Assembly: GCF_025685415.1 (NCBI RefSeq)
Contig: NZ_JAGSYB010000001.1
Span: 3,100,001-3,164,000, forward strand
Length of the DNA: 64,000 nt
Direction: 5' to 3'
DNA from: Terriglobus aquaticus
GTDB lineage: Bacteria; Acidobacteriota; Terriglobia; Terriglobales; Acidobacteriaceae
In this document: positions 1-64,000 of the stretch, in pieces
How positions within the stretch are numbered: the first letter of the stretch is position 1
How the letters are laid out: each line of letters opens with the position of its first letter
Translations under genes and position numbers: made by a program
Notes under the pieces: generated by a model
What the model saw: only the letters and a program-made list of their open reading frames with translations
What the model was told of the DNA's origin: nothing
Databases searched by the model: none

Positions 1-300
1 GCGCGGATGGGCGTGGACCAGATGGATTGCGTGTTGCCGACGCGCGCGGCGCGGCATGCGCTGCTGTTCACCAGCGAGGGGCGGCTGAATATTCGCGGGA
101 AGAAGTTTGCGGAGGACAGCGGGCCGGTGGACCCGGACTGCGCATGCTCCACGTGTCTGCGGTATTCGCGGGCCTATCTACGCCACCTGTTCCACACGGG
201 CGAACCGCTGGCTGCGACCCTGGCCAGCGTACACAACCTGCAGTTCTACCTGGATGCGATGCGGCGGGTGCGCGCGGAACTGCACGGCCAGGGGGATTGA
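1..300 (+). CDS. tgt: tRNA-guanine transglycosylase, C-terminal part (5' end outside window)
   Basis: Open from the first base in frame 1, so the gene begins upstream of the window. The visible 99 codons are the C-terminal zinc-binding end of queuine/preQ1 tRNA-ribosyltransferase, which exchanges guanine for preQ1 at position 34 of GUN-anticodon tRNAs. Support comes from the DCVLPTR stretch, the GRLNIRGKKF segment, the CACSTC cluster (CxCxxC zinc ligands) and the later His in SVHNLQFYL that completes the zinc site. Every expected zinc ligand is present and the protein ends at the usual place, so it looks intact. The next gene starts 113 bp downstream. Confidence 0.93.
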   Translation, partial: ARMGVDQMDCVLPTRAARHALLFTSEGRLNIRGKKFAEDSGPVDPDCACSTCLRYSRAYLRHLFHTGEPLAATLASVHNLQFYLDAMRRVRAELHGQGD

Positions 301-413
301 TCTGGCGCACAGGAGAGCCGCCTGTTTCCGCTGCGGCGGCAGAAGAGGCCGCAGTGGCGAGGCGTACGCGTTGCGGCGTGGCGGGCTCCTGATGTGGCGG
401 CGTCTTACAGAGA

Positions 414-758
414 GTGAAGGGGCGGATCAAGCGCAAGCAGGAGTGGGCGGAGGCAGAGGCGCAGGCGGCACGCGTCGCCGAGCCCGAACCGGTTTGCGCT
501 TTATGCGGCAGGCCGCTGGGTGCCCGGGTGGAGTGGCACCATCGCGTGCCGAAGAGCGAAGGCGGAACGGAGATGGTGCCGGTTCATCCCATCTGCCACC
601 GGACGATTCACGCGCACGTGTCGAACCATGATTTGGCCACGGTGTATGCCGACCTGGACGCCTTGCGCGGGCGCGAAGATATTCAGCGGTTCCTGCGATG
701 GATCGCGAAGAAGCCTGAAAACTTCAACGCGCCCACGCGGCGAGCGCGGGTGGAGTAA
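414..758 (+). CDS. HNH-type nuclease-like small protein
   Basis: 114 residues from a GTG start; a basic N-terminus (KGRIKRKQEW) leads into a compact HNH-like fold. Visible motifs are CALCGRP (one Cys pair), WHHRVPKSEGG (the HH of the HNH core), and PICHRTIHAHVS, with the Cys-His combination typical of HNH endonuclease zinc/metal sites. A helical tail (ATVYADLDALRGREDIQRFLRWIAKKP) follows. Standalone HNH proteins of this size are common as housekeeping or phage-derived nucleases; the substrate cannot be told from sequence. It lies directly after tgt on the same strand and could be co-transcribed. Family confidence is good; function is open. Confidence 0.72.
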   Translation: MKGRIKRKQEWAEAEAQAARVAEPEPVCALCGRPLGARVEWHHRVPKSEGGTEMVPVHPICHRTIHAHVSNHDLATVYADLDALRGREDIQRFLRWIAKKPENFNAPTRRARVE

Positions 759-976
759 GCGGAAGGAGCGACCAGACACTTTGCACACGGTCTTCCGCCA
801 CCTATCTAAATGCACAGGAAGCGGTCGCGTGCAGGTGAGAAGCATCGGATGGCGTGCCTGCGCATCACCCAACTTCCGCTAACGGCGTTTATCGTTCCCT
901 AAACTGACATCGCTTGCGGTGCATTAGCCTGTGCTTGATATGTAAAGTGGGAAGTACACGTTTGCTGGAGCCCTAG

Positions 977-1426
977 TTGCATCCAGACCCCTCTTCGACT
1001 TCAGAATCTCCCCTAATTGCGCTTGGCGATGTCATAGCAGAACGACGCTTTACCTTGTTTGAATCGTCCGGTGCGGCCCGGCTTATCTGGGTGCGCCTCG
1101 GACGCCCCGTGATGACTAATCAGAGAGGCGTTCCTCAAGAAGGGCAAGACACAAACACCTTTCGTTGTCCGTTTCAGATTTCAGGTCTCGACTGCGATGA
1201 CAGGGTCTTCGCTCCGTTCGGAGAAGATCCATTTGTGGCGTTGCAGTATGCCATTCATCTTGCGGGTGATGTTATCGAGAGCGGAGCCAAGCGACTGAAC
1301 CTTCAAAACCCTCTCGCAAGGGTGCGGGAACGCGCGAAGCCTGATCGGCCACATTTTGAAGATGCTGGGCGTGCCTCTTGGATATGGGAGTTTGATTCAT
1401 TACCGAACCTCACTTACGGCATCTGA
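977..1426 (+). CDS. Uncharacterised protein, possibly DUF6968-like
   Basis: 149 residues from a TTG start. No signal peptide or membrane segment. The central part (FRCPFQISGLDCDDRVFAP, then PFVALQYAIHLAGDVIES) has the look of the small DUF6968-type domain: a strand with a CPF/CPY motif, then an amphipathic helix rich in Ala/Leu. That family link is from memory and is tentative. Codon use is less G/C-biased at third positions than in neighbouring genes, and no operon partner exists: 218 bp separate it from the HNH gene, and a strong hairpin terminator follows. It may be a recent arrival. Start choice is uncertain because no clear ribosome-binding site precedes the TTG. Confidence 0.5.
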   Translation: MHPDPSSTSESPLIALGDVIAERRFTLFESSGAARLIWVRLGRPVMTNQRGVPQEGQDTNTFRCPFQISGLDCDDRVFAPFGEDPFVALQYAIHLAGDVIESGAKRLNLQNPLARVRERAKPDRPHFEDAGRASWIWEFDSLPNLTYGI

Positions 1427-1551
1427 CCACACTGCGAGATGTCGCCCTTTAGGTTTTACTATCCATAAGTCGGCTTCTCGGAAGGGATCTGTTCGGAGCG
1501 GGTGTTCCGAATGGCTGAAACGGGCTGCTTTCGCAGGTAGGACTGAGAGAG

Positions 1552-1575
1552 AAGGGCCGCTGGTGGCGGCCCTTT
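1552..1575. terminator. Bidirectional rho-independent terminator
   Basis: A perfect 9-bp GC-rich stem, AAGGGCCGC paired with GCGGCCCTT, followed by TTCC. It lies between the + strand orphan gene and the convergent pullulanase, so it probably serves both. Confidence 0.7.
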
Positions 1576-1599
1576 CCTCATTTGCTGGTGGCTTGCGGG

Positions 1600-4500
1600 C
1601 TACTCCCCCACGAAGACCGCCGTGGTCAGGGCCGGGACGGTGAGCGTTCCGGTCTTGTTGTTAGCGGTGGCGTTGCGTACGACCGCGTCGCCGGAGCGGC
1701 GTTGGATCGGGTGCAGCGCGAGGTGCTGGTTGGCGAGGGTGGCGGAGGTGAAGCTCTGCTGTGTGCTGGTGGCGTTGAAGACGACGACGATGTTGCTGTA
1801 GCCGCTGTAGCTGAGGCCGTTGGTGTTCGACAGCCGCATGACGATGAGGCCCGGCGTTTGTGTGGTGCCAGTATTGAGGAAGGTGAGGTTCTGCTGGATC
1901 TCCGGCGCGGAGGTCATGCGGAAGAGGCTGGAGCCGTTGCGGATTTTCAGGAACTCCTGGAAGGCAGTGGTGGTGGTGGCGATGTCGGCCGGGGAGGGTT
2001 GCAGGGCGGTGTTGGCGAGCAGCGGCTGCTGGAAGCTCCACTGGGATCCGTTCTGGCTTTGGATCGGCAGGCCGATGCCCCAGTTGTTGCCCTGGCCGGT
2101 CCAGTCGATCTTGTTGAACCAGTCGCCGGAGTCGTAGCTGTTCTGGTCGAGGCTCTTGGAGCGGAGCAGGTCATCGCCGGCCTGGAAGAACGGAATGCCC
2201 TGGCCGAGTTCTACGAGGCTCATGGCAAGCACTTGGCGGCGGGCGCGGGTTGCCGCGGGCTCCGTGGTGGCGGCCTTCACCTGGATGGCGTCGAAGATGT
2301 CCTGGTTGTCGTGAACGGAGACGTAGTTCACGGCTTCGACCGGCGACGCGGTGTAACCGGTGGGCTGGCCCTGGTAGTCCAGGCCGCCGCCGGTGTTCTG
2401 GTTGCCGGTGCTGTCGGTGAACTTGTAATCGCGCAGGTTGCCGGTAAGGCCGACGCGGATCCAGTCGGAGCGGTGCAGCAGCGTGGACTTCTGGTCAAGC
2501 AGCGGTGTGATGCCGCTGGTGTAGCTGCTGGGCGCGGTGAACAGGCCGGTGGCAAAGCCCTGCACGCGCTCGTCATCGAACGGGCCGCCGCCGCGAACGC
2601 CATCGCGGATGCGGTCGTTGAAGCTGCCGATGCCGGTGCCGTACAGATTGCTCTGCTGCGCGTTCACGCCCAGGGCGCTGTTGGCGGTCTCGCCGAAGCT
2701 GAAGCCTTCGCCGTAGATGTAGCTCTTCGAACCGTCGATGCCGTCCTTCGCCAGCGTGAGTTTGGCCAGAGCCTGGCGGATCGCCTGCAGGTTGGGGACG
2801 AAGGTGAAGCTCATGATGTCGAAGCGGAAGCCGTCGATCTTGTACTGCTTCGCATTCCACACTATGGCGTCCTGCTGCAGCTTGCCCATCATCAGGTGTT
2901 CGGTCGCGGTGTCGGCGCAGCAGGAGGCGTTCAGCAGAGCGCCGTCTGCGTCGAGTCGGTTGTAGTAGTTCGGAACGACCTCATCGAGGATGGAGTTGGA
3001 CGCCTCGCCAAAGCCGCTGGTGTGGTTGAAGACCACGTCCTGGATCACGCGCAGGCCGGCGCTGTGCAGGCCCATGACCATCTGCCGGTACTCCTTCACG
3101 CGGTTGTCGGGGTTGACGGCGTAGCTGCCTTCGACGGCGAGGTAGTGGTCCGGATCGTAGCCCCAGTTGTAGGCGTCGGAACCCTGCACGGCGGCGACGG
3201 CGGCCTGCTGCTGCTGGCTGTCCGGTGGCAGGCCGTTCAGGTTGGGTGTGGTCTTCCACGTCGACTTGTCTTCGTTGACGCTGTTGAAGTGGAAGGTGGG
3301 CAAGAGGTGGATGGCCTTGAGGCCGCTGTCGGCCAGCGTGCGCAGGTGGCGCATGCCGTCGGAGTTCGCGTCGGTGAAGGCGAGATAGGTGCCGCGATGC
3401 TCCTCGGGCACGGTCGCGTCGTTCACGCTGAAGTCGCGGACGTGCAGCTCGTAGATGCTCAGGTCGTTGACGCGGGCGAGTGCGGGGGCACGGTCAGCGT
3501 CCCAGCCCTGCGGCTGGTTGGTGTCGGCGGTGAAGTCGGTGATGCGGCTCTTAGAGCCGTTCAGAGCGAGGTCAGTGCTGTAGGGATCGCTGACGATGTT
3601 TTCGACGATGGAGCGGGTCGATGGAGCGTAGACCGTCTCGTCGAACAGGTAATACTTGCTGATCCACGAGCTGTCGAGGCGCGCGACCCAAACGCCGTTG
3701 TGGTTGCGCATGGGCAGGACCTGCGCGGGCGCGGTGTCGGTGGAGTTAGTGAAGAGCTGCAGCTTCATGGCCTGCGCCGTGGGCGCCCAGACCTTGATCT
3801 TCACGTCGCCGTCCTGCTCATCGGCGAAGTCGTTCCACTCGTCGTCGGCACTGCTGACGCCTTGCTTGCGGATGACGACGCCCAGCTTGCCGGAGTACGC
3901 GTACAGGTCATCGAGCACGCCTGCGTCCTGCACGCCGGTGGCGTAGCCCAGGGTGCCGTCCGACTTCAGCGCTTCGACGGCAAGCTGGCCGGTGAGCAGC
4001 TTGCGGTACTCAGCGGGTTTCAGATTGCCGCGCAGTTGCAGGGCGGTGTAGCCCTTCAGTTGCGGGAAGCGGGCAAGCTGCTGTGCGGAGAGCGTGCCGC
4101 CCGTGGTGAGCGGCAGGCCGCTGCCGGTGACGCCTTTTGCCGTGATGGTCATGCCGGCGTTCGGGCTGCTGACCAGGTAGAAGCTGGTGCCGGACGAAGC
4201 GTAGACGCTTTGAATCGCGATGGTGGTGCTGTCGATCCAGAACGCCTGCAGCTTGTAGAAGTTTGCGTTCAGCAGGTCGGCCGCGCTGGGTGGCTGCAGG
4301 TAGACGGTGGGATCGCCGGAGATGATCCAGGCCTCGTTGTAGAGGGCGACGTTGAGGAAGAGGTCGGCGGGTGTGTTCTTGGTGCCGGTCTGGATGTTGT
4401 GGACGATGAAGCCGAGGCTTTGCGCGTTGGGGATGAGCGCGACGTCGTAGTAGGCGCCGTAGCTGTCGGTGCCGGTCTGCTGCACGGGGCCGCCGTTGTA

Positions 4501-5043
4501 GTTGCCCTGGTCGGTGGCCGAGTCGCGGAAGCCGTAGACGGTCCAGCCGGTGTAGTTGTTGTCGGGCCGGAAGAAGTGGATGCGCGCGGTGTTGGCGGGG
4601 ATCGCCGGGTTCTTGTGGCTGGTGATGTCGGGCATGGTGGTGGTCAGGCCGACCACGCCGGATAGCTGGTAATACTCGTTGCCTTGGGCGGATGGATTAA
4701 TGTGCTCGTCGGGCCCGGGGTCTTTCTGGTCGCCACCGGCGGCGGTGGGGTTGTGCACGATGATGCCGACGTCCGTGGTGCCGGCGACGATGCCCACGTC
4801 ATAGAACGCGCCGAAGCTGTCGGAGCCGGACTGCTGCACGGGGCCGCCGTTGTAGTTGCCCTGGTCTTCGGTGGTGCCGCCAAAGGCGTAGACCGTCCAG
4901 CCGCCGTAGTTGCCGTCGCTGCGGTGGTAGTGGATGCGGACGTGATTCGCGGGAATGGGCGCAGAGGTTTGCGCGGTGAGGCCGCAGCCGAAGCAGGCAA
5001 AGACAACCGCAACAAGAACGAGCAGGCGAGCGGAAAGGCGCAC
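1600..5043 (-). CDS. pulA: Secreted pullulanase (GH13) with two CBM41 starch-binding modules
   Basis: 1147 residues, GTG start preceded by CCAGGAG. An N-terminal hydrophobic segment (residues 5-24) ending near LTAQ is a signal peptide, so the enzyme is exported. Two tandem CBM41 modules follow (about 30-135 and 150-245), each with the GNY.GWTVY signature. A GH13 catalytic barrel spans roughly 520-980, and a C-terminal domain like that of bacterial pullulanases ends the protein. Catalytic residues by motif: nucleophile Asp742 in GFRFDIMS, acid/base Glu779 in YGEGFSF, stabiliser Asp912 in VSVHDNQD. It should hydrolyse alpha-1,6 branches in pullulan or glycogen/starch limit dextrins outside the cytoplasm. 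It is monocistronic and convergent with the orphan gene at 977-1426. Confidence 0.93.
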
Positions 5044-5207
5044 GGGGAAACTCCTGGACGAACGGGGGAATGCAAGCGGGGTTCGCAGCAGAGGAGCCTA
5101 CGGCGAGGAAAGATCGTCCGTCAATGGAGGTTCTGAGTCCGGCGCTCGCAGCCTACAATCAGGTGCGATCCTGTGAAGTTTTGCGCGAAAGAAAGGCCCC
5201 TGTTCCT

Positions 5208-7085
5208 TTGAAGAAAGTGCTTCCGGTTGTTGCCCTTGCTGTGTCCTGCGTTGTGCTGTCCGCCGCTGTTGCGGCTCAGCAGACGTCCACTGCGATCCAG
5301 ATCCACCTGGACCTGCGGGAGGCGCCTCGGAAGATCGTGCGGGCGGATGTGGACCTGCCGGTTGCGGCTGGGGCGGGGGCGCAGACCGTGGACCTGATCA
5401 CGCCGGAGTGGATCCCAGGGGCGCATGGACCGCGCGGGCCGGTGACGGACATTGTGGGTCTTCGGTTTGAAGCAGGCGGTCAGGTGCTCAAGTGGCATCG
5501 CGACCCGGTGAATGTGTACGAGTACCACGTGGAGGTGCCGGCCGGCGTGGCGGCGATTCATGCGCACCTGGATTCGCTGGACACGCGCAACGTAAATGGG
5601 ACGTATGCGGCGTTTGAATGGAACGGGGTGCTGTTGTATCCGGCGCATGTTCCGGTGCGGCAGATTGCGATTCAGCCGACGGTGACGCTGCCGGCGGGAT
5701 GGGGTGTGGGCACGTCGCTGCATCCGCTGGCCGCTGCCGATTCGAATCAGGCCGCGGGCGGCACCGTGAAGTACGCCGCGACCACGGTGGAGCTGTTGCA
5801 GGACTCGCCGGTGATGGCTGGAAAGTTCTTCCACGAATACGCGCTGAGCTCGGGAACGCCGCTGCCGCATTTTCTGGACGTGGTGGGGCCGACGGCGGCC
5901 TCGGTTCAGGTGAGTGCGGAGGCGCTGGCGAAGATGTCGCACCTCCTGCGCGAAGGCATTGCGATGTACGGTCCGCCGCACTACACGCAGTACCACTTCC
6001 TGGTGCTGATGAAGAACGGTGGTGGTGGTGGGTTGGAGCACCATGAGTCGTCGGACAACACGGTGCCTCTGAGCTTTTTCAAGGAGTACGACCCGGAGGT
6101 CGGCACGTCCGGCATCCTGGCGCATGAGTTCACCCACTCCTGGAACGGCAAGTTTCGCCGGCCCGATGGCCTGGCGACGCCGGACTACGCGACGCCCATG
6201 CAAAACAACCTGCTGTGGGTGTACGAGGGGCTGACGAACTACCTGGGCGACGTGCTGGCGGAGCGCACCGGCGTGATGACGGCGGCGCAGTACCGGCAGG
6301 AGCTGGCTCTAACGCTGGCACAGCAGGATGCGCAAAGCGGGCGAGCGTGGCGGTCCGTCGAGGACACCACGTTTATCGACGCGATGCCGCGCGGCGGCCG
6401 CGGATCGAGCTGGAGCAGTTGGAAGCGTGGCACGGATTACTACCCGGAGGGCTCCATCTTCTGGCTGGATGTGGATACGACTATCCGCAAGTTGACCGGT
6501 GATAAGAAGAGCCTGCGCGACTTTCTTCTGCTGTTCCTGCAGGCGGGCAAGCCGGGCGAGGTGCGCGTGGAGCCGTACAGCCTGGACGAGGTGGTGCGCG
6601 ATCTGAACGCGGTGGCACCGAACGATTGGGCAGGGTTCGTCCAGACCCGGTTGTACGACGTGCAGCCGCGCGTGAACGTGGAAGGTGTGGAGCAGGCAGG
6701 ATGGCGGCTGGAGTACACGCCGGAACCGACGCCGGAGATGGCAGTGGTGGCGGCCGAGGACCCGTCCATGGCGGCGTGGTTCTCGATCGGCCTTAGCGTG
6801 GGAACGGATGGCGCGATCGGCGATGTGGGCGTTGGGAGTGCGGCGGACAAGGCGGGCCTGGCACCCGATCAGAAAGTGGTCGCGGTGAACGGCAAGGTGT
6901 TCACGCTGGCTGTGCTGAACACTGCCCTGCGGAGCGCAGGGACGCTGCAACTGACGGTGCAGGAGGGCGATGCGCTGTCCGTGGTGCCGGTGAGCGCGGC
7001 CCAGGGTTTGCGGTATCCGCGGCTGACCCGGGTCCAGGGAACGCCGGACCGCATGGAAGAGATTCTGAAGCCGGTGACACGCTGA
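5208..7085 (+). CDS. M61 family glycyl aminopeptidase with C-terminal PDZ domain
   Basis: 625 residues from TTG at 5208, the start that puts a typical signal peptide (KKVLPVVALAVS..VAAQ) at the N-terminus; the frame is open back to 5070 and GTG at 5163 is an alternative. The gluzincin site is HEFTH with His306, Glu307 and His310; the third zinc ligand is probably Glu340 in WVYEGLTNY. The following FRRP..LATPDY segment and the C-terminal PDZ-like region (residues ~540-610, GVGSAADKAGLAPDQKVV) match the M61 layout. It should cleave N-terminal Gly/Ala residues from peptides in the periplasm. It is divergent from pulA, with about 160 bp between the starts. Confidence 0.9.
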   Translation: MKKVLPVVALAVSCVVLSAAVAAQQTSTAIQIHLDLREAPRKIVRADVDLPVAAGAGAQTVDLITPEWIPGAHGPRGPVTDIVGLRFEAGGQVLKWHRDPVNVYEYHVEVPAGVAAIHAHLDSLDTRNVNGTYAAFEWNGVLLYPAHVPVRQIAIQPTVTLPAGWGVGTSLHPLAAADSNQAAGGTVKYAATTVELLQDSPVMAGKFFHEYALSSGTPLPHFLDVVGPTAASVQVSAEALAKMSHLLREGIAMYGPPHYTQYHFLVLMKNGGGGGLEHHESSDNTVPLSFFKEYDPEVGTSGILAHEFTHSWNGKFRRPDGLATPDYATPMQNNLLWVYEGLTNYLGDVLAERTGVMTAAQYRQELALTLAQQDAQSGRAWRSVEDTTFIDAMPRGGRGSSWSSWKRGTDYYPEGSIFWLDVDTTIRKLTGDKKSLRDFLLLFLQAGKPGEVRVEPYSLDEVVRDLNAVAPNDWAGFVQTRLYDVQPRVNVEGVEQAGWRLEYTPEPTPEMAVVAAEDPSMAAWFSIGLSVGTDGAIGDVGVGSAADKAGLAPDQKVVAVNGKVFTLAVLNTALRSAGTLQLTVQEGDALSVVPVSAAQGLRYPRLTRVQGTPDRMEEILKPVTR

Positions 7086-7135
7086 GGCGGGAACGGTTGT
7101 TCGCAGGAAAGCTTCCAAGGCCCAGTGCAAAGTGA

Positions 7136-7163
7136 AAGGGACACAGCGCTTGCTGTGCCCCTT
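7136..7163. terminator. Rho-independent terminator between convergent genes
   Basis: 12-bp stem (AAGGGACACAGC / GCTGTGCCCCTT, one mismatch) with a GCTT loop, between the M61 peptidase and the convergent DUF4097 gene. Its CACAG/CTGTG core recurs in the hairpin at 8157-8182. Confidence 0.7.
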
Positions 7164-7200
7164 CTCCATCGATACGGACGCGCCCGCGGAGTGGATCGGC

Positions 7201-8052
7201 CTAGAGCGAGCGCAGAGCTACGCTGCCGCTGCCCGTGGTGACGCGCAGCGAGGGGCCGCCGCCGTTGAGGGTGCCGGTGAGCGTATGTTTGTCCACGTCA
7301 CCGCGAACGGTGATCGGTAGATCGCTGTGGATGCTGCCGGAGCCGGTGTTCACTTCGAGGTTGGCGCGGGTGGAGGGGGCCACGCGGATGTCGATGGAGC
7401 CGCTGCCCGCTTCGATGAGAGCTCCGCTCTGGATGGTGGAACCCTGCGCGAGGGCGAGGTGGATGCTGCCGCTGCCGGTGCTCAGGCGGTGCAGGACGAC
7501 GGAGCCGTCCGCATCGATGGTGCCTGAACCGGTTTGTGCTCCCAGGTCGCCATGGATGCTGCGCAGGTGAAGGCTGCCGCTGCCCGTGTCAGCCTTCAGC
7601 GCGCCGTCGATCTGCTCGCCCGTGATGCTGCCGCTGCCGCTGTGCAGTTCCTGCCGGCCGTGGACGCCGCCCAGATAGACCGAGCCGCTGCCGGTGGAGA
7701 GGTTCGCATCGGTTTCGGTGGGAACCTCTACGGTGATTTCGGGACCGCGGGACCAGCCGTGGAACCAGCCGCCGAAGGGCTTGCGCTTGAGCTCGAAGCG
7801 AACGGTGTTGCCGCTCTGATTCTGCTTCAGGTCGTACCGCTCGGGATCGGCATCGTGGAAATCGACGCGGACCCGGACCGCCGTGCAAGAGCCGCAACTG
7901 GCGGCGTGGATCGAAGCGTCGTCCGCGGTGAGCTGCAGCTCGGCGTGGCCACCGACGGAGTAGTTCTTCTCCACCACTTTGCCTTGCGCGTACAGGAGGG
8001 GTGCGGTGCAGGCAAGCAGGGCAACGGGAAGGGTACGCGCGAACGGGGCCAT
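7201..8052 (-). CDS. Secreted DUF4097-type beta-strand repeat protein
   Basis: 283 residues, ATG start with an AGGAGAC-like site just upstream. A signal peptide (MAPFARTLPVALLACTAPLLYAQG) precedes a repetitive region in which TGSGS or SGSGS recurs about eight times at intervals of about 20 residues. This is the pattern of the DUF4097 putative adhesin domain, a right-handed beta-helix-like stack. A possible disulfide pair occurs near the N-terminus (AASCGSCTAV). Such proteins are often found with PspC/anti-sigma systems, but none is adjacent here. A periplasmic or surface scaffold role is likely; ligand and partner are unknown. Confidence 0.82.
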   Translation of the reverse strand: MAPFARTLPVALLACTAPLLYAQGKVVEKNYSVGGHAELQLTADDASIHAASCGSCTAVRVRVDFHDADPERYDLKQNQSGNTVRFELKRKPFGGWFHGWSRGPEITVEVPTETDANLSTGSGSVYLGGVHGRQELHSGSGSITGEQIDGALKADTGSGSLHLRSIHGDLGAQTGSGTIDADGSVVLHRLSTGSGSIHLALAQGSTIQSGALIEAGSGSIDIRVAPSTRANLEVNTGSGSIHSDLPITVRGDVDKHTLTGTLNGGGPSLRVTTGSGSVALRSL

Positions 8053-8156
8053 GGGGAAGTCTCCTGCCAGAGTGATACGCGAAGCCGGGCCGCTGGTTCC
8101 CTGTTTTTTTACAAAGAAGGTGTGTCGTGGGACGGGTGCAGGTGACTCGGACGACG

Positions 8157-8182
8157 AAGGGCACAGCCGAAGCTGTGCCCTT
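8157..8182. terminator. Rho-independent terminator after the RlpA-like gene
   Basis: A perfect 11-bp stem, AAGGGCACAGC / GCTGTGCCCTT, around a CGAA loop, 23 bp beyond the stop codon of the RlpA-like gene on the - strand. Confidence 0.68.
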
Positions 8183-8204
8183 GTGGGGATCGGTCGCCGT
8201 CGGC

Positions 8205-8924
8205 TTAGCCCTGGTCCGGGCTGCGCAGCACTTCCAGCTTCACGTTTGCGGTGCCGGCGCGCAGAATGCCGAGCTGTTCGGCGGCGGCGCTGGACAGGTC
8301 GATGATGCGGCCGGGAGCGAGCGTGCCGCGGTCGTTGATGCGGACCACGACGGAGCGGCGGCTGTGCAGGTCGGTCACGCGCACGACGGTGCCGAGCGGC
8401 AGAGTCTTGTGTGCGGCGGTCAACTCGTGCTCGTCAAAGATTTCGCCCGAAGCGGTGGTGTGGCCGTGCAGCACGGAGCCGTACCAGGTGGCGATGCCAC
8501 GAAGGGGGTTGGCGAGGGCGGCCAGGGGCTTGCCGAGTGCGGTCAGCGGGCGCTCGATACTGCGAATGGGGTGCAGGTCACCGAACTGATCGCCAAGCTT
8601 GTTCAGGTGCAGAGCTTCGACGAACCGGTTGTGCTTCTTGTTGACGGAGGCGCTGGCTATGGCCTGGGCCGCAGTGGGCACGTGCGTCAGCGCTACCGGC
8701 GGAGCAGCAAGCGGGGCCGGCGTTTCAGAATGATTCGCTGTGGTCAGGGAGATGGCGGCAGCAGCCGTGGCGGAGCCAGCAAGCAGCGCGGTAGTAAGAA
8801 AGCGGCGGCGGCCAAGGAGGCGAAGCGCGGCGCGCAGGTGGAACGCGGGACGGTGGAGGAAACGCGAAATCGAGGTGTGCTTGGGGGCGGTTACCGGGTC
8901 TTTTCCAGTGCGATTGCTGATCAA
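8205..8924 (-). CDS. RlpA-like protein with double-psi beta-barrel domain
   Basis: 239 residues from TTG at 8924, chosen because GCAGGAACC precedes it at good spacing; the frame is open to 9167, but that extension is low in hydrophobic residues and overlaps the divergent promoter region. A long basic N-terminus precedes a membrane or signal segment (FLTTALLAGSATAAAAISL), a linker, and a C-terminal DPBB domain with the RlpA hallmarks: GIATWYG, TASGE, LPLGTVVRVT, VVVRINDRG and the conserved Asp of NDRG, then GRIIDLSSAAA. RlpA enzymes are septal lytic transglycosylases acting on denuded glycan strands. No SPOR domain is present, so septal targeting is unproven. Confidence 0.85.
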   Translation of the reverse strand: MISNRTGKDPVTAPKHTSISRFLHRPAFHLRAALRLLGRRRFLTTALLAGSATAAAAISLTTANHSETPAPLAAPPVALTHVPTAAQAIASASVNKKHNRFVEALHLNKLGDQFGDLHPIRSIERPLTALGKPLAALANPLRGIATWYGSVLHGHTTASGEIFDEHELTAAHKTLPLGTVVRVTDLHSRRSVVVRINDRGTLAPGRIIDLSSAAAEQLGILRAGTANVKLEVLRSPDQG

Positions 8925-9077
8925 AATGGTTCCTGCAAGAGGAAGTCGAACAAGGGGTGTTGCGCGAGAACGAGGTTCTATGTTGCTGTGGTCACAGGGA
9001 CGCTGTTTGCTCTGAGTCTTAGCCGGCGCCCTTCCTGAAAGAAAAGTTCGCACGGTCCTGTAAAACCGGCTCGAGCA

Positions 9078-10481
9078 GTGTCCCTGAGCTCCCCTGTCTT
9101 CTTCGTCTTCTTTCTGTGTGTAGTTGCGCTCTATTGGGCGCTTGGCGGTTCCCGCAGGGGCCAGCAAGTGTTGCTGCTGGTGGCCAACCTGTTTTTTCTG
9201 GCGAAGTTTGGGCCGGTGTACCTCGTGTTGCCCGTTGCCGCTCTGGTGGACTTCGCCATTGGGTTACGGCTGGGCACGCCTGGCATGGCGACAGCCCTCC
9301 GCAAAACCTGGGTCAGTCTATCACTGCTGTTGAACGTGGGGTTACTCGTCTTCTTCAAGACGTTGCCCATATTGGATGCCCGGCGCGGCGGCCGGGAGTG
9401 GGGCTGGCTGTTCACGTTGAGCCTAAGTTTCTATTGTTTTCAGTCACTTAGCTACACCCTGGACGTGTACCGTGGCGACGCCAAGCCGGAGCGCAACGCC
9501 ATTTCGTACCTGGCGAGCGCGCTGTTCTTTCCGACGATCCTGGCTGGCCCGATTCCGCGGACGGCAAAACTGCTGCGACAGTGGGGCAAACCGTTCGGTC
9601 TGACGCGGCAGCAGGGGGCGACGGCGCTCTTGCTGATTGCGACTGGGCTGGTGAAGAAGCTGCTGGTAGCGGACTACCTGGCCGACAACCTGGTGAACCG
9701 CGTGTTCGATACGCCGCTGCTGTACTCGGGCGTGGAGAACCTGCTGGCGGTGTATGGCTATGCGCTGCAGTTGTTCTTCGATTTCAGCGGCTATACCGAC
9801 ATTGCGATGGGCGTGGCGATGCTGCTGGGGTTTGCCGTGCCGGAGAATTTCCGCACGCCGTACCTGAGCGTGAACCTGCAGGACTTCTGGAAGCGGTGGC
9901 ACATCAGCTTCTCAAGCTGGCTGACGGACTACCTGTTTGAGTCGCTGCCGAAGAGCCGGGCGTGGCTGAAGTCGACCTTCACGTACGCCATCGTGACCAC
10001 CTTTCTGCTGGGTGGGTTGTGGCACGGGTTTACGTGGAACTTTCTGATCTGGGGAGCGTTGCACGGTGTGGTGCTGAGCCTGGTGTTTGTGTGGTCGCAG
10101 TCGCGATGGAAGAAGGGCCGCAAACGGCGGCTGGGCGAGGGTCCGCTGTGGGCGCGAGTGCTGGGCGCGTTGGTGACGTTCCACTTTGTTTGCTTCACGT
10201 GGGTGTTCTTCCGGGCGCAGGATTTGTCGACGGCGAAGCTGGTGTTCCAGCAGATCGCATCGCACACGCCGGGTACGGAGAACGTGACGCCCGCGCTTTG
10301 GGGCGTGCTTAGTTTTGCCGCGCTGGCGCAGGCGATTCCGCAGGATTGGTTTGATCGCGCGGCGCGGTGGGCGGAGTGGATGCCGTTCTGGGTGCAAGGT
10401 GCGGCGGTGGCGGGCGTTGTGCTGCTGATTCAGCAGTTGGCGGGCAAGGGGTCGGCGGGGTTTGTGTATGGGGCTTTCTAA
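9078..10481 (+). CDS. MBOAT family membrane O-acyltransferase (AlgI/PatA-like)
   Basis: 467 residues, GTG start, about 10-11 membrane helices beginning at once (VFFVFFLCVVALYW). The MBOAT hallmarks are FWKRWHISFSSW with His275 and the second conserved histidine His316 in GGLWHGFTWNFLIWGALHG. FDFSGYTDIAMG is typical of the AlgI/DltB/PatA branch. These proteins pass an acetyl group across the inner membrane for O-acetylation of exopolysaccharide or peptidoglycan. The gene overlaps the next one, an SGNH hydrolase, by 14 bp, which is the usual arrangement for the acetyl channel and its periplasmic transferase. The polymer acetylated is not known: no polysaccharide synthase lies nearby. Confidence 0.92.
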   Translation: MSLSSPVFFVFFLCVVALYWALGGSRRGQQVLLLVANLFFLAKFGPVYLVLPVAALVDFAIGLRLGTPGMATALRKTWVSLSLLLNVGLLVFFKTLPILDARRGGREWGWLFTLSLSFYCFQSLSYTLDVYRGDAKPERNAISYLASALFFPTILAGPIPRTAKLLRQWGKPFGLTRQQGATALLLIATGLVKKLLVADYLADNLVNRVFDTPLLYSGVENLLAVYGYALQLFFDFSGYTDIAMGVAMLLGFAVPENFRTPYLSVNLQDFWKRWHISFSSWLTDYLFESLPKSRAWLKSTFTYAIVTTFLLGGLWHGFTWNFLIWGALHGVVLSLVFVWSQSRWKKGRKRRLGEGPLWARVLGALVTFHFVCFTWVFFRAQDLSTAKLVFQQIASHTPGTENVTPALWGVLSFAALAQAIPQDWFDRAARWAEWMPFWVQGAAVAGVVLLIQQLAGKGSAGFVYGAF

Positions 10482-12132
10482 TCCAGCAGCGAATCAGGAG
10501 AGCCCCGCAGGGTTGGCGCAAGCGGGCGTGGTGCGCACCGGGTTAGCGCTGGCGACCGCGGTGGCGGTGCTGGCGGTGGCGCACTGGTGGCCGCAGCGCG
10601 ATGTGCGCGGGCTGGCTCCGACGGTGATTGCGGATGCGTGGCAGATGCATTGGCCGAAGCGGCCGGTGCCCGTGACGCCGGCATTGCCGCTGAACGGGGT
10701 GCAGCAAACGGGAGCGCAGGGTGCTCCGGGAACGATGGGTAAGAATCCGCAAGGAGGCGGGAGTGCTGTAGCTGCGGTTGCGACTTCGCCGGTGATGGTG
10801 GACGACTCCCATGCGCTGGACCCCTTCTTTCAGCAGTTGTGGGCGTTGCAGCAAGGCAAGCCGGTGATGGTCACGGTGCTGCACTACGGCGATTCGCCGA
10901 CGACGGCCGACCTGATCACGGGCGACATTCGCGAGATTTTGCAGGAGCGGTTTGGCGACGCGGGCCACGGGTTCAACCTGGGCGCGAAGCCGTGGGCGTG
11001 GTACGGCCACCGCAACGTGGAGATGAAGGACTCGGGCTGGGCGTCGTCGCAGAAGGACGCGACCGGCGTGGGCAAGATGAAGCAGTCGCTGTACGGTCTG
11101 GGTGGTGCGATCTTCAGCGGCAGCGCGGGCGCGGAGACGACCTACACGCTGCGCGATGCGGCGAGCGCTCCGGCAACGGCGGTGGCGATCGACTACTTGC
11201 AGCAGCCGGGCGGCGGAACGATGACGGTCGCGGCGGATGGCAACAACGTCGCGACCATCGACACGAATGGGCCTACGGCGGTGCCGGCATCGCGGCTGGT
11301 GAACCTGCCCGCGGGCGCGAAGGAGATCAAGGTTGCGGTCAGCAACGGAAGCGTGAAGTGGTTCGGTGCGGACTTCCGTCACGGTGGAAAAGGCGTGATC
11401 TATGACTCGCTGGGGTTGAATGGAGCGACCACGACGGTGGTGTCGCGCACGTTCGATCCGGCGGCATGGGGCATGGAGTTGCAGCAGGCGAAGCCGAGCC
11501 TGATCGTGATCAACTACGGCACCAACGAGAGCCAGTTCGCGGGGCTGGTCACGACGCTGGAGCAGGAGTTGCGTGCGGCGGTCGCGAAGGCTCGGGCGGC
11601 GGCGCCGGGTGTGCCGATCCTGATCATGAGTCCGATGGATCGCGGCGAGCACGGCGGCATGAGCGAGATCCACACCAATCCGCAAATCCCGAAGATCGTG
11701 GAGATTCAGCAGAAGGTAGCGGCCGATACGCACTGCGCGTTCTTCAACACCTATGCGGCCATAGGCGGCGATGGCACGATGGCGCGCTGGTATGCGGCGA
11801 AGCCACGGCTGATCACGGCCGACCTGATCCACCCCACGCCGGATGGCGCGGTGATCGTGGCGCGGCTGTTTGTGGACCATTTATACGCCGCGTTTGACGG
11901 GTGGAAGCAGCGCAACGGCATTGGCGTGGTCAGGGTGATGAGCGCGACCGAGGCTGCGGCGAAGAAGAAGGAAGAGGCCGAGCGCAGGAAGTCCGAAGCC
12001 GCAAAGGCAAAGGCCGATGCGGCGAAGGCCAGGGCAGAAGGAGCGGCGAAAAAGCCCGCTGTGGCGAAGAAGCGTCCGGCGAAGCCTGCTACGCAGACGT
12101 CGCCGCAGGCCGAACCTCAGACCGCGCCCTAG
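10468..12132 (+). CDS. SGNH/GDSL-fold periplasmic protein paired with MBOAT acyltransferase
   Basis: 554 residues from the ATG inside the end of the MBOAT gene. One N-terminal membrane anchor (VVRTGLALATAVAVLAVAHWW) is followed by a periplasmic SGNH domain: block I HYGDSPTT with nucleophile Ser143, block III NYGTNES, and block V DLIHP with Asp452 and His455. Residues 490-554 are an Ala/Lys/Glu-rich helical tail ending in a Pro/Gln-rich stretch. Enzymes such as AlgJ/AlgX and PatB share this fold and transfer acetyl groups delivered by the MBOAT partner. By overlap and fold, this is the probable acetyltransferase (or esterase) half of the pair. The tail is unusual and could bind anionic polymer. 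Confidence 0.87.
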   Translation: MGLSNPAANQESPAGLAQAGVVRTGLALATAVAVLAVAHWWPQRDVRGLAPTVIADAWQMHWPKRPVPVTPALPLNGVQQTGAQGAPGTMGKNPQGGGSAVAAVATSPVMVDDSHALDPFFQQLWALQQGKPVMVTVLHYGDSPTTADLITGDIREILQERFGDAGHGFNLGAKPWAWYGHRNVEMKDSGWASSQKDATGVGKMKQSLYGLGGAIFSGSAGAETTYTLRDAASAPATAVAIDYLQQPGGGTMTVAADGNNVATIDTNGPTAVPASRLVNLPAGAKEIKVAVSNGSVKWFGADFRHGGKGVIYDSLGLNGATTTVVSRTFDPAAWGMELQQAKPSLIVINYGTNESQFAGLVTTLEQELRAAVAKARAAAPGVPILIMSPMDRGEHGGMSEIHTNPQIPKIVEIQQKVAADTHCAFFNTYAAIGGDGTMARWYAAKPRLITADLIHPTPDGAVIVARLFVDHLYAAFDGWKQRNGIGVVRVMSATEAAAKKKEEAERRKSEAAKAKADAAKARAEGAAKKPAVAKKRPAKPATQTSPQAEPQTAP

Positions 12133-12141
12133 AAGGCGGCC

Positions 12142-12158
12142 GAAGAGTGGGGCTCTTC
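12142..12158 (+). terminator. Possible weak terminator after the SGNH gene
   Basis: A 6-bp stem GAAGAG / CTCTTC with a 5-nt loop begins 9 bp after the stop codon. There is no T-run, so termination is uncertain. Confidence 0.3.
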
Positions 12159-12218
12159 CGTGAAGGGCGGGACATCACTGTCCTGTGAGCGGGCCGGGTT
12201 GCAGAGCGCGGTGGTGAA

Positions 12219-12869
12219 TCAGTTTCGGCGCGATGAGCGGGCCGGAGACGTTGGCTGGAGAGCCTTGCTTTCTGCGCCTGCTGTCTTGACTGCGACGGAG
12301 TTCAGAACGAGATCGAGCGTGTGTTGCGCGTGCAGCAGGGGTTCCCTGCTCCGCTCCAGTCGGCTCAGCATCACGGCGCCTTCAAGCGTGCCGATGACGG
12401 TGTTTACGAGCCACGCGACGTCGGTGCCGTCGTTGATCTCCTTTGCGGCGATCGCGTCCTGAATGACGGCGTGAAGACGTTTGCGCCAGGCCTGGAATGC
12501 CTTGCGCACGAGCGCACGCAGGGCCTCGTTGCCGTCGTCGGTGTCGATGGCGCCGTTCAACAGAGGGCAGCCGCCGGGGATGGGCGACGGCGTTTCCACG
12601 AACCGCGCGATGAGTGCGCGCAGTCGCAGCAGCGGGCTGTCGCTGCCGGTGTGGATCTCTGTGCGCGACTTCACGGCGGCATCGACGGAGTAGTGGAAGA
12701 CGGCTTCGGCGAGCTCTTCCTTGCTGCTGAAGTGGCGGTAGATGCCGCCCTTCTGCAGACCTGTGGCTTTCATGATCTCGCTCATGCTGCAGCCGTGAAA
12801 GCCGCGCTGGTTGAACAGCGGCGCTGCGCGCTCGATGATGCCCTGCCGGGTTTCTTCACCTTTGCTCAT
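12219..12869 (-). CDS. TetR/AcrR family transcriptional repressor
   Basis: 216 residues from ATG at 12869, preceded by GGTAAGG; an in-frame start at 12911 is rejected because it would lie nearer the operator and lacks a site. The N-terminal helix-turn-helix is classic TetR: ETRQGIIERAAPLFNQRGFHGCSMSEIMKATGLQ in two parts, then GGIYRHFSSKEEL. The C-terminal ligand domain contains a Cys in PGGCPLLN, a position also seen in NemR/YcdC-type C-terminal domains, perhaps a redox or electrophile sensor. It is divergent from a DHA2 exporter, with a palindromic operator between them, so it should repress the exporter and itself. Confidence 0.92.
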   Translation of the reverse strand: MSKGEETRQGIIERAAPLFNQRGFHGCSMSEIMKATGLQKGGIYRHFSSKEELAEAVFHYSVDAAVKSRTEIHTGSDSPLLRLRALIARFVETPSPIPGGCPLLNGAIDTDDGNEALRALVRKAFQAWRKRLHAVIQDAIAAKEINDGTDVAWLVNTVIGTLEGAVMLSRLERSREPLLHAQHTLDLVLNSVAVKTAGAESKALQPTSPARSSRRN

Positions 12870-12937
12870 GGCCTTACCAGCATATGCGTGCAAGAAAGCT
12901 GAACCCTGCACCTGCTCTGCCTAATCAGATGCGAAAA

Positions 12938-12953
12938 GAGACCAATCGGTCTC
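12938..12953. promoter_or_regulatory. Probable TetR operator between regulator and exporter
   Basis: GAGACC-AATC-GGTCTC, an inverted repeat with 6-bp perfect arms and a 4-bp centre, lies in the divergent intergenic space. It resembles the TAGACC-N4-GGTCTA type of operator bound by NemR-like TetR regulators. It is placed 69 bp from the repressor start and 27 bp from the preferred exporter start. Confidence 0.75.
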
Positions 12954-12979
12954 ATAACGCAGATGAGGGTGTGAAGCGC

Positions 12980-14566
12980 GTGAGTGAAGCCAGGCCAGCA
13001 ATCAATCCGTGGGTGGTCGCCCTGACGGTCACCATCGCCACATTCATGGAGTTGCTGGATACGTCCATCGCCAACGTTTCGCTGCCGTATATCGCGGGCG
13101 GACTTGGCCGGTCGTTCGACGAGGTGACGTGGATCCTGACCACGTACCTGGTCGCCAATGCGGTGGTGCTGCCCATGTCTGCGTGGTTGTCGCGCGTGTT
13201 TGGCCGCAAGAACTACTACATGGCATGCGTTGCGCTGTTCACCGTGACCAGCTTCTTCTGTGGGATCGCGCCCACGCTGGGCGTGATGCTGATGGCGCGG
13301 GTGTTGCAGGGCATTGGCGGCGGCGGGCTGGCGCCGGTGGAGCAGGCCATCCTAGTGGACACGTTTCCGCCCGCCAAGCGCGCCAGTGCCTTTGCGCTGT
13401 ACACCATTGCGATTGTGACCGCGCCGGCGATTGGGCCCGTGCTGGGCGGATGGATCACCGATAACTACAACTGGCGCTGGGTCTTCTTTATCAACATCCC
13501 GGTAGGCATCCTGTCGTTGCTGTTGACGAACCGGTTTGTGCACGATCCCGCGAGCTTTGCGGAGGAACGCAAGTCGGTTCGTGTGAATGGCAAGTTGAAC
13601 GTTGACGGCATTGGCATCGCTCTGATCGGTGTGGGGTCTGCAGCGCTTGAGGTGTTGCTGGACCGCGGACAGATCGAAGACTGGTTCGGCTCCACCTTTA
13701 TCTGCTGGATGGCCTTTCTCGGCATCACGTGCCTGAGCGTTGCCGTGTGGTGGGAGCTGCACACGCGCGATCCCATCATCGACTTCCGCCTGCTGAAGGT
13801 GCGGAACTTCGCCATTGCGAACGTCTTCTACTTTGTCTTTGGTGTGGGGCTGTTCGCGTCGACGACGATGATTCCGCAGATTCTGCAGTCGCTGTATGGG
13901 TATCGCGCGATCGATGCGGGACTGGTGCTTGGCCCCGGCGCGTTTGTGATCACGTGCCTGGCGCCGGTGGGCGCGCAACTGGTGCAGCGCGGCATCATCA
14001 AGCCGAAGAACCTGCTCTTTGGAGCGATCCTCACGGTGGGCTACTCGTTCCTGCACTACAGCAGCTTCACGCTGCAGACCGACTACCGCCACTATGCGCT
14101 GGCGCGCGCTCTGCAGGGGCTGGGGTACGCGTTCTTCTTTGTGCCGCTGTCGGTGATCGCGTATTCGCAGCTAAGCCCGGCGCAGAACAACAAGGCTTCG
14201 TCGCTGACCAACTTCTTCCGCAACTGGGGCGGCAGTTTCGGCATTGCGCTGGTGACGGCCATGTCGGAGCGCCGCCAGGATTTTCACCAGGACCGCATGG
14301 CCGCGAACCTGACGAGCAGTTCGAACGGGCTGCGTGAGGCGATCCAGGCAACCGCGGCGTATCTGCAGCAGCACGGCTATGCCGCTGCCGACAGCATGGC
14401 TGCGGCCACGGCCCGCTACTATGACCAGCTCTACGCGCAGACACGCATGCTCGCGTTTATGGACTGCTTTCGCATGATGGCCTGGCTGACGCTGATCGCA
14501 GCACCGTTGATTCTGCTGAGCGCGAACCTAAGGCCGGGGGCGAAGGCTCCAGAGGGCGGGCACTGA
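12980..14566 (+). CDS. DHA2 family MFS drug exporter (EmrB/QacA-like, 14 TM)
   Basis: 528 residues from GTG at 12980, selected because GAGGGTG lies 8 nt upstream and because earlier starts (ATG at 12929) would put the operator inside the coding region. The protein has the DHA2 signature: MELLDTSIANVSLPYIAG in helix 1, VFGRKNYYM in the 2-3 loop, motif C AIGPVLGGWITDNYNWRWVFFIN in the fifth helix region, and about 14 hydrophobic segments. It should export hydrophobic toxic compounds using the proton gradient. No EmrA-type membrane-fusion gene is adjacent, so the periplasmic adaptor and outer-membrane channel, if used, are elsewhere. Regulation is probably by the divergent TetR. Confidence 0.92.
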   Translation: MSEARPAINPWVVALTVTIATFMELLDTSIANVSLPYIAGGLGRSFDEVTWILTTYLVANAVVLPMSAWLSRVFGRKNYYMACVALFTVTSFFCGIAPTLGVMLMARVLQGIGGGGLAPVEQAILVDTFPPAKRASAFALYTIAIVTAPAIGPVLGGWITDNYNWRWVFFINIPVGILSLLLTNRFVHDPASFAEERKSVRVNGKLNVDGIGIALIGVGSAALEVLLDRGQIEDWFGSTFICWMAFLGITCLSVAVWWELHTRDPIIDFRLLKVRNFAIANVFYFVFGVGLFASTTMIPQILQSLYGYRAIDAGLVLGPGAFVITCLAPVGAQLVQRGIIKPKNLLFGAILTVGYSFLHYSSFTLQTDYRHYALARALQGLGYAFFFVPLSVIAYSQLSPAQNNKASSLTNFFRNWGGSFGIALVTAMSERRQDFHQDRMAANLTSSSNGLREAIQATAAYLQQHGYAAADSMAAATARYYDQLYAQTRMLAFMDCFRMMAWLTLIAAPLILLSANLRPGAKAPEGGH

Positions 14567-14580
14567 CGCTGCCCGCCTTC
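14552..14580. terminator. Terminator overlapping the exporter stop codon
   Basis: An 11-bp stem (AGAGGGCGGGCA region paired with TGCCCGCCTTC, including one G-T pair) has the exporter's TGA in its 7-nt loop. It also sits 18 bp beyond the stop of the convergent oxidoreductase gene and may serve both. Confidence 0.6.
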
Positions 14581-14597
14581 GGGCGCAGTTGACGCGG

Positions 14598-15602
14598 TTA
14601 GGGAAGAACGACGATCTTGCCGCCGGCCTTGTTGCTGTCCATCAGTTGGTGGGCTTCGACGATCTGATCGAGGCGGAAGGTCTTGCCGACCTGGACTTTG
14701 AGCGTGCCGTCGGCGATCTGCTTCACGAGGTCGTTCAGCGGCATTTGCATGAAGTTGGGATTTTCGCCGGCGTAGACGGTCAGGTTGACAGCCGACGGGA
14801 TGGCCGCCATGGGGGTGAAGCTGTCGAAGCTCCACTTGTTGCCGACAATTCCGGTCATGCAGACGCTGCCGCCGGCGCGGGCGCACTGGAGCGAGTCGAG
14901 CAGCGAGGTGACGCCGATGAGCTCGAGCACGCGGTCGACGCCGTCGGGGTATTTGGCGCGAACGTCTTTCGCGATCTCGCCGGAGTCGATGAAGACCTCG
15001 TCGGCGCCGGAGGAGCGGAGGAGGTCGGCGCGGTCGGCGCTGCGCGTGGTGGAGCTGACGTGCGCGCCGAAGTTCTTGGCGATCGCCGCCGCGGCCAGGC
15101 CGACGGAGGTGGTGCCGCCGCGGATGAGCAGGTGCTCGCCCTTTTTGAGTTGCAGAGCGGTGAAGAGCGAGCCCCAGGCGGTCTGCAGCATCTCCGGGAC
15201 GGCGCCGAGGGTTTCCCAGCCGAGCTGGTCGGCAAGGGCGGTGTCGATCTTCTGAATGTGAGCGGCGGGGACGAGGGTGTACTCGGCGTAGCCGCCGTCA
15301 ATGTCGCGGCCCAGGCCGCCCATGCAGGTGAGGACGACGTCGCCGGGCTGGAACTCGCCGCCGGGTGCGTCGGCAACGGTTCCGGTGGCTTCGATGCCGA
15401 GGATGCGCGGGAGCTTGACGTTGGGCGATTCACCGCGGCGGGTGAACAGTTCGGACCGGTTGATGCCGAAGGCGCGGACGCGGATGAGCACCTGGCCGGG
15501 GGTGGCCTGTGGCACAGGGCGAGTTTCAAGTTGCAGGGCTTCCGGACCGCCGGGAGCGTTGAGGACGGCGGCTTTCATGGTCTGGGGGATGGCGTCGGGC
15601 AT
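14598..15602 (-). CDS. Zinc-independent MDR quinone oxidoreductase
   Basis: 334 residues from ATG at 15602 with GAGGTG upstream. It is a medium-chain dehydrogenase/reductase: GroES-like N-terminal half ([39 protein letters not shown]) and a Rossmann half with [21 protein letters not shown], the NADPH-binding loop of the quinone reductase branch. The Cys/His zinc ligands of alcohol dehydrogenases are absent. It probably reduces quinones or enones with NADPH. It is monocistronic, convergent with the exporter, and shows nothing unusual. Confidence 0.88.
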
Positions 15603-15890
15603 GGTCACCTCGTGCGGTTGGATGCGGTGCGTCAGAATTTGACGCAGGCGCTGGCGCTGCATTGTCCGACCGGGCAGCGTTCGGGCAGGGCCAGGAAGGC
15701 GGCTTCCGCTGCTGTGGATTTTGGGGTACACTACTGAGGTTGTCCTGAGTGGTTGGCCAAGGCGTCGTGAGAGCGCGGGCTGGCTGCTTCGGCTGAGCGG
15801 GCTGTATGGCTCGGGTCCGTTGGACATGCAAATTTCAAGCTCAAGAGAACGCGGGGCCGCTGCCCTGCCCATCGCAGGAGAAGCCGTACC
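15603..15890. other. 288-bp intergenic region upstream of rpmH
   Basis: Divergent leader between the oxidoreductase and rpmH. It must hold the promoter of the rpmH series; GGGGTACACT near 15722-15731 is a possible -10 region, without a convincing -35. TGTGGATTT near 15714 resembles a DnaA box, but only one copy is seen and no AT-rich unwinding tract, so this is not claimed as an origin. No small gene was found. Confidence 0.35.
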
Positions 15891-16046
15891 ATGCCGAAGC
15901 GCACATTTCAGCCCAACCGCCGCCGCCGCGCCAAGACGCACGGATTTCTGACCCGCATGAAGACCAAGGCAGGTCAGAACGTTCTGAACCGCCGCCGCGC
16001 GAAGGGCCGCCACAAGATTGCGGTTTCCGCCGGCTACCGCGACTAG
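15891..16046 (+). CDS. rpmH: 50S ribosomal protein L34
   Basis: 51 residues, ATG start with CAGGAG 12 nt before it. The sequence reads [19 protein letters not shown], then [19 protein letters not shown] and [10 protein letters not shown]: unmistakable L34, with its extreme Arg/Lys content. L34 sits in the large subunit near the 23S rRNA 5' domains. It is the first gene of the conserved rpmH-rnpA-yidD-yidC-jag-mnmE series. A strong hairpin follows 20 bp after the stop, so most transcripts probably end there. Confidence 0.97.
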
Positions 16047-16064
16047 TCGTCCACGCTGCTATTG

Positions 16065-16098
16065 AGAAAGGCACACGGCTTCGGCCGTGTGCCTTTCT
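16065..16098. terminator. Strong terminator after rpmH
   Basis: A perfect 15-bp stem (AGAAAGGCACACGGC / GCCGTGTGCCTTTCT) closed by a TTCG tetraloop, followed by GTTTG. It separates rpmH from the rest of its usual operon. Confidence 0.85.
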
Positions 16099-16263
16099 GT
16101 TTGTGGCGGCTCCACGTAGAGCCCTCGCATCGGTACGCCTGTGTGTGCAGTGAGTTCGTTCCCGGCGCATGTGGCGAAGATGGCGCGGCAGGAGCGCCTG
16201 TTCGGGAGGCAGTCCGGGCGGGTTTGCCCATCTCAACGGTAGAGATCTGTTGAGGAGACACCA

Positions 16264-16851
16264 GTGCCCGGAACGGACGAGTTGAGCAAGGATCCTGTTG
16301 CGCGGTTGGCGCAGGGTGTGACGTGGATTACGCCGGCGGCGGAGCAGGCGGTGCAGGACGCGGTCCAGCGGCCGTTTCGCGGAAGCGAGGCGGGCGAGAA
16401 AGTTCTGTCGTTCTTGCACGGGCACTGGCTGCATGAGCCGCTGCATGTGGTGATGACGGACCTGCCGGTGGGAGCCTGGAGCGTGACCGTGATTGCGGAC
16501 ACAGTGGGCTCGCTGACCGGGACCGATTCGCTGGACAAGGTGGCGGACGTTTCGCTGCTGATCGGGCTGCTGGGAGCGGTGGGCGCCGCGGTGACCGGCA
16601 TGGCGGACTGGTCGGAGATCAAGCGGGAGCGGCCGCGTCGGGTGGGTTCGGTCCATGCCCTGCTGAATGTGGCGTCGACGGGGCTGTTTGCGGCGTCGTG
16701 CCTCTTGCGCGGCAAGCGCCGAAGCCGGACGCTACCGCGATCGCTGGCGGCGGTGGGGTACCTGGTGGCGTCGGTGTCGGCGCACCTGGGCGGCAACATG
16801 ATTTATGAGTACGGGGTGGGCGTGCGCGGGCAGGAGAACGGCGTGCGCTAG
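16264..16851 (+). CDS. DUF2231 domain membrane protein
   Basis: 195 residues, GTG start with GAGGAG 7 nt upstream. After a soluble N-terminal 60 residues comes LHEPLHVVMTDLPVGAWSVTVIAD, the DUF2231 pattern (an H-P/EPLH..TDLPVGAW motif at the start of helix 1), followed by three more membrane helices (VADVSLLIGLLGAVGAAVTG, VHALLNVASTGLFAASCLL, LAAVGYLVASVSAHLGGNM). The His-rich placement suggests a quinone- or haem-associated role, as proposed for related proteins, but function is unknown. It is unusual in lying between rpmH and rnpA. Confidence 0.8.
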   Translation: MPGTDELSKDPVARLAQGVTWITPAAEQAVQDAVQRPFRGSEAGEKVLSFLHGHWLHEPLHVVMTDLPVGAWSVTVIADTVGSLTGTDSLDKVADVSLLIGLLGAVGAAVTGMADWSEIKRERPRRVGSVHALLNVASTGLFAASCLLRGKRRSRTLPRSLAAVGYLVASVSAHLGGNMIYEYGVGVRGQENGVR

Positions 16852-16974
16852 GCCGCCGTCTCGCTGAGGCCTGCTGTGCACGTCTCATAACCGGCGCGCT
16901 GACAGATGCGGGTCTGAGCTACCGGCTGCGCCGTCCTTGGATCAGCCGCGATTCGCTAAGCTGGTGGCAGCGCC

Positions 16975-17508
16975 ATGGCGACCACGTTTCCCATTCCCGA
17001 TGCTGCTACGCCACCTGCCGCCGAGCCGTTCTCCCCGGCGGAGTTGCGGCTGCGGCGGCATGCGGAGTTTCAGCGGGTTTATAACGCGACCCGGAAACAG
17101 CATGGCAAACGGATGAGTTTTTTCGCGGCGCGCCGTGAGGTGGTGCCGGGCGAGTATGCGGGCCCGCGCATCGGGCTAACGGTAGGCCGCGTGATGGGCA
17201 AGGCGCATGTGCGGAACCGCATCAAGCGGCGGCTGCGGGAGGCTGTGCGCGCGGAGCAGGCGGCGCTGAAGGGATTGCCGCTGGATGTGGTGCTGCATCC
17301 GCGGCGAACGGTTGAGACCCTGCCGTTTGATCAGTTGCGGGCCGAGGTCGCCGAGGTGTTCCGCAGAGCGGCGAGTCAGCGAGTCAGCGGTTCAGCGAGT
17401 CAGCGGCCGGGCGAGGCTTCCGGTAAGCCGTTCAGCAAGGCCGGCTTGCCGGCGGATGCGGCAGCCGGTGCTGGAGACGCGCGACCTGGGGACGGGGCGG
17501 CGAGGTAG
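16975..17508 (+). CDS. rnpA: Ribonuclease P protein component
   Basis: 177 residues, ATG start. The RnpA core covers about residues 20-125: [20 protein letters not shown] (aromatic tRNA-leader contact region), [22 protein letters not shown] containing the RNR motif, and [18 protein letters not shown]. It assists the catalytic RNA in cutting 5' leaders from pre-tRNA. Residues ~133-177 form an extra Ser/Gly/Ala-rich tail not normally present in the family; its beginning is encoded by tandem AGTCAGCG units. yidD starts 2 bp after the stop codon, so the two are surely co-transcribed. Confidence 0.95.
17371..17406 (+). repeat. Short tandem repeat (GAGTCAGCG units) inside rnpA
   Basis: Three GAGTCAGC copies and one GTTCAGC variant in 36 bp. 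The same AGTCAGC unit recurs twice at 25831-25847 between the asparaginase and cutC genes. It encodes [11 protein letters not shown] at the start of the rnpA tail. Confidence 0.65.
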
Positions 17509-17510
17509 CA

Positions 17511-17738
17511 GTGTTTCGGGCGCTGTTCTGGGTGTACCGGCACACGCTGTCGCCGTTGCTGCACGGGTTTGGCGTGGGCGGCTGCCGGTTTCAGCCATCG
17601 TGTTCCGAGTACGCCGAGGTGGCGATCGCGCGGTTTGGACCGTGGCGGGGCGGCTGGTTGGCGCTGCGGCGATTGGGGCGGTGCCACCCGTTCAGCAAGG
17701 GCGGGCTGGACCAGGTGCCAACTGCCGACCGGTCGTAA
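17511..17738 (+). CDS. yidD: Membrane protein insertion efficiency factor YidD
   Basis: 75 residues, GTG start 2 bp after rnpA. It has the family signature: [29 protein letters not shown] with the paired Cys, and [23 protein letters not shown]. YidD is a small peripheral inner-membrane protein that helps Sec/YidC insertion. It lies between rnpA and yidC as in most bacteria. Length is normal. Confidence 0.96.
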
Positions 17739-17911
17739 GTTGATGCCCTTGAGGTGCGGAAGCTTGCTGCTCTCGCGCGGGGCTCGCGGGATTTAGCATG
17801 GTGAATGGCCGGAGTTGCGTCGGAGCGACGCAGGTTTCAGGGCCGGTGCGGTGGGGTGGTCTGGCCGAGTGTGGGGCGGGCGCCTGAGGCTGCGTTTAGA
17901 AGAGGACAGGT

Positions 17912-19738
17912 TTGGCAGAGATTCGCAATCCCAACCAGGGTGGTGGCGGCGACAGCAACAAGCCGCTGCTGTACATGATGCTGGCGATGATCGTGGCGTT
18001 CACGGTCTTTCAGATGTGGCGCGGCACGAAGACGCAGCCGTTGCAGAAGCCGACGGCGACAAACTCCGCGACGGCACCGAATGCGGCAGGCAAGTCGCCG
18101 GTGCCGACGGGTTCGACCCAGGCGTTCAATCAGCAGGCGGCGGGCACGGCTGGTGCTGGGAACGCCGCCGGCGCCGCGGCTGCCGTTCCGGCGGTGGTGG
18201 GAACGGCCGAGCAGACCACGGTGGTGGAGAACCAGCTTTATCGGATCGCGTTCTCGAGCCGGGGCGGCGAGGTGCGGTCGTGGGTGCTGAAGGGGCAGAA
18301 GGATCGCTATGGCGCTCCGCTGGACCTGGTGCATGGCGCGGCGGCGAAGCAGTTCGGGTATCCGATGTCGATCTACACGTATGACCAGGGGCAGAACGCA
18401 AACCTGAAGCAGGCGCTGTTTGTGCCGAGCGCGACGGGCAACCTGCTGGCGCCGCAGACGCTGACCTTCCACTATGCGCAGGGCGGTTACGACATTACGA
18501 AGACGTTCCGCTTTGACGAGACGTACGTTGTGCATGCCGAGGCCGAGGTGAAGCAGAACGGCGTGCCGGTGCGCGCGCTGCTGGCTTGGCCGGGCGGCTT
18601 TGGCGACCAGGAGCAGGCGCAGGATTACAACAGCGCCACGGTCGAGACGATGCGCGGCGGCAAGGAAGAGCACCTCGCGTTCAAGAAGGTGGTCGGCGGC
18701 GACACGTTGAACGCGCCGGTGGACTTTGCGGGTGTGGCCGACCAGTATTTTGCGGCGGTGATGCTGCCGGAGAACATCGACAACGCGACGGCGGTGACGC
18801 TGAGCAACAAGATCGACGTGCAGAAGCTGGCGCGCGACGGCAAGGCGACGGGCAAGAGTGTAGACGTGCCGCTGCTGGGCGTGGCGGTGGGCGCGACGGA
18901 CGGGCCGGCGAAGCTGCGCGTGTTTGCCGGGCCGAAGAGCGTGCCGGTGCTGAAGAGCGTAACGGTGAGCGGGCGCAGCGGAGAATCGCTGGCACCGATC
19001 ATGGATTTCGGCTTCTTTGGGCCGATCGCGAAGGGCCTGTTCTGGGCGCTGTACTGGACGCATGAGCACCTGGCCAGCAACTGGGGTTGGGCGATCGTGG
19101 TGCTGACGGTGCTGATCAACGCCGTGCTGATTCCGCTGCGCGTGCAGACCATGAAGAGCGCGCTGAAGATGCAGCGCATTCAGCCGCAGATGGACGCGAT
19201 CAAGGCCAAGTACGCGAAGTACAAGGTGACCGATCCGAAAAAGGCGGAGATGAACGCCGAGATCATGGACCTGCAGAAGAAGGAAGGCGTGAACATGCTG
19301 GGTGGCTGCATCCCCACGCTGATTCAGCTGCCTTTGCTGTTCGCCATGCTGAGCACGATTCCGAAGGTGTTTGAACTGCGTGGCGCGCACTGGTTCTGGC
19401 TGCATGACCTGACGGCAGCGGACCCCTGGCACGTGCTGCCGATCACGCTCGTCATCTCGCAGTTCCTGGTCAGCTTCTACATGCCGAGTCCCGGTGTGGA
19501 CCCGGCGCAGCAGCGGATGATGGCGTTCATGATGCCGGCGTTTTCGCTGTTCATTACGTGGAACTATGCGAGCGGCCTGGGCATTTACTGGGTCGTCGGC
19601 AACATCCTGATGGTGATCACGCAGTTGGTGATGAACCAGACGGCGCTGGGCAAGGAGATGCGTGCGCTGGCGGCGAAGCGGGCGCGCAAGAAGGCGAACG
19701 CGCCGCAGGGTGCGAAGGTGATCCAGGGACGGCGGTAA
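17912..19738 (+). CDS. yidC: Membrane protein insertase YidC
   Basis: 608 residues from TTG at 17912, preceded by AGAGGACAGG. The N-terminal helix (LLYMMLAMIVAFTVFQMW) is followed by a low-complexity Gln/Ala/Thr linker, a periplasmic P1 domain (about 75-360, starting VVENQLYRIAFSSRGGEV), and the conserved 60KD_IMP core. In the core, WAIVVLTVLINAVLIPLR, MQRIQPQMDAIKAKY, and GCIPTLIQLPLLFAML are diagnostic. A basic tail (KRARKKANAPQGAKVIQGRR) can contact ribosomes. It inserts membrane proteins alone or with SecYEG. Length fits the Gram-negative form. A terminator follows. Confidence 0.96.
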   Translation: MAEIRNPNQGGGGDSNKPLLYMMLAMIVAFTVFQMWRGTKTQPLQKPTATNSATAPNAAGKSPVPTGSTQAFNQQAAGTAGAGNAAGAAAAVPAVVGTAEQTTVVENQLYRIAFSSRGGEVRSWVLKGQKDRYGAPLDLVHGAAAKQFGYPMSIYTYDQGQNANLKQALFVPSATGNLLAPQTLTFHYAQGGYDITKTFRFDETYVVHAEAEVKQNGVPVRALLAWPGGFGDQEQAQDYNSATVETMRGGKEEHLAFKKVVGGDTLNAPVDFAGVADQYFAAVMLPENIDNATAVTLSNKIDVQKLARDGKATGKSVDVPLLGVAVGATDGPAKLRVFAGPKSVPVLKSVTVSGRSGESLAPIMDFGFFGPIAKGLFWALYWTHEHLASNWGWAIVVLTVLINAVLIPLRVQTMKSALKMQRIQPQMDAIKAKYAKYKVTDPKKAEMNAEIMDLQKKEGVNMLGGCIPTLIQLPLLFAMLSTIPKVFELRGAHWFWLHDLTAADPWHVLPITLVISQFLVSFYMPSPGVDPAQQRMMAFMMPAFSLFITWNYASGLGIYWVVGNILMVITQLVMNQTALGKEMRALAAKRARKKANAPQGAKVIQGRR

Positions 19739-19753
19739 GGTCCAGCGATACGG

Positions 19754-19786
19754 AGAGAGGGCTCGGCGAAATGCCGGGCCCTTTCT
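19754..19786 (+). terminator. Terminator after yidC
   Basis: A 14-bp stem (AGAGAGGGCTCGGC paired with GCCGGGCCCTTTCT, with two G-T pairs) with a GAAAT loop, 15 bp after the yidC stop. It ends the rnpA-yidD-yidC unit, so the genes after it need their own promoter. Confidence 0.78.
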
Positions 19787-19924
19787 GCGTTCCGGCCGTT
19801 CGAAGGGCTGCGCTGCTGGGAATTTGCTTCATGTGAATCGCTGGCTTGAGCGTGATTGCATCGCCACGTAGACTCCGCAGGTGGGTAGCGATGGCTCGAT
19901 GAGCCGCGCTGGTTCAGGAGTGCA

Positions 19925-22150
19925 ATGCTGAGATCGATGGTTCGTGCTGCCGCGCTTGCGGTGGCTGCCGTGGTGTGTGTTGGGCCGCTTGTCCTGCGGG
20001 CGCAGAGTGTTGGTTCGCGTGCGGGTGTGGTGGACGAGGTCGATCCCACGATTGGCAACGTGAGCATCCTGCTGGAGCCGACGCGGCCCACGGCGTACCT
20101 GCCGAACAGCATGGTGCGGATGTATCCGGTGCGCAAGGATGCGCTGGACCCGGAGATCCAGTACTTTCCGCTGACGATCCTGTCGCACCGGCAGCCGGAG
20201 CTATTTGCGGTGATGCCGGGCGATGGCAAGCCCGCGGCGTATGACGCGGAGCATGCGACGCCGTACTTCTACACCTCCCGCTTTGATGACGGGATGATCG
20301 GGACGGAGTTTGCGCCGGCGCACCAGGCCGGGTATTTCCGCTTCACGTTCCCGGATGGCAAGGCTACGTTGCTGGTGCGGAACCTGCATCCGGGGTCGGT
20401 GAAGTTGGTTGACGCGAAGGTCGTCACGGGCGAAGAGAAGGTGATGGGCGTGACCGCGTACTTCTACGCGGAGACGAGTGCGCCGGTGAGGGCTGAGAGC
20501 GCTCATGTGGGGGATGGCGATCGTGTGTCGCTGACCGCGAGCGGAGCGAAGTCGCTGGACTTCCGCTACGGAGTTTCGTTCATCAGCGTGGAGCAGGCGA
20601 AGCGAAATCTGCAGCGTGAGATTCCGGCGTTTGAGTTCGAGCGAGTGAAAGATGCGGCGCGCGCGACGTGGAATGCGGCGCTGGGCCAGATCGAGGTGGA
20701 GGGTGGGACGCCGGCGCAGAGGCGCGTGTTCTATACGGCGCTGTACCGCTGCATGGAGCGCATGATCAACATCACCGAGGACGGGCGCTACTACAGCGGT
20801 TTCGATCACCAGGTGCATGAGGATGCGCGGCCGTTCTACGTGGACAACTGGCTGTGGGACACGTACCGCGCGATGGAGCCGCTGCAGACGCTGCTGAATC
20901 CCGACATGCAGGCCGACAAGATTCAGTCGTATGTGCGGATGTATCAGCAGAGCGGCATTATGCCGACGTTCGCGCTGACGAGTGGACCGGCGGCGATTAT
21001 GAACGGCAACCATGCCGCGCCGTGGATCGCCGATGCGTGGAACAAGGGCGTGCGCAACTTCGACCTGCCGACGGCGTACGCGGGGCTGCGCAAGCGTTCG
21101 CTAGAGCAGACGATGCTGCCGTGGACGCTGGGACCGAAGACGGTGCTGGACGACTTCTACGCGGCGCACGGCTACATGCCCGCGCTGCGACCGGGCGAGA
21201 AGGAGACGGTGCCGCAGGTGGCGTCGTTTGAGAAGCGGCAGCCCGTGCCGGTGACGCTGGGGAACAGCACCGACGACTGGTGCATCGCGCAGTTGGCGGG
21301 CGTGCTGCACAAGCCGGAGGACCGTGCGCTGTTTCTGAAGCGCGCGGCGAACTATCGCAACCTGTACCGCGCGGACAAGGGGCTGATGTGGCCCAAGGAT
21401 GACCAGGGCAACTGGATCGAGCCGATGGATCCGAAGTTCGGTGGCGGCCTGGGCGGACGTGAGTACTACGACGAGAACAACGGCTACACCTACGCGTGGG
21501 ACGTGCCGCACGACTACGCGGGGCTGATTGCGTTGATGGGCGGGCGTGCGAAGGCGGAGGCGAATCTGGACCAGCTCTTCCGCGAGCCGCTGGGGCGTTC
21601 GCGGTACGAGTTCCAGGCGAAGTTCCCGGATTCGACGTCGATGATCGGGCAGTTCTCGATGGCCAACGAGCCGAGCCTGAACATTCCGTACCTGTATGAC
21701 CGCATGGGCGCGCCGTGGAAGACGCAGGCGCGGGTCCGGTCGATTCTGACCGCGTTCTTTCCAGACGATCTGCAGGGCATTCCGGGCGATGAGGACGGCG
21801 GCGGTCTGAGCTCGTTTGTGGTGTGGTCGATGATGGGCGTGTACCCGGTGATGCCGGGTGTGCCGGTGTATGACGTGGCGAGCCCGGTGTTCACCAAGGT
21901 GACTGTGCACCTGAAGAGCGGCAAGGATTTTGTGATCGCCGCGCCCGCTAGTTCGGCGGACAACGAGTATGTCGAGAGTGTGCGCTGGAACGGCAAAGCG
22001 ATGGACCACCTCTGGATCACGCACAAGGATGTGACGAGTGGCGGGACGCTGGACTTGACGATGGGCAGTGTGCCGAACCGCCTGCTCGGATCGCAGGAGA
22101 AGGCGGCGCCGCCGGATTCGATGGATGTGGATGTTTCGCAGTTCGAGTAG
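19925..22150 (+). CDS. Secreted GH92-family glycosidase, divergent subgroup
   Basis: 741 residues, ATG start, signal peptide (VRAAALAVAAVVCVGPLVLRAQ). The two-domain GH92 layout is present: N-terminal beta-sandwich from VDEVDPTIGN, then an (alpha/alpha)6 barrel starting near VFYTALYRCM, through WDTYRAMEPL, and ending with the Ca/base loop GDEDGGGLSSFVVWSMMGVYP. NEPS near residue 582 is the region that holds the probable general acid. GH92 enzymes are Ca-dependent alpha-mannosidases acting on N-glycans and mannans. The loop here differs from the canonical GNDDxGxMSSW and the N-terminal PGA..PFGM motif is absent, so linkage or substrate may differ from the next gene. Confidence 0.88.
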   Translation: MLRSMVRAAALAVAAVVCVGPLVLRAQSVGSRAGVVDEVDPTIGNVSILLEPTRPTAYLPNSMVRMYPVRKDALDPEIQYFPLTILSHRQPELFAVMPGDGKPAAYDAEHATPYFYTSRFDDGMIGTEFAPAHQAGYFRFTFPDGKATLLVRNLHPGSVKLVDAKVVTGEEKVMGVTAYFYAETSAPVRAESAHVGDGDRVSLTASGAKSLDFRYGVSFISVEQAKRNLQREIPAFEFERVKDAARATWNAALGQIEVEGGTPAQRRVFYTALYRCMERMINITEDGRYYSGFDHQVHEDARPFYVDNWLWDTYRAMEPLQTLLNPDMQADKIQSYVRMYQQSGIMPTFALTSGPAAIMNGNHAAPWIADAWNKGVRNFDLPTAYAGLRKRSLEQTMLPWTLGPKTVLDDFYAAHGYMPALRPGEKETVPQVASFEKRQPVPVTLGNSTDDWCIAQLAGVLHKPEDRALFLKRAANYRNLYRADKGLMWPKDDQGNWIEPMDPKFGGGLGGREYYDENNGYTYAWDVPHDYAGLIALMGGRAKAEANLDQLFREPLGRSRYEFQAKFPDSTSMIGQFSMANEPSLNIPYLYDRMGAPWKTQARVRSILTAFFPDDLQGIPGDEDGGGLSSFVVWSMMGVYPVMPGVPVYDVASPVFTKVTVHLKSGKDFVIAAPASSADNEYVESVRWNGKAMDHLWITHKDVTSGGTLDLTMGSVPNRLLGSQEKAAPPDSMDVDVSQFE

Positions 22151-22208
22151 TGAGTAGGCGCCAGGGTTTAGGCAAGAGGGATTAGGCAGTAGCGCGTAGG
22201 GAGCTGGG

Positions 22209-24641
22209 ATGTTTCGAATTGGCAGGTTGGTACGTGTCGGGCTTTGCTTCGCGATTGCGGCGAGTGGTGTGCTGGCGCAGGTGGCACAGCAGGATCGCGC
22301 GGGTGAGGTCGATCCGTTCATTGGGACCTCGAACGGTGGCAACACGTTTCCGGGGGCGACGCTGCCGTTTGGCATGGTGCAGTTCAGTCCGGAGGCTTCG
22401 CCGGTGAATGCGAAGCGGATGATTGCGTCGCCGGGCGGGTATGAGTTTGAGTCGAAGCAGTTGCGCGGATTCAGCCTGACGCACGTGGAGGGCTGGGGCT
22501 GCGCGGGCGGGTCGGGCGATGTGCCGATGCTGCCGATCACGGAGGCGGTGACGGACTCGCCTTCGAAGGACTTCCGCTTCCAGTACGCGGTGGGGTTCAG
22601 CCACGCGCAGGAGAAGGCGTCGCCGGGGCTGTACCAGGTGTCGATGGCAAACGGTGTGGACGTTGCGCTGACGAGCGGTCTGCGCTTTGGCATGGCGCAG
22701 CTGCAGTTTCCTACCGGCAAGGCTGCGAACCTGCTGGTACGGACGTCGGACTCGGCGGTCGGGTCGACGGCGTCGACGACGCACATCGATCGCGCGACGA
22801 ACACGATCATGGGTTCGGTGACGAGCGGCAACTTCTGCGGCTACATCGGCACGGAGGATCGGCGATCGTACTACACGCTGTACTTTGCGGCGCACTTCGA
22901 CAAGCAGTTTCGCTCGACCGGTTCGTGGCATGACGGCACGGTGCAGGCGAACAGTGAGACGGCGGAGGGCGGAACGGGCTACGGCGCGAAGGGCTTTCCG
23001 GAGACGGGTCATGGCTCGGGCGTGTGGGTCGGCTTTGAGCCCGGCGCGATGGTGCATGCGCGCATTGGCATCAGCTATGTGAGCCTGGCGAACGCGGAAG
23101 CGAACCTGAAGGCAGAGAGCAGCGAGAGCACGACCTTCGACAGTGTGGCTGCAAAGGCGCGTGCGGAGTGGAACCGCCGGTTGAACCAGATCGAGGTGAC
23201 CGGTGGCACGGCCGATCAGCGCAGGGTGTTTTCGACGGCGCTGTACCACTCGCTGCAAACGCCGACCACATACAACGACAGCAACGGCGAGTACACGGGC
23301 ATGGACGGCAAGGTGCATCGGCTTGCCGCGGGGCAGCGGACGGAGTACGCGAACTTCTCCGGCTGGGACGTGTACCGTTCGCAGGTGCAACTGGTGACGT
23401 GGCTGGACCCGAAGGTGGGCAGCGACATTGCGCAGAGCCTGATGAACCAGTCGGTGGAGGATGGCGGGCGGTGGGATCGGTGGACGCACCTGAGCGGAGC
23501 GACGCACGTGATGAACGGCGATCCGGCGGCACCGTCGGTTGCGGGCATCTGGGCGTTTGGCGGGCGTGACTTCGACGCAAAGGCTGCGCTGGCTTCGCTG
23601 GTGCATGCGGCGGAGGTGCCGACCGCGCAGGACCTGAGCCACGATGGCTGCCCGGTGGAGTGCGTGGGGCAGCGGCCGGGCCTGGACCAGTACCTGAAGC
23701 TGCACTACATCCCGATTGGCGCGCCGGCGTGGGGCGCGAGTGCCGACACGCTGGAGGATGCAACGGCGGACTTCAGCCTGTCCGCGCTGGCCGGGCACCT
23801 GGGCGACAGGGCCTTGCAGCAGCGCTTTGTGGAGCGCGCGCAGTACTGGCGCAACCTGTGGAACCCGAAGGCCGCGCCGGATGGTGGGTACATCATGAAC
23901 CGCAACGCCGACGGCACATGGCCGGCGACGGACGTGGACGAGGACAACGACAGCGACGGCAAGCGCAAGCCGTTTACGCCGTCGACCGGTGCGGGATTTG
24001 TTGAGGGCTCGGCGGCGCAGTACGTGTGGATGGTGCCGTTCAACGTGGCCGGTCTGTTCGACCAGATGGGTGGGCGCGAGACCGCGACGGCGCGGCTGGA
24101 CCGCTTCTTTTACGAGGGTGGCAAGCCGGCGGTGACCAAGGCCGGGCCGACGCATGCGGAGCTGGACAACGAGCCTTCGATCGGCACGCCGTGGCTGTAC
24201 AACTACGCGCGGCAGCCGTGGAAGACGCAGCAGTTGGTGCGGCAGGTGTTGAACACGATCTGGTTGCCGGAGCCGAAGGGTTTGCCGGGGAACGATGACC
24301 TGGGCGAGATGTCGTCGTGGGCGGTTTTTGCGTACCTGGGCGTGTATCCGGCGATCCCGGGGCGGGCGGAGCTGGTGGTTGGCAGTCCCAGCTTCCCGCG
24401 CGCGGTGGTGCATCGGCCTGCGGGCGATGTGGTGATCGAGGCTCCTGCGGCGAGTGCGGCGGACTTCTACGTGCAGGGGCTGAAGGTGAACGGCAAGGCG
24501 GCGAGTAAGACGTGGCTGCCGGAGAACTTTGCGCTGCAAGGTGGCACGCTGCGGTTCGACCTGGGCGCTGCGCCGAATGAGAACTGGGGCAGCCATGCGG
24601 GGGATGAGCCGCCTTCGTTTGAGGCGGGACGTTCGCGGTAA
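22209..24641 (+). CDS. Secreted GH92 alpha-mannosidase
   Basis: 810 residues, ATG start, signal peptide (RLVRVGLCFAIAASGVLAQ). It is a canonical GH92: DPFIGTSNGGNTFPGATLPFGM at the start of the sandwich domain (in two motifs, FIGT and PGA.LPFGM), FSLTHVEGWGC, the barrel entry VFSTALYHSL, WDVYRSQVQL, DNEPSIGTPWLYN with the probable acid Glu, and GNDDLGEMSSWAVFAYLGVYP for the Ca/base loop. It should remove alpha-1,2/1,3/1,4/1,6-linked mannose exo-fashion in the periplasm or outside. It follows the first GH92 gene by 58 bp and is likely in one transcript with it; the two barrels are only distantly similar. Confidence 0.93.
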   Translation: MFRIGRLVRVGLCFAIAASGVLAQVAQQDRAGEVDPFIGTSNGGNTFPGATLPFGMVQFSPEASPVNAKRMIASPGGYEFESKQLRGFSLTHVEGWGCAGGSGDVPMLPITEAVTDSPSKDFRFQYAVGFSHAQEKASPGLYQVSMANGVDVALTSGLRFGMAQLQFPTGKAANLLVRTSDSAVGSTASTTHIDRATNTIMGSVTSGNFCGYIGTEDRRSYYTLYFAAHFDKQFRSTGSWHDGTVQANSETAEGGTGYGAKGFPETGHGSGVWVGFEPGAMVHARIGISYVSLANAEANLKAESSESTTFDSVAAKARAEWNRRLNQIEVTGGTADQRRVFSTALYHSLQTPTTYNDSNGEYTGMDGKVHRLAAGQRTEYANFSGWDVYRSQVQLVTWLDPKVGSDIAQSLMNQSVEDGGRWDRWTHLSGATHVMNGDPAAPSVAGIWAFGGRDFDAKAALASLVHAAEVPTAQDLSHDGCPVECVGQRPGLDQYLKLHYIPIGAPAWGASADTLEDATADFSLSALAGHLGDRALQQRFVERAQYWRNLWNPKAAPDGGYIMNRNADGTWPATDVDEDNDSDGKRKPFTPSTGAGFVEGSAAQYVWMVPFNVAGLFDQMGGRETATARLDRFFYEGGKPAVTKAGPTHAELDNEPSIGTPWLYNYARQPWKTQQLVRQVLNTIWLPEPKGLPGNDDLGEMSSWAVFAYLGVYPAIPGRAELVVGSPSFPRAVVHRPAGDVVIEAPAASAADFYVQGLKVNGKAASKTWLPENFALQGGTLRFDLGAAPNENWGSHAGDEPPSFEAGRSR

Positions 24642-24713
24642 GCGCAGATGCATCCCCGGTTGTGAAATGCACAGGCATGTAGCATCGCAACAACGCCACA
24701 CCTTGGGAGTGCG

Positions 24714-25829
24714 ATGAAGAAGCTGGTTGCGGTAGCGCTGTGCCTTGCTGGAGTGTTTGCGGCTGCAGTTCCCTGCTCTGCGCAGGCGAAGAAGCCGTGG
24801 CTGGTCGAGGTGCATGGCGGCGCTGGCGATATGGCTCGCGCGAACACCTCGCCGGCGCAGGAGAAGGCGATTCGCGCCGTGATGGCCGAGGCTGCGAACG
24901 CGGCGGGCAAGGTGCTGGACGGTGGCGGATCGTCGGTCGACGCGGTGGAGACGGGCATCCGCATTCTGGAAGACTCGGGGCTGTTCGATTCGGGCAAGGG
25001 CGCGATTCTGAACGCGGCCGGCTTCAGCGAGCTGGACGCCGCGATCATGGATGGCAAGAACCTGAAGGCCGGATCGGTGGCGGCGGTGCGCACGTCGCCG
25101 CACCCGATCACGCTGGCTCGCGCGGTGATGGATAAGACGCCGCACGTGATGATCGTGGGAAGCGGCGCCGACGAGTTTCTGGCCAGCATTCATGGTGAGC
25201 AGGTACAGCCGCGCTACTTCTGGGACGAGGGCAAGTGGCAGGCCCTGGTGGACCAGTTGAAGCACGAGGGCAAGCCTGTGCCGGCGCGTCCGGCGTTCGC
25301 TCCGGCTGCGCCCGCGGGCGGGGGGGGCAAGGCATTGGTGCATGTGACTGCGCCCGGCTTCGATGAGGCGGTGATGGTGCCGCCGGTGTGGAGCGGGAGT
25401 GGCCGGCACTACGGCACGGTGGGCGTGGTGGCGATGGATCGCAGCGGCAATCTGGCGGCGGGAACCTCGACCGGCGGATCGCAGGGCAAGCTGCCGGGGC
25501 GCGTGGGCGACTCGCCGATCCTCGGCGCGGGTACGTATGCGGCGAACGAGTCCTGCGCGGTGTCGGCCACGGGTGTGGGCGAGTACTTTATGCGCCTGAC
25601 CATCGCCCGCGATGTGTGTGCGCTGGTGCAGTACAAGGGCTTGAAGTTGAAGGCGGCGGCGGACGAGGTGATCCACACGCGGCTGAAGCAGTTGGACGGC
25701 GTGGGCGGGCTGATTGCGATAGCGCCGGATGGGCAGGCGGCATGGAGTTTCAACACGCCGGGGATGAATCGCGCGCGGTTGCGCGAGGGCGGCAAGGTTG
25801 AGGTTGTGCTGTATGACGATCAGCCTTGA
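24714..25829 (+). CDS. Secreted isoaspartyl peptidase/L-asparaginase (Ntn-hydrolase)
   Basis: 371 residues, ATG start, signal peptide (MKKLVAVALCLAGVFAAAVPCSAQ). The plant-type asparaginase fold is clear: WLVEVHGGAGD at the N-terminus, GSSVDAVETGIRILEDS, FDSGKGAILNAAGFSELDAAIMDG, then the autoprocessing site HYGTVGVVAMD in which Thr235 becomes the nucleophile, and TSTGGSQGKLPGRVGDSPILGAGTYA as two binding motifs. It removes isoaspartyl or Asn side-chain linkages. A glycine/proline-rich linker sits just before the cut. Placed after two GH92 enzymes, it may act on peptides of deglycosylated N-glycoproteins, since some members are glycosylasparaginases; this is an inference. Confidence 0.92.
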   Translation: MKKLVAVALCLAGVFAAAVPCSAQAKKPWLVEVHGGAGDMARANTSPAQEKAIRAVMAEAANAAGKVLDGGGSSVDAVETGIRILEDSGLFDSGKGAILNAAGFSELDAAIMDGKNLKAGSVAAVRTSPHPITLARAVMDKTPHVMIVGSGADEFLASIHGEQVQPRYFWDEGKWQALVDQLKHEGKPVPARPAFAPAAPAGGGGKALVHVTAPGFDEAVMVPPVWSGSGRHYGTVGVVAMDRSGNLAAGTSTGGSQGKLPGRVGDSPILGAGTYAANESCAVSATGVGEYFMRLTIARDVCALVQYKGLKLKAAADEVIHTRLKQLDGVGGLIAIAPDGQAAWSFNTPGMNRARLREGGKVEVVLYDDQP

Positions 25830-25830
25830 T

Positions 25831-25847
25831 GAGTCAGCAAGTCAGCA
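25831..25847 (+). repeat. Intergenic GAGTCAGC/AAGTCAGC pair
   Basis: Two AGTCAGC units in the gap just after the asparaginase stop codon, matching the units within rnpA at 17371-17406. Confidence 0.5.
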
Positions 25848-25850
25848 GGA

Positions 25851-26537
25851 ATGAAACACATGCGTCCTACGTTTGAACTGTGTGCGGAGACGCTGGAGGC
25901 GTGCGAGGCGGCGCGGCTGGGTGGAGCGGATCGCGTGGAGTTGTGCGTGAACCTGCATCTGGACGGGACGACTCCGCCGGATGCGATGATTGCGGCTGCG
26001 GTGGAGCGGTCGGGTTTGCCGGTGCATGTGCTGGTGCGGCCGGAGGCGGATGACTTTGTGTATCGGCCTGCGGTGTTTGCGCGCATTCGCGAAGGGATTG
26101 TGCGCGCGAAGGAACTGGGCGCGGCGGGCGTGGTGGTCGGGGTCCTGAATGAGGATCGCACCGTGGCGGTGCACGCGATGCGCGAGCTGGTGGAGTTGGC
26201 GTCGCCGTTACCGGTGGAGTTTCATCGAGCGTTCGACCGGACTCCGGATCTGTTCGCTGCGCTGGAAGATGTGATCGCAACAGGATGTGCGCGCGTGCTG
26301 ACGAGCGGCGGAGCGCCTGACGTGATTGCGGGTGCGGCGGTGCTGGATGCGCTGGTGCGGCAGGCGGCGGGGCGTATCGCGATTGCAGCGGGCGGAGGCT
26401 TGCGCGTGAGCAATGTGGGCGCGCTGCAAAAGGCGTGGACGGGGCAGCACTATCACGGGTCACTGGGCGGAGCGGCGGACGGTGTGCAGGTCCTTGCGAA
26501 GCGGGTGCGTGATCTGCGCGCCGAACTGGCGCATTGA
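25851..26537 (+). CDS. cutC: CutC-family protein
   Basis: 228 residues, ATG start, 21 bp after the asparaginase. It is a complete CutC TIM barrel: FELCAETLEACEAARLGGADRVELC, the DGTTPP segment, HVLVRPEADDFVY, FHRAFDRTPD, and VLTSGGAPD with an IAAGGGL strand near the end. The family was linked to copper tolerance in E. coli, but that role is disputed and many bacterial members probably have a metabolic function. It has no signal peptide and is cytoplasmic, unlike the three upstream genes. It closes the block inserted between yidC and jag. Confidence 0.93.
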   Translation: MKHMRPTFELCAETLEACEAARLGGADRVELCVNLHLDGTTPPDAMIAAAVERSGLPVHVLVRPEADDFVYRPAVFARIREGIVRAKELGAAGVVVGVLNEDRTVAVHAMRELVELASPLPVEFHRAFDRTPDLFAALEDVIATGCARVLTSGGAPDVIAGAAVLDALVRQAAGRIAIAAGGGLRVSNVGALQKAWTGQHYHGSLGGAADGVQVLAKRVRDLRAELAH

Positions 26538-26627
26538 CGACGCGACGTGCCCATGGCGCGCTGAGCTTTTCGCTAGAATTGAGAGTGCCCGCGCACCGAC
26601 TAAGCGGGACCAGGAATCGATTCGGAT

Positions 26628-27182
26628 ATGCAGGACCTTGCAAGCGCTGCCAAACAGGTTGCCGAGCTGTTGAAGCTGTTGACCAACCCGGGCGGTTTGC
26701 GCCTGAAGTACCGCATTGTGGCGGGAGCGGGAGCGGCCGATCCGGATGGGTTGGAAGACCGGCTGATCTATGTCGATATCAGCGGGCCGGATGCGTACCT
26801 GTTGACCGACCGCGATGGCGAGATGCTGCGCGCGCTGGAGCACATTGCGGCCAAGATGCTGCAGTTGGAGCCGGACGAGCACGACCGCGTGAGTTTTGAC
26901 GCGGAGGGCTTCAAGGCAGAACGCGCGGCCGACCTGCGCGACATGGCGGAGCGTGGTGTGAAGTATGTGCGCGACCGCGAGCGGCCCTACAGCTTCGACC
27001 CGATGAGCAGCCGCGAGCGGCGGTTGCTGCACCTGATCCTCAAGCAGCATGAGGATCTGCGGACAGAGTCGAGCGGCGAAGGCCCGCGGCGGTTTGTGGT
27101 GCTGTATCCGAAGGACATGCCGACGCGGGAGAACAATTCGTCGCGCGCGCGGGAGATTGCGCACCGGTTCCGCCGGCGGTAG
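26628..27182 (+). CDS. jag: Jag/KhpB-type RNA-binding protein (KH + R3H)
   Basis: 184 residues, ATG start. A divergent KH-like region (residues ~15-85, with LEDRLIYVDISGPDAYLLTDRDGEMLRALEHIAAKM as its centre in parts) precedes an R3H domain, PYSFDPMSSRERRLLHLIL, HEDLRTESSGEGPRRFVVL. The R3H motif RxxxH is present. The N-terminal Jag_N domain of Firmicutes is absent. Jag/KhpB (EloR) binds RNA with KhpA and affects cell elongation. It is in its normal place before mnmE, but about 6.9 kb from yidC instead of adjacent. Confidence 0.9.
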   Translation: MQDLASAAKQVAELLKLLTNPGGLRLKYRIVAGAGAADPDGLEDRLIYVDISGPDAYLLTDRDGEMLRALEHIAAKMLQLEPDEHDRVSFDAEGFKAERAADLRDMAERGVKYVRDRERPYSFDPMSSRERRLLHLILKQHEDLRTESSGEGPRRFVVLYPKDMPTRENNSSRAREIAHRFRRR

Positions 27183-27206
27183 GTTCAGCAGAGTTCACGG
27201 TAATGG

Positions 27207-27231
27207 AAGGGTGCGCGTCAGCGCGCCCTTT
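27207..27231 (+). terminator. Terminator between jag and mnmE
   Basis: A 10-bp stem (AAGGGTGCGC / GCGCGCCCTT with one G-T pair), GTCA loop, then a T. It lies in the 75-bp gap after jag. Confidence 0.6.
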
Positions 27232-27257
27232 GCGTTGCGTGCTGTACTGGTGAAGTC

Positions 27258-28619
27258 ATGCCGTTCACGGAGACCATTGTTGCGATAGCTACCCCGGCCG
27301 GGCGCGGCGGCATCGCCGTGGTGCGGCTGAGCGGGCCGGAGGCGTTGCCGATCGCGCTGCGGCTGGTGCGGCTGCAGCGAGATGCCGAGTCGCACCGCGT
27401 TCGCTTTGGGCATGTGCTGGATGCGGATGGGCAGGTGTTGGACGATGCGCTGCTGACGTACTTTGCCGGGCCGCACAGTTATACGGGCGAGGACGTGGTG
27501 GAGATCAGCACGCATGGCGCGCCGGTGGTCGTTCAAACGGTTGTACAACTGTCGTTGCGTGCCGGGGCGCAGCTGGCGCATGCGGGCGAGTTCACGGAGC
27601 GCGCATTTCTGAATGGGCGGCTGGATTTGACGCAGGCTGAGGCGGTCCGCGACCTGATCGACAGCAGCACGGTTGCGCAGGCTAGGCTCGCGGCGGAGCA
27701 GCTGGGCGGGTCGCTGCAGCGCGAGGTGCGCCCGGTGAAGGACGCGCTGGTGATGCTGGTGGCGGTGATGGAAGCCGGTATCGACTTTGCCGAAGACGAC
27801 CTGGAGACGATGCCCTCGGCAGAGGTAGAGACGCGCATTGCTGCGCTGTTGCCGCCGCTGGAGTCGCTGTTGCGGAGCTTTGCGCATGGGCGCTTGCTGC
27901 GCGAAGGTTTGCGGCTGGCGATCGTTGGCCGGCCGAATGCGGGCAAGAGTTCCCTGTTCAACCGGCTCCTGGAACGCGATCGCGCGATTGTGACGCCGAT
28001 TGCGGGAACCACGCGCGATGTGATCAGCGACCGCGGGGCGATCGGCGGCTTGCCGGTGGAGTTGCTGGATACCGCGGGTCTGCGCGAGACCGATGATGTG
28101 ATCGAGCGGATCGGCGTGGAGCGTTCCCACGAGGCGATGGCGGACGCGGACCTGCTGCTGCATGTGATGGATGCGAGCGCAGTTGGCAGCGGCGAGGCGG
28201 CGGAACTGCCGGGTGCGGTGGGCGAGGGTGCTGCGGTGATCCGGGTGTGGAACAAGGCCGATCTGGTGGCGCGCGAGGAGCGTACCGCGCAGGCAGGCGC
28301 GGTGTGGACGTCGGCGGTGACGGGCGAGGGCATGGAGGCGCTGCGCGACGAGATCCTGCGGCGTGCCGGTTTGCGAGGCACGGGTGAGGGCGGTGCTGCG
28401 TCACACGCCACGCTGACCAATACGCGGCAGCGTGACAGCATCGCTCGGTCGATCGAGGCGTTGCAGCGGGCGGTGGACGCGGCGCGCATGCAGACGCCAC
28501 ACGAGATGGTGTTGCTGGATCTGTATGAGGCCCTGGGCGCGCTGGACGCGCTGACGGGTCAGACCACGGCCGACGATGTGTTGAACCAGATCTTCAGCAC
28601 GTTCTGCATCGGCAAATAG
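27258..28619 (+). CDS. mnmE: tRNA uridine-34 modification GTPase MnmE
   Basis: 453 residues, ATG start. The N-terminal folate-binding domain begins TIVAIATPAGRGGIAVVRLSG; a helical domain follows; the inserted G domain has G1 GRPNAGKSSLFN, G2 GTTRD, G3 DTAGLRET and G4 NKAD. It ends with the obligatory FCIGK, giving the catalytic Cys. With MnmG it makes the cmnm5 group on wobble uridine. All parts are intact. Confidence 0.97.
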   Translation: MPFTETIVAIATPAGRGGIAVVRLSGPEALPIALRLVRLQRDAESHRVRFGHVLDADGQVLDDALLTYFAGPHSYTGEDVVEISTHGAPVVVQTVVQLSLRAGAQLAHAGEFTERAFLNGRLDLTQAEAVRDLIDSSTVAQARLAAEQLGGSLQREVRPVKDALVMLVAVMEAGIDFAEDDLETMPSAEVETRIAALLPPLESLLRSFAHGRLLREGLRLAIVGRPNAGKSSLFNRLLERDRAIVTPIAGTTRDVISDRGAIGGLPVELLDTAGLRETDDVIERIGVERSHEAMADADLLLHVMDASAVGSGEAAELPGAVGEGAAVIRVWNKADLVAREERTAQAGAVWTSAVTGEGMEALRDEILRRAGLRGTGEGGAASHATLTNTRQRDSIARSIEALQRAVDAARMQTPHEMVLLDLYEALGALDALTGQTTADDVLNQIFSTFCIGK

Positions 28620-28766
28620 AGAGCTCTTCGAAGTTGCGGAAAAAACTGGTGTGGACGCCGTGTTGATGCGCTGACAACGAATCTGTCAGATTCCGCCAGT
28701 AAGCGACTTCTGAAATTTGCAAGGCACGTAGGCTGACAGAACTTACACAAACAGGAGATCCCCCCT

Positions 28767-29261
28767 TTGCGCCTCCGTTCTCTCGCGGCTGCTTCAGCCA
28801 TGCTCGTTTTCAGCCTTGCTGCCCATGCTGATTCCTTCAACTTTTCCTTTTCCGGCTCGACGTTCTCTGGTTCGGGCGTGCTCTCTGGCGATCTGGTCAG
28901 CCCCGGCACGTATCAGATCACGTCAGTAACAGGCACGACCGACACGGGCAACGGTACCAACCGTCCGATCGCTGGCATCATCGCCAAGAACGGCTTCGAC
29001 GGCAATGACAATAAGCTGCTGTTCACCAATGGTAGCTACGCGTTCGATGTCGCCGGGCTCTCCTACTTGCTGAACAACGGAGCGCAGATCAACCTGTACT
29101 TCTCGGACAACGAGTTCCTGCAACGTACGGGTGGCGGCACCGTGTCGCAGGTCTCGCCGATCACCATTACCGCCGCGACTCCGGAGCCGTCCAGCCTGGC
29201 GCTGCTGGGAACGGGTGCGCTCGGTGTGATTGGCGCAGTGCGTCGCCGTTACAACGCCTAA
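28767..29261 (+). CDS. PEP-CTERM surface protein
   Basis: 164 residues from TTG at 28767 with AGGAGATC 8-12 nt upstream. A signal peptide (RSLAAASAMLVFSLAAHA) is followed by a Ser/Gly/Thr-rich beta domain, and at the end by the sorting tail: TPEPSSLALLGTGALGVIGAVRR, i.e. PEP motif, hydrophobic helix and Arg cluster. Such tails are cut by exosortase (EpsH/XrtA type), which is not in this window. The role of the mature domain is unknown. A strong terminator follows. Confidence 0.9.
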   Translation: MRLRSLAAASAMLVFSLAAHADSFNFSFSGSTFSGSGVLSGDLVSPGTYQITSVTGTTDTGNGTNRPIAGIIAKNGFDGNDNKLLFTNGSYAFDVAGLSYLLNNGAQINLYFSDNEFLQRTGGGTVSQVSPITITAATPEPSSLALLGTGALGVIGAVRRRYNA

Positions 29262-29276
29262 TCGTCTTTGGACGAA

Positions 29277-29308
29277 AGAACGGCCCGGGTTTTTTCCCGG
29301 GCCGTTCT
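29277..29308. terminator. Bidirectional terminator
   Basis: A perfect 13-bp stem (AGAACGGCCCGGG / CCCGGGCCGTTCT) with a TTTTTT loop, between the PEP-CTERM gene and the convergent membrane-protein gene. Confidence 0.85.
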
Positions 29309-29327
29309 GTTTCCCTGCGATTGCTGC

Positions 29328-29744
29328 TTACCTGTCTTCTTCAGCGCGGGCGTGATCGCTATCCCAATCGGTGAGCGCAACGGCAGTGGATTCGAGAACC
29401 GAGTTGGACTGGAAGAAGAGGCCGGCCTTGGTGCCGGAGAAGCCGAAGAGGCGTGGGGCGGCAAAGGAGAGTGCCGCAAAGCCGGCGTCCATTGCGCCGT
29501 GCGTGGCGAAGGGAATGACGCGTTTCTTGCCGAGTGGGTAGTCGGTGAGCAGCGATTGCACGAGGATGAATGCGCTGGTGCCCGCAGCGGTCAGGGCGGC
29601 ATTGCGGTTCTTCTTCCAGCAAAGGAGCGCGACTGTCGCGAACAGGCCGGCGTGGCAATAGTCGATGATGCCGTGGGTGCGGGCGTCGATGGGCTTAGAG
29701 ACCCCGTTTTCGGTTGTAAACAGCGATTTTAGAGTACTTGCCAT
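29328..29744 (-). CDS. Small membrane protein of unknown function
   Basis: 138 residues from ATG at 29744, preceded by GGGAGATC; an upstream in-frame start at 29924 lacks a site. There are about four short hydrophobic segments: THGIIDYCHAGLFATVALL, AALTAAGTSAFILVQSLL, ATHGAMDAGFAALSFAAP and a weak fourth. THGIIDY and THGAMDA look like a duplicated half, each with a His and an Asp. No known domain is recognised. It is monocistronic. Confidence 0.7.
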   Translation of the reverse strand: MASTLKSLFTTENGVSKPIDARTHGIIDYCHAGLFATVALLCWKKNRNAALTAAGTSAFILVQSLLTDYPLGKKRVIPFATHGAMDAGFAALSFAAPRLFGFSGTKAGLFFQSNSVLESTAVALTDWDSDHARAEEDR

Positions 29745-30157
29745 GAAGATCTCCCGCGGTGGAGTTGCGTTTTGCCGGACGGTTGGTCGGCACGCACTCA
29801 GGGTTAGAGGCGGGGTTTGTGGCAGGCGCAGCGTCGCGGTCAGGAGTGACGTGATGTGGCGGCCATCGCCCGAGCGGACCGCAGCGGCAGATGGTCTGCG
29901 GCAGAAGCGCACACGCCCAGCCACTGCGGGCTGGGCGAACGACCTGGGAGTCGAGATTTACGTGCGCGCGGTGCTCGCGTCTGCGCGCGTGCTCCCACCA
30001 TTCTGACGGCTTATGTCCACAAAGGGATTTCCACATTTCTCAAGCTTCCAGCACGCGGCAAAGCTTTTCGTGTGGTGGAACCCGCTGCGAGCCGGCTGTC
30101 GCCGATCAAGGGCGGAAGCCTGCTTATAGGAGCGCATCCGAGATCGGACTTGATCTG
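29745..30157. other. 413-bp intergenic region
   Basis: No convincing gene. It must contain the promoter of the membrane-protein gene on the - strand. A perfect 9-bp hairpin, CGCCCAGCC / GGCTGGGCG with a 6-nt loop, lies at 29914-29937 and could end transcripts from the MBL gene, though it has no T-run. Confidence 0.4.
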
Positions 30158-31048
30158 CTAGAAGGTGAGCGTTTCGCCGAGCCCGGCGTAGCGGTAGTGG
30201 TCGCCCCACATCTGGCGCGCGCGCAGGAAGGTGAGTTCGCCGGAGCAGTGGCCGATGGCGAGCGTCTGCACGCGGTATTGCTGCTGGAGCGTGGTGAGGG
30301 TGGCGTCAACCTGTTGCGGCGTGTCCATCAGCAGGTGGAGGCCGCCGGCGAGGAATACGACCGGCTTGCCGGTGCCACCGGCGGTCGCGGCGGCGAGGAT
30401 GCGCTCGATGCCCGGATGCGAGCAGCCGACGAACACAACAGGGCCGGACGGCGTTTCGAGGACGAGCGAGATTTCACGCAGGTCTTTGAAGGCGGGCTTG
30501 TCGGAAACGAGCGAGACGAGCCGGATGTGCGGCGCGATGGTGACGTCATGATCGACAGCGGTGAGGTTTGTGTCGGTCCAGGCGACCCAGCCCTTCCGGC
30601 CGGTTGGTGTGCCGTTGCCGCCGAAGTAGCGCATGTTTGCGGGCAGTTCTGGCCTGGCGTCTGTGGTGAGAAAGGCGGGAGGTAGGGTGGTGCCCGTGAA
30701 GTAGGGGTCGGCGGGGGCGTAGATGGGGACGTGCGGGTTCTTCGCGAGCACGTAGCGCAGTCCGGAGGTGTGGTCGCCGTGCGCGTGGGTGAGGATGACC
30801 ATGTCGAGGTGGGTGAGGTCGACGTGGAGCGCCTCGACGTTGCGCTGGAAGAGGGCGATGTTGTCGCCGGTGTCGAAGAGGATGCGCTTGCCCTCGAACT
30901 CGATGAGGGCGGAGTAGCCCCAGTCCTGCTGCAGGTTGGGCCGGTTGCCGAAGGCGTCGTTGAGGATGGTGACGCGGTTTTCGGCCCGGATCGCGGCGGG
31001 GAGGCAGAGCAGGAAAAGTGTGGTGAGAAGGCGTGCAACGTTGGGCAT
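30158..31048 (-). CDS. Secreted MBL-fold metallohydrolase
   Basis: 296 residues from ATG at 31048 with GAGGGA upstream. The signal peptide (VARLLTTLFLLCLPAAIRA) is followed by an MBL fold: ILFDTGDN, the metal site THAHGDHTSG, FVGCSHPG (third histidine) and a late GHCSGE histidine. The domain order and the DAFGN opening resemble the 7,8-dihydropterin-6-methyl-4-aminobenzene-phosphate synthase-like branch of the family. The reaction is unknown. It is periplasmic and lies after galE on the same strand, with a repeat element between them. Confidence 0.86.
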   Translation of the reverse strand: MPNVARLLTTLFLLCLPAAIRAENRVTILNDAFGNRPNLQQDWGYSALIEFEGKRILFDTGDNIALFQRNVEALHVDLTHLDMVILTHAHGDHTSGLRYVLAKNPHVPIYAPADPYFTGTTLPPAFLTTDARPELPANMRYFGGNGTPTGRKGWVAWTDTNLTAVDHDVTIAPHIRLVSLVSDKPAFKDLREISLVLETPSGPVVFVGCSHPGIERILAAATAGGTGKPVVFLAGGLHLLMDTPQQVDATLTTLQQQYRVQTLAIGHCSGELTFLRARQMWGDHYRYAGLGETLTF

Positions 31049-31164
31049 ACGTCCCTCGTATGAGCAAGGGTCGCATGGTGTGTTGGATTCAGGAATAGTT
31101 TTCTGTAAGGTGCGCGCGTGCCGACGTGAGGCCGCGGCTGAAGCTCGCTTCACGTGGGGCGGTA

Positions 31165-31196
31165 TTCAGGGGCCTGAAGGCCCCTGCTCCCTACGG
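31165..31196. repeat. REP-like palindromic element, copy 1
   Basis: TTCAGGGGCCTGAAGGCCCC followed by TGCTCCCTACGG; GGGGCC-TGAA-GGCCCC is a perfect hairpin. It matches the element inside the MFS gene at 35983-36013 at all but a few positions. Confidence 0.6.
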
Positions 31197-31246
31197 TTAC
31201 AGCGCGTTACAGAGCATGGTGGGCTCTGCGTGACAGTTGCGCCGGT

Positions 31247-32221
31247 TTAGCGGTTAGCGTAGCGCTGCTGATGCCACTGCCAGGCGGATTCGAGGATGCG
31301 GTCGATCTCGGGCGTCTTTGGGACCCAGCCGAGGATGCGGCGGGCTTCTTCGGCGCTGGCGACGAGGCGGGCGGGGTCGCCGGCGCGGCGGGGCTTGATC
31401 TCTGCCGGGATCGGCTTGCCGGTGACCTTGCGGGCGGCCTCGATCACTTCCTTGACGCTGAAGCCAGTGCCGTTGCCGAGATTGCAGATGATGCGGCTCT
31501 CGCGCTTGAGGGCGTCGAGGGCGAGGATGTGGGCGTCGGCCAGGTCGGCGACGTGGATGTAGTCGCGGATGCAGGAGCCGTCGGGGGTGTCGTAGTCGTC
31601 GCCGTAGATGAGGATCTTGTCGCGGCGGCCCAGGGCGACGTCAAGGATGAGCGGGATGATGTGGGTCTCGGGCTCGTGGGCCTCGCCACGGTGCGGCAGC
31701 GCGCCGGCCACGTTGAAGTAGCGCAGGGAGGCGTAGCGCAGGCCGTGCAGTTGGTGGAACCACTTCAGCATGTACTCGACCAGCAGCTTGGATTCGCCGT
31801 AGGGATTGGTCGGGGCGAGGCGCGCGGTTTCGGGGATGGGCACGGCTTCGGGTTCGCCGTAGACGGCGGCGGTGCTGCTGAAGACGAGGTTTTGCGTGCC
31901 GGTCGCGTGCATGGCCTCAAGCAGGCTGAGCGTGGAGGCGGTGTTGTTGCGGAAGTAGACCTCGGGCACGCGCATGCTGTCGCCGGCTTCGATCAGCGCG
32001 GCGAAATGGAGGACGCCGTCCGGCTTCATCTCGTTCAGGAGCGACTCGAGGCGAGGGCGGTCGGCGATGTCGGCCTCGACGAAGTTCGCGCCCTTGGGAA
32101 CTTCGTTCGCCTTGGCGTGGACCAGGCTGTCGACGATGGTGACGGTGTGGCCCTGTTCCATGAGGAGGGCGGCTACAGTTCCACCGATGTAGCCGGCACC
32201 GCCGGTGACGAGGACGTTCAT
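31247..32221 (-). CDS. galE: UDP-glucose 4-epimerase
   Basis: 324 residues, ATG start. An extended SDR: NAD-binding TGGAGYIGG, the FAALIEAGDS segment, SSTAAVYG with the catalytic Ser/Thr, and YGESK for Tyr-Lys. It interconverts UDP-galactose and UDP-glucose. It starts 6 bp downstream of the galT stop, so the two are co-transcribed in the order galK-galT-galE. Length and motifs are normal. Confidence 0.95.
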   Translation of the reverse strand: MNVLVTGGAGYIGGTVAALLMEQGHTVTIVDSLVHAKANEVPKGANFVEADIADRPRLESLLNEMKPDGVLHFAALIEAGDSMRVPEVYFRNNTASTLSLLEAMHATGTQNLVFSSTAAVYGEPEAVPIPETARLAPTNPYGESKLLVEYMLKWFHQLHGLRYASLRYFNVAGALPHRGEAHEPETHIIPLILDVALGRRDKILIYGDDYDTPDGSCIRDYIHVADLADAHILALDALKRESRIICNLGNGTGFSVKEVIEAARKVTGKPIPAEIKPRRAGDPARLVASAEEARRILGWVPKTPEIDRILESAWQWHQQRYANR

Positions 32222-32227
32222 GCGTTC

Positions 32228-33292
32228 TTAGCCTTTCGTTGCGGTGCCGAAGGCGGAGCGCAGGGTTTCGGCGGCGCTTTCGGGCGTGATGTCGCGTTGT
32301 GGGGAGCCGAGCAGTTCGAAGCCGACCATAAACTTGCGGACGGTGGCAGAGCGCAGCAGCGGCGGGTAGAAGTGGGCGTGGAGCTGCCAGCCGGGGTGGG
32401 AGGCGGCGATCTCGGGCTCCGGCACCTGGCAGGGTGCGCCGTGGAAGCCCATGCTGTAGGGGAATGGCGTGTCGAAGACGCGGTTGTAGCCGGCGCAGAC
32501 GACGTTGAGCATGTGGGCGAGGCCGTCGCGGGCGGCAGGGTCGAGCGAGCGGATGTTGCTGGCAGGGTTGCGCGGGATCACGAGGAGTTCGAACGGCCAG
32601 ACGGCCCAGAACGGGACAAGGGCGACCCAGGTGTCGTTCTCGGCGACGATGCGTTCCTTCGCGGTAAGTTCGGCGGCGAGGACATCGAGCAGGAGTGCGC
32701 GGCCGTTTTGCGCGAAGTAGTCGGCCTGCGCGGCGGACTCGACCAGCGGGTCGTTGGGAACGTGTTCGGTGGCCCAGATCTGGCCGTGCGGGTGCGGGTT
32801 GCTGGCGCCCATCATGGCGCCGCGGTTTTCGAAGATCTGCACGTAGCCGATGTCCGGGCGCGCGGCGAGGTCGGCTTCCTGCTCCGCCCACACGTCGACT
32901 ACGCGGCGGATGGACTCGACGGGCATGGTGGCCAGGGTGAGGTCGTGGCGCGGGTCGAAGCAGAGGACGCGGCAGATGCCTTTTTCGCTTTGCGTGCGAA
33001 GCAGGCCGGTTGCATCGAGCGACTCGTCAAAGGGCTCGCCGTCTTCGCGCAGGGCGGCGAAGTCGTTGTCGAAAACGAAGGTGTTCTTGTACTGCGGGGT
33101 GATGTGGCCGCCAGCGCGGGTGTTGCCAGGGCACAGGTAGCAGGTGGGGTCGTACTGCAGAGCGGCGGGCGCGGCGGGCGTCTCGGTCTGGCCCTGCCAG
33201 GGGCGCTGCGTGCGGTGCGGCGAAACGAGGACCCACTCGCGGCGCAGCGGGTTCCAGCGGCGGTGGGAGTTGGATTGCATGGCCTGGTTCAC
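32228..33292 (-). CDS. galT: Galactose-1-phosphate uridylyltransferase
   Basis: 354 residues from GTG at 33292, with AGGAG 7 nt upstream; ATG at 33280 is an alternative. The zinc-site CYLCPGN and the active-site SNPHPHGQIW (the His of HPH takes the UMP) identify GalT. NFVFDN-like and HAHFYPP motifs close the HIT fold. It transfers UMP from UDP-glucose to Gal-1-P in the Leloir pathway. It lies between galK and galE, separated from galK by a 97-bp gap rich in palindromes. Confidence 0.95.
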   Translation of the reverse strand: MNQAMQSNSHRRWNPLRREWVLVSPHRTQRPWQGQTETPAAPAALQYDPTCYLCPGNTRAGGHITPQYKNTFVFDNDFAALREDGEPFDESLDATGLLRTQSEKGICRVLCFDPRHDLTLATMPVESIRRVVDVWAEQEADLAARPDIGYVQIFENRGAMMGASNPHPHGQIWATEHVPNDPLVESAAQADYFAQNGRALLLDVLAAELTAKERIVAENDTWVALVPFWAVWPFELLVIPRNPASNIRSLDPAARDGLAHMLNVVCAGYNRVFDTPFPYSMGFHGAPCQVPEPEIAASHPGWQLHAHFYPPLLRSATVRKFMVGFELLGSPQRDITPESAAETLRSAFGTATKG

Positions 33293-33325
33293 GGTGCCGC
33301 TCCTGGTCTGGGGTTCGTCACCTCG

Positions 33326-33395
33326 GGGCCATAAGGCCCAGAGGGGTGGAGGTTCGATTGGTCTACCTCGGCGGCTAAAGCCGCGGTCTTCAGGC
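33326..33395. repeat. REP-like palindromes between galK and galT, copies 2-3
   Basis: Two hairpins lie in the gap: GGGCC-ATAA-GGCCC (33326-33339) and GCGGC-TAAA-GCCGC (33371-33384), the latter followed by CTTCAGGCG, which holds the galK stop codon. The flanks GCTAAAGCC and CTTCAGGCG are shared with the element at 35953-35990. They may attenuate or protect the galKTE message. Confidence 0.55.
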
Positions 33396-34547
33396 GGCGA
33401 TCTGCTTGCCTTCGGCCGAGGCGCGTTCCACGGCACCGGCGACGGCCTCGCAGACAAAGGTCTGCGCGGCGATGTTGTAGCGATGCTGGTAGGCGTCGCG
33501 GACTGCGGCGATGAAGGTGTCGGCGTCGCCCGCGCGGACGAGGTTGACGGTGCAGCCGCCGAATCCGCCGCCAGTGAGGCGCGCGCCGAAGCAGCCAGGC
33601 TGCTGGACGGCGGTGTCGACGAGGAAGTCGACTTCTTCGACGCTGCACTCGAAGTCGTCGCGCTCGCTGGCGTGGGCTGTGGTCATCAGCTTGCCGAGTG
33701 CGGTGGCGTTGCCTGCCTTCATAGCGTCAGCGGCCTGCCGAACACGGGCATTTTCGCTGATGATGTGGCGACAGCGGCGGAAGCTCTCGGGAGACATCTC
33801 CTCCTGCACCTGCGCGAGCTGGTCAAGGGTGGAGCCGCCCAGGTCGGGCACGCCGAAGCGGTCGCGCAGGATCTGCTGGCCGGCTTCGAGTTCGCGGCGG
33901 CGCTGCGCGTAGTCGCTGCCGGCGGTCACAGTGTGGCGCACCATGCTGTTGACGACCACGACAACGCAGCCCGCCAAGTCGCCGCTGTTCATGGGCAGGT
34001 GCTGGTAGCTAAGGTCGCGCGTGTTGAGCAGCAGGGCGTGGCCGGCCGTGGCTGCGGTGATGACGAACTGGTCCATGATGCCGCAGGGCGAGCCGACGTA
34101 GCGGTTCTCCGCGCGCTGGCAGAGCAGCGCGATCTCTGGCAGGGGCAGTTGCGCGCCGCTGTGCTCCAACAGGACAGCGGCGGTGGCCACTTCAATGGAG
34201 GCGGAGGAGCTGAGCCCAGCGCCGAGCGGGACGTTGCCGTCGACCGCGATGTGGAACGGCGGGGGCGTGATGCCGAGCTCCTGCAACTCGCGAAGGACGC
34301 CGACGGCGTAGTCGCTCCAGTTGCCGACGGCGGGGCCGCGATCGTCGGGCGACATGGTGCGGTTCTCGTTGAACTGCGAGGAATGGAAGGTGTACTGGCC
34401 GTCGCTCGCGGGCATGATGCGCACGTTCGTCTGGAATGGGATGGCCATGGGCAGCACCAGGCCGCCGGTGTAGTCGGTGTGCTCGCCGATGAGATTGACG
34501 CGGCCGGGCGCAGATGCGGTGAGGACGGAGCTGGTCTCGGGTGTCAC
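33390..34547 (-). CDS. galK: Galactokinase
   Basis: 385 residues from GTG at 34547, the start that gives the usual GalK length; an open frame continues to 34976 but has no homology. GHMP-kinase motifs: ASAPGRVNLIGEHTDYTGG (sugar site), PLGAGLSSSAS (ATP loop) and LTGGGFGGC near the end. It phosphorylates galactose at C1. It is first in the - strand galK-galT-galE operon and is divergent from gmhA; a promoter should lie in the 163-bp gap. Confidence 0.95.
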   Translation of the reverse strand: MTPETSSVLTASAPGRVNLIGEHTDYTGGLVLPMAIPFQTNVRIMPASDGQYTFHSSQFNENRTMSPDDRGPAVGNWSDYAVGVLRELQELGITPPPFHIAVDGNVPLGAGLSSSASIEVATAAVLLEHSGAQLPLPEIALLCQRAENRYVGSPCGIMDQFVITAATAGHALLLNTRDLSYQHLPMNSGDLAGCVVVVVNSMVRHTVTAGSDYAQRRRELEAGQQILRDRFGVPDLGGSTLDQLAQVQEEMSPESFRRCRHIISENARVRQAADAMKAGNATALGKLMTTAHASERDDFECSVEEVDFLVDTAVQQPGCFGARLTGGGFGGCTVNLVRAGDADTFIAAVRDAYQHRYNIAAQTFVCEAVAGAVERASAEGKQIAA

Positions 34548-34710
34548 GCCTAATAGCTTCTCAGAGATTGGTGAGCGCTGGCCGGAAAGATGAGTGGTCT
34601 GGACAGACGTGGACTTCGCTGACCGGGACCAGAGAAAGCTGTGCAGCGGGCTGAGAAGCACTGTGCCGCGGGCCTGGCGGTATCCTGAGTGCGAGAGGCT
34701 GCGCGCAGGC

Positions 34711-35304
34711 ATGATGAACGATCTGGTACGTCGGCAACTGGAGATGAGCCTGGCTACGCTGGAGCGCACGCGCAACGACGAGGCGCTGGTGGACGCTGTG
34801 GCCCGGGCGGCCGAAGCGACCGCACAGGCCATGCTGCGGGGCGGCAAGCTGATGATCGCCGGCAACGGCGGGTCGGCGGCGGATGCGCAGCACCTGTCCG
34901 CGGAGTTTGTGGCCCGGCTTACGGTGGACCGGCCGGCGCTGCGGTGCGTGGCGCTCACGACGGACTCTTCGGCCATGACCGCGATTGGGAACGACTATGC
35001 GTTTGAGCAGTTGTTCTCGCGGCAGGTGGAGGCGATCGGCGCGCGGGGCGATGTGTTTATGGGCATCTCCACCTCGGGCAACTCGCCGAACATCCTGCGG
35101 GCGTTGCAGCAGTCGCGGGAGATGGGCATCACCACGATCGGTTACTCCGGCAACGGTGGCGGCAAGATGGCCGCGCTGTGCGACTACAACGTGATCGTGC
35201 CGTCGGAGACGACGATGCACATCCAGGAGTCGCACCTGGCGCTGGAACACATCTTCTGCATGATCGTGGAGCGGTGCTACTTTGGGCCGGAGTTCGGGCG
35301 GTAA
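34711..35304 (+). CDS. gmhA: Sedoheptulose-7-phosphate isomerase (GmhA-like SIS protein)
   Basis: 197 residues from ATG at 34711 (a second ATG follows directly); an upstream GTG at 34594 is rejected because it would run into the galK promoter. One SIS domain: GGKLMIAGNGGSAADAQHLS, VALTTDSSAMTAIGNDY, MGISTSGNSPN, and IQESHLALEHIFC, the GmhA metal/active-site histidine helix. It converts sedoheptulose-7-P into D-glycero-D-manno-heptose-7-P for LPS heptose. The next gene starts 36 bp later. Confidence 0.9.
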   Translation: MMNDLVRRQLEMSLATLERTRNDEALVDAVARAAEATAQAMLRGGKLMIAGNGGSAADAQHLSAEFVARLTVDRPALRCVALTTDSSAMTAIGNDYAFEQLFSRQVEAIGARGDVFMGISTSGNSPNILRALQQSREMGITTIGYSGNGGGKMAALCDYNVIVPSETTMHIQESHLALEHIFCMIVERCYFGPEFGR

Positions 35305-35340
35305 GAGCCAGCCCGGAACTGCATTCGCTACACTCGCCGC

Positions 35341-36684
35341 ATGTCTCACGAGGCCGCTGCGCCCGATCGCTATCGCTGGACCATTGGCCTGCTGCTGGGC
35401 GTTGGCGTCCTGGTCAACTACTACGACCGGGTCAACCTGACGGTGTCGCACGATGCGCTGGTGAGCGCGTTCGGCATTCGCGAATCCACGTTTGGGTTTC
35501 TGCTGAGCGCGTACTCGTGGACGTATGCGGCCTGTCAGTTGCCCATGGGCGTGGTGCTGGACAAGGTTGGCGTGAAGCGGGTGATGCTGTGGGGCGTGGC
35601 GCTGTGGGGCGTGGCGTCCGTCGCGTCGGCTGTGGCGCCGGGAGTGTTCCTGTTTCTGCTGGCGCGGTTGTTGCTGGGAGTCGGCGAGGCGCCTACGTTT
35701 CCCGCGAATGCGAAGGCGGTGGGCAAGTGGTTTCCGCAGGCGGAGCGGTCGCTGGCGACGGCGTTCTTCGATAGCGCTTCGAAGCTGGCGAATGCGACGG
35801 GTGTGCCCCTGCTGGGGTTGTTGCTGCTGCGGATTGGATGGCGGGCTTCGTTTGGCGTGACGGCGGTGCTGTCGTTTGGGTTTCTGCTGCTGTTCTGGTG
35901 GCTGTACCGCGAGCCGGAGCGCTTCAGCATGCGGAATGTGGTGGTCGCTGGAGCTAAAGCCCCATCGCTTGCGGGGGAGGACTTCAGGCGCCTGAGGGCC
36001 CCTGCTCCCTCCGAAGAAGCGACGGATGGTGCGGCGATTGTTGCGCCGCCGATTCCGCTGGGCAGGTTACTGCGGCAGCGGAAAGTGATTGGGCTGACGC
36101 TGGGGTATGCCGGGTACAACTACGTCTTCTACCTGCTGATGACGTGGATGCCGAAGTACCTGTCGTCGCAGTTGCACGTGACGGCAGCGAAGTCGTTTGT
36201 CTTTACGGGGCTCCCTTGGATCGTCGCAGTTGCGGCGGAGTTCCTGATCGGCGGGCTGCTGGTGGATTGGCTGATCAAGAGCGGGCGCGATGCGGGGCGG
36301 GTGCGGCAGGTGGTGCTGGTGTGCGGCACGCTATGCGGCCTGGGGTTGTTTGGCGCGGCGTTTGCGACCACGGCTCCGCAGGCGCTGCTGGCGATCTCGG
36401 TTGCGATTGGCGGGTTGAGCGCGGCGGCGCCGGTGGGTTGGGCGGGGCCGTCGATTCTGGTGCCGGATTCTAGCACGGGGCGCGTGGGCGGGATTCTGAA
36501 CTTCTCGAATCAGATTTGCGCGATCCTGGCGCCGATTGTGACGGGCTTTGTGTACGAGCGCACGCACAGCTTTACGTGGGCGTTTGGGATCGCGTCGGCG
36601 TTTTTGTGCGTGGGTGTGCTGGCGTATCTGTTCCTGCTGGGGCGCATGGAAGCGATTGACGTGGAGGCGGCGCTACGGGCGTAG
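35341..36684 (+). CDS. MFS transporter, ACS (hexuronate/sugar-acid symporter) type
   Basis: 447 residues, ATG start, 12 hydrophobic segments. NYYDRVNLTVS in helix 1 and LLGVGEAPTFPANAKAVGKWFP in helix 4 are hallmarks of the anion:cation symporter branch (hexuronate, glucarate, sialic acid carriers). The central cytoplasmic loop between helices 6 and 7 is enlarged by about 26 residues (204-229, GAKAPSLAGEDFRRLRAPAP and following), encoded by a REP-like element. The frame stays open, so the element is tolerated. It follows gmhA closely; substrate is probably a sugar acid, but is not proven. Confidence 0.88.
   Translation: MSHEAAAPDRYRWTIGLLLGVGVLVNYYDRVNLTVSHDALVSAFGIRESTFGFLLSAYSWTYAACQLPMGVVLDKVGVKRVMLWGVALWGVASVASAVAPGVFLFLLARLLLGVGEAPTFPANAKAVGKWFPQAERSLATAFFDSASKLANATGVPLLGLLLLRIGWRASFGVTAVLSFGFLLLFWWLYREPERFSMRNVVVAGAKAPSLAGEDFRRLRAPAPSEEATDGAAIVAPPIPLGRLLRQRKVIGLTLGYAGYNYVFYLLMTWMPKYLSSQLHVTAAKSFVFTGLPWIVAVAAEFLIGGLLVDWLIKSGRDAGRVRQVVLVCGTLCGLGLFGAAFATTAPQALLAISVAIGGLSAAAPVGWAGPSILVPDSSTGRVGGILNFSNQICAILAPIVTGFVYERTHSFTWAFGIASAFLCVGVLAYLFLLGRMEAIDVEAALRA
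35953..36013. repeat. REP-like element inside the MFS coding sequence, copy 4
   Basis: GCTAAAGCCCCATCGCTTGC, then GGGGGAGGACTTCAGGCGCC and TGAGGGCCCCTGCTCCCTCCG: two palindromes (CCCC..GGGG and CTCAGGCGCCTGAG-like). The second half matches 31165-31196; the first half shares GCTAAAGCC with 33371-33384. It codes for the loop insertion in the transporter. Confidence 0.62.
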
Positions 36685-37476
36685 CTACGGCTTCTTGATC
36701 AATGCGCGCGTGGCACCGACGCTGATGCCGCCGTCGATCAAGAGGTTCTGACCGGTCATGTAGCGTGAGGCTTCGGAGGCGAGGAAGACGATGGCGCCGT
36801 CCAGGTCATTTGGAGCGCCGGGGCGTTTCGCGGGGATGCGTTCGACGAGGTACTCGACCCAGCCTTCATCCTCGTACATGGCGCGGTTCTGCTCGGTTTT
36901 GAACCAGCCGGGTGCGAGCGCGTTGACGGTGATGCCGTGCGGTCCCCAGTCGTCGGCCAGGCTCATGGTCAGTTGGCGCACGCCGCCGCGGCTGGCACCG
37001 TAGGGTGCAAGGCCCGCGTAACCGAAGACGCTGGTGACGCTGCTGATGTTGATGATGCGTCCGTAGCGGCGGGCGATCATGCCGCGCGCGATGGCCTGCG
37101 AGACGAAGAAGGTGCCGCGCAGGTTGGTGTCGAGGATGGTGTTCCAGTCGTCCCAGGTGACGTCGAGTGCGGGCTTGCGGATGTTGAGGCCGGCGTTGTT
37201 CACGAGGATGTCGACTTTGCCGAAGGCGGCCTCGGCTGCAGTGGCGAAAGCGGTGATGCTGTCGCGGTCGCGCACGTCGAGCGGCAGGGCCTTGGCTTCG
37301 ATCTGCAATGCGGCGAGTTCTTCGATAAATGGTTCGCAGGCTTCCGCTTTGCGCGCGGTGAGGATGAGTTTTGCTCCGGCGCGGCCCAGCGCGCGGGCGA
37401 AGTACTGACCCAGCCCGCGCGAGGCTCCGGTGACGATAGCGACCTGGCCGGTGAGGTCGAAGAAGTTGTGAGGCAT
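36685..37476 (-). CDS. SDR family oxidoreductase with Tyr-x3-Arg active site
   Basis: 263 residues from ATG at 37476, AAGG 6 nt upstream. A classical short-chain dehydrogenase: TGASRGLGQ cofactor loop, NNAGLN, Ser146 in NISSVTS, Tyr159 and the C-terminal FLASEASRYMTGQNLLIDGG. The expected YxxxK reads YGASR, so the catalytic Lys is Arg163. It resembles gluconate 5-dehydrogenase or 3-oxoacyl-ACP reductase types; the substrate is unknown. It is divergent from the GH89 gene (131 bp between starts). Confidence 0.9.
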   Translation of the reverse strand: MPHNFFDLTGQVAIVTGASRGLGQYFARALGRAGAKLILTARKAEACEPFIEELAALQIEAKALPLDVRDRDSITAFATAAEAAFGKVDILVNNAGLNIRKPALDVTWDDWNTILDTNLRGTFFVSQAIARGMIARRYGRIINISSVTSVFGYAGLAPYGASRGGVRQLTMSLADDWGPHGITVNALAPGWFKTEQNRAMYEDEGWVEYLVERIPAKRPGAPNDLDGAIVFLASEASRYMTGQNLLIDGGISVGATRALIKKP

Positions 37477-37607
37477 GGGCATCCTTGTTGGGCAGCATAC
37501 CTCCATCGCATAGAGGCGTGCCGAACGGAGGTCTAACGCCTTCGCGGACACGCGGGAACATCGATGCGCACTGGCCAGCGGTGAAGCGATGTCACTACAG
37601 TGGGCAC

Positions 37608-39815
37608 ATGCTCACGCGTGCGCTCTGTTTGGTCTGCCTCTTGCTGCTTCTGGTTGTTCCGGCTCGTGCGCAGGGGACGCTCGCGGCGGCGGAGGGTGTA
37701 GTGCGGCGTGAGCTGCCGGGTTTGTCGCAGCAGATACACCTCCAGTTGCAGCCTGGAGATTACGCGGGCGAGTCGGATGGCTTTCGCATCACGGGCGGTG
37801 CGGGCGACATTCACGTGAGCGCGGCAACGGTGCCGACGCTGCTGTTCGGCGTGAACTGGTACCTAAAGTACACGGCGCACCTGAACATCTCGACGAATGG
37901 CAGCCGCGTGAGTGGCGTGACCACGCTGCCGGCGGTGACGCAGCCGATCGTGAAGCCGGCGCTGTATCCGTTTCGCTATGCGCTGAACGAGAACACCGAT
38001 GGCTACACCACGCCGTACTGGGACTTCGACCGGTGGCAGCACGAGATCGATGTGCTGGCGCTGTCGGGCTTCAACGCGATCCTGATCCAGCGTGGTAACG
38101 ATCTGGCGGTGTACGAGGCGTTTCGCGCGATGGGCTACGGCGATGCCGACATTCGCAACTGGATCACGCAGCCCGCGCACCAGAACTGGCAGTGGATGGG
38201 CAACATGTGCTGCTTCCTTGAGCCGATCTCGCTGGACCTGATGCAGAAGCGCGCGGAGAGCGCGCGCAGGATTATGGACATGCTGCGGTCGCTGGGTATG
38301 ACGCCGGTGCTGCCGGGCTTCTGGGGCGTGGTGCCGGCGGACTTCGCAAAGCATGTTCCGGGCGCGCGTGTGGTGACGCAGACGAACCCGTGGAACGGCT
38401 TCCAGCGGCCGGGGTGGCTCGATCCGCGCGACCCGAGTTTTGCGAAGGTGGCGGCGGCGTTCTACGCGAGCCAGCAGAAGCTGTTTGGGCCGACAACGCT
38501 GTATGACATGGAGACGTTTCAGGAGGGCGGGCAGTCGGGCGATGTGCCGGTGAGCGAGGCGGCGCGCGCGATCCAGGTGGCGCTGAACAAGGCCCACCCG
38601 GATGCGCTGTGGTTCATGATGGCGTGGCAAGACAACCCCAAGCCGGCGCTGATCGATGGCGTGGACCGCAGCAAGATCCTGATCGCGGATATTGAGCAGG
38701 GGCGCATACCGCGCGACAACCGCGAGGCGGACTTCAAGGGAGCGCGCTGGCTGTTTGGCGGGCTGTGGGAGTTTGGCGGCCGGACGACCATGGGCGCTCC
38801 GCTGTACGACTATGCCAAGCGAATGCCGCAGGCGGAGCACGCGGCGGGGAGCCACCTGTCGGGCACGGCGCTCTTTACTGAGGGGCTGGATACCAACCCG
38901 TTTGCGTATGACTTGTACACAGAGATGGCGTGGCGGCCGGAGCCGGTGGATCTGCAGCAGTGGACGGCGGAGTACGCGCGGCGGCGTTACGGTGCCGCGG
39001 ACGCGCATGCCGAGCGGGCGTGGCAGATCATCCAGCGCACCGTGTACGGCTACCGCGCCGACGGCAACATGGAGCATGGCGAGCGCGATGCCGCGCACGA
39101 GTCGATCTTCAACGCGGAGCCTTCGCTGACCGCGACGCGCACCGGGCACTGGGCGCCGGACGTGCTGCGCTACAACGCTGACGACCTGAAGCCGGCGCTG
39201 GTCGAGCTGCTGCAGGTCGCTCCGGAGCTGCGGGGGAGCCAGGCGTATCAGTACGACTTGGTCGACCTTGCGAGGCAGGTGCTGGCGAACGATGCGCGGC
39301 GGCAACTGCCGTTGATCCGCAGTGCGTATGAGAGCAAGGACCGAGACGCGTTCAAGGCACGCACGGCAGAGTGGCTGCGAAGCATGGACACGATGGATGC
39401 TCTACTGGCGACGAATCAGTACTTCCTGCTGGGCCGGTGGTTGAGCTACCTGCCGGCGTGGGCTGCGCCGGGTGCGGGCCGCGCCGCGATCGAGCTGGAT
39501 GCGCGATCGATCCTGACGACGTGGGGCGACCGCGAGGCGAGCAAAGATCTGCACGAGTACGGCAACAAGGACTGGGCCGGGTTGGTGCGCACGTATTACG
39601 AGCCGCGCTGGCGGCTGTATTTCGACAGCCTGGACCACGGATTGGAGACGAACTCGCCGCCCGTGCCCATCGACTGGTACGCTTTTGGCGAGCGATGGAA
39701 CCACGGCACCGAAAGCTTTTCTGCGCAGCCCACGGGCGACGCTTACGGCATGGCGAGCAAGGTCGCCGAATCTTTGCACCTGTCACCCAACGTGGAAGCC
39801 AAGGGAGCTAACTGA
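37608..39815 (+). CDS. Secreted alpha-N-acetylglucosaminidase (GH89, NAGLU-like)
   Basis: 735 residues from ATG at 37608; signal peptide (ALCLVCLLLLLVVPARAQ). All three NAGLU parts are seen: an N-terminal domain to about residue 120, the (beta/alpha)8 domain starting PFRYALNENTDGYTTPYWDF, and a C-terminal helical domain. QNWQWMGNMCC and LPGFWGVVP are diagnostic. By motif, the two catalytic glutamates are probably Glu306 in YDMETFQEGG and Glu425 in FTEGLDTN, which match the human NAGLU pair. It removes terminal alpha-GlcNAc from glycans. Its stop codon overlaps by 1 bp the start of a HGSNAT-like gene, so the two are translationally coupled. Confidence 0.93.
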   Translation: MLTRALCLVCLLLLLVVPARAQGTLAAAEGVVRRELPGLSQQIHLQLQPGDYAGESDGFRITGGAGDIHVSAATVPTLLFGVNWYLKYTAHLNISTNGSRVSGVTTLPAVTQPIVKPALYPFRYALNENTDGYTTPYWDFDRWQHEIDVLALSGFNAILIQRGNDLAVYEAFRAMGYGDADIRNWITQPAHQNWQWMGNMCCFLEPISLDLMQKRAESARRIMDMLRSLGMTPVLPGFWGVVPADFAKHVPGARVVTQTNPWNGFQRPGWLDPRDPSFAKVAAAFYASQQKLFGPTTLYDMETFQEGGQSGDVPVSEAARAIQVALNKAHPDALWFMMAWQDNPKPALIDGVDRSKILIADIEQGRIPRDNREADFKGARWLFGGLWEFGGRTTMGAPLYDYAKRMPQAEHAAGSHLSGTALFTEGLDTNPFAYDLYTEMAWRPEPVDLQQWTAEYARRRYGAADAHAERAWQIIQRTVYGYRADGNMEHGERDAAHESIFNAEPSLTATRTGHWAPDVLRYNADDLKPALVELLQVAPELRGSQAYQYDLVDLARQVLANDARRQLPLIRSAYESKDRDAFKARTAEWLRSMDTMDALLATNQYFLLGRWLSYLPAWAAPGAGRAAIELDARSILTTWGDREASKDLHEYGNKDWAGLVRTYYEPRWRLYFDSLDHGLETNSPPVPIDWYAFGERWNHGTESFSAQPTGDAYGMASKVAESLHLSPNVEAKGAN

Positions 39816-41041
39816 TGCAGCAATCTGCGGCTGATCCGCTGTTTTCCTCTGTAACCGATGCCGACGTAGTTGCCCGGCCAACGGCGGTGAAGCCGGCGCG
39901 CCTCCTGTCCATCGACGTTCTGCGCGGGTTGACCATCGCGTTCATGATCGTGGTGAACGACCAGATGGGCCCCGCACCGTTTCACCAGTTGAGCCACGCC
40001 AAGTGGAACGGTCTTACAGCCACGGACCTGGTGTTTCCGACGTTTCTGTTCCTGGTGGGGCTGACCACGGTGCTGTCCACGGCATCGCGGCTGGCGCGCA
40101 ACGCGAGCCGGCGAGAGATGTTCGTTCACGTGGTGCGGCGAGCGCTGCTGCTGATCCTGCTTGGCTTTGTGGTGAACAACTTCCCGTTCACACACCTGGC
40201 CAACGCGCGGTATTACGGCGTGTTGCCGCGCATCGGCCTGTGCTACTTCGTGGCGGCGTCGGTGCTGCTGGTGTCGCGGTCGTGGAAGGACAAGCTTGCC
40301 ATCGCGGTGGTCTGCCTGCTGGGCTACTGGGTGCTGATGCGCTTTGTGCCGGTGCCGGGATATGGTGTGCCGACGCACGATGTGCCGATCAACGATTTTG
40401 ACGGCAACCTGACGGCGTGGCTCGATCGCCAGATCTTCAGCGCGCGGCACCTGTATGAGAAGACGCGCGATCCGGAAGGATTGCTGTCGACCATTCCGGC
40501 GATTGCGACGACGATGTTTGGCATGCTGGCGGGCATGTGGGTTCGCTCGACCGCGACGACGGGGCGCAAGGCCGCGGGTCTGCTGGGTGCGGGATCGCTG
40601 CTGATCGTTTTGGGAGCGGTGTGGAACGTGTGGTTCCCGGTGAACAAGAAGCTGTGGACGAGTTCGTACACGCTCGTGGCGGCGGGCATCAGCACGGTGC
40701 TGCTGGCCCTGGCGATCCAGGTGATCGATCGGTGGAGGCTTGGCCGCAAGGGGAATCAGGGCGCTGAGCCGTCCGGCGATCACGCGTCTGCGTACTGGCC
40801 GGTGCTGGTCCTGGGAACGAACGCGATCCTGGCGTACCTGATCTCAGAGCTGGGCGCTACGCTGCTGCACGTGTTCCATACCGGAAGCGGACGGCCGGTC
40901 GGGGCAGTGATCGGTATGGCGTTCTTCCGCTGGTTTAGCTCGCCGGCGATTGCTTCGTTGATGTATTCGCTGGCGTTTCTGCTGGTGTGCTGGTTGTTGA
41001 CGTACCCGTTCTATCGGAAGCGGATCTTCCTGCGCATCTGA
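39815..41041 (+). CDS. HGSNAT-like transmembrane acetyltransferase
   Basis: 408 residues, ATG start overlapping the GH89 stop by 1 bp. About ten membrane helices. The N-terminal LLSIDVLRGLTIAFMIVVND and SHAKWNGLTATDLVFPTFLF match heparan-alpha-glucosaminide N-acetyltransferase; His61 in SHAKWNG corresponds to the acetyl-carrying histidine (His269) of the human enzyme. In the lysosome HGSNAT moves acetyl from cytosolic acetyl-CoA across the membrane onto terminal alpha-glucosamine, making the NAGLU substrate. The coupling with GH89 suggests the same two-step process here, with periplasmic glucosamine ends as acceptor. Most bacterial homologues are listed only as DUF5009 or acyltransferase family proteins. 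Confidence 0.85.
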   Translation: MQQSAADPLFSSVTDADVVARPTAVKPARLLSIDVLRGLTIAFMIVVNDQMGPAPFHQLSHAKWNGLTATDLVFPTFLFLVGLTTVLSTASRLARNASRREMFVHVVRRALLLILLGFVVNNFPFTHLANARYYGVLPRIGLCYFVAASVLLVSRSWKDKLAIAVVCLLGYWVLMRFVPVPGYGVPTHDVPINDFDGNLTAWLDRQIFSARHLYEKTRDPEGLLSTIPAIATTMFGMLAGMWVRSTATTGRKAAGLLGAGSLLIVLGAVWNVWFPVNKKLWTSSYTLVAAGISTVLLALAIQVIDRWRLGRKGNQGAEPSGDHASAYWPVLVLGTNAILAYLISELGATLLHVFHTGSGRPVGAVIGMAFFRWFSSPAIASLMYSLAFLLVCWLLTYPFYRKRIFLRI

Positions 41042-41054
41042 CGGCGCGCACCAA

Positions 41055-42098
41055 CTAGCGGCTGGCTTCGGGCGTGACGACGACTTTGACCAGGCCGGCT
41101 TCGCGGCTGTGCAGCCGGCGGAACCAGTCGGCAGCGTCTTCGAGTGGAGAGACGGCGCTGATGAGTGGCTCGACGCGGATGGCGCCCGAGGCGAGTTTGG
41201 CGATGGCGTCGTCGTACTCGCCGGCCGAGGCGCAGGAGCCCTGCAGGCGGATTTGGCGGGTGACGACGCGCTGCAGCGGCAGCGGGACTTCGGGCTGGAT
41301 GTTTCCGATGAGCGTGACGGTGCCGCCCTTGCGCGCGCAGTCAACGGCGGCGGTCACGGTCTCGGCCCGGCCTACGGCTTCCAGAACGACATCCACGCCG
41401 CGGCCACCGGTGCGGCGAAGGACCTCGGCAATGAGGGCTTCGCCGGTGAGCGCGAGCGTTTCGGGTATGCCGACTTCGCGGGCCATGGCAAGGCGGTCTT
41501 CGTCGATGTCGGCGATGAGGACGCTCGCGCAGCCGGCTTCGCGCGCGGCCTGCGCGGTGAGCAGGCCGATCATGCCTGCGCCGATGACCAGGGCGTGTTC
41601 GCCGCCTTTTAGGTCGGAGACGCGCACGCCGTGCAGCGCGACGGAGACGGCTTCAAGCAGCGCCGCCTGCTCCATCGGGAAGTCATCGGGCAGGCGGTAG
41701 AGGATGCGCGCAGGCACAGCCACGAATTCGGCGAAGGCGCCGTTGCGGCGGTAGTCGCCGCAGGAGACGCCGAGGACTTCGCGGTTGTCGCACAGATTCA
41801 CTTCGCCGCGCTGGCAGAACTCGCACCGGCCGCAGTAGACGGTGGAGTCGAAGGTGACGCGGTCGCCGGGATGGTAGCCCTTGACGTCCGACCCAACCGC
41901 AGTAATGGTCCCTGCGGCCTCGTGGCCCATGACGATGGGCGGGATGCGGCGGCCGCTGGCGCCATCGTAGCCATGCACATCGGACCCGCAGATGCCGCAG
42001 GCGGCGACGCGGATGAGCACTTCGTCCGGCGCGACGGTGGGGGTGGGCAGGTCGACGACGTTGAGCTGTTCGTACGCGGAGAGCAGGAGGGCGCGCAT
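41055..42098 (-). CDS. Zinc-dependent MDR polyol/sugar dehydrogenase
   Basis: 347 residues, ATG start. Catalytic-zinc motif CGICGSDVHGY and GHEAAGTI; structural-zinc lobe YCGRCEFCQRGEVNLC with four Cys; Rossmann GAGMIGLLTAQAA followed by an Asp in LIADID, which favours NAD. This is the sorbitol/threonine/galactitol-1-phosphate dehydrogenase branch. The substrate is probably a sugar alcohol or its phosphate. Convergent with the acetyltransferase gene, 13 bp between stops. Confidence 0.9.
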   Translation of the reverse strand: MRALLLSAYEQLNVVDLPTPTVAPDEVLIRVAACGICGSDVHGYDGASGRRIPPIVMGHEAAGTITAVGSDVKGYHPGDRVTFDSTVYCGRCEFCQRGEVNLCDNREVLGVSCGDYRRNGAFAEFVAVPARILYRLPDDFPMEQAALLEAVSVALHGVRVSDLKGGEHALVIGAGMIGLLTAQAAREAGCASVLIADIDEDRLAMAREVGIPETLALTGEALIAEVLRRTGGRGVDVVLEAVGRAETVTAAVDCARKGGTVTLIGNIQPEVPLPLQRVVTRQIRLQGSCASAGEYDDAIAKLASGAIRVEPLISAVSPLEDAADWFRRLHSREAGLVKVVVTPEASR

Positions 42099-42149
42099 GG
42101 AGGAGAGTGTACGGTTTTTAGCGAGTCGGCGACTTGAGGGTCGATGTGA

Positions 42150-42809
42150 TTAGTGGCGCATGCCCGCGGCGAGGAAGTGGCCCACGATCCAGGCGAGCAA
42201 GGCGAGAGGGATCGCGAGCAGAAGGAACATGCCAAGCATAAGCGCGCCCAGAAAGAGCCAGTCGCTGGCGGCGTGGCGCTTGCGCTGCTGCGCGGTGGGC
42301 GGCAGGCGCAGCGGAGTGCCGCTGCTGGTCGGTGGGTAGGAGGCAGCAGTCTCGTGGGCCGCAGAGTTGTTACGCGGCCAGGCGCCGGCGGGTGGGTAGG
42401 TGGCGCGCTCGCCCAAGGAGCGCTGCAGAAGGGCGAAGTTGCGGCGGTTGGCCTTCCAGGCGACATCGAAGGCGTCGCCCAGGATCGGGACGGCGCCGAT
42501 GATGGTCTCGATGGCGACGTTGGCGAGCATGCGCGCCAGGGTGAGGCGCGGAACTCCGCGCAGCCAGGCGGCGAGGATGATGATCCAGGAGGCCATGCCG
42601 CCGATCACGTCGCCGATGCCGGGGATGAGACCGATGATGGCATCGAGGCCGAAGCGGATGCGGGTCCCGGGGATGACGAGGAAGTCGTCAAGGACGTGCG
42701 AGAGCATGTCGAGGCGCTCATCGCTGAACAGGTCGGCACCGCGCCCGGACCGCGGAGGAATGACCTCGGGCTCGACCTCTCCGGTACGCGCGTTGTAGGT
42801 GGGCGGCAT
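42150..42809 (-). CDS. DUF4112 domain membrane protein
   Basis: 219 residues, ATG start. The DUF4112 core spans about residues 30-130: LDDFLVIPGTRIRFGLDAIIGLIPGIGDVIGGM in parts, then ETIIGAVPILGDAFDVAWKANRRN. After a Pro/Ala-rich linker a C-terminal helix pair (LFLGALMLGMFLLLAIPLALLAWIVG) is added. Function is unknown; the duplicated GxIPxxGD turns suggest re-entrant membrane hairpins. It is followed on the same strand by the MDR gene at 51 bp. Confidence 0.87.
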   Translation of the reverse strand: MPPTYNARTGEVEPEVIPPRSGRGADLFSDERLDMLSHVLDDFLVIPGTRIRFGLDAIIGLIPGIGDVIGGMASWIIILAAWLRGVPRLTLARMLANVAIETIIGAVPILGDAFDVAWKANRRNFALLQRSLGERATYPPAGAWPRNNSAAHETAASYPPTSSGTPLRLPPTAQQRKRHAASDWLFLGALMLGMFLLLAIPLALLAWIVGHFLAAGMRH

Positions 42810-42880
42810 CTGCTTGTGTGATGCTACGCCGGGCCAGAGTGAGTGCCAGGCGGGCGGCCTGTTACAATCGATGCTGGCAC

Positions 42881-42957
42881 GGCGGCTGTAGTTCAGGGGT
42901 TAGAACGCGGGTCTGTGGCACCCGATGTCGAGGGTTCAAATCCCTCCAGCCGCCCCA
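42881..42957 (+). tRNA. tRNA-His (GTG)
   Basis: 77 nt with a complete cloverleaf. The anticodon loop CTGTGGC gives GTG. The extra 5' G (G-1) is encoded and pairs with C73, a tRNA-His identity feature. The T loop is TTCAAAT and the 3' CCA is encoded. Confidence 0.95.
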
Positions 42958-43085
42958 ACCATCCCATCCCGACAATTGAACGTATGCTCCGAACTCTCGG
43001 CTCGGTTCGCATTTGCGTGCGGCTGCAGACCGTACTGGCCAGCCCGGGCCTTGTGCGGCTCGCCCGTATCTGGTCCGGTGAAGTG

Positions 43086-44870
43086 CTAATTGATCGTCTT
43101 CGGCCGCCAGATTCGAAAGCCGTTGGAGCCTTTTGGGTCGGGTGTGTACGCGTCGAGTATGTAGCGCTGGAGCGAACCGTAGGAGAACGGCGCGCGGCGC
43201 GCAGGCGGCAGCCACAGGGCGGACTCCACTTCCAACAGGAACTTTGGATCGGCTTCAGCCTGGGGCATGGACGTGCTGAAGGGCACGTCTGGAAGCACGA
43301 TCGGTTTGCGTGGAGTCTGGTCGAGCTCGCGAATCTTGCGCTGTAACGAGGCTTCGTCGAAGGCGTTGATCAGGCCCATGAAGTAGCCGGTCTCCATGCA
43401 CGCCTGGGCAGGTGTCTGGCCGGACTGCGGGAACAGAACGGGCGAACGATAGATCTCAGTGCAGGGTGCGGCAAGGCGGATTGCCGGGGCGCTGTCCTGC
43501 CCTTGCGTTGCTGGTTGCGCTGCGGCGGTAGTTGCCGTAGCTGCAGGGCTGGCATGCGTGCGATCGCGCCGGCTATGTGTATGGATGGCCTGAGCCACGC
43601 GGCTGGGCACAAACTGCACCTGCGAAGCCAGTGTCGGCACGATGGCGGCGCACAGCACGGCGGCGGTCCACATGTGCCGGAGCGTGGAGCGGGTTTGGAT
43701 CCAAGCGATTCCACAGACCATCGCCGGAGACGCGAACTGCAGGTGTCCGAAGTCGCACCGGCCGAAAGCGGAAGGGATCATGGCCAGGCCGCCAGCCGCG
43801 AGCGGAAGGGCGGCAGAAGTGAAGTCGCGCTGGAGGAACTGCTGCAGCGCGGCACACGGGGCTGCCAGGTAGGTGAGCAGGATGAGCAATCCCAGCACGG
43901 AAACGGCAAGGGGAAAGGAGTAGGCACCCTTGCTGAAGATCAGCAGCGTGGTGAACATACCGGCGGCACCACACCCCGCAAAGAGGACCGCAGTCGCGAC
44001 CAGGAAGACGACTGCAGGAGTGCGTTGGAACTGTCCCGGAACCTTCCAAAGCAGGATGGCGAACCAGACGAGCAGGCCCGCGGCCACGCCCACCGCCTGT
44101 TCCGGCGCGATCCCCATGGAGAACGCCACGGCCACGATGCCGGTGAGCGCTGTGCGCCAAGAGGATTGATTCCGTTTCCACACGGTGTGCACGGCAAGAA
44201 TCCAGAACGCGGCGCCCATGGTGCGAAAGGGTGTGTACGCCAGACCTTCATTCCAGAGGTCCAGCGAGCGGAGGAGCAGGAATCCCCAGAAGATGAACTC
44301 GCGCCAGCGCTGCTGAAACGGCATCCAACGGACGATGCACCAAATCATCGCGGTTCCGGCGATCCACTCAAACGACCACCAGGCGTAGTACGAGAGGATG
44401 GGCCAGTGGGTGATCCGCCACGCGAGCCATGGAACGTACAGGTGCAGAGGGCCGTACGCGTACTCGAAGTCGCGATAGGGTCGCAAGCCGCCGATCAGCA
44501 TCATGACGCGGTTGATGTTGTAGTAAAACTCGCTGCCGGCGCGGTGCACGGCCGTGTCAAACAGGTCTGCCCACAGCAGGACGACTGTGTACACGAGGGC
44601 GATGAGGAGAGAGGCGATGGAGAGCTTGCGATCCCGTAACGTGCCATCGGCCTGGGCGATCTGTCCGCGGGTGAGCCACGCGAAGAGCAGGGCGCCGGCA
44701 ATAAACAGTAGCGAAGCGGCGCGATTGCTGAACTGGGTGACGTAGGACAGGCTGAGCGACGGAGGAACCGGCACCAAATACGGCAGGAACAAGGTCGCCG
44801 AAAGGACGGCGGCAGCAAGCAAGACCTTACCGGCGTTTGAGGTAACCAGGGCTTTCTGACTGAAGTGCAT
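43086..44870 (-). CDS. Polytopic membrane protein, GT-C glycosyltransferase-like
   Basis: 594 residues from ATG at 44870. About 11-12 membrane helices (VLLAAAVLSATLFLPYLVP first, IAWIQ..MWTAAVLCAAIVPTLAS last), then a soluble C-terminal region of about 150 residues with Ala/Thr-rich linker. The first periplasmic loop holds GGLRPYRDFEYAYGPLHLY, a G-x-PYRDF-x5-GPL pattern common in GT-C lipid-linked-sugar glycosyltransferases. A role in surface glycan or protein glycosylation is a reasonable guess, not established. It is convergent with tRNA-His; no polysaccharide cluster is adjacent. Confidence 0.68.
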   Translation of the reverse strand: MHFSQKALVTSNAGKVLLAAAVLSATLFLPYLVPVPPSLSLSYVTQFSNRAASLLFIAGALLFAWLTRGQIAQADGTLRDRKLSIASLLIALVYTVVLLWADLFDTAVHRAGSEFYYNINRVMMLIGGLRPYRDFEYAYGPLHLYVPWLAWRITHWPILSYYAWWSFEWIAGTAMIWCIVRWMPFQQRWREFIFWGFLLLRSLDLWNEGLAYTPFRTMGAAFWILAVHTVWKRNQSSWRTALTGIVAVAFSMGIAPEQAVGVAAGLLVWFAILLWKVPGQFQRTPAVVFLVATAVLFAGCGAAGMFTTLLIFSKGAYSFPLAVSVLGLLILLTYLAAPCAALQQFLQRDFTSAALPLAAGGLAMIPSAFGRCDFGHLQFASPAMVCGIAWIQTRSTLRHMWTAAVLCAAIVPTLASQVQFVPSRVAQAIHTHSRRDRTHASPAATATTAAAQPATQGQDSAPAIRLAAPCTEIYRSPVLFPQSGQTPAQACMETGYFMGLINAFDEASLQRKIRELDQTPRKPIVLPDVPFSTSMPQAEADPKFLLEVESALWLPPARRAPFSYGSLQRYILDAYTPDPKGSNGFRIWRPKTIN

Positions 44871-45020
44871 GAGGTGAAGGCAGGATACCGGCTCCGCTCC
44901 GAGTCTGGTTGTTAGTGTCGATCCGGTGAGAACGGGTGAGCCTCTGTGCTTTGGTGTGATGGATGAGCGGGTTCGTAGGGTAATGTTGCCGGCGATGAAG
45001 TGGGATGGAGAGACGAAGTT

Positions 45021-45896
45021 GTGAGTGGACGCAAGGGGAGCATCTTTGCCGGGACCAGCGGGTGGGCTTACCCGACGTGGAAGCCGGGGTTTTACCCGAA
45101 GGAGGTGCCGGCGCGGCGTTTTCTGGAGCATTACGGCGAGCGGCTGAACTCCGTGGAGGTGAACTACACCTTTCGCAAGCTGCCGGAGCCAGAGCAGATT
45201 GCGGAATGGTTGAAGGCCACGCCGAAGGACTTTCGGTACTCGTTCAAAGCGCCGGAGGGGATTACGCATCGCAAGCGGCTGCGGGATTGCGGGCCGGCGG
45301 TGGCGGCATTTCTGGATGCTGTTGAGCCCGCGCGCAAAGCGAAGAAGCTGGGGCTGCTCCTGTTTCAACTGCCGCCGAACTTCAAACCGGACCTCGAGCG
45401 GCTGGACGCTTTCCTGTCGCTGGAGGAGATGCGGCGAGCGGAGCGGGTGAGTTTGGAGTTCCGCCACGAGGGCTGGTTTACGCCGGAGTGCTTCGCCCTG
45501 CTGCGACGGCACAACGCCGCGATGTGCGTGGCGGAGAGTGAGAACCTGCAAACGCCGGAGGTGCACACAGCACGCGGGTTTGCCAGCTTTCGGCTGCGGA
45601 TGCCTGGCGGGTATTCGCCCGCTGAAGCCGCGAAGCAGGCGGCGCGGTTCGAAGCGCTGGCGGCAAAGGGTCGCGACGTGTACGTGTATTACAAGCACGA
45701 GGATGAGCCGACGGGTCCGCTGGCAGCCGAGGCGATGCGGTTGGCGTGCGCCGGCGGCCGGGCGGATGCGACGGGCGAGCCCGTGCCGGCTGCTCCAGCC
45801 TTGGACGCGCCGGGAGCAAAGGCGGAGCGTCCTGTTTCCGGGCAGCGGGTAAGCAAGAGCGTCCGTACCGCCGAAAAGGCGAGAGTGGGAAAATAA
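45021..45896 (+). CDS. DUF72 domain protein
   Basis: 291 residues from GTG at 45021, GGAG 10 nt upstream; GTG at 45000 is possible. DUF72 TIM-barrel motifs: FAGTSGWAYPTWKPGFYP, VEVNYTFRKLP, FRYSFKAPEGITH, LLLFQLPPNFK, LEFRHEGWF and YVYYKHEDEPTGP near the end. A variable Ala/Pro-rich tail of about 50 residues ends the protein. The family is widespread with unknown activity. The next gene starts 8 bp after. Confidence 0.9.
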   Translation: MSGRKGSIFAGTSGWAYPTWKPGFYPKEVPARRFLEHYGERLNSVEVNYTFRKLPEPEQIAEWLKATPKDFRYSFKAPEGITHRKRLRDCGPAVAAFLDAVEPARKAKKLGLLLFQLPPNFKPDLERLDAFLSLEEMRRAERVSLEFRHEGWFTPECFALLRRHNAAMCVAESENLQTPEVHTARGFASFRLRMPGGYSPAEAAKQAARFEALAAKGRDVYVYYKHEDEPTGPLAAEAMRLACAGGRADATGEPVPAAPALDAPGAKAERPVSGQRVSKSVRTAEKARVGK

Positions 45897-45904
45897 GAGA
45901 TCGC

Positions 45905-47047
45905 TTGATTCGACCTGCCACATTCAAGCCGCGCCGATGGCTCTCGAACGGTCACCTGCAGACCATCGTAGGCAACTTTCTGCGGCGCGTGGACCGGCTG
46001 CCCGCGCCTGCGACGGAGTTGGTGGGCGTGCCGCTGCCGCCGGAGATGGCTGCGCTGCCGGAGGCGGTTGCGCTGGATCGCGTGCTGCCGAGCCGGGTGC
46101 TGGTGCACTGCCATTGGCAGCCGCTGTCGCGCGGCGGTGAAGCTGCACCGACGGTGATCCTGGTGCACGGGCTGGAGGGCTCGTCGCACTCGCAGTACAT
46201 CGTCGGCAACGCGAACAAGCTGTGGGTGGCGGGCTGCAATGTGTTGCGGATGAACATGCGCAACTGCGGCTCGACGGATGCTCTGTCGCCTTCGCTGTAC
46301 CACTCGGGCCTGTCGACGGATGTGACGGCGGTGCTGCGCTGGGCGATTGCACGCGGATGCCGGAGGGTAGTGCTGGCGGGCTACAGCATGGGCGGCAACC
46401 TGGTGCTGAAGGCTGCTGGCGAGATGGGTGCGCAAGCTCCGACGGAGCTGTTGGGCGTGGTGGCGGTGTCGCCGCCGATGGATCTGCGCCAGTCGGCGGA
46501 TGCTCTGCACGAACCGCAGAACCGGGTTTACGAGCGGCGATTCCTGCGCAACCTGCGAGCACGTTACCTGCGCAAGACGCGGCTGTTCCCTGCCGTGTTT
46601 TCGCCGGAGCCGTTGCACCGGGTTCGATCGATTCGCGACTTCGATGAGTTTGTGATGGCACCGAAGTGTGGCTTTCTGGGAGCGAACGACTATTACGATC
46701 GCGCGGGTGCTTCGCGCGTCGTCAGTCACATCGCCGTGCCGACGTTGATCGTGCACGCCTGCGACGATCCGTTCATCCGGCTTACACCGGGGACGCGGGC
46801 GCAGTTGGAAATGCATCCGGAGATCACGCTGATCGAGCCAGCGCATGGCGGGCATTGCGCGTTTCTGGAGGATCCAACGCCGGAGTACGACGGGCGGTGG
46901 GCGGAGCGGGCGCTGCTGGAGTTTGTGCTGGCGCGAACGGCGGCGGGCGCACGGGGCCGCGATGCGCAGGATGCGGTGCTGCCGCGTGTGATGGGCGGAG
47001 AGGTGCTGACCGGGCAGGAAGAACTTCAGGAGCCAGCGGCGTGTTGA
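45905..47047 (+). CDS. YheT-type alpha/beta hydrolase
   Basis: 380 residues from TTG at 45905; the open frame extends to 45746 but overlaps DUF72. It begins FKPRRWLSNGHLQTI, typical of the YheT/ABHD1-3 esterases. Core: VILVHGLEGSSHS (oxyanion), GYSMGGNLVLK with the Ser nucleophile, HACDDPFI with the Asp, and HGGHCAFLE with the His. It is cytoplasmic or membrane-associated and acts on acyl esters, substrate unknown. Between DUF72 and a coupled unknown gene. Confidence 0.88.
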   Translation: MIRPATFKPRRWLSNGHLQTIVGNFLRRVDRLPAPATELVGVPLPPEMAALPEAVALDRVLPSRVLVHCHWQPLSRGGEAAPTVILVHGLEGSSHSQYIVGNANKLWVAGCNVLRMNMRNCGSTDALSPSLYHSGLSTDVTAVLRWAIARGCRRVVLAGYSMGGNLVLKAAGEMGAQAPTELLGVVAVSPPMDLRQSADALHEPQNRVYERRFLRNLRARYLRKTRLFPAVFSPEPLHRVRSIRDFDEFVMAPKCGFLGANDYYDRAGASRVVSHIAVPTLIVHACDDPFIRLTPGTRAQLEMHPEITLIEPAHGGHCAFLEDPTPEYDGRWAERALLEFVLARTAAGARGRDAQDAVLPRVMGGEVLTGQEELQEPAAC

Positions 47048-47634
47048 TGGAGTGGTCGACCGCCATCGCGGCGGAGGATCCTGTGCTGGTGGTGCCGTGG
47101 CAGTCGCCCGACGGTCAGCTGCGTTGGGTGGACCTGCGCGAAGACGACTTCGCGATGGATGAGATTCGTGAGGCGGATGAGCATCCGGCGCTCCTGAGCG
47201 CTCTGCGCGCGTTGAACAGTGCGCGATCGCCGGTGTTTACGGCCAAGTGCGATGTGTGGGCGATGGAGGCGGAGGAGCTGGAGGCGACCCGGGACGACCT
47301 TCTGCTGGAGCCCGAGCAGGCCGAGGCGGGCGTGGCCTGCTACCTGGATTTGTTGTGGCGCGATCGCGGCATCTTCGCCTCGCGGCACCGCACGGAGCAG
47401 GTGCTGCACCGGCTGGACCGCATGATTGAGGAGCTGCCGGGATCGCTGGCCAAGGCGGAGGCGGTCGTGCGGCCGGCGGTGGTTGAGCTGGAGGGCGCGG
47501 TGGCCGAGGGCTACTGCCTGTCGCTGTATGTGAAAGGTGTGGGCGTGGATGCGACGGAGGCGGATGAGCGCTGGTCCGCGGCGCTCCGCGAGGTGGTTGC
47601 GCTGTTTCGCCGCAGTGAGTTGCTGGCCCTGTAG
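47041..47634 (+). CDS. Unknown protein coupled to the YheT-type hydrolase
   Basis: 197 residues from GTG at 47041 (AGGAG 8 nt upstream), overlapping the previous gene by 7 bp; ATG at 47047 is an alternative start. No signal peptide, no membrane segment, no recognised domain. It is acidic and mostly helical: DEIREADEHPALLSALRAL, ATRDDLLLEPEQAEAGVACYLDLLWR, VLHRLDRMIEELPGSLAKAE. The overlap implies a functional link to the hydrolase. Confidence 0.75.
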   Translation: MLMEWSTAIAAEDPVLVVPWQSPDGQLRWVDLREDDFAMDEIREADEHPALLSALRALNSARSPVFTAKCDVWAMEAEELEATRDDLLLEPEQAEAGVACYLDLLWRDRGIFASRHRTEQVLHRLDRMIEELPGSLAKAEAVVRPAVVELEGAVAEGYCLSLYVKGVGVDATEADERWSAALREVVALFRRSELLAL

Positions 47635-47744
47635 CGGCCCGGGCGAGAGCAGGCCGCAGGAGCGGTGCGTAAGCCGGGCGGACGATGCCGGCATCGAATC
47701 TGGGAGACAGTTCTGGCCCGCGACGATGTAGGCTGGACGCACGT

Positions 47745-47821
47745 GGACCGGTAGCTCAGCCGGATAGAGCATCTGCCTTCTAAGCAGAGGGTCGCAGGTT
47801 CGAGTCCTGCCCGGTTCACCA
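47745..47821 (+). tRNA. tRNA-Arg (TCT)
   Basis: 77 nt, complete cloverleaf. The anticodon loop CTTCTAA gives TCT. Acceptor GGACCGG pairs with CCGGTTC (one G-T). T loop TTCGAGT. The CCA is encoded at 47819-47821. A base-composition change begins just after it. Confidence 0.95.
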
Positions 47822-47986
47822 CAAGCCAAAGCACTTTTGCACTACACGTGCGTGCACTGATCGCATTGCTTCTCGAGGGCGCTCTCGCAGGAGTGAGTCC
47901 GAAGCTCTCGCCGAGACATGGCCCCGAAGGCACTCACGCTGGCATACCCGCATTCGTCTGCCTGTTGCTGTGAGAGGATGGCTCGC

Positions 47987-49045
47987 ATGAGATGGGCAAC
48001 GACCTTCCGAATCATCGCGGCACTTTGCTCGGCCGCCGTGTTGGCGCCGCTCTACGCGCAGGACAACACACTTGCCCCGCGACAAGTCCCCGCCAAGACC
48101 CTGCCTGTTCCTACCGACGTTAGCCCTGAGATGCAGAAGCTCATCGCTGCCCCTTTGCGCCAGGATTGGGACGCCAAGTGGAAGACCGGGGAAGACTGGC
48201 GCAGGGTAGCAGACGCAGCGGCGGCCAAGAGCATCCTGGCCCTTCCTGCCATGCGCGAGCGCCTGCACGTATCGGTAAAGCCGGACATCATCGACGGCGT
48301 TCGCGTCTTCATCGTCACGCCCGACGTAATCCCTCCCGAGCACCGCGACAAGCTGCTGGTCCATGTGCATGGCGGCTGCTACGTACTCTCGCCCGGCGAG
48401 GCTGGAACGTCAGAGGCAATCCTCATGGCCGGACTCGGCCATTTCAAGGTCATCTCGGTTGACTACCGCATGCCTCCCGAAGCGTATTTCCCCGGCGCGC
48501 TCGACGACGCTATGACGGTATACAAGGCCGCGATCAAGACAACAGCGCCGAACGATCTCGGCGTCCTCGGCACCTCTGCCGGCGGCGCGCTCGTGTTGGA
48601 GATGATGCTGCGCGCCAAGGCCGCGGGTCTGCCCATCCCCGGCGCTATTTCGTCCGGAACTCCAATGTCCGACGTGACCAAGACCGGCGACTCGTTCTAC
48701 ACCAACGAAATGGTGGACAACGTCCTCGTCTCGCGCGATGGCTTCTGCGATGCGGCGACAAAGGTCTATGCCAACGGCCACGATCTGAAAGATCCTTTGC
48801 TCTCTCCGGTCTACGGCGATATGCACGGCTTCCCGCCGACCATCCTGACGACCGGCACGCGCGACCTCTTGCTGAGCAACACCGTGCGTGTGCATCGCAA
48901 GCTGCGCCAGTCGGGCGTGGAGGCTGAGCTCGAAGTCTTCGAGGGCCAGTCGCATGCGGATTACGGCCGCGACGATCGCATTCCCGAAACGAGAGAAGCG
49001 TTTGGAGAGATCACAGCATTCTTCGACAAGCACCTCGGTCACTAA
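47987..49045 (+). CDS. Secreted HSL-family esterase (alpha/beta hydrolase)
   Basis: 352 residues from ATG at 47987 with GAGAGG 9 nt upstream. Signal peptide (TTFRIIAALCSAAVLAPLYAQ). HSL-type motifs: VHVHGGCYV (oxyanion HGG), LGTSAGGALV with the nucleophilic Ser, an Asp in GTRDLLL, and QSHADY with the His. It should hydrolyse short acyl esters in the periplasm. Codon use is less G-rich than in genes upstream of tRNA-Arg. It stands alone. Confidence 0.9.
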   Translation: MRWATTFRIIAALCSAAVLAPLYAQDNTLAPRQVPAKTLPVPTDVSPEMQKLIAAPLRQDWDAKWKTGEDWRRVADAAAAKSILALPAMRERLHVSVKPDIIDGVRVFIVTPDVIPPEHRDKLLVHVHGGCYVLSPGEAGTSEAILMAGLGHFKVISVDYRMPPEAYFPGALDDAMTVYKAAIKTTAPNDLGVLGTSAGGALVLEMMLRAKAAGLPIPGAISSGTPMSDVTKTGDSFYTNEMVDNVLVSRDGFCDAATKVYANGHDLKDPLLSPVYGDMHGFPPTILTTGTRDLLLSNTVRVHRKLRQSGVEAELEVFEGQSHADYGRDDRIPETREAFGEITAFFDKHLGH

Positions 49046-49195
49046 TGGCTCGATTAGCCTCGCCTATTTCAACTCGGCGAGGACAGCGTGACCGCGTAGA
49101 TCTTTCGTCGTGGTGAACGGCCGTTCTGGGAAGCTGGCTCAGCACCGAGCACTGTCCGAAAACCATCCCGGGAGCCGCAGACATCCAACAGCTTT

Positions 49196-50062
49196 ATGAA
49201 CAGGCTTGCGACGACTTCACTGCTCCTTGCAATACCGCTCTTCATCAACGGATGCCAATCGTCCCAGCGGCCCCAGCCGGCACCAGTCGCCAGCAACAAT
49301 CAGAGACCCGTCAACGACCGTGCCTATGACGACCGGTATCAGAGTGAGTCGCACCACCGTCATCATCACGGCGGGCAGAGTGTCGCCTCGAATGACGATT
49401 GGAGCAGCTACGACCGCCCGGAGACAAGCGATACGCCGCTCGAAGACGCCGCAAGAAGCGGCGTTGCCCAGGGTGGGCGGTCCCGAAGTCATCACAACCG
49501 CCGCGCGCTCACTGCCGCGCCCGGCCAGTTCGACTTCTACGTGCTGAACCTTTCGTGGTCGCCGGAGTTCTGTAGCGGGCATCCGAGCGCAGCAGAGTGC
49601 GCTCAGCACCGTGCGTTCACGCTGCACGGTTTGTGGCCCCAGAACAACGACGGAACCTATCCCGAAGACTGCAGCGAAGCTCCCGGCCCTGCAAGTCCAT
49701 CGCAGTATGCCGACATCTATCCCGATGCTTCGCTGCTGCAGCATGAGTGGCAAACGCACGGCACCTGTTCGGGTCTGAGCGCGGATCAGTTCTTCACGCT
49801 CGCACGCCGTGCCGACCAATCCGTCCAGATCCCATCACGATTGGCGCACCTTACCCAGACCATCAGCCTGGCGCCATCGCAGATCATCACTCTGTTCACA
49901 CAAGCCAACTCCTCGTTTCCTGCAAACAGCCTGGCCCTGACCTGCGGCAATAACTTTCTGACCGCTGTCGAGGTCTGCATGGACAAGAACCTGAAGCCGG
50001 AGGCCTGCTCTGCCGTAAAGAGCTGCGGAGCGACCCAGGTCCGCATCCCCCCACCGCAATAG
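49196..50062 (+). CDS. Ribonuclease T2 lipoprotein
   Basis: 288 residues, ATG start. A lipoprotein-type signal (LLLAIPLFINGC) gives a probable lipidated Cys20, then an unstructured linker with HHRHHHGG and many Asp/Ser/Gln. The catalytic domain begins near residue 110: FYVLNLSWSPEFC, CAS I FTLHGLWPQ, CAS II HEWQTHGTC, and four or more disulfide Cys. RNase T2 cuts RNA to 2',3'-cyclic phosphates, here outside the inner membrane. The His-rich linker may bind metal. It is not next to an inhibitor gene. Confidence 0.92.
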   Translation: MNRLATTSLLLAIPLFINGCQSSQRPQPAPVASNNQRPVNDRAYDDRYQSESHHRHHHGGQSVASNDDWSSYDRPETSDTPLEDAARSGVAQGGRSRSHHNRRALTAAPGQFDFYVLNLSWSPEFCSGHPSAAECAQHRAFTLHGLWPQNNDGTYPEDCSEAPGPASPSQYADIYPDASLLQHEWQTHGTCSGLSADQFFTLARRADQSVQIPSRLAHLTQTISLAPSQIITLFTQANSSFPANSLALTCGNNFLTAVEVCMDKNLKPEACSAVKSCGATQVRIPPPQ

Positions 50063-50374
50063 CGCGCATGGATGCTGGCGAGAAGTACGCAGAGACTACT
50101 GACCTTCGCAGTTGTTGGCTTGGGGTCAGTCATCTGAACGACGTTGTAATCAGGGAAAGGATTGCTGACGAAGAGCGCCCTGCTCTCGAAAGCGACTCTC
50201 TGAGATCCGTTGCTTTCGGCCCGAGATGACTGCCGAGGCAAGAAACATCGATGAGCTCAAGAGACTGTGCTGGCGCAGGCAAACGCGATTTCTGAGCTCG
50301 TGTTTTCACGGAACGCTTGTAGCGAGTGCCCTTTCCACTTGCGGTTTCGCAGTAAAGCGGGGAGACTCAGCCAC
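50063..50374. other. 312-bp intergenic region
   Basis: No gene, tRNA or strong hairpin seen. It must contain the promoter of the PP2C gene, whose own ribosome site (GGGGAG) lies at its end. The frame of that gene is open back to 50267 without homology. Confidence 0.35.
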
Positions 50375-52390
50375 ATGCCCCGCTACAAGGCGTTCTTTCT
50401 TCTGGCCCTCATCTCATTTCTTTTGCCTGCCTTGAGCCGGGGCGCAGCTTCCACCACGCGGACAGACACGTTTGATCTAGAGGCGGACCGCCTGCCCCTC
50501 ACTTCTCTCAACGGCCCCTGGCGCTTTCACCCGGGCGACAACCCCGCTTGGGCTCAGCCCAACTTCGACGACCACGACTGGCACGCACTGAAGGCCAGCC
50601 AAGATTGGCCGTCCCAGGGCTACACCGAGCAGAACGGCTTCGCCTGGTTCCGCTTTCGGCTTCTCGTGCCTGCCGGCACTCCCTCGCTTCTCCTCCAACT
50701 TCCTCTTATCGACAGGAACTTTCAGCTCTTCGCGAACGGCAAACTCATTGCCCAGGTTGGCAACCTTCCGCCTCAACCATCTCCCGCGGTCGTTCCTACT
50801 CCTCATCTCTTCACCGTCCCGCTTGAACCCTCAGCCGGTCCGCATACGGTGACGATTGCTCTCCGCATGTATTTTCCGCCCATGTTCGTGGGGGTCATGC
50901 AGAACATGCTTCGCGGTGGTGTGTACGCGGGAGAAGCTTCCGCGATCAAACGCCAGTTTGCCCTGACAAAGGCCAACACACTACTCGCTCATGGCGGGGA
51001 GTACACCCTTGACGTTGTAGTCGCGGTGGTGGCAATCGCCAGCCTGATCCTTTACTGGTTCGATCGCCGCCGCCAAGGCTTCTATCTTTGGCTCGTCTGC
51101 TTCGCCGCAGCACAGGTGCTTGGGCTGCCCCTATATCAGGCAGAGCGGCATTGGGCCATCAACTATGCACACTCCGTCCTCTACAGTGCCGTCCTGGACT
51201 TCGCCGGGTCCGCAGCAGTCATATTCCTCGTTGTAGACCTGCTCAATTTGCCGCGCTCTCGTGCGCTCGTTCCAACTATCTGCATGTTGCTTGCGGAGAT
51301 CTCAGCTCTCCAACTCGTCTTTTTCCATACGCCCCTTGTTTGGGCTGACTCGCTTTACTTTCTGTTTGTAACCGCCATGTACGCCTTCGTTGCCATCATG
51401 CTCTTTCGAGCTTGGCGCGCTGGCAACATTGACGCTGGTGTTCTGCTTCTTGGCTATGGCTTCTCCGCTATCATCAGCTTTCTCATCGGTCTCAGCCGCT
51501 TCCTGGTCGACCTCAACGTGCCACACGCCGAGGTCATCAATCCGTTTCGGGTGAACATCATCGACCAGCCGTTCGCTGTCACTTGGGACGAGACAGGCAA
51601 TATGATCTTCACGCTTTGCATGCTGGGCGTGCTCGCTCACCGCTTCGTGCGCACCAGCCGCGAACGCGAGCGCTATGCCTCCGCGCTACAGGCCGCCCAC
51701 GAGGTTCAATACCAACTCGTGCCCTCCAATGCGCTCACCCTTGGCGGCTTCAGCACCGAGGTCGCCTATATCGCCGCGGAAGAGGTCGGCGGCGACTTCT
51801 GCCAGGTGCTTCCCCGCGCGGATGGCTCACTCCTCATTGCTCTCGGCGATGTCAGCGGCAAGGGGCTTCGCGCCGCCATGCTCGGCACGCTTTGTGTCGG
51901 CGCCCTGCGCTCCGTTGCCGAAGAAGAGATCGGTCCCGCCGCAGCGCTCGAGCGGCTCAATCGAGCCATCCTTCGCACCGAATACGCCGGATTCGTCACC
52001 TGTCTCTGTGCCCTCATCTCTCCATCTGGCGTAGTCAGCCTGGCCAATGCAGGCCACCTTTCTCCATACCTGGACGGGATCGAACTCTCCGTCGAAGCGG
52101 GCCTCCCGCTCGGCATTGTGAATGACCCTGCCTACGCGGAGCAGACCTTCTCGCTTCCAGAAGGAAGCCGCCTGACCATCCTCTCCGACGGCGTTGTCGA
52201 GGCCCGCTCCGCCTCCGGAGAACTTTTCGGCTTCGACCGTACAAAGCACATCAGCCAGCAGACCGCTGCCGAAATCGCCGCGAAAGCCCAGCTATACGGT
52301 CCTCAGCAGGACGACATAACCGTGCTCACTCTGGACTGGAATCTCGCCTCTCTGCTTCAGTCGCGTCCGCTCGCCGTAGCCGGAGCGTGA
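50375..52390 (+). CDS. Jelly-roll/7TM membrane PP2C (SpoIIE-like) phosphatase, copy 1
   Basis: 671 residues from ATG at 50375. Signal peptide (YKAFFLLALISFLLPALSRG); periplasmic beta-jelly-roll (~35-190) with NGPWRFHPGDNPAW and LFANGKLIAQVG, like the sugar-binding domain of GH2; seven membrane helices (~215-420); a coiled linker (ERERYASALQAAHEVQYQLVP); and a SpoIIE/RsbU PP2C domain with EEVGGDFCQV, LGDVSGKGLRAAML, ILSDGVVEARS and DDITVLTL, all metal-binding Asp present. It probably dephosphorylates an anti-sigma-factor antagonist in response to an extracellular ligand. It is the same architecture as the gene at 61596-63614. Confidence 0.88.
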   Translation: MPRYKAFFLLALISFLLPALSRGAASTTRTDTFDLEADRLPLTSLNGPWRFHPGDNPAWAQPNFDDHDWHALKASQDWPSQGYTEQNGFAWFRFRLLVPAGTPSLLLQLPLIDRNFQLFANGKLIAQVGNLPPQPSPAVVPTPHLFTVPLEPSAGPHTVTIALRMYFPPMFVGVMQNMLRGGVYAGEASAIKRQFALTKANTLLAHGGEYTLDVVVAVVAIASLILYWFDRRRQGFYLWLVCFAAAQVLGLPLYQAERHWAINYAHSVLYSAVLDFAGSAAVIFLVVDLLNLPRSRALVPTICMLLAEISALQLVFFHTPLVWADSLYFLFVTAMYAFVAIMLFRAWRAGNIDAGVLLLGYGFSAIISFLIGLSRFLVDLNVPHAEVINPFRVNIIDQPFAVTWDETGNMIFTLCMLGVLAHRFVRTSRERERYASALQAAHEVQYQLVPSNALTLGGFSTEVAYIAAEEVGGDFCQVLPRADGSLLIALGDVSGKGLRAAMLGTLCVGALRSVAEEEIGPAAALERLNRAILRTEYAGFVTCLCALISPSGVVSLANAGHLSPYLDGIELSVEAGLPLGIVNDPAYAEQTFSLPEGSRLTILSDGVVEARSASGELFGFDRTKHISQQTAAEIAAKAQLYGPQQDDITVLTLDWNLASLLQSRPLAVAGA

Positions 52391-52579
52391 TCGTGATAGA
52401 TCCTGCTTCCAACCGGCTCGTCCAGACACAAAGGTTGGGCTAACGAGACTAGCCGTCCATCGAAATTCCCTTGGTGAGGTACAACAGTGCAACCCAAGCA
52501 ACAGCGAAGACGACTTTTGTGGCATTGCACGGGTCAGCACCTCTGAAGAGAATTCAGGTTGCAGGGACGTAGGGGAAAA

Positions 52580-52927
52580 GTGAACGAGCAAGCTCACATT
52601 CTGATCACCGGCCGCGATCCTGACCTCCTCGAGACGCGGAGCCTCGTGCTTCAGACCGCCGGTCATCGCGTCTCGACGACGCTGGAACCGATCGCCACTT
52701 TTGCCCCGCTCGAGAGCGTGCAACTGCTGATTGTTTGCCACACCCTGGAAGCAAGCGAACGGCAGAGCGATCTGGAAGCGCTCGGGATAGCTTCGCCCAA
52801 CGCAAGAGCCCTGTGCGTAGCCCCCTACTCAGGAGACATGGGCGACATTGCGACGTTCAACTCGTACGAGGGACCGCGTGAAATGATGCGTGTCGTCAAT
52901 CGGCTGCTTTGTGCAGGCGCAAACTAG
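52580..52927 (+). CDS. Degenerate receiver-like protein
   Basis: 115 residues from GTG at 52580 (AGGGG directly upstream). The fold looks like a response-regulator receiver: AHILITGRDPDLLETRSLVLQTAGH is the usual beta1-alpha1 part, but the phospho-acceptor site at strand 3 (VQLLIVCHTLEAS) has Cys-His instead of Asp. ALCVAPYSGD and the final REMMRVVNRLL complete the five-strand pattern. It is probably a pseudo-receiver that binds a partner without being phosphorylated. It lies between the PP2C gene and a histidine kinase on the same strand. Confidence 0.68.
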   Translation: MNEQAHILITGRDPDLLETRSLVLQTAGHRVSTTLEPIATFAPLESVQLLIVCHTLEASERQSDLEALGIASPNARALCVAPYSGDMGDIATFNSYEGPREMMRVVNRLLCAGAN

Positions 52928-52989
52928 GGAAGTCTCTGGTTGACGACGTGCATCGTACTGAGTCACGACGGTGAACGGGGTAGGGCAAG

Positions 52990-53697
52990 TTGGGCACGCA
53001 GAGAGCAGATTTTCCGGAGATGGCCCGTGAGGCTGCGGATCAGCGGATCACGGCTGGTCAGTTGGCTCTGGAGATCATGCATGAGATCCGGAATCCACTT
53101 GAGACGCTTGGCCACCTCTGCTACTTAGCGGAACACGAGGCGGAGAACCCAGCCCAGGTACGGAACTACATGGCGATGGCGGAAGAACAGCTCCGCACCC
53201 TTGGCCGCATCGCCAGCCAGACACTCAGCTTTGCCAAGCTCTCGCAGGAAAGCAGGCCCATCGACCTGGTCACGCTGGCCGAGGCAGCACTGCGGATTCA
53301 CCAGCGGACCGTAGAAGCAAGACGCATCCACCTTGTGCGCAAACTACCGAGAGAACTGACCGCCAGCATCCAGGCGTCGCGCATCCTTCAGGTTCTATCC
53401 AACCTGATCGGAAATGCTCTTGAGGCGATGCCCGACGAGGGGCAGCTCACCTTTCGCATCCGAAAGTGCTCGGGCTGCGTGGAATTCGTTGTGGCGGACA
53501 ACGGTTCAGGCATCGCGCCCGAGGCGATGGAGAAGCTCTTCCGGCCATTTTTCACCACCAAGGAAACCGGAGGTAACGGGCTCGGCCTGTCGCTCTCGAA
53601 GCGCATCGTGGAAGATCACGGCGGCAAGATCTCAGTGCGCAGCAGCGTTCATCCTCGCCGCCACGGTTCAGTTTTCAAGGTTCGACTGCCGCATTAG
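52990..53697 (+). CDS. Soluble sensor-less histidine kinase
   Basis: 235 residues from TTG at 52990; ATG at 53020 is possible. No membrane segment or sensor domain precedes the HisKA: LALEIMHEIRNPLETLG with the phospho-His, then HATPase_c with NLIGNALEAM (N box), VADNGSGIAPEAM (G1), FFTTKETGGNGLGLSLSKRI (F/G2 boxes). Input must come from another protein, perhaps the pseudo-receiver 62 bp upstream. No cognate full receiver is next to it. Confidence 0.87.
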   Translation: MGTQRADFPEMAREAADQRITAGQLALEIMHEIRNPLETLGHLCYLAEHEAENPAQVRNYMAMAEEQLRTLGRIASQTLSFAKLSQESRPIDLVTLAEAALRIHQRTVEARRIHLVRKLPRELTASIQASRILQVLSNLIGNALEAMPDEGQLTFRIRKCSGCVEFVVADNGSGIAPEAMEKLFRPFFTTKETGGNGLGLSLSKRIVEDHGGKISVRSSVHPRRHGSVFKVRLPH

Positions 53698-53835
53698 CGG
53701 ACTTGTCATTTCCGCGTCAAGCCAGTTCTGGATCGGCATCCGGGGCAATGACGCTCTACACACTCGAGCGCAAGGTAGAGCTCGCAACTCATCGTCAGTA
53801 TATTGCCGCACTTCCGCGACGAAGCCGACTTGTCG

Positions 53836-54474
53836 TTACCTGTTGTCCAACGCACGATTGTAGGCATTCAGAAGCCCCGCTCCCACGGCGTACATGCCTT
53901 CAAGGTGTGCAAGCGTATGGCGCACATAGGGTAGAACTGCCGAGGCCGCTGAGGGTGGAAGGTCCAGCGTTGAAGTCTGTGTTGCCGGGGCAAACGACTG
54001 CAGTTCGAGGTAGTCGTTCAATGCCTGCTCAGCCGTCGTCTGGAGCAGATCCTGCTCTTTGTAAGCAGCAGCGAAGCGCTCCACCTCCTGCTGAGGCATC
54101 AGGCTGAGCGTGCCTGTCGACGTTGCGGTGTTCCAGGCGGCGTTTGCCAAAGTTCCTTCGTGGAAAGACAGATCGATGTTTCCTGGGTCTGCAGGCCGGT
54201 TCTCGCTTCGGGCTTGAACGTAGGCCAGGGTCCTACGAATGTTCTCGATCTCCAGCTTCAATCCAGCCGCAGCAGCCATTGCGTCACTACGATTCTGCGC
54301 AAGTTCGTGGCGAATGCTCTCTTCGGCTTCTACGCGCTGATGGTGATGGTGGATTGCTTCCACGCCGTTTTCCAGGCCAAGAGCTATGAGCAGCCCACAC
54401 GTAATCGTGAACAAGTGCAAGAAGAAATCTTTTGTGCCGCTGATCCGATGCTCTGGTGCGTGAACGTCCAACAT
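53836..54474 (-). CDS. Unknown membrane-anchored protein
   Basis: 212 residues from ATG at 54474 with GGGAG 6 nt upstream. One N-terminal helix (KDFFLHLFTITCGLLIALGL) followed by a His-rich HHHHQRVEAEESIRHEL, then a long helical periplasmic part (ENIRRTLAYVQARSE, AAAYKEQDLLQTTAEQALNDYLEL). Proteins of this general plan are common in acidobacteria and proteobacteria with no known role. Convergent with the kinase gene. Confidence 0.7.
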   Translation of the reverse strand: MLDVHAPEHRISGTKDFFLHLFTITCGLLIALGLENGVEAIHHHHQRVEAEESIRHELAQNRSDAMAAAAGLKLEIENIRRTLAYVQARSENRPADPGNIDLSFHEGTLANAAWNTATSTGTLSLMPQQEVERFAAAYKEQDLLQTTAEQALNDYLELQSFAPATQTSTLDLPPSAASAVLPYVRHTLAHLEGMYAVGAGLLNAYNRALDNR

Positions 54475-54669
54475 GGCGACTCCCGGAATGGGACTAATAG
54501 GGCCTATTGTCTCGCACGGGCCTCGCCCAAAGCGAAAAGTTGTGAGATGCCGTTGTGGAAGTCCCACACCGAACCTTGTAAGTTGGCTTCCAGATCGGAT
54601 AACTTCCGAGAAGCTGATTTCTCGGGACTAATCTCTGACAGTTTCCCGTCTTCAAACAGATTGGACTTC

Positions 54670-55290
54670 TTACTTAGGTAGTTCGGAGAGAGGCAGGTCT
54701 ACCTGAGTCGTTTTATCCCACCGGAACCAGCGTAGCCCTGTATCCGTGGCGTCGATCTCCGATACCTGACAGGCTGATGTCGGCGCAAACTCAAAGCCTT
54801 CGTCTTGTTCGCCCGTCCAGAAGCTCCCACGCGACATAGTGATCATGTCCGGGAAGCTGAGATGGAATTTCCATGGACCGATAAGCACTTGATTGTGCCC
54901 CTTCGTGTGAACGTACACGCCATGGACACCTACCGTCTCCCCGATGTAGACGTCTCCGGTCTTGTGGGCTACGCCTCTTGCTGTCACCGAGGCTCCCTGG
55001 TTCGGCAGAAAAAACGACTCGTAGGTGGCCCGGCCTTCGGCGCGATTCGCTCCCGGAGTCAGACTGGTGAGCCGGATCCCACCTAGCTGTGTTCCGTTCC
55101 GCACCAATAGGAATGCTCCCACTGGCATCGTCACGGTACCGACGCTAACGCGAAACTGCGTCGCATCTGCACTCAAACGCTTGTCTTGTGGGCAGCGATC
55201 CACTCGGGTCTGTCCATAAGCAGACGCGCAAATCGTCGTGGCAAGCAACCCCGCTAGAAGCGGCATTGCATATGGCATAAAGCACATCAT
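54670..55290 (-). CDS. Unknown secreted protein
   Basis: 206 residues, ATG start; signal peptide (MPLLAGLLATTICASAYGQ). The mature part is beta-rich, with two Cys (VDRCPQDKR and SACQVSE) that may form a disulfide. Motifs such as VRNGTQLGGIRLTSLTPG and GVHGVYVHTKGHNQVLIGPW do not match a known family. No operon partner; divergent from the barstar-like gene with a 33-bp gap. Confidence 0.65.
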   Translation of the reverse strand: MMCFMPYAMPLLAGLLATTICASAYGQTRVDRCPQDKRLSADATQFRVSVGTVTMPVGAFLLVRNGTQLGGIRLTSLTPGANRAEGRATYESFFLPNQGASVTARGVAHKTGDVYIGETVGVHGVYVHTKGHNQVLIGPWKFHLSFPDMITMSRGSFWTGEQDEGFEFAPTSACQVSEIDATDTGLRWFRWDKTTQVDLPLSELPK

Positions 55291-55323
55291 CTCAGCTCCC
55301 GCAAAGTCGGATCATCCGAAACT

Positions 55324-55758
55324 TTGAGAAAAGATAACGATAGACGCCGTTATGGTGACTTGGGCGTATCACTTTCGAAAGGCGGCAGAAGCGGTACAGA
55401 CGCGTCCTTATACTCGCATCGTGATTACCGCTCAGATCTCGATGGAGTTCAGCCCATCCGCGATTGGTCATCGTTCCATTCGGAATTCGCCCGCGTTTTC
55501 GGATTTCCTGCGTTCTACGGGAAGAACATGAACGCGTGGATCGACTGCATGACGTCCCTCGACCAGCCTGACGACGGCATGTCAACAGTTCATTGCGCAC
55601 CTGGTTCTGTCCTGACGCTGCAAATGATCAACGCGGGCGACTTCGCTTCGCGCTGCCCTGAACAATATGAAGCCCTGGTTCAATGTGCAACATTTGTGAA
55701 TGCTAGGCGTCTTGAGCTGGGAGAAGAGCCTGTCCTCGCTCTCGATTTCAAGTCCTGA
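55324..55758 (+). CDS. Barstar-like protein
   Basis: Up to 144 residues; start uncertain. From about residue 38 the sequence is barstar-like: LDGVQPIRDWSSFHSEFARVF, GFPAFYGKNMNAWIDCMTSL, and the C-terminal strand EPVLALDFKS. Barstar inhibits barnase-type RNases by covering the active site. The first ~37 residues are not homologous. The only in-frame starts are TTG codons (55324, 55360); GTG at 55420 opens a different frame and would need one extra base to join, so a small frameshift at the 5' end is possible. No barnase gene is present in the window. Confidence 0.75.
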   Translation: MRKDNDRRRYGDLGVSLSKGGRSGTDASLYSHRDYRSDLDGVQPIRDWSSFHSEFARVFGFPAFYGKNMNAWIDCMTSLDQPDDGMSTVHCAPGSVLTLQMINAGDFASRCPEQYEALVQCATFVNARRLELGEEPVLALDFKS

Positions 55759-56019
55759 GTCCCGCCCGGGGCTCATTTGGCTAAACAATCGCCCGTCACC
55801 CGGCGCGACTCGACAGTGCGAATCTGCCCCTGCTACGCCCAGCTTCTGCTTCTTCACTTCGCAAGTGAGTCGTCCTCAGCGCGCGAATATTGCCGGCCCT
55901 TAGGCTCCGACGAGAGGCGCTGTTTTGCCGTAGCGGTGAGCCGATGCGCTTATCTCATGCGATTCGCCGCATAAACGTTCTACCCTCTTCGCAAGCGCAA
56001 CAGCGCTTAGGAGAGCACC

Positions 56020-56226
56020 ATGCGCACTTTCGTGAAGTCAGTTTTTGTAGCAGTTGTCCTCGTTGGCGGAACCCTGAATGCCTCAGCCACGGTCAGTGGT
56101 TCGGACCCGCGGCCGGCCGTCGCACGAGCTCAGACCGTCTCAGGTTCGGATCCGCGCCCCGCTGCAGTAAAACCGGTCGGTGTTTTGGACGTGATCCTCT
56201 CATTCTTTGGCGTTTCACCGCGGTAG
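56020..56226 (+). CDS. Small secreted protein with internal 9-residue repeat
   Basis: 68 residues, ATG start with AGGAG 9 nt upstream. A signal peptide (MRTFVKSVFVAVVLVGGTLNASA) is followed by two exact copies of VSGSDPRPA separated by VARAQT, then a C-terminal hydrophobic segment VGVLDVILSFFGVSP. No known family. The repeat and size suggest a processed peptide or small surface protein. The next gene follows after 35 bp. Confidence 0.62.
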   Translation: MRTFVKSVFVAVVLVGGTLNASATVSGSDPRPAVARAQTVSGSDPRPAAVKPVGVLDVILSFFGVSPR

Positions 56227-56261
56227 AGAGACAATAGCGCGAGATTGGAGGACCAAGCAGA

Positions 56262-57023
56262 GTGCCCCTCTCGCTCGTCGACAAACTGCTGTGGATGTTC
56301 GGCTTCTGCGAGACCACAGCCCTGCTGTTTGTTCTGGTCTATAAGCGTCGAGCGCGATCTGTGCCGTGGTTTACGGCATTTATCGCGTTCGGCGTTCTCC
56401 GTACGATCCTGCTTTTCGCTACTTACCAAATCTTCGGCCGTCACCACGAATACTTCCTGGCCTATTGGGGAGCTGCGGCGGTGGATCTCGCACTGCAGGT
56501 CGCCGTTGTCTACGAGGTCGCCCGGGCCATCTTCGAACGAAGTGGGGCGTGGGTGCCAATGGCCCGCCGGCGCTTCTTTACGATTGCGACTTTGGCGCCG
56601 CTCGTCGCTCTTTGCCTGGCTTTGACGATGCAGCCTGCTGCGCGTTCGGCACTCGATGCCTGGGACGCGCGGGCCGACCTGTTCCTGACGACCGTGATCT
56701 GTGTCTTGTGCGGGGCCGTGACCACAGTATCCAGGCAGCTCGGCCTCGGCTGGCGCACCCGGATCATCCGGTTCATGTGGGGCCTGATTGTCTGGACACT
56801 CAGCGCCTTCTTCACCGGCTCACTGCATGCCTATTGGCGGACAGTCGATCAGTTCGGCAAGCTGGAGAACGCGGTAGTCGTGGTGTATCAACTAGTTACG
56901 CTCTATTGGTGTGTGGTTTTCTGGCTGCCGGAACCGGACAGGCGCAGGGATCCCTATTCTTTAAATAAAGACTTGGAAGAAGTCCGGCAACGAGTACACT
57001 TAGGCGGTCGTCCCACACTGTGA
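56262..57023 (+). CDS. Unknown multi-pass membrane protein
   Basis: 253 residues from GTG at 56262. About seven hydrophobic helices: LLWMFGFCETTALLFVLVYK first, then LRTILLFATYQIF, AAAVDLALQVAVVYEVA, FTIATLAPLVALCLAL, LFLTTVICVLCGAV, FMWGLIVWTLSAFFTGSL and VVVVYQLVTLYWCVVFWL. A short charged tail ends the protein. Such 7-helix proteins are frequent in acidobacterial genomes without a named function. It is followed at 16 bp by another unknown gene. Confidence 0.7.
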   Translation: MPLSLVDKLLWMFGFCETTALLFVLVYKRRARSVPWFTAFIAFGVLRTILLFATYQIFGRHHEYFLAYWGAAAVDLALQVAVVYEVARAIFERSGAWVPMARRRFFTIATLAPLVALCLALTMQPAARSALDAWDARADLFLTTVICVLCGAVTTVSRQLGLGWRTRIIRFMWGLIVWTLSAFFTGSLHAYWRTVDQFGKLENAVVVVYQLVTLYWCVVFWLPEPDRRRDPYSLNKDLEEVRQRVHLGGRPTL

Positions 57024-57039
57024 TTCTCCGGGAGTCTGG

Positions 57040-57573
57040 ATGCTGTTCTTTTGCCTCGCTCTGGCTGTTTCCCTTGCGTTCGCGATACCGCAACTGGCGT
57101 TCATGGTGCGCCGACGCAAGCTACTGCAACGTGACTGGAAGGATGTGGTTGCAAGCATCGAACCAGTCAATCTGGGCGGCATCAAAGCCATCGCAGAGAT
57201 GTACCTGAGCCCGACCAAGGATCAGCTCCGCATTGAACCGCCGGTCATGTGGGAGCTGCTGGGCGGCATCGCGGGAGTTCGGAAGCTCTCAAAAAATGCC
57301 GACGCAATCCTCGAGCTTTGCGTCCTTGCAGAACAATGGGATCACAATGGGAAGCTGATTTCCGAGTTGATTCGCGCCGACATTGTTGATCTAAAGAGAG
57401 CCCTCGCCAGAATCGAACTGGCGACCCTGCATGGGTACGCGGACGCGCGTGGCCACTTCGCCTTGATGCAGATCGCGTCGGCCTACAACCTCATGCGGTT
57501 ACGCCTGCTTGGCCAGTACGAGAAGTCGCACGTCGCGCGGCTTCAAACGCTGCATGGTCGGCTTGGTGCGTAG
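57040..57573 (+). CDS. Unknown membrane-anchored helical protein
   Basis: 177 residues, ATG start with GGGAG upstream. One N-terminal membrane helix (LFFCLALAVSLAFAIPQLAFMV) then a helical cytoplasmic domain: IEPPVMWELLGGIAGVRKLSKNADAIL in parts and SELIRADIVDLKRALARIEL, ADARGHFALMQIASAYNLMRLRLL. No known family. It is co-transcribed with the preceding 7-helix protein, so the two may form a complex. Confidence 0.7.
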   Translation: MLFFCLALAVSLAFAIPQLAFMVRRRKLLQRDWKDVVASIEPVNLGGIKAIAEMYLSPTKDQLRIEPPVMWELLGGIAGVRKLSKNADAILELCVLAEQWDHNGKLISELIRADIVDLKRALARIELATLHGYADARGHFALMQIASAYNLMRLRLLGQYEKSHVARLQTLHGRLGA

Positions 57574-57785
57574 CAGGCGAGCTTAGTAGCTATTCTTTAT
57601 AGCTACGGAAGTGCTTGCTGCGCTCGATGCCGCGCGATTCCGCAGATAGGATGTCAGACGCGCGGACTTCTACGCGAGAGACGATGACCGTTGTCTAGTC
57701 CGGTGGTCGAGTCTGCGTGCAGGCTCATTCCCGAGGTTTGCCAATGAGTCGTGCGCGACTGCGTTGACGTGTTCGGAGCAAAGAG

Positions 57786-59000
57786 TTAGATCGTCCGATT
57801 GGCAGCTAGATCCCTTAGCCCATCAAGAATGCGATCAGCCATGACTCGTTTGCTTGAGAGCGCAAGTAGAGTCTCTTGTTGGCGCGTAAGAAAGTAGCCG
57901 GCGTTCTGATCAGCATCGAAGCCGCGATCCGCTGCGGAAACGTCATTGGCAACGATCGCATCGACGCCTTTTTCCCTCAGCTTACGCCGGCCCTCTTCCA
58001 ATACATCGCGAGTTTGCGCGGCAAAGCCAATCACAAGTGTTCCGGGTGAGCGCTGCGCGACCACATGATGCAGGATGTCATCATTCCGTACGAGCTCTAA
58101 CGTCAGGACCTCACTCTTACTTATTTTGTGAGCCGCTCGATGTGCCGGCCGGAAGTCGGCCACCGCCGCCGCCATGATGACGGCAGTGACGCTCCTAAGT
58201 CGGGTAAGTACGGCGGACTGCATCTCTGCGGCAGTCGAGACAGGTACGATCTCACATCCGGGTGCGGAAAGGTGGCTGGCCGTAGTTACCAGGACGACCC
58301 TCGCACCTCGCGCCAGCGCCGCCTCTGCCAGTGCGTGGCCCATCTTTCCACTGGAGCGATTTCCCAAGAAGCGGACCGGGTCGATCGGCTCCCGCGTGCC
58401 TCCAGCGGTGATTAGGATGTGTTCCTCAGAAAGGTCACGCGACTTTTCCAATGCTGCCGTGAGAGCATCCACGATCACATTGGTTTCGGCAAGACGGCCC
58501 TCGCCGACGACACCGCAGGCCAGCAAACCTTCTGCCGGCGCGATCACCTGTGCGCCTCTCGCTTGCAGGGTACGCATGTTCGCCTGCGTTGCAGGGTGGT
58601 TCCACATGTGCACATTCATTGCCGGAGCAAGGAACAGCGGTGCGCGTGTTGCAAGGGCAATGGTCGAAATGGGATCGTCAGCCATTCCGTTGGCTAAACG
58701 CGCTAAGGTGTTTGCTGTAGCCGGGGCGACAACAAGAGCCTGAATCTCCTGCGCGATGCGGGTATGGTCGATCGTGAACCGGTCGTCAGATCCGTCGCCC
58801 TTAGCAGCTTCTGCTTCCTGCCAGATGGACGTGAGCACGGGATGACCACTGAGCGCTGCAAAGGTGAGCGGCGTGATGAAGTGCTGTGCTCCCTGTGTCA
58901 TAGCGATTTGCACATCAAACCCTCGCCGACCGAGATCACGCATGAGCTCAACCGCCTTGTACGCTGCTATGCCACCACTCACTCCTAACAGAATCTTCAT
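57786..59000 (-). CDS. coaBC: Bifunctional phosphopantothenoylcysteine decarboxylase/phosphopantothenate-cysteine ligase
   Basis: 404 residues, ATG start. N-terminal CoaC flavoprotein: ILLGVSGGIAAYKAVELMR, the His of IDHTRIAQ, PAMNVHMWNHPATQ and ACGVVGEGRLAE. C-terminal CoaB: ILITAGGTREPIDPVRFLGN, SSGKMGHALAEAA, and a lysine-bearing KISKSE segment. It makes 4'-phosphopantetheine from phosphopantothenate and Cys. Its start overlaps the panC stop by 4 bp. Confidence 0.95.
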   Translation of the reverse strand: MKILLGVSGGIAAYKAVELMRDLGRRGFDVQIAMTQGAQHFITPLTFAALSGHPVLTSIWQEAEAAKGDGSDDRFTIDHTRIAQEIQALVVAPATANTLARLANGMADDPISTIALATRAPLFLAPAMNVHMWNHPATQANMRTLQARGAQVIAPAEGLLACGVVGEGRLAETNVIVDALTAALEKSRDLSEEHILITAGGTREPIDPVRFLGNRSSGKMGHALAEAALARGARVVLVTTASHLSAPGCEIVPVSTAAEMQSAVLTRLRSVTAVIMAAAVADFRPAHRAAHKISKSEVLTLELVRNDDILHHVVAQRSPGTLVIGFAAQTRDVLEEGRRKLREKGVDAIVANDVSAADRGFDADQNAGYFLTRQQETLLALSSKRVMADRILDGLRDLAANRTI

Positions 59001-59860
59001 CTGACGATTCCGCGGGGAGCCTGCAGCACGACATTGTCAATCAGGCGAGTTGTTCCGACCCACGCAGCAACAGCGACAAGCGTCTCTGCGTTCAGGTGCT
59101 CTACGGGTAAGAGCGTCGTGGGGTCTACCAGTTCTGCATAATCCAGGCGTACACCCGGTGCAGCGGCCAGATACGCGTGCCACTTAGAACGCACGGTTGC
59201 GACGGATGAAGAATCCTGCATTACCGCCAGTTCCATCATGTCTAGCGAAGCTCGCAATGCAAGCGCCTGCTGCCGCTCTTCCGGGCTCAAGTATCGATTC
59301 CGCGAGCTCATCGCCAGGCCGTCTTCCTCACGTACTGTGGGGCATACAGACATTTGCACCGGAAAGTCGAGAGCACGAATCATCGCACGAAGGACTGCGA
59401 CCTGCGCGGCATCCTTCTGACCGAAGAACGCGTGGTCTGGCCCGACAATGTGGAACAGCTTGGCGACTACCGTGGCCACGCCCCGGAAGTGACCCGGGCG
59501 AGATGCACCATCCAGGCGTGAACCGATTGCACTCACTTCCACGAAGGCCTCTGTCCCGTTTGGGTACAACTCCTTCGCACTTGGTGCGAAGACGAGGTCG
59601 ACTCCCTCCCGTTGCAGCAGGTCCAGGTCTGCCTCCCATGTTCGTGGGTAAGACTCAAGGTCCTCGCCGGGCGCAAATTGCAGCGGATTGACAAAGATAG
59701 AAACCGCGACATGCCTGCACGTTTCGCGCGCAGCCCGCACCAGGGAACGATGCCCCGCGTGCAGTGCTCCCATGGTCGGAACCAGCCCTAGCTCCGCACC
59801 ATTGCTTCTTAAGCCGAGGCAGGCACTTCGCATTTCAGAAATGGAATGGATGATCTGCAT
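58997..59860 (-). CDS. panC: Pantoate-beta-alanine ligase
   Basis: 287 residues, ATG start. Nucleotidyltransferase motifs: LVPTMGALHAGHRSLV (HxGH-type), FVNPLQFAPGEDL, VATVVAKLFHIVGPDHAFFGQKD and EEDGLAMSSRNRYL (KMSKS-like). It joins pantoate and beta-alanine with ATP. It lies between panB (4 bp) and coaBC (4-bp overlap) in one operon for pantothenate and CoA. Confidence 0.96.
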   Translation of the reverse strand: MQIIHSISEMRSACLGLRSNGAELGLVPTMGALHAGHRSLVRAARETCRHVAVSIFVNPLQFAPGEDLESYPRTWEADLDLLQREGVDLVFAPSAKELYPNGTEAFVEVSAIGSRLDGASRPGHFRGVATVVAKLFHIVGPDHAFFGQKDAAQVAVLRAMIRALDFPVQMSVCPTVREEDGLAMSSRNRYLSPEERQQALALRASLDMMELAVMQDSSSVATVRSKWHAYLAAAPGVRLDYAELVDPTTLLPVEHLNAETLVAVAAWVGTTRLIDNVVLQAPRGIVR

Positions 59861-59864
59861 GGAT

Positions 59865-60749
59865 CTAGAGCGAGGTCAGCACGTCGACCGGAACACCGGA
59901 TGGCATGTGATAGCTTTCGGAGTCCGCCGGGAAAGTACCGTTTTCCACCGCCACCCGAAACTCCTCCAGTCCGGCACGCAAAAGTGTCCGCGCCGGAGAG
60001 AAGACCCGCACAAACTTTGGCGACGGACGGAAGCTCAAATCTGCCAGATCCTGAAACACCAGGATCTGGCCGTCGCAGTCAGGCCCCGCTCCGATTCCGA
60101 TGGTGGGGATGCGAAGGCGAGCAGTGATACTTGCCGCGACCTCTCGCGGAATTCCTTCAAGAACCACTGCGACTGCGCCGGCTTCTTGTAGCGCCAGGGC
60201 ATCTTCACGAAGTGCCAGGGCAGCAGCATGCGATCGTCCCTGCACACGATACCCACCGGTACGCAACACAGATTGAGGCGTGAGTCCGATGTGGCCGAAA
60301 ACTGGAATCTGCGCTGCCGTCAGGGCTCGCACGTTTTCCACCTGATCCATGCCGCCCTCCACCTTCACTGCTTCCGCCCCTGCTTCCTTGAGAAGCCGGA
60401 TTCCATTGCGAAGCGTGTCTTCGGTGGAGACGTGATAACTGCCGAACGGCATGTCTACGACGAGCAACGCGCGCCTGACGCCACGACGGACTGCGCGCGC
60501 ATGGTGCAGCATGTCCTCGATGGTGACGCTCAGTGTGTCCTCGTAGCCGAGCACTACCATTCCGAGGGAGTCGCCGACCAAGATGCAATCGATGCCTGCT
60601 TCGTCGATCAGGCGAGCAGTCCCGTAGTCATAGGCGGTCAGAGCCGTGATCCGGTGTCCGCTCTCTTTCCGTGCGATCAGGCTTGGTGGCGTGACCTTCT
60701 TCGCAGCAAGGCTGCGAAGCTCCCCGTCGAGAGGTGTAACTAAACTCAT
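59865..60749 (-). CDS. panB: 3-methyl-2-oxobutanoate hydroxymethyltransferase
   Basis: 294 residues from ATG at 60749 with GGAG 6 nt upstream; the frame is open to 60896 without homology. PanB motifs: ITALTAYDYGTARLIDEAG, LVGDSLGMVVLGYEDTL, VVDMPFGSY, VKVEGG, and FGHIGLTPQSV. It makes ketopantoate from alpha-ketoisovalerate and methylene-THF. First gene of panB-panC-coaBC. Confidence 0.96.
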   Translation of the reverse strand: MSLVTPLDGELRSLAAKKVTPPSLIARKESGHRITALTAYDYGTARLIDEAGIDCILVGDSLGMVVLGYEDTLSVTIEDMLHHARAVRRGVRRALLVVDMPFGSYHVSTEDTLRNGIRLLKEAGAEAVKVEGGMDQVENVRALTAAQIPVFGHIGLTPQSVLRTGGYRVQGRSHAAALALREDALALQEAGAVAVVLEGIPREVAASITARLRIPTIGIGAGPDCDGQILVFQDLADLSFRPSPKFVRVFSPARTLLRAGLEEFRVAVENGTFPADSESYHMPSGVPVDVLTSL

Positions 60750-60998
60750 TCCATCTCCAGTGCCGCTCCACGCCAGCGTGGATGCAACCCGATGCCCACA
60801 GTATACGGGCGACCTGTTTTCGCAGAGGAGCACCTGGAACCGGGCCGGCGCAGCATCGCCTCTTGGGTGTGTCGGCAGAAGGCGCAACGCGCACAATTGG
60901 CTTTGACCGGCGTTTCACTTGCATGTAGTCTGCACACGGCTCAGTTCGTCCCAGCCTTCCCGCCAATACAGACATTCCTTCCCCCGAGGCCACCGTCG

Positions 60999-61538
60999 AT
61001 GCGCGCGATCTGTCGTACTTTCCCCCTTCTTCTCTCCGTAGCTTTTCCGATCCTTGCCAAGGCAGTCACGATCCGGGTGCAGGATCCGAACTACAGCAAC
61101 GTCACCATGCCCACCTCGTTCTATTTCGGATCGTGCGCGGGTTATTTGAATAGCGGTAGTCCCATCAACAGCGACGGGTGCTTCGCCGGCCAGAATGAGA
61201 CCGGATCTCCGATCACTTCGCTGACGCTGTCCTTTGGTACAAACGATGCCTTGGATGCGGCCGGTGGCGCCGCGGCGGCGATCGGCCGGGGCGACCTGTT
61301 TACGAGCGCCAGCACGTCGGCTACGACGGATCCCGTTTTCTACACCCTCACGTTCAGCGGCGGTGGGATCGGCAACAATGTCTTCTTCATCGTGACCGAA
61401 GACGGTCTGGACCCGTCGGCCTTTCCGCAGGTTTCACTCACCTATACCAATGCGACACCGGAGCCGTCGTCGCTCGTGCTGTTCGCCACCAGCCTGTTGG
61501 GTTTCGGATGGATGTACCGCCGCTATAGCCTGGCATAA
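60999..61538 (+). CDS. PEP-CTERM surface protein, second copy
   Basis: 179 residues from ATG at 60999; an open frame to 60792 is not homologous. Signal peptide (ICRTFPLLLSVAFPILAKA), two Cys in the mature part (GSCAGY, DGCFAG) and a beta-rich Ser/Thr/Gly region. The tail is ATPEPSSLVLFATSLLGFG followed by WMYRRY: PEP motif, helix and basic end. Exosortase is needed for processing and is not in the window. It is divergent from panB and 57 bp before the PP2C gene. Confidence 0.88.
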   Translation: MRAICRTFPLLLSVAFPILAKAVTIRVQDPNYSNVTMPTSFYFGSCAGYLNSGSPINSDGCFAGQNETGSPITSLTLSFGTNDALDAAGGAAAAIGRGDLFTSASTSATTDPVFYTLTFSGGGIGNNVFFIVTEDGLDPSAFPQVSLTYTNATPEPSSLVLFATSLLGFGWMYRRYSLA

Positions 61539-61595
61539 GCTTGGAGACACATCTTCTTTCCCGCCCCTAGCAGGTGGGGCGGGTAGGAACTCCTG

Positions 61596-63614
61596 ATGAC
61601 TTGCATCTCCCGTTTGGTCCTGGCTCTCTTGTTGCTACAGGGCACTCTTGTTGGAGCACAAGCGCCCGGGACCGCACCTGCAACGAACGAAGCTGTTGCA
61701 CAAGTGAAGCTTGGCCATTCGGCGGCCGACCTCTTCGGGCCGTGGCGCTTCCATGTTGGCGACGAGCCGGCCTGGGCCCAGCCCGGCTTCGACGATAGTC
61801 ATTGGGAGACTGTCGATCTGCACTCGCCCGACGATCCTCCCGATCCTGAGCTGGGCAGCAGCGGATTTGTCGCCGGGTGGACCTCGCATGGACATCCCAA
61901 CTACTCCGGATACGCGTGGTACCGGCTTCGCGTGCATGTAGAGGGCACCGACGGCAAGCTGGCGATCAAGATGCCAGATCAATTCGATGACGCCTACCAG
62001 GTTTTTGTCGACGGCCAGCAGATCGGCGAGTTCGGGCACTTCGGACAGCGCCGCGTATGGGCGTTTCCCTCGCAGCCGCGCGGCTACCCATTGCCTGCCA
62101 CCGTGCAGAACGGCACCGTGACGATCGCGATCCGAATGTGGATGAACAGCGCGACGCGATTTAGCGGGCCGGATGCGGGTGGACTGCATGGACCGCCGAT
62201 GCTGGGCTCAGCGCAGACGATCAACGATCGCGTAGCTCTGGACTGGGATGGGCTGAACCACGACGTAGGCAGCGGCTTCTTGGAGATGCTGGTGCTGTTG
62301 CTGGCGCTCACGGTTGCCAGTGCGCATTTCGCGCTGGACCGCAGCGACAAGGCCTATCTTCTGCTGGCGCTGGTTTCCCTCGTGACACTGGTGGGGAACC
62401 TGATCCTGCAGCTCGGCAACTACAGCACACTCTTCAGCAGCACTTTCGTTCTGCTGGCGCGGGATGTGGTGCTCACGCCGGTTCGCATTGGGTTGTGGGT
62501 GCTGTTCTTCGCGAAGTGGTTTCAGGTCGCACACAGCCGCCGCCTCGCCGGCATCGTCTTCGCGCTTGTTGGGATTCTGGCCGTGGGTACGCTCATGTTG
62601 CGGCCGCCGCTCCATGGTCAGTTCGTGCCTGTGGCTGTCGGAACGTATCTCGACCCAGCGTTGGTTTGGATCAAACTTGCCCTCGCGGGCACCCTGTTCT
62701 GGGTTGCATACCAGGGGATCCGCAAACATCAGCAGGAGGGCTGGTTCGCGCTGCCGGCGATCCTACTTGCCGTGGTCGCCAACTATCAGCACGAGCTCCG
62801 ACTGGCCCGGATCCACGTTCAGTACGCGGTCTTTGGGTACAAGATTTCGCTGGGGCAGCTCTCGACCATGCTTTCGCTGCTGCTGGTCACGCTGATGGCC
62901 TCGCGGCGCTTTCTGCTGGCACAGCGGCAACGATTGCAGTACCAGCTTGAGGTGCAACAGGCCAGTGAGCTGCAGCAGGTGATCATCCCTCGCGAAGTAC
63001 CGCGACTGCCAGGCCTGAGCGTGGAAAGCGAGTACCGTCCTTCGCGCGATGTCGGCGGCGACTTCTTTCAGATCATTCCAAATTCCCGAGAGGGAAGTGC
63101 GCTGATCGTTGTAGGCGACGTGACCGGGAAAGGCCTGAGTGCAGGCATGCTGGGCGCCCTCATTGTGGGCGCCATCGACACCGCGGCCTCGCAGGAACAG
63201 AATCCGGCCGACATCCTCAAATCGGTCAACGAGCGGCTATGTGGTCGCGGCCTTGCCACCGCTACTTGCCTGGTGGTCCGCATCGATGCGGATCGCACCC
63301 TGACCGCTTCGAACGCAGGTCACCTGCCTCCGTACATCAACACCGCGGAGCTGGGGATGGAAGGCGCGCTTCCGCTGGGTACGCTTCCCGATATGTCTTA
63401 CGACACTGTGACTTGCCAGCTTGCCGATGGCGATGTGGTCACGATGCTGACGGACGGTGTGATTGAAGCTCAGAACGAGCACGGCGATCTGTTCGGTTTT
63501 GAGCGTGTCGAACAGATGGTGAGTGAGAACGCAACCGCCAACGAGATCGCGAATGCAGTGCAGCGATTCGGCCAGGAGGATGACATTCTTATCCTGCGGG
63601 TTCAATGCACCTAA
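61596..63614 (+). CDS. Jelly-roll/7TM membrane PP2C (SpoIIE-like) phosphatase, copy 2
   Basis: 672 residues, ATG start. Signal peptide (RLVLALLLLQGTLVGAQ); periplasmic jelly-roll (~40-200) with FGPWRFHVGDEPAW and VFVDGQQIGEFG; seven helices (~225-430); coiled linker (RQRLQYQLEVQQASELQQVI); and PP2C: DVGGDFFQI, VVGDVTGKGLSAGML, NAGHLPPY, LTDGVIEAQ and DDILIL. The metal Asp residues are present. Overall domain order is the same as in the gene at 50375-52390, but the jelly-roll regions differ. An RsbW-like ATPase starts 93 bp downstream, which fits a partner-switching phosphatase. Confidence 0.9.
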   Translation: MTCISRLVLALLLLQGTLVGAQAPGTAPATNEAVAQVKLGHSAADLFGPWRFHVGDEPAWAQPGFDDSHWETVDLHSPDDPPDPELGSSGFVAGWTSHGHPNYSGYAWYRLRVHVEGTDGKLAIKMPDQFDDAYQVFVDGQQIGEFGHFGQRRVWAFPSQPRGYPLPATVQNGTVTIAIRMWMNSATRFSGPDAGGLHGPPMLGSAQTINDRVALDWDGLNHDVGSGFLEMLVLLLALTVASAHFALDRSDKAYLLLALVSLVTLVGNLILQLGNYSTLFSSTFVLLARDVVLTPVRIGLWVLFFAKWFQVAHSRRLAGIVFALVGILAVGTLMLRPPLHGQFVPVAVGTYLDPALVWIKLALAGTLFWVAYQGIRKHQQEGWFALPAILLAVVANYQHELRLARIHVQYAVFGYKISLGQLSTMLSLLLVTLMASRRFLLAQRQRLQYQLEVQQASELQQVIIPREVPRLPGLSVESEYRPSRDVGGDFFQIIPNSREGSALIVVGDVTGKGLSAGMLGALIVGAIDTAASQEQNPADILKSVNERLCGRGLATATCLVVRIDADRTLTASNAGHLPPYINTAELGMEGALPLGTLPDMSYDTVTCQLADGDVVTMLTDGVIEAQNEHGDLFGFERVEQMVSENATANEIANAVQRFGQEDDILILRVQCT

Positions 63615-63632
63615 GCGCCTTAGCATCCGTGT

Positions 63633-63665
63633 GCCAGCATTGTGCCGGGCGGACTGTATGCTGGC
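63633..63665. repeat. 8-bp inverted repeat between PP2C and ATPase genes
   Basis: GCCAGCAT and ATGCTGGC, separated by 17 bp, lie 19 bp after the PP2C stop. It may be a weak attenuator or a protein-binding site; there is no T-run. Confidence 0.4.
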
Positions 63666-63707
63666 GTTCTGACGCGCTTATGTGCCGACTGCCAGATGAG
63701 ATCAAGG

Positions 63708-64000
63708 ATGGACAATAGCGCAGGTATGGAAGCGACCATCCATCATGCTCTTCTCACACTTGCTTCTTCGCTCGAAGGTGTCGATGCCGTCGAGCAGTTG
63801 GCGAGGTCGTTCGCCTTGCTCGCCGGCTTCGACGAACACGTTGTGAGTGACATTGCACTCGCCACCCGCGAGGCCACGGTGAATGCGATCATCCACGGCA
63901 ATCAGCAACATCCTGGGAAGGCGATCTCCGCCGAACTCGACCTAACGGCAGAAGAACTCGTCATCAGGATTACAGATCAGGGGGAAGGCTTCCAGCCCGA
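63708..64000 (+). CDS. RsbW-like anti-sigma ATP-binding protein (3' end outside window)
   Basis: 97 complete codons from ATG at 63708, still open at the window end. After a helical lead (TLASSLEGVDAVEQLARSFAL) the GHKL ATPase motifs appear: ATREATVNAIIHGNQ (N box with catalytic Glu and Asn) and IRITDQGEGFQP (G1). This is the RsbW/SpoIIAB type of serine kinase/anti-sigma fold. It should be antagonised by an STAS protein and opposed by the PP2C upstream. The start could also be ATG at 63726. Confidence 0.82.
   Translation, partial: MDNSAGMEATIHHALLTLASSLEGVDAVEQLARSFALLAGFDEHVVSDIALATREATVNAIIHGNQQHPGKAISAELDLTAEELVIRITDQGEGFQP

Follow-up and report, generated by a model that had tools for sequence, protein, structure and literature searches.

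A GH89 gene overlapping an HGSNAT-like gene

The window analysed here is the whole 64,000-nt stretch of Terriglobus aquaticus contig NZ_JAGSYB010000001.1 from 3,100,001 to 3,164,000, read on the forward strand. On its plus strand, positions 37608..39815 encode a 735-aa protein resembling the alpha-N-acetylglucosaminidases of family GH89, with an ATG at 37608 and a stop codon at 39813-39815. The frame is open already from a TTG at 37485. The Pfam domains NAGLU_N, NAGLU and NAGLU_C all score above cut-off in this protein, and PDB sequences aligned with it include CpGH89 (E 1.8e-100) and human NAGLU (E 5.1e-76). The predicted model (pLDDT 89.1) superposes on both enzymes, with a Z of 45.6 to CpGH89 (2vcb) and of 40.0 to human NAGLU (4xwh). 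In the PDB alignment, the catalytic residues Glu306 (codon 38523..38525, plus strand) and Glu425 (38880..38882, plus strand) fall opposite the mutated positions of CpGH89 4a4a, E483Q and E601Q. Both are invariant across 50 GH89 sequences, and the earlier note had named the same two residues. GH89 enzymes are described as GlcNAc-releasing (PMC8225759), and the family and catalytic residues make the window protein a putative alpha-GlcNAc hydrolase. A probable Sec signal peptide, MLTRALCLVCLLLLLVVPARA|Q (37608..37670, plus strand), recognised by eye in the translation, would probably place it in the periplasm.

Trp515 (39150..39152, plus strand) aligns with Trp685 of CpGH89, which was located by counting on from E483 in the PDB alignment, and lies in a loop absent from human NAGLU. 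This CpGH89-type Trp loop is thought to hinder heparan-type substrates and has been linked to recognition of GlcNAc-alpha-1,4-Gal (PMC8225759). It is found in most type-B GH89 sequences.

The second gene (39815..41041, plus strand, ATG 39815-39817) encodes a 408-aa, 10-helix membrane protein of the TmAT superfamily, matching PF07786 (HGSNAT_cat) at 38.8 bits against a Pfam cut-off of 22. Its predicted model (pLDDT 91.2) contains ten helices with the ninth broken, the arrangement by which the TmAT fold is defined (PMC12423673), and it superposes on human HGSNAT with a Z of 41.7 and 2.3 Å over 344 residues. The second structural match, the GPI inositol acyltransferase GWT1 (Z 19.7), is expected inside the superfamily and is given no functional weight. 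His61, in the motif SHAKWNG of the first loop (codon 39995..39997, plus strand), aligns with His297 of human HGSNAT, the catalytic histidine (PMC9007349), and is invariant in 64 family sequences. The earlier note had made its pathway depend on His61 being the active-site histidine, and this alignment bears it out. More broadly, N48, H61, D71, R132, D219, E221 and E345 align with human N286, H297, D307, R372, D497, E499 and E615, and N48 and D219 are kept in at least 90% of family sequences. With the acetyl-CoA site residues and the catalytic His both present in the alignment, the protein is predicted to be an alpha-glucosaminide acetyltransferase, whose His61 loop would face the periplasm. A distant relative, TfMurT, is described as a putative transporter (PMC9007349); for the window protein we dropped a pure transporter role, given that it retains the acetyl-CoA site residues.

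The stop and start codons overlap by 1 bp in the sequence TGATG (39813..39817, plus strand), as the earlier note had read them, which suggests translational coupling of the two genes. In most other pairs the first in-frame start of the partner lies at -4 or within a few tens of bases; it is at -4 in 10 of the 12 pairs formed by nine alphaproteobacterial plasmid and three Pseudomonadota genome pairs. Two GH92 alpha-mannosidase genes (19925-22150 and 22209-24641, plus strand; Pfam Glyco_hydro_92) lie 13 kb upstream, outside the operon, and are possibly related to the pair in function.

Recurrence of the pair and the two gene trees

Conservation of the pairing in relatives, on which the pathway idea had also been staked, was found. 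Across 247 Acidobacteriota genomes, the partner immediately follows 11 of 12 GH89 matches in the same orientation; the sole exception is one weak match (G041), and all 11 strong matches are paired. Plasmid records contributed 20 loci, nine of them paired and all nine alphaproteobacterial. A scan of genome contigs gave 36 acidobacterial GH89 loci, at least four of them from genomes also present in the 247-genome survey. Among the 33 with at least 1.3 kb of downstream sequence, the partner lies within 0.5 kb in 26 and at about 4 kb in another two. The remaining five have no partner nearby; four of their genomes were searched, and each carries a family gene elsewhere. In G259, which has a second GH89, the best match elsewhere belongs to that gene as its partner. 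Further Pseudomonadota genomes were paired in three of five cases.

Pairing is nevertheless not universal. No partner was found near any of the 24 assessable Pseudomonadota GH89 loci of the genome-contig scan (Dyella, Rhodanobacter, Acetobacteraceae and unclassified), nor near the 11 remaining plasmid loci (Streptomyces, Embleya, Haladaptatus and Bacteroidota). Bacteroidota are represented by plasmid records, and at four loci (L046, L047, L080 and L090) the sequence stops too near GH89 for a pairing call. Three ORFs chosen near the Streptomyces GH89 locus L131 gave no Pfam match. When 11 partnerless Pseudomonadota genomes were searched, seven had no HGSNAT family match anywhere, which argues that GH89 can function without the partner.

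Trees of the two families were built from rows passing a filter of more than 60 bits and 85% of the profile for HGSNAT (74 rows) and more than 100 bits and 75% for GH89 (93 rows); dropping eight duplicate or near-identical loci left 66 and 85, respectively. Among the HGSNAT regions fetched, 22 of 39 passed, and the 17 more divergent ones (L140, L146-L148, L150, L152, L153, L158, L169-L177) lie outside the tree and the control described below. The GH89 and HGSNAT trees are incongruent at depth. Two GH89 clades of Acidobacteriota share about 27% identity, and their partners sit side by side in the HGSNAT tree. Of the two clades, one joins Alphaproteobacteria in the GH89 tree, and the other joins unpaired Dyella and Acetobacter. 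The deep incongruence indicates that the two genes were brought together, or brought together anew, on more than one occasion. Together with the recurrence in the survey, which far exceeds chance, it led us to reject chance neighbourhood or clonal descent.

A possible acetylate-then-cleave route and its substrate

We somewhat favour the reading that the pair is a periplasmic two-step module stripping terminal alpha-linked glucosamine, with acetylation preceding cleavage. The families, catalytic residues, predicted folds, gene overlap and recurrence described above are consistent with a topology, order of steps and set of activities in which the HGSNAT-like protein, at the inner membrane, would draw acetyl groups from cytoplasmic acetyl-CoA, with His61 carrying or assisting the transfer, and N-acetylate exposed alpha-GlcN at the periplasmic face. 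The secreted GH89 would hydrolyse the resulting alpha-GlcNAc, and the released GlcNAc would enter the GlcNAc pathway; the genome has two nagA matches above cut-off. We know of no GH89 enzyme that cuts unacetylated glucosamine caps. If correct, the scheme shows a bacterial route past such caps, and bacterial HGSNAT-family proteins gain a defined partner and an acceptor class, the alpha-glucosaminides. The earlier note had proposed this sequence at the inner membrane; it stands as plausible, with the order of the steps the part for which a rival remains.

That rival, which we regard as unlikely, reverses the order. The HGSNAT-like protein would act as NagX, proposed to acetylate free periplasmic glucosamine from cytoplasmic acetyl-CoA (PMC9007349), and so supply a GlcNAc transporter; GH89 would independently free amino sugar, and the genes would adjoin since both supply GlcNAc catabolism. 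NagX is important for growth on glucosamine, not GlcNAc, in the fitness data reported for five bacteria, Caulobacter being a possible exception (PMC9007349), and at E 0.001 the window protein hits a single NCBIfam model, NF046061 (NagX). Its score of 185.5 bits, however, is far under the curated equivalog cut-off of 480, and NagX equivalog membership was rejected; of 10 further family members, nine score 136-198 bits and the paralogue in the same genome (L035) gives no hit. Pairs at L120 (Novosphingobium), L127 and L128 have NagA- and NagB-II-like genes nearby, as expected of NagX, and a NagK-like kinase accompanies the pair at L127, L128 and the Asticcacaulis loci (in scanned representatives NagA scored above cut-off, NagB-II and NagK below), but Pfam and NCBIfam scans identified no nag gene beside the window pair. 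Moreover, GlcNAc, the described GH89 product (PMC8225759), needs no acetylation.

Returning to acetylation before cleavage, our favoured substrate, put forward tentatively, is inositol-linked glucosamine, as in GPI anchors or inositol phosphosphingolipid headgroups. We favour it because genes for myo-inositol oxygenase, an inositol-locus transporter, alpha-mannosidase or phosphoinositide phospholipase C are found close to the pair in a few relatives; of these, the mannosidase, phospholipase and oxygenase would act before and after the pair. GPI contains GlcN without an N-acetyl group (PMC6726743). Myo-inositol oxygenase occurs within 10 kb of GH89 at five of 40 acidobacterial loci (a set that excludes duplicates as well as L081, which is frameshifted, and L090, which lies at a contig end), three of the five being close relatives in the GH89 tree. 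GH92 genes lie 22 bp (L052) and 1.8 kb (L076) from GH89, and PI-PLC-C1 lies 5 kb from it in L053 and also within a nag/HGSNAT/GH89 cluster of the Pseudomonadota genome L128. In L027-L031 and L040 the pair adjoins a transporter gene that also occurs where G000, G217 and G049 carry their myo-inositol oxygenase/PI-PLC loci.

Against loci carrying HGSNAT only, the enrichment of myo-inositol oxygenase was not significant, at 10 kb (5/40 vs. 0/17, Fisher 0.16), a comparison biased toward the inositol reading by the span of most control loci of only ~5 kb on each side, or at 5 kb (3/40 vs. 0/17, Fisher 0.34). Among 26 genomes of the same family, myo-inositol oxygenase is no commoner with GH89 (6/9) than without (11/17), and PI-PLC-C1 is present in 8/9 vs. 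9/17 by raw counts; the genome-level association of GH89 with either is weak or none. Frames of at least 200 aa in the window include no myo-inositol oxygenase or PI-PLC homologue; the PI-PLC/myo-inositol oxygenase locus of this genome lies ~100 kb outside it. An ADH in the window was discarded as inositol evidence (223.6 bits against the scyllo-inosose dehydrogenase model, cut-off 450; no homologue at other GH89 loci).

It is more doubtful that soil bacteria own a dedicated pathway for dismantling GPI anchors or inositol phosphosphingolipid headgroups. In such a pathway phospholipase C would free the glycan and GH92 mannosidases would then trim mannose; the HGSNAT-like protein would acetylate the otherwise resistant alpha-GlcN-inositol, and GH89 would split the product, leaving inositol for myo-inositol oxygenase and GlcNAc for the nag pathway. 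Plant GIPC, which contains GlcN-alpha-GlcA-Ins, was the substrate we considered first, prompted by neighbours of the GH115, GalA and GH43 kinds, and is retained only inside the inositol class. If the inositol reading is true, it becomes directly testable how bacteria break down the GPI anchors and GIPC headgroups present in debris of fungi and plants.

Acetylation before cleavage might instead serve inositol-free plant or microbial polysaccharides or glycolipids, for example those with GlcN-alpha-Gal or GlcN-alpha-GlcA caps, which we consider improbable. The link of the Trp loop to GlcNAc-alpha-1,4-Gal would suit such caps, as would the neighbours of type-A pairs: beta-galactosidase or GH2 genes and, in plasmid loci, GH43, GH115 or arabinofuranosidase genes. 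However, HGSNAT partners accompany GH89s of both loop states, and the myo-inositol oxygenase and PI-PLC-C1 neighbours would be left unexplained. Removal of GlcN(Ac)-alpha-1,4-GlcA ends from heparan or heparosan, as in animals, is very unlikely and heparan sulfate was rejected as substrate: lysosomal heparan degradation uses the same two enzyme families, the bacterial GH89 Bt3590 is reported to cleave heparosan oligosaccharides (PMC8225759) and the genome has one heparinase II/III-type domain above cut-off, but it has no sulfatase above the Pfam cut-off (one sub-threshold match, 19.4 bits), the selected neighbour genes scanned include neither heparinase nor sulfatase, and the GH89 carries the Trp515 loop.

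Comparison with known systems

Literature searches returned no paper on a GH89-HGSNAT pair among the matches listed. The earlier note knew of no characterised bacterial system of this kind, and these searches turned up none for the pair; bacterial relatives of HGSNAT, by contrast, are already known, as is acetylation ahead of cleavage. NagX, likewise bacterial and of the HGSNAT family, resembles the window protein in length and has the conserved His, but its partners are nag or chitin operons and not GH89. Peptidoglycan salvage in Clostridium acetobutylicum relies on GlmA and NagZ, enzymes of other families and of another compartment than the GH89-HGSNAT pair. In peptidoglycan salvage the same acetylate-then-cleave logic operates in a bacterium, the terminal GlcN of peptidoglycan fragments being described as acetylated before glycosidase cleavage (PMC4680927), but the substrate is beta-linked and the glycosidase a beta-N-acetylglucosaminidase.

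The closest solved GH89 structure, CpGH89, has the Trp loop in common with the window enzyme. GH89s of the CpGH89/AgnB type act on GlcNAc-alpha-1,4-Gal of host mucin, and the descriptions consulted mention no acetyltransferase partner. For the region BT0438-BT0454 of Bacteroides thetaiotaomicron, GH89 BT0438, DUF5009 BT0446 and a calcineurin-like phosphoesterase appear near one another in a table of iron-responsive genes (PMC10434189); unlike in the window, the GH89 and DUF5009 genes are not adjacent.

Human HGSNAT and NAGLU, which act in lysosomal heparan sulfate catabolism, share families, folds and conserved catalytic residues with the window pair. The bacterial genes differ in overlapping on the chromosome, in the CpGH89-type loop of the GH89 and in the absence of a sulfatase above cut-off. 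Metazoan HGSNAT has an N-terminal luminal domain and TM1, both absent here, the alignment beginning at human residue 247-262, and the second luminal histidine, His614, is replaced by Ser344 in the window protein. If the reading of the pair is correct, it offers small bacterial models for the two enzymes missing in Sanfilippo disease types B and C, and, should the dedicated pathway exist, lysosomal HGSNAT-NAGLU would represent one application of an acetylate-then-cleave solution that is older and bacterial.

The GH89 and HGSNAT-like proteins

The GH89 gene (37608-39815, + strand) encodes a 735-residue protein with three NAGLU domains (Pfam) and, judged by eye, a putative N-terminal signal peptide. 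It shares a one-base overlap, present in the sequence as the earlier note had described, with a second + strand gene (39815-41041) for a 408-residue HGSNAT-like membrane protein scoring over the PF07786 cut-off. Relatives of the GH89 protein in the PDB include Clostridium perfringens CpGH89 (1.8e-100) and human NAGLU (5.1e-76). The two residues proposed as catalytic, Glu 306 and Glu 425, align with the positions mutated in the CpGH89 double mutant E483Q/E601Q and are unchanged across 50 aligned GH89 proteins. A confident AlphaFold2 model (pLDDT 89.1, pTM 0.91) superposes on CpGH89 with Z 45.6 and on human NAGLU with Z 40.0.

In the HGSNAT-like protein, His61, which had been read as the active-site histidine, aligns with human HGSNAT His297, the catalytic histidine according to PMC9007349. 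Our human residue numbers were obtained by counting along alignments; the cryo-EM paper PMC11357348 uses a numbering 28 lower (H269, N258 and so on). The residues which that paper describes as surrounding the acetyl-CoA site at its luminal end have retained counterparts in N48, H61, D71, R132, D219, E221 and E345, and Ser344 stands where human HGSNAT has H614. The AlphaFold2 model, also confident (pLDDT 91.2, pTM 0.91), superposes on human HGSNAT with Z 41.7 (2.3 Å, 344 residues) and has ten membrane helices, the ninth of which is broken, a TmAT hallmark according to PMC12423673. The predicted active site should face the periplasm, because in the model, from which the helices were counted, the His61 and D219/E221 loops lie on the same side of the membrane, opposite the majority of the positively charged loops.

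Short frames (250-265 residues) at loci L016-L023, from eight Acidobacteriota genomes (group codes f42 and f63), score 176-192 bits on HGSNAT_cat vs. 39 for the window protein, and are a quite different subfamily.

Recurrence of the pair

GH89 is a rare family in Acidobacteriota, with 12 matches from 10 of the 247 genomes surveyed, and HGSNAT-type genes are common, occurring in 148 of them. The expectation that relatives keep the pairing was borne out: each of the 11 strong GH89 matches is immediately followed by a same-strand HGSNAT-like ORF, and the weak twelfth (G041) lacks one. The window's own genome contains a single GH89 match alongside three of HGSNAT type, of which two exceed the cut-off. 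A scan of genome contigs found 61 GH89 loci, 36 of them acidobacterial, 33 of which had at least 1.3 kb of downstream sequence. An HGSNAT-like partner lies within 0.5 kb in 26 of the 33 (including L081, with frameshifted ORFs, and at least four loci from genomes shared with the 247-genome survey) and about 4 kb on in two; five have no such partner. A family of ~460 residues without a Pfam match (L024, 2949-4334, and relatives) is found in 9 of 11 type-A GH89-HGSNAT loci, type A being the acidobacterial GH89 clade other than that of the window, and also in the HGSNAT-only loci L139, L149, L155 and L156.

The remaining 25 contig-scan loci are from Pseudomonadota (Dyella, Rhodanobacter, Acetobacter, Novacetimonas, unclassified), where none of the 24 assessable loci is paired; genome-wide searches of 11 of them found an HGSNAT-family gene in four genomes and no match in seven. 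GH89 is present in 6 of 398 Pseudomonadota genomes: besides the Dyella centre, three of five are directly paired, one has its partner 4 kb off on the other strand and one has none. The GH89 proteins of the four partnered genomes cluster with alphaproteobacterial ones in the GH89 tree. Of 22 plasmid records with GH89, 20 were analysed; nine are paired, all alphaproteobacterial, and 11 (Streptomyces, Embleya, Haladaptatus, Phocaeicola, Persicobacter, Bacteroides) are unpaired within 6-7 kb on each side, even at a loose threshold. On the plasmids of Haladaptatus, a halophilic archaeon (L108, L125), PhoX and PhoD-type phosphatase genes adjoin the unpaired GH89, and L125 has additional 5'-nucleotidase and endonuclease/phosphatase-family genes nearby.

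The GH89 tree (85 rows) places type A, which shares ~27% identity with the window protein, with alphaproteobacterial proteins, and groups the clade of the window, type B, with the unpaired GH89s of Dyella and Acetobacter. The HGSNAT tree (66 rows) has the partners of both acidobacterial clades next to each other, and the alphaproteobacterial partners stand apart. At locus L085 (9899-13287), the HGSNAT partner of a type-A GH89 belongs to a third clade, which suggests partner exchange. Starred branches force at least eight changes of paired state in the HGSNAT tree and at least nine in the GH89 tree, gains and losses pooled. Both trees were built by a quick method, have SH-aLRT as their sole support measure and drew a long-branch warning from the program. 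That the combination has been repeatedly made or kept argues for a joint function.

Neighbouring genes and a possible inositol link

In Edaphobacter RYN_7 (L052), the gene order is transporter, LacI, myo-inositol oxygenase, outer-membrane receptor, GH92, GH89, HGSNAT, with transporter, LacI and receptor assigned through cluster membership. Transporter and myo-inositol oxygenase adjoin the pair at L040 and L031, and the oxygenase lies within 10 kb at L037 and L076, the latter also with GH92. L053 carries GH89, receptor, phosphoesterase and PI-PLC-C1, and a Pseudomonadota cluster (L128) holds PI-PLC-C1, NagA-like, NagB-II-like, NagK-like, HGSNAT, GH89 and receptors. Among its frames of 200 residues or more, the window has no myo-inositol oxygenase or PI-PLC homologue; those of its own genome lie ~100 kb beyond it. 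There (L180, G000:C1:3256000-3275500), PI-PLC-C1, myo-inositol oxygenase, a TMEM144/Sugar_transport-like transporter and an outer-membrane receptor occur together. The transporter family of the pair loci recurs with myo-inositol oxygenase and PI-PLC-C1 at L180 and in G217 and G049, whose similar loci have an additional LacI-type gene and a KduI/IolB-like gene.

Two GH92 genes lie in the window 13 kb upstream of the pair. These alpha-mannosidase genes are consecutive with an Asparaginase_2 gene, from the family of the glycosylasparaginases, and a CutC-family gene (19925-26537), in what looks like an N-glycan degrading cluster. Consecutive galK-, galT- and galE-like genes occupy 31247-34976 on the - strand.

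In GPI, glucosamine is alpha-linked to inositol, and GIPC headgroups are similar to the GPI core. According to PMC6726743, this core combines a non-N-acetylated glucosamine, three mannose residues and an inositol phospholipid, exactly what the enzyme set of these loci would need to handle. Five myo-inositol oxygenase genes were observed in the span searched vs. 0.16 expected by chance (Poisson 7e-7, or 6e-4 with three close relatives counted once). Assuming one such gene in every genome as the background is generous, as 30 of 247 genomes carry one. Against 17 HGSNAT-only control loci, most extending only ~5 kb per side, the difference was not significant for the oxygenase (0.16 at 10 kb, 0.34 at 5 kb) or the transporter (0.07 and 0.11), and inside the family GH89 and myo-inositol oxygenase showed no genome-level association.

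Relation to known systems

The earlier note knew of no characterised bacterial system of this kind. This holds for the pair, on which literature searches covering only open-licence full texts found no paper; it does not hold for the acetyltransferase, as PMC9007349 already describes HGSNAT-family proteins in bacteria, among them NagX in the role of a glucosamine acetyltransferase. A B. thetaiotaomicron gene table (PMC10434189) lists a GH89 and a DUF5009 gene close together. Elsewhere in the window, a GDSL-type protein adjoins an MBOAT acyltransferase (9078-12132), an arrangement similar to surface-polysaccharide O-acetylation pairs.

For the GH89-HGSNAT pair, an acetylate-then-cleave mechanism is likely. 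Acetylation ahead of glycosidase cleavage is stated for peptidoglycan fragments in PMC4680927, and the order proposed here is also known from heparan sulfate catabolism.
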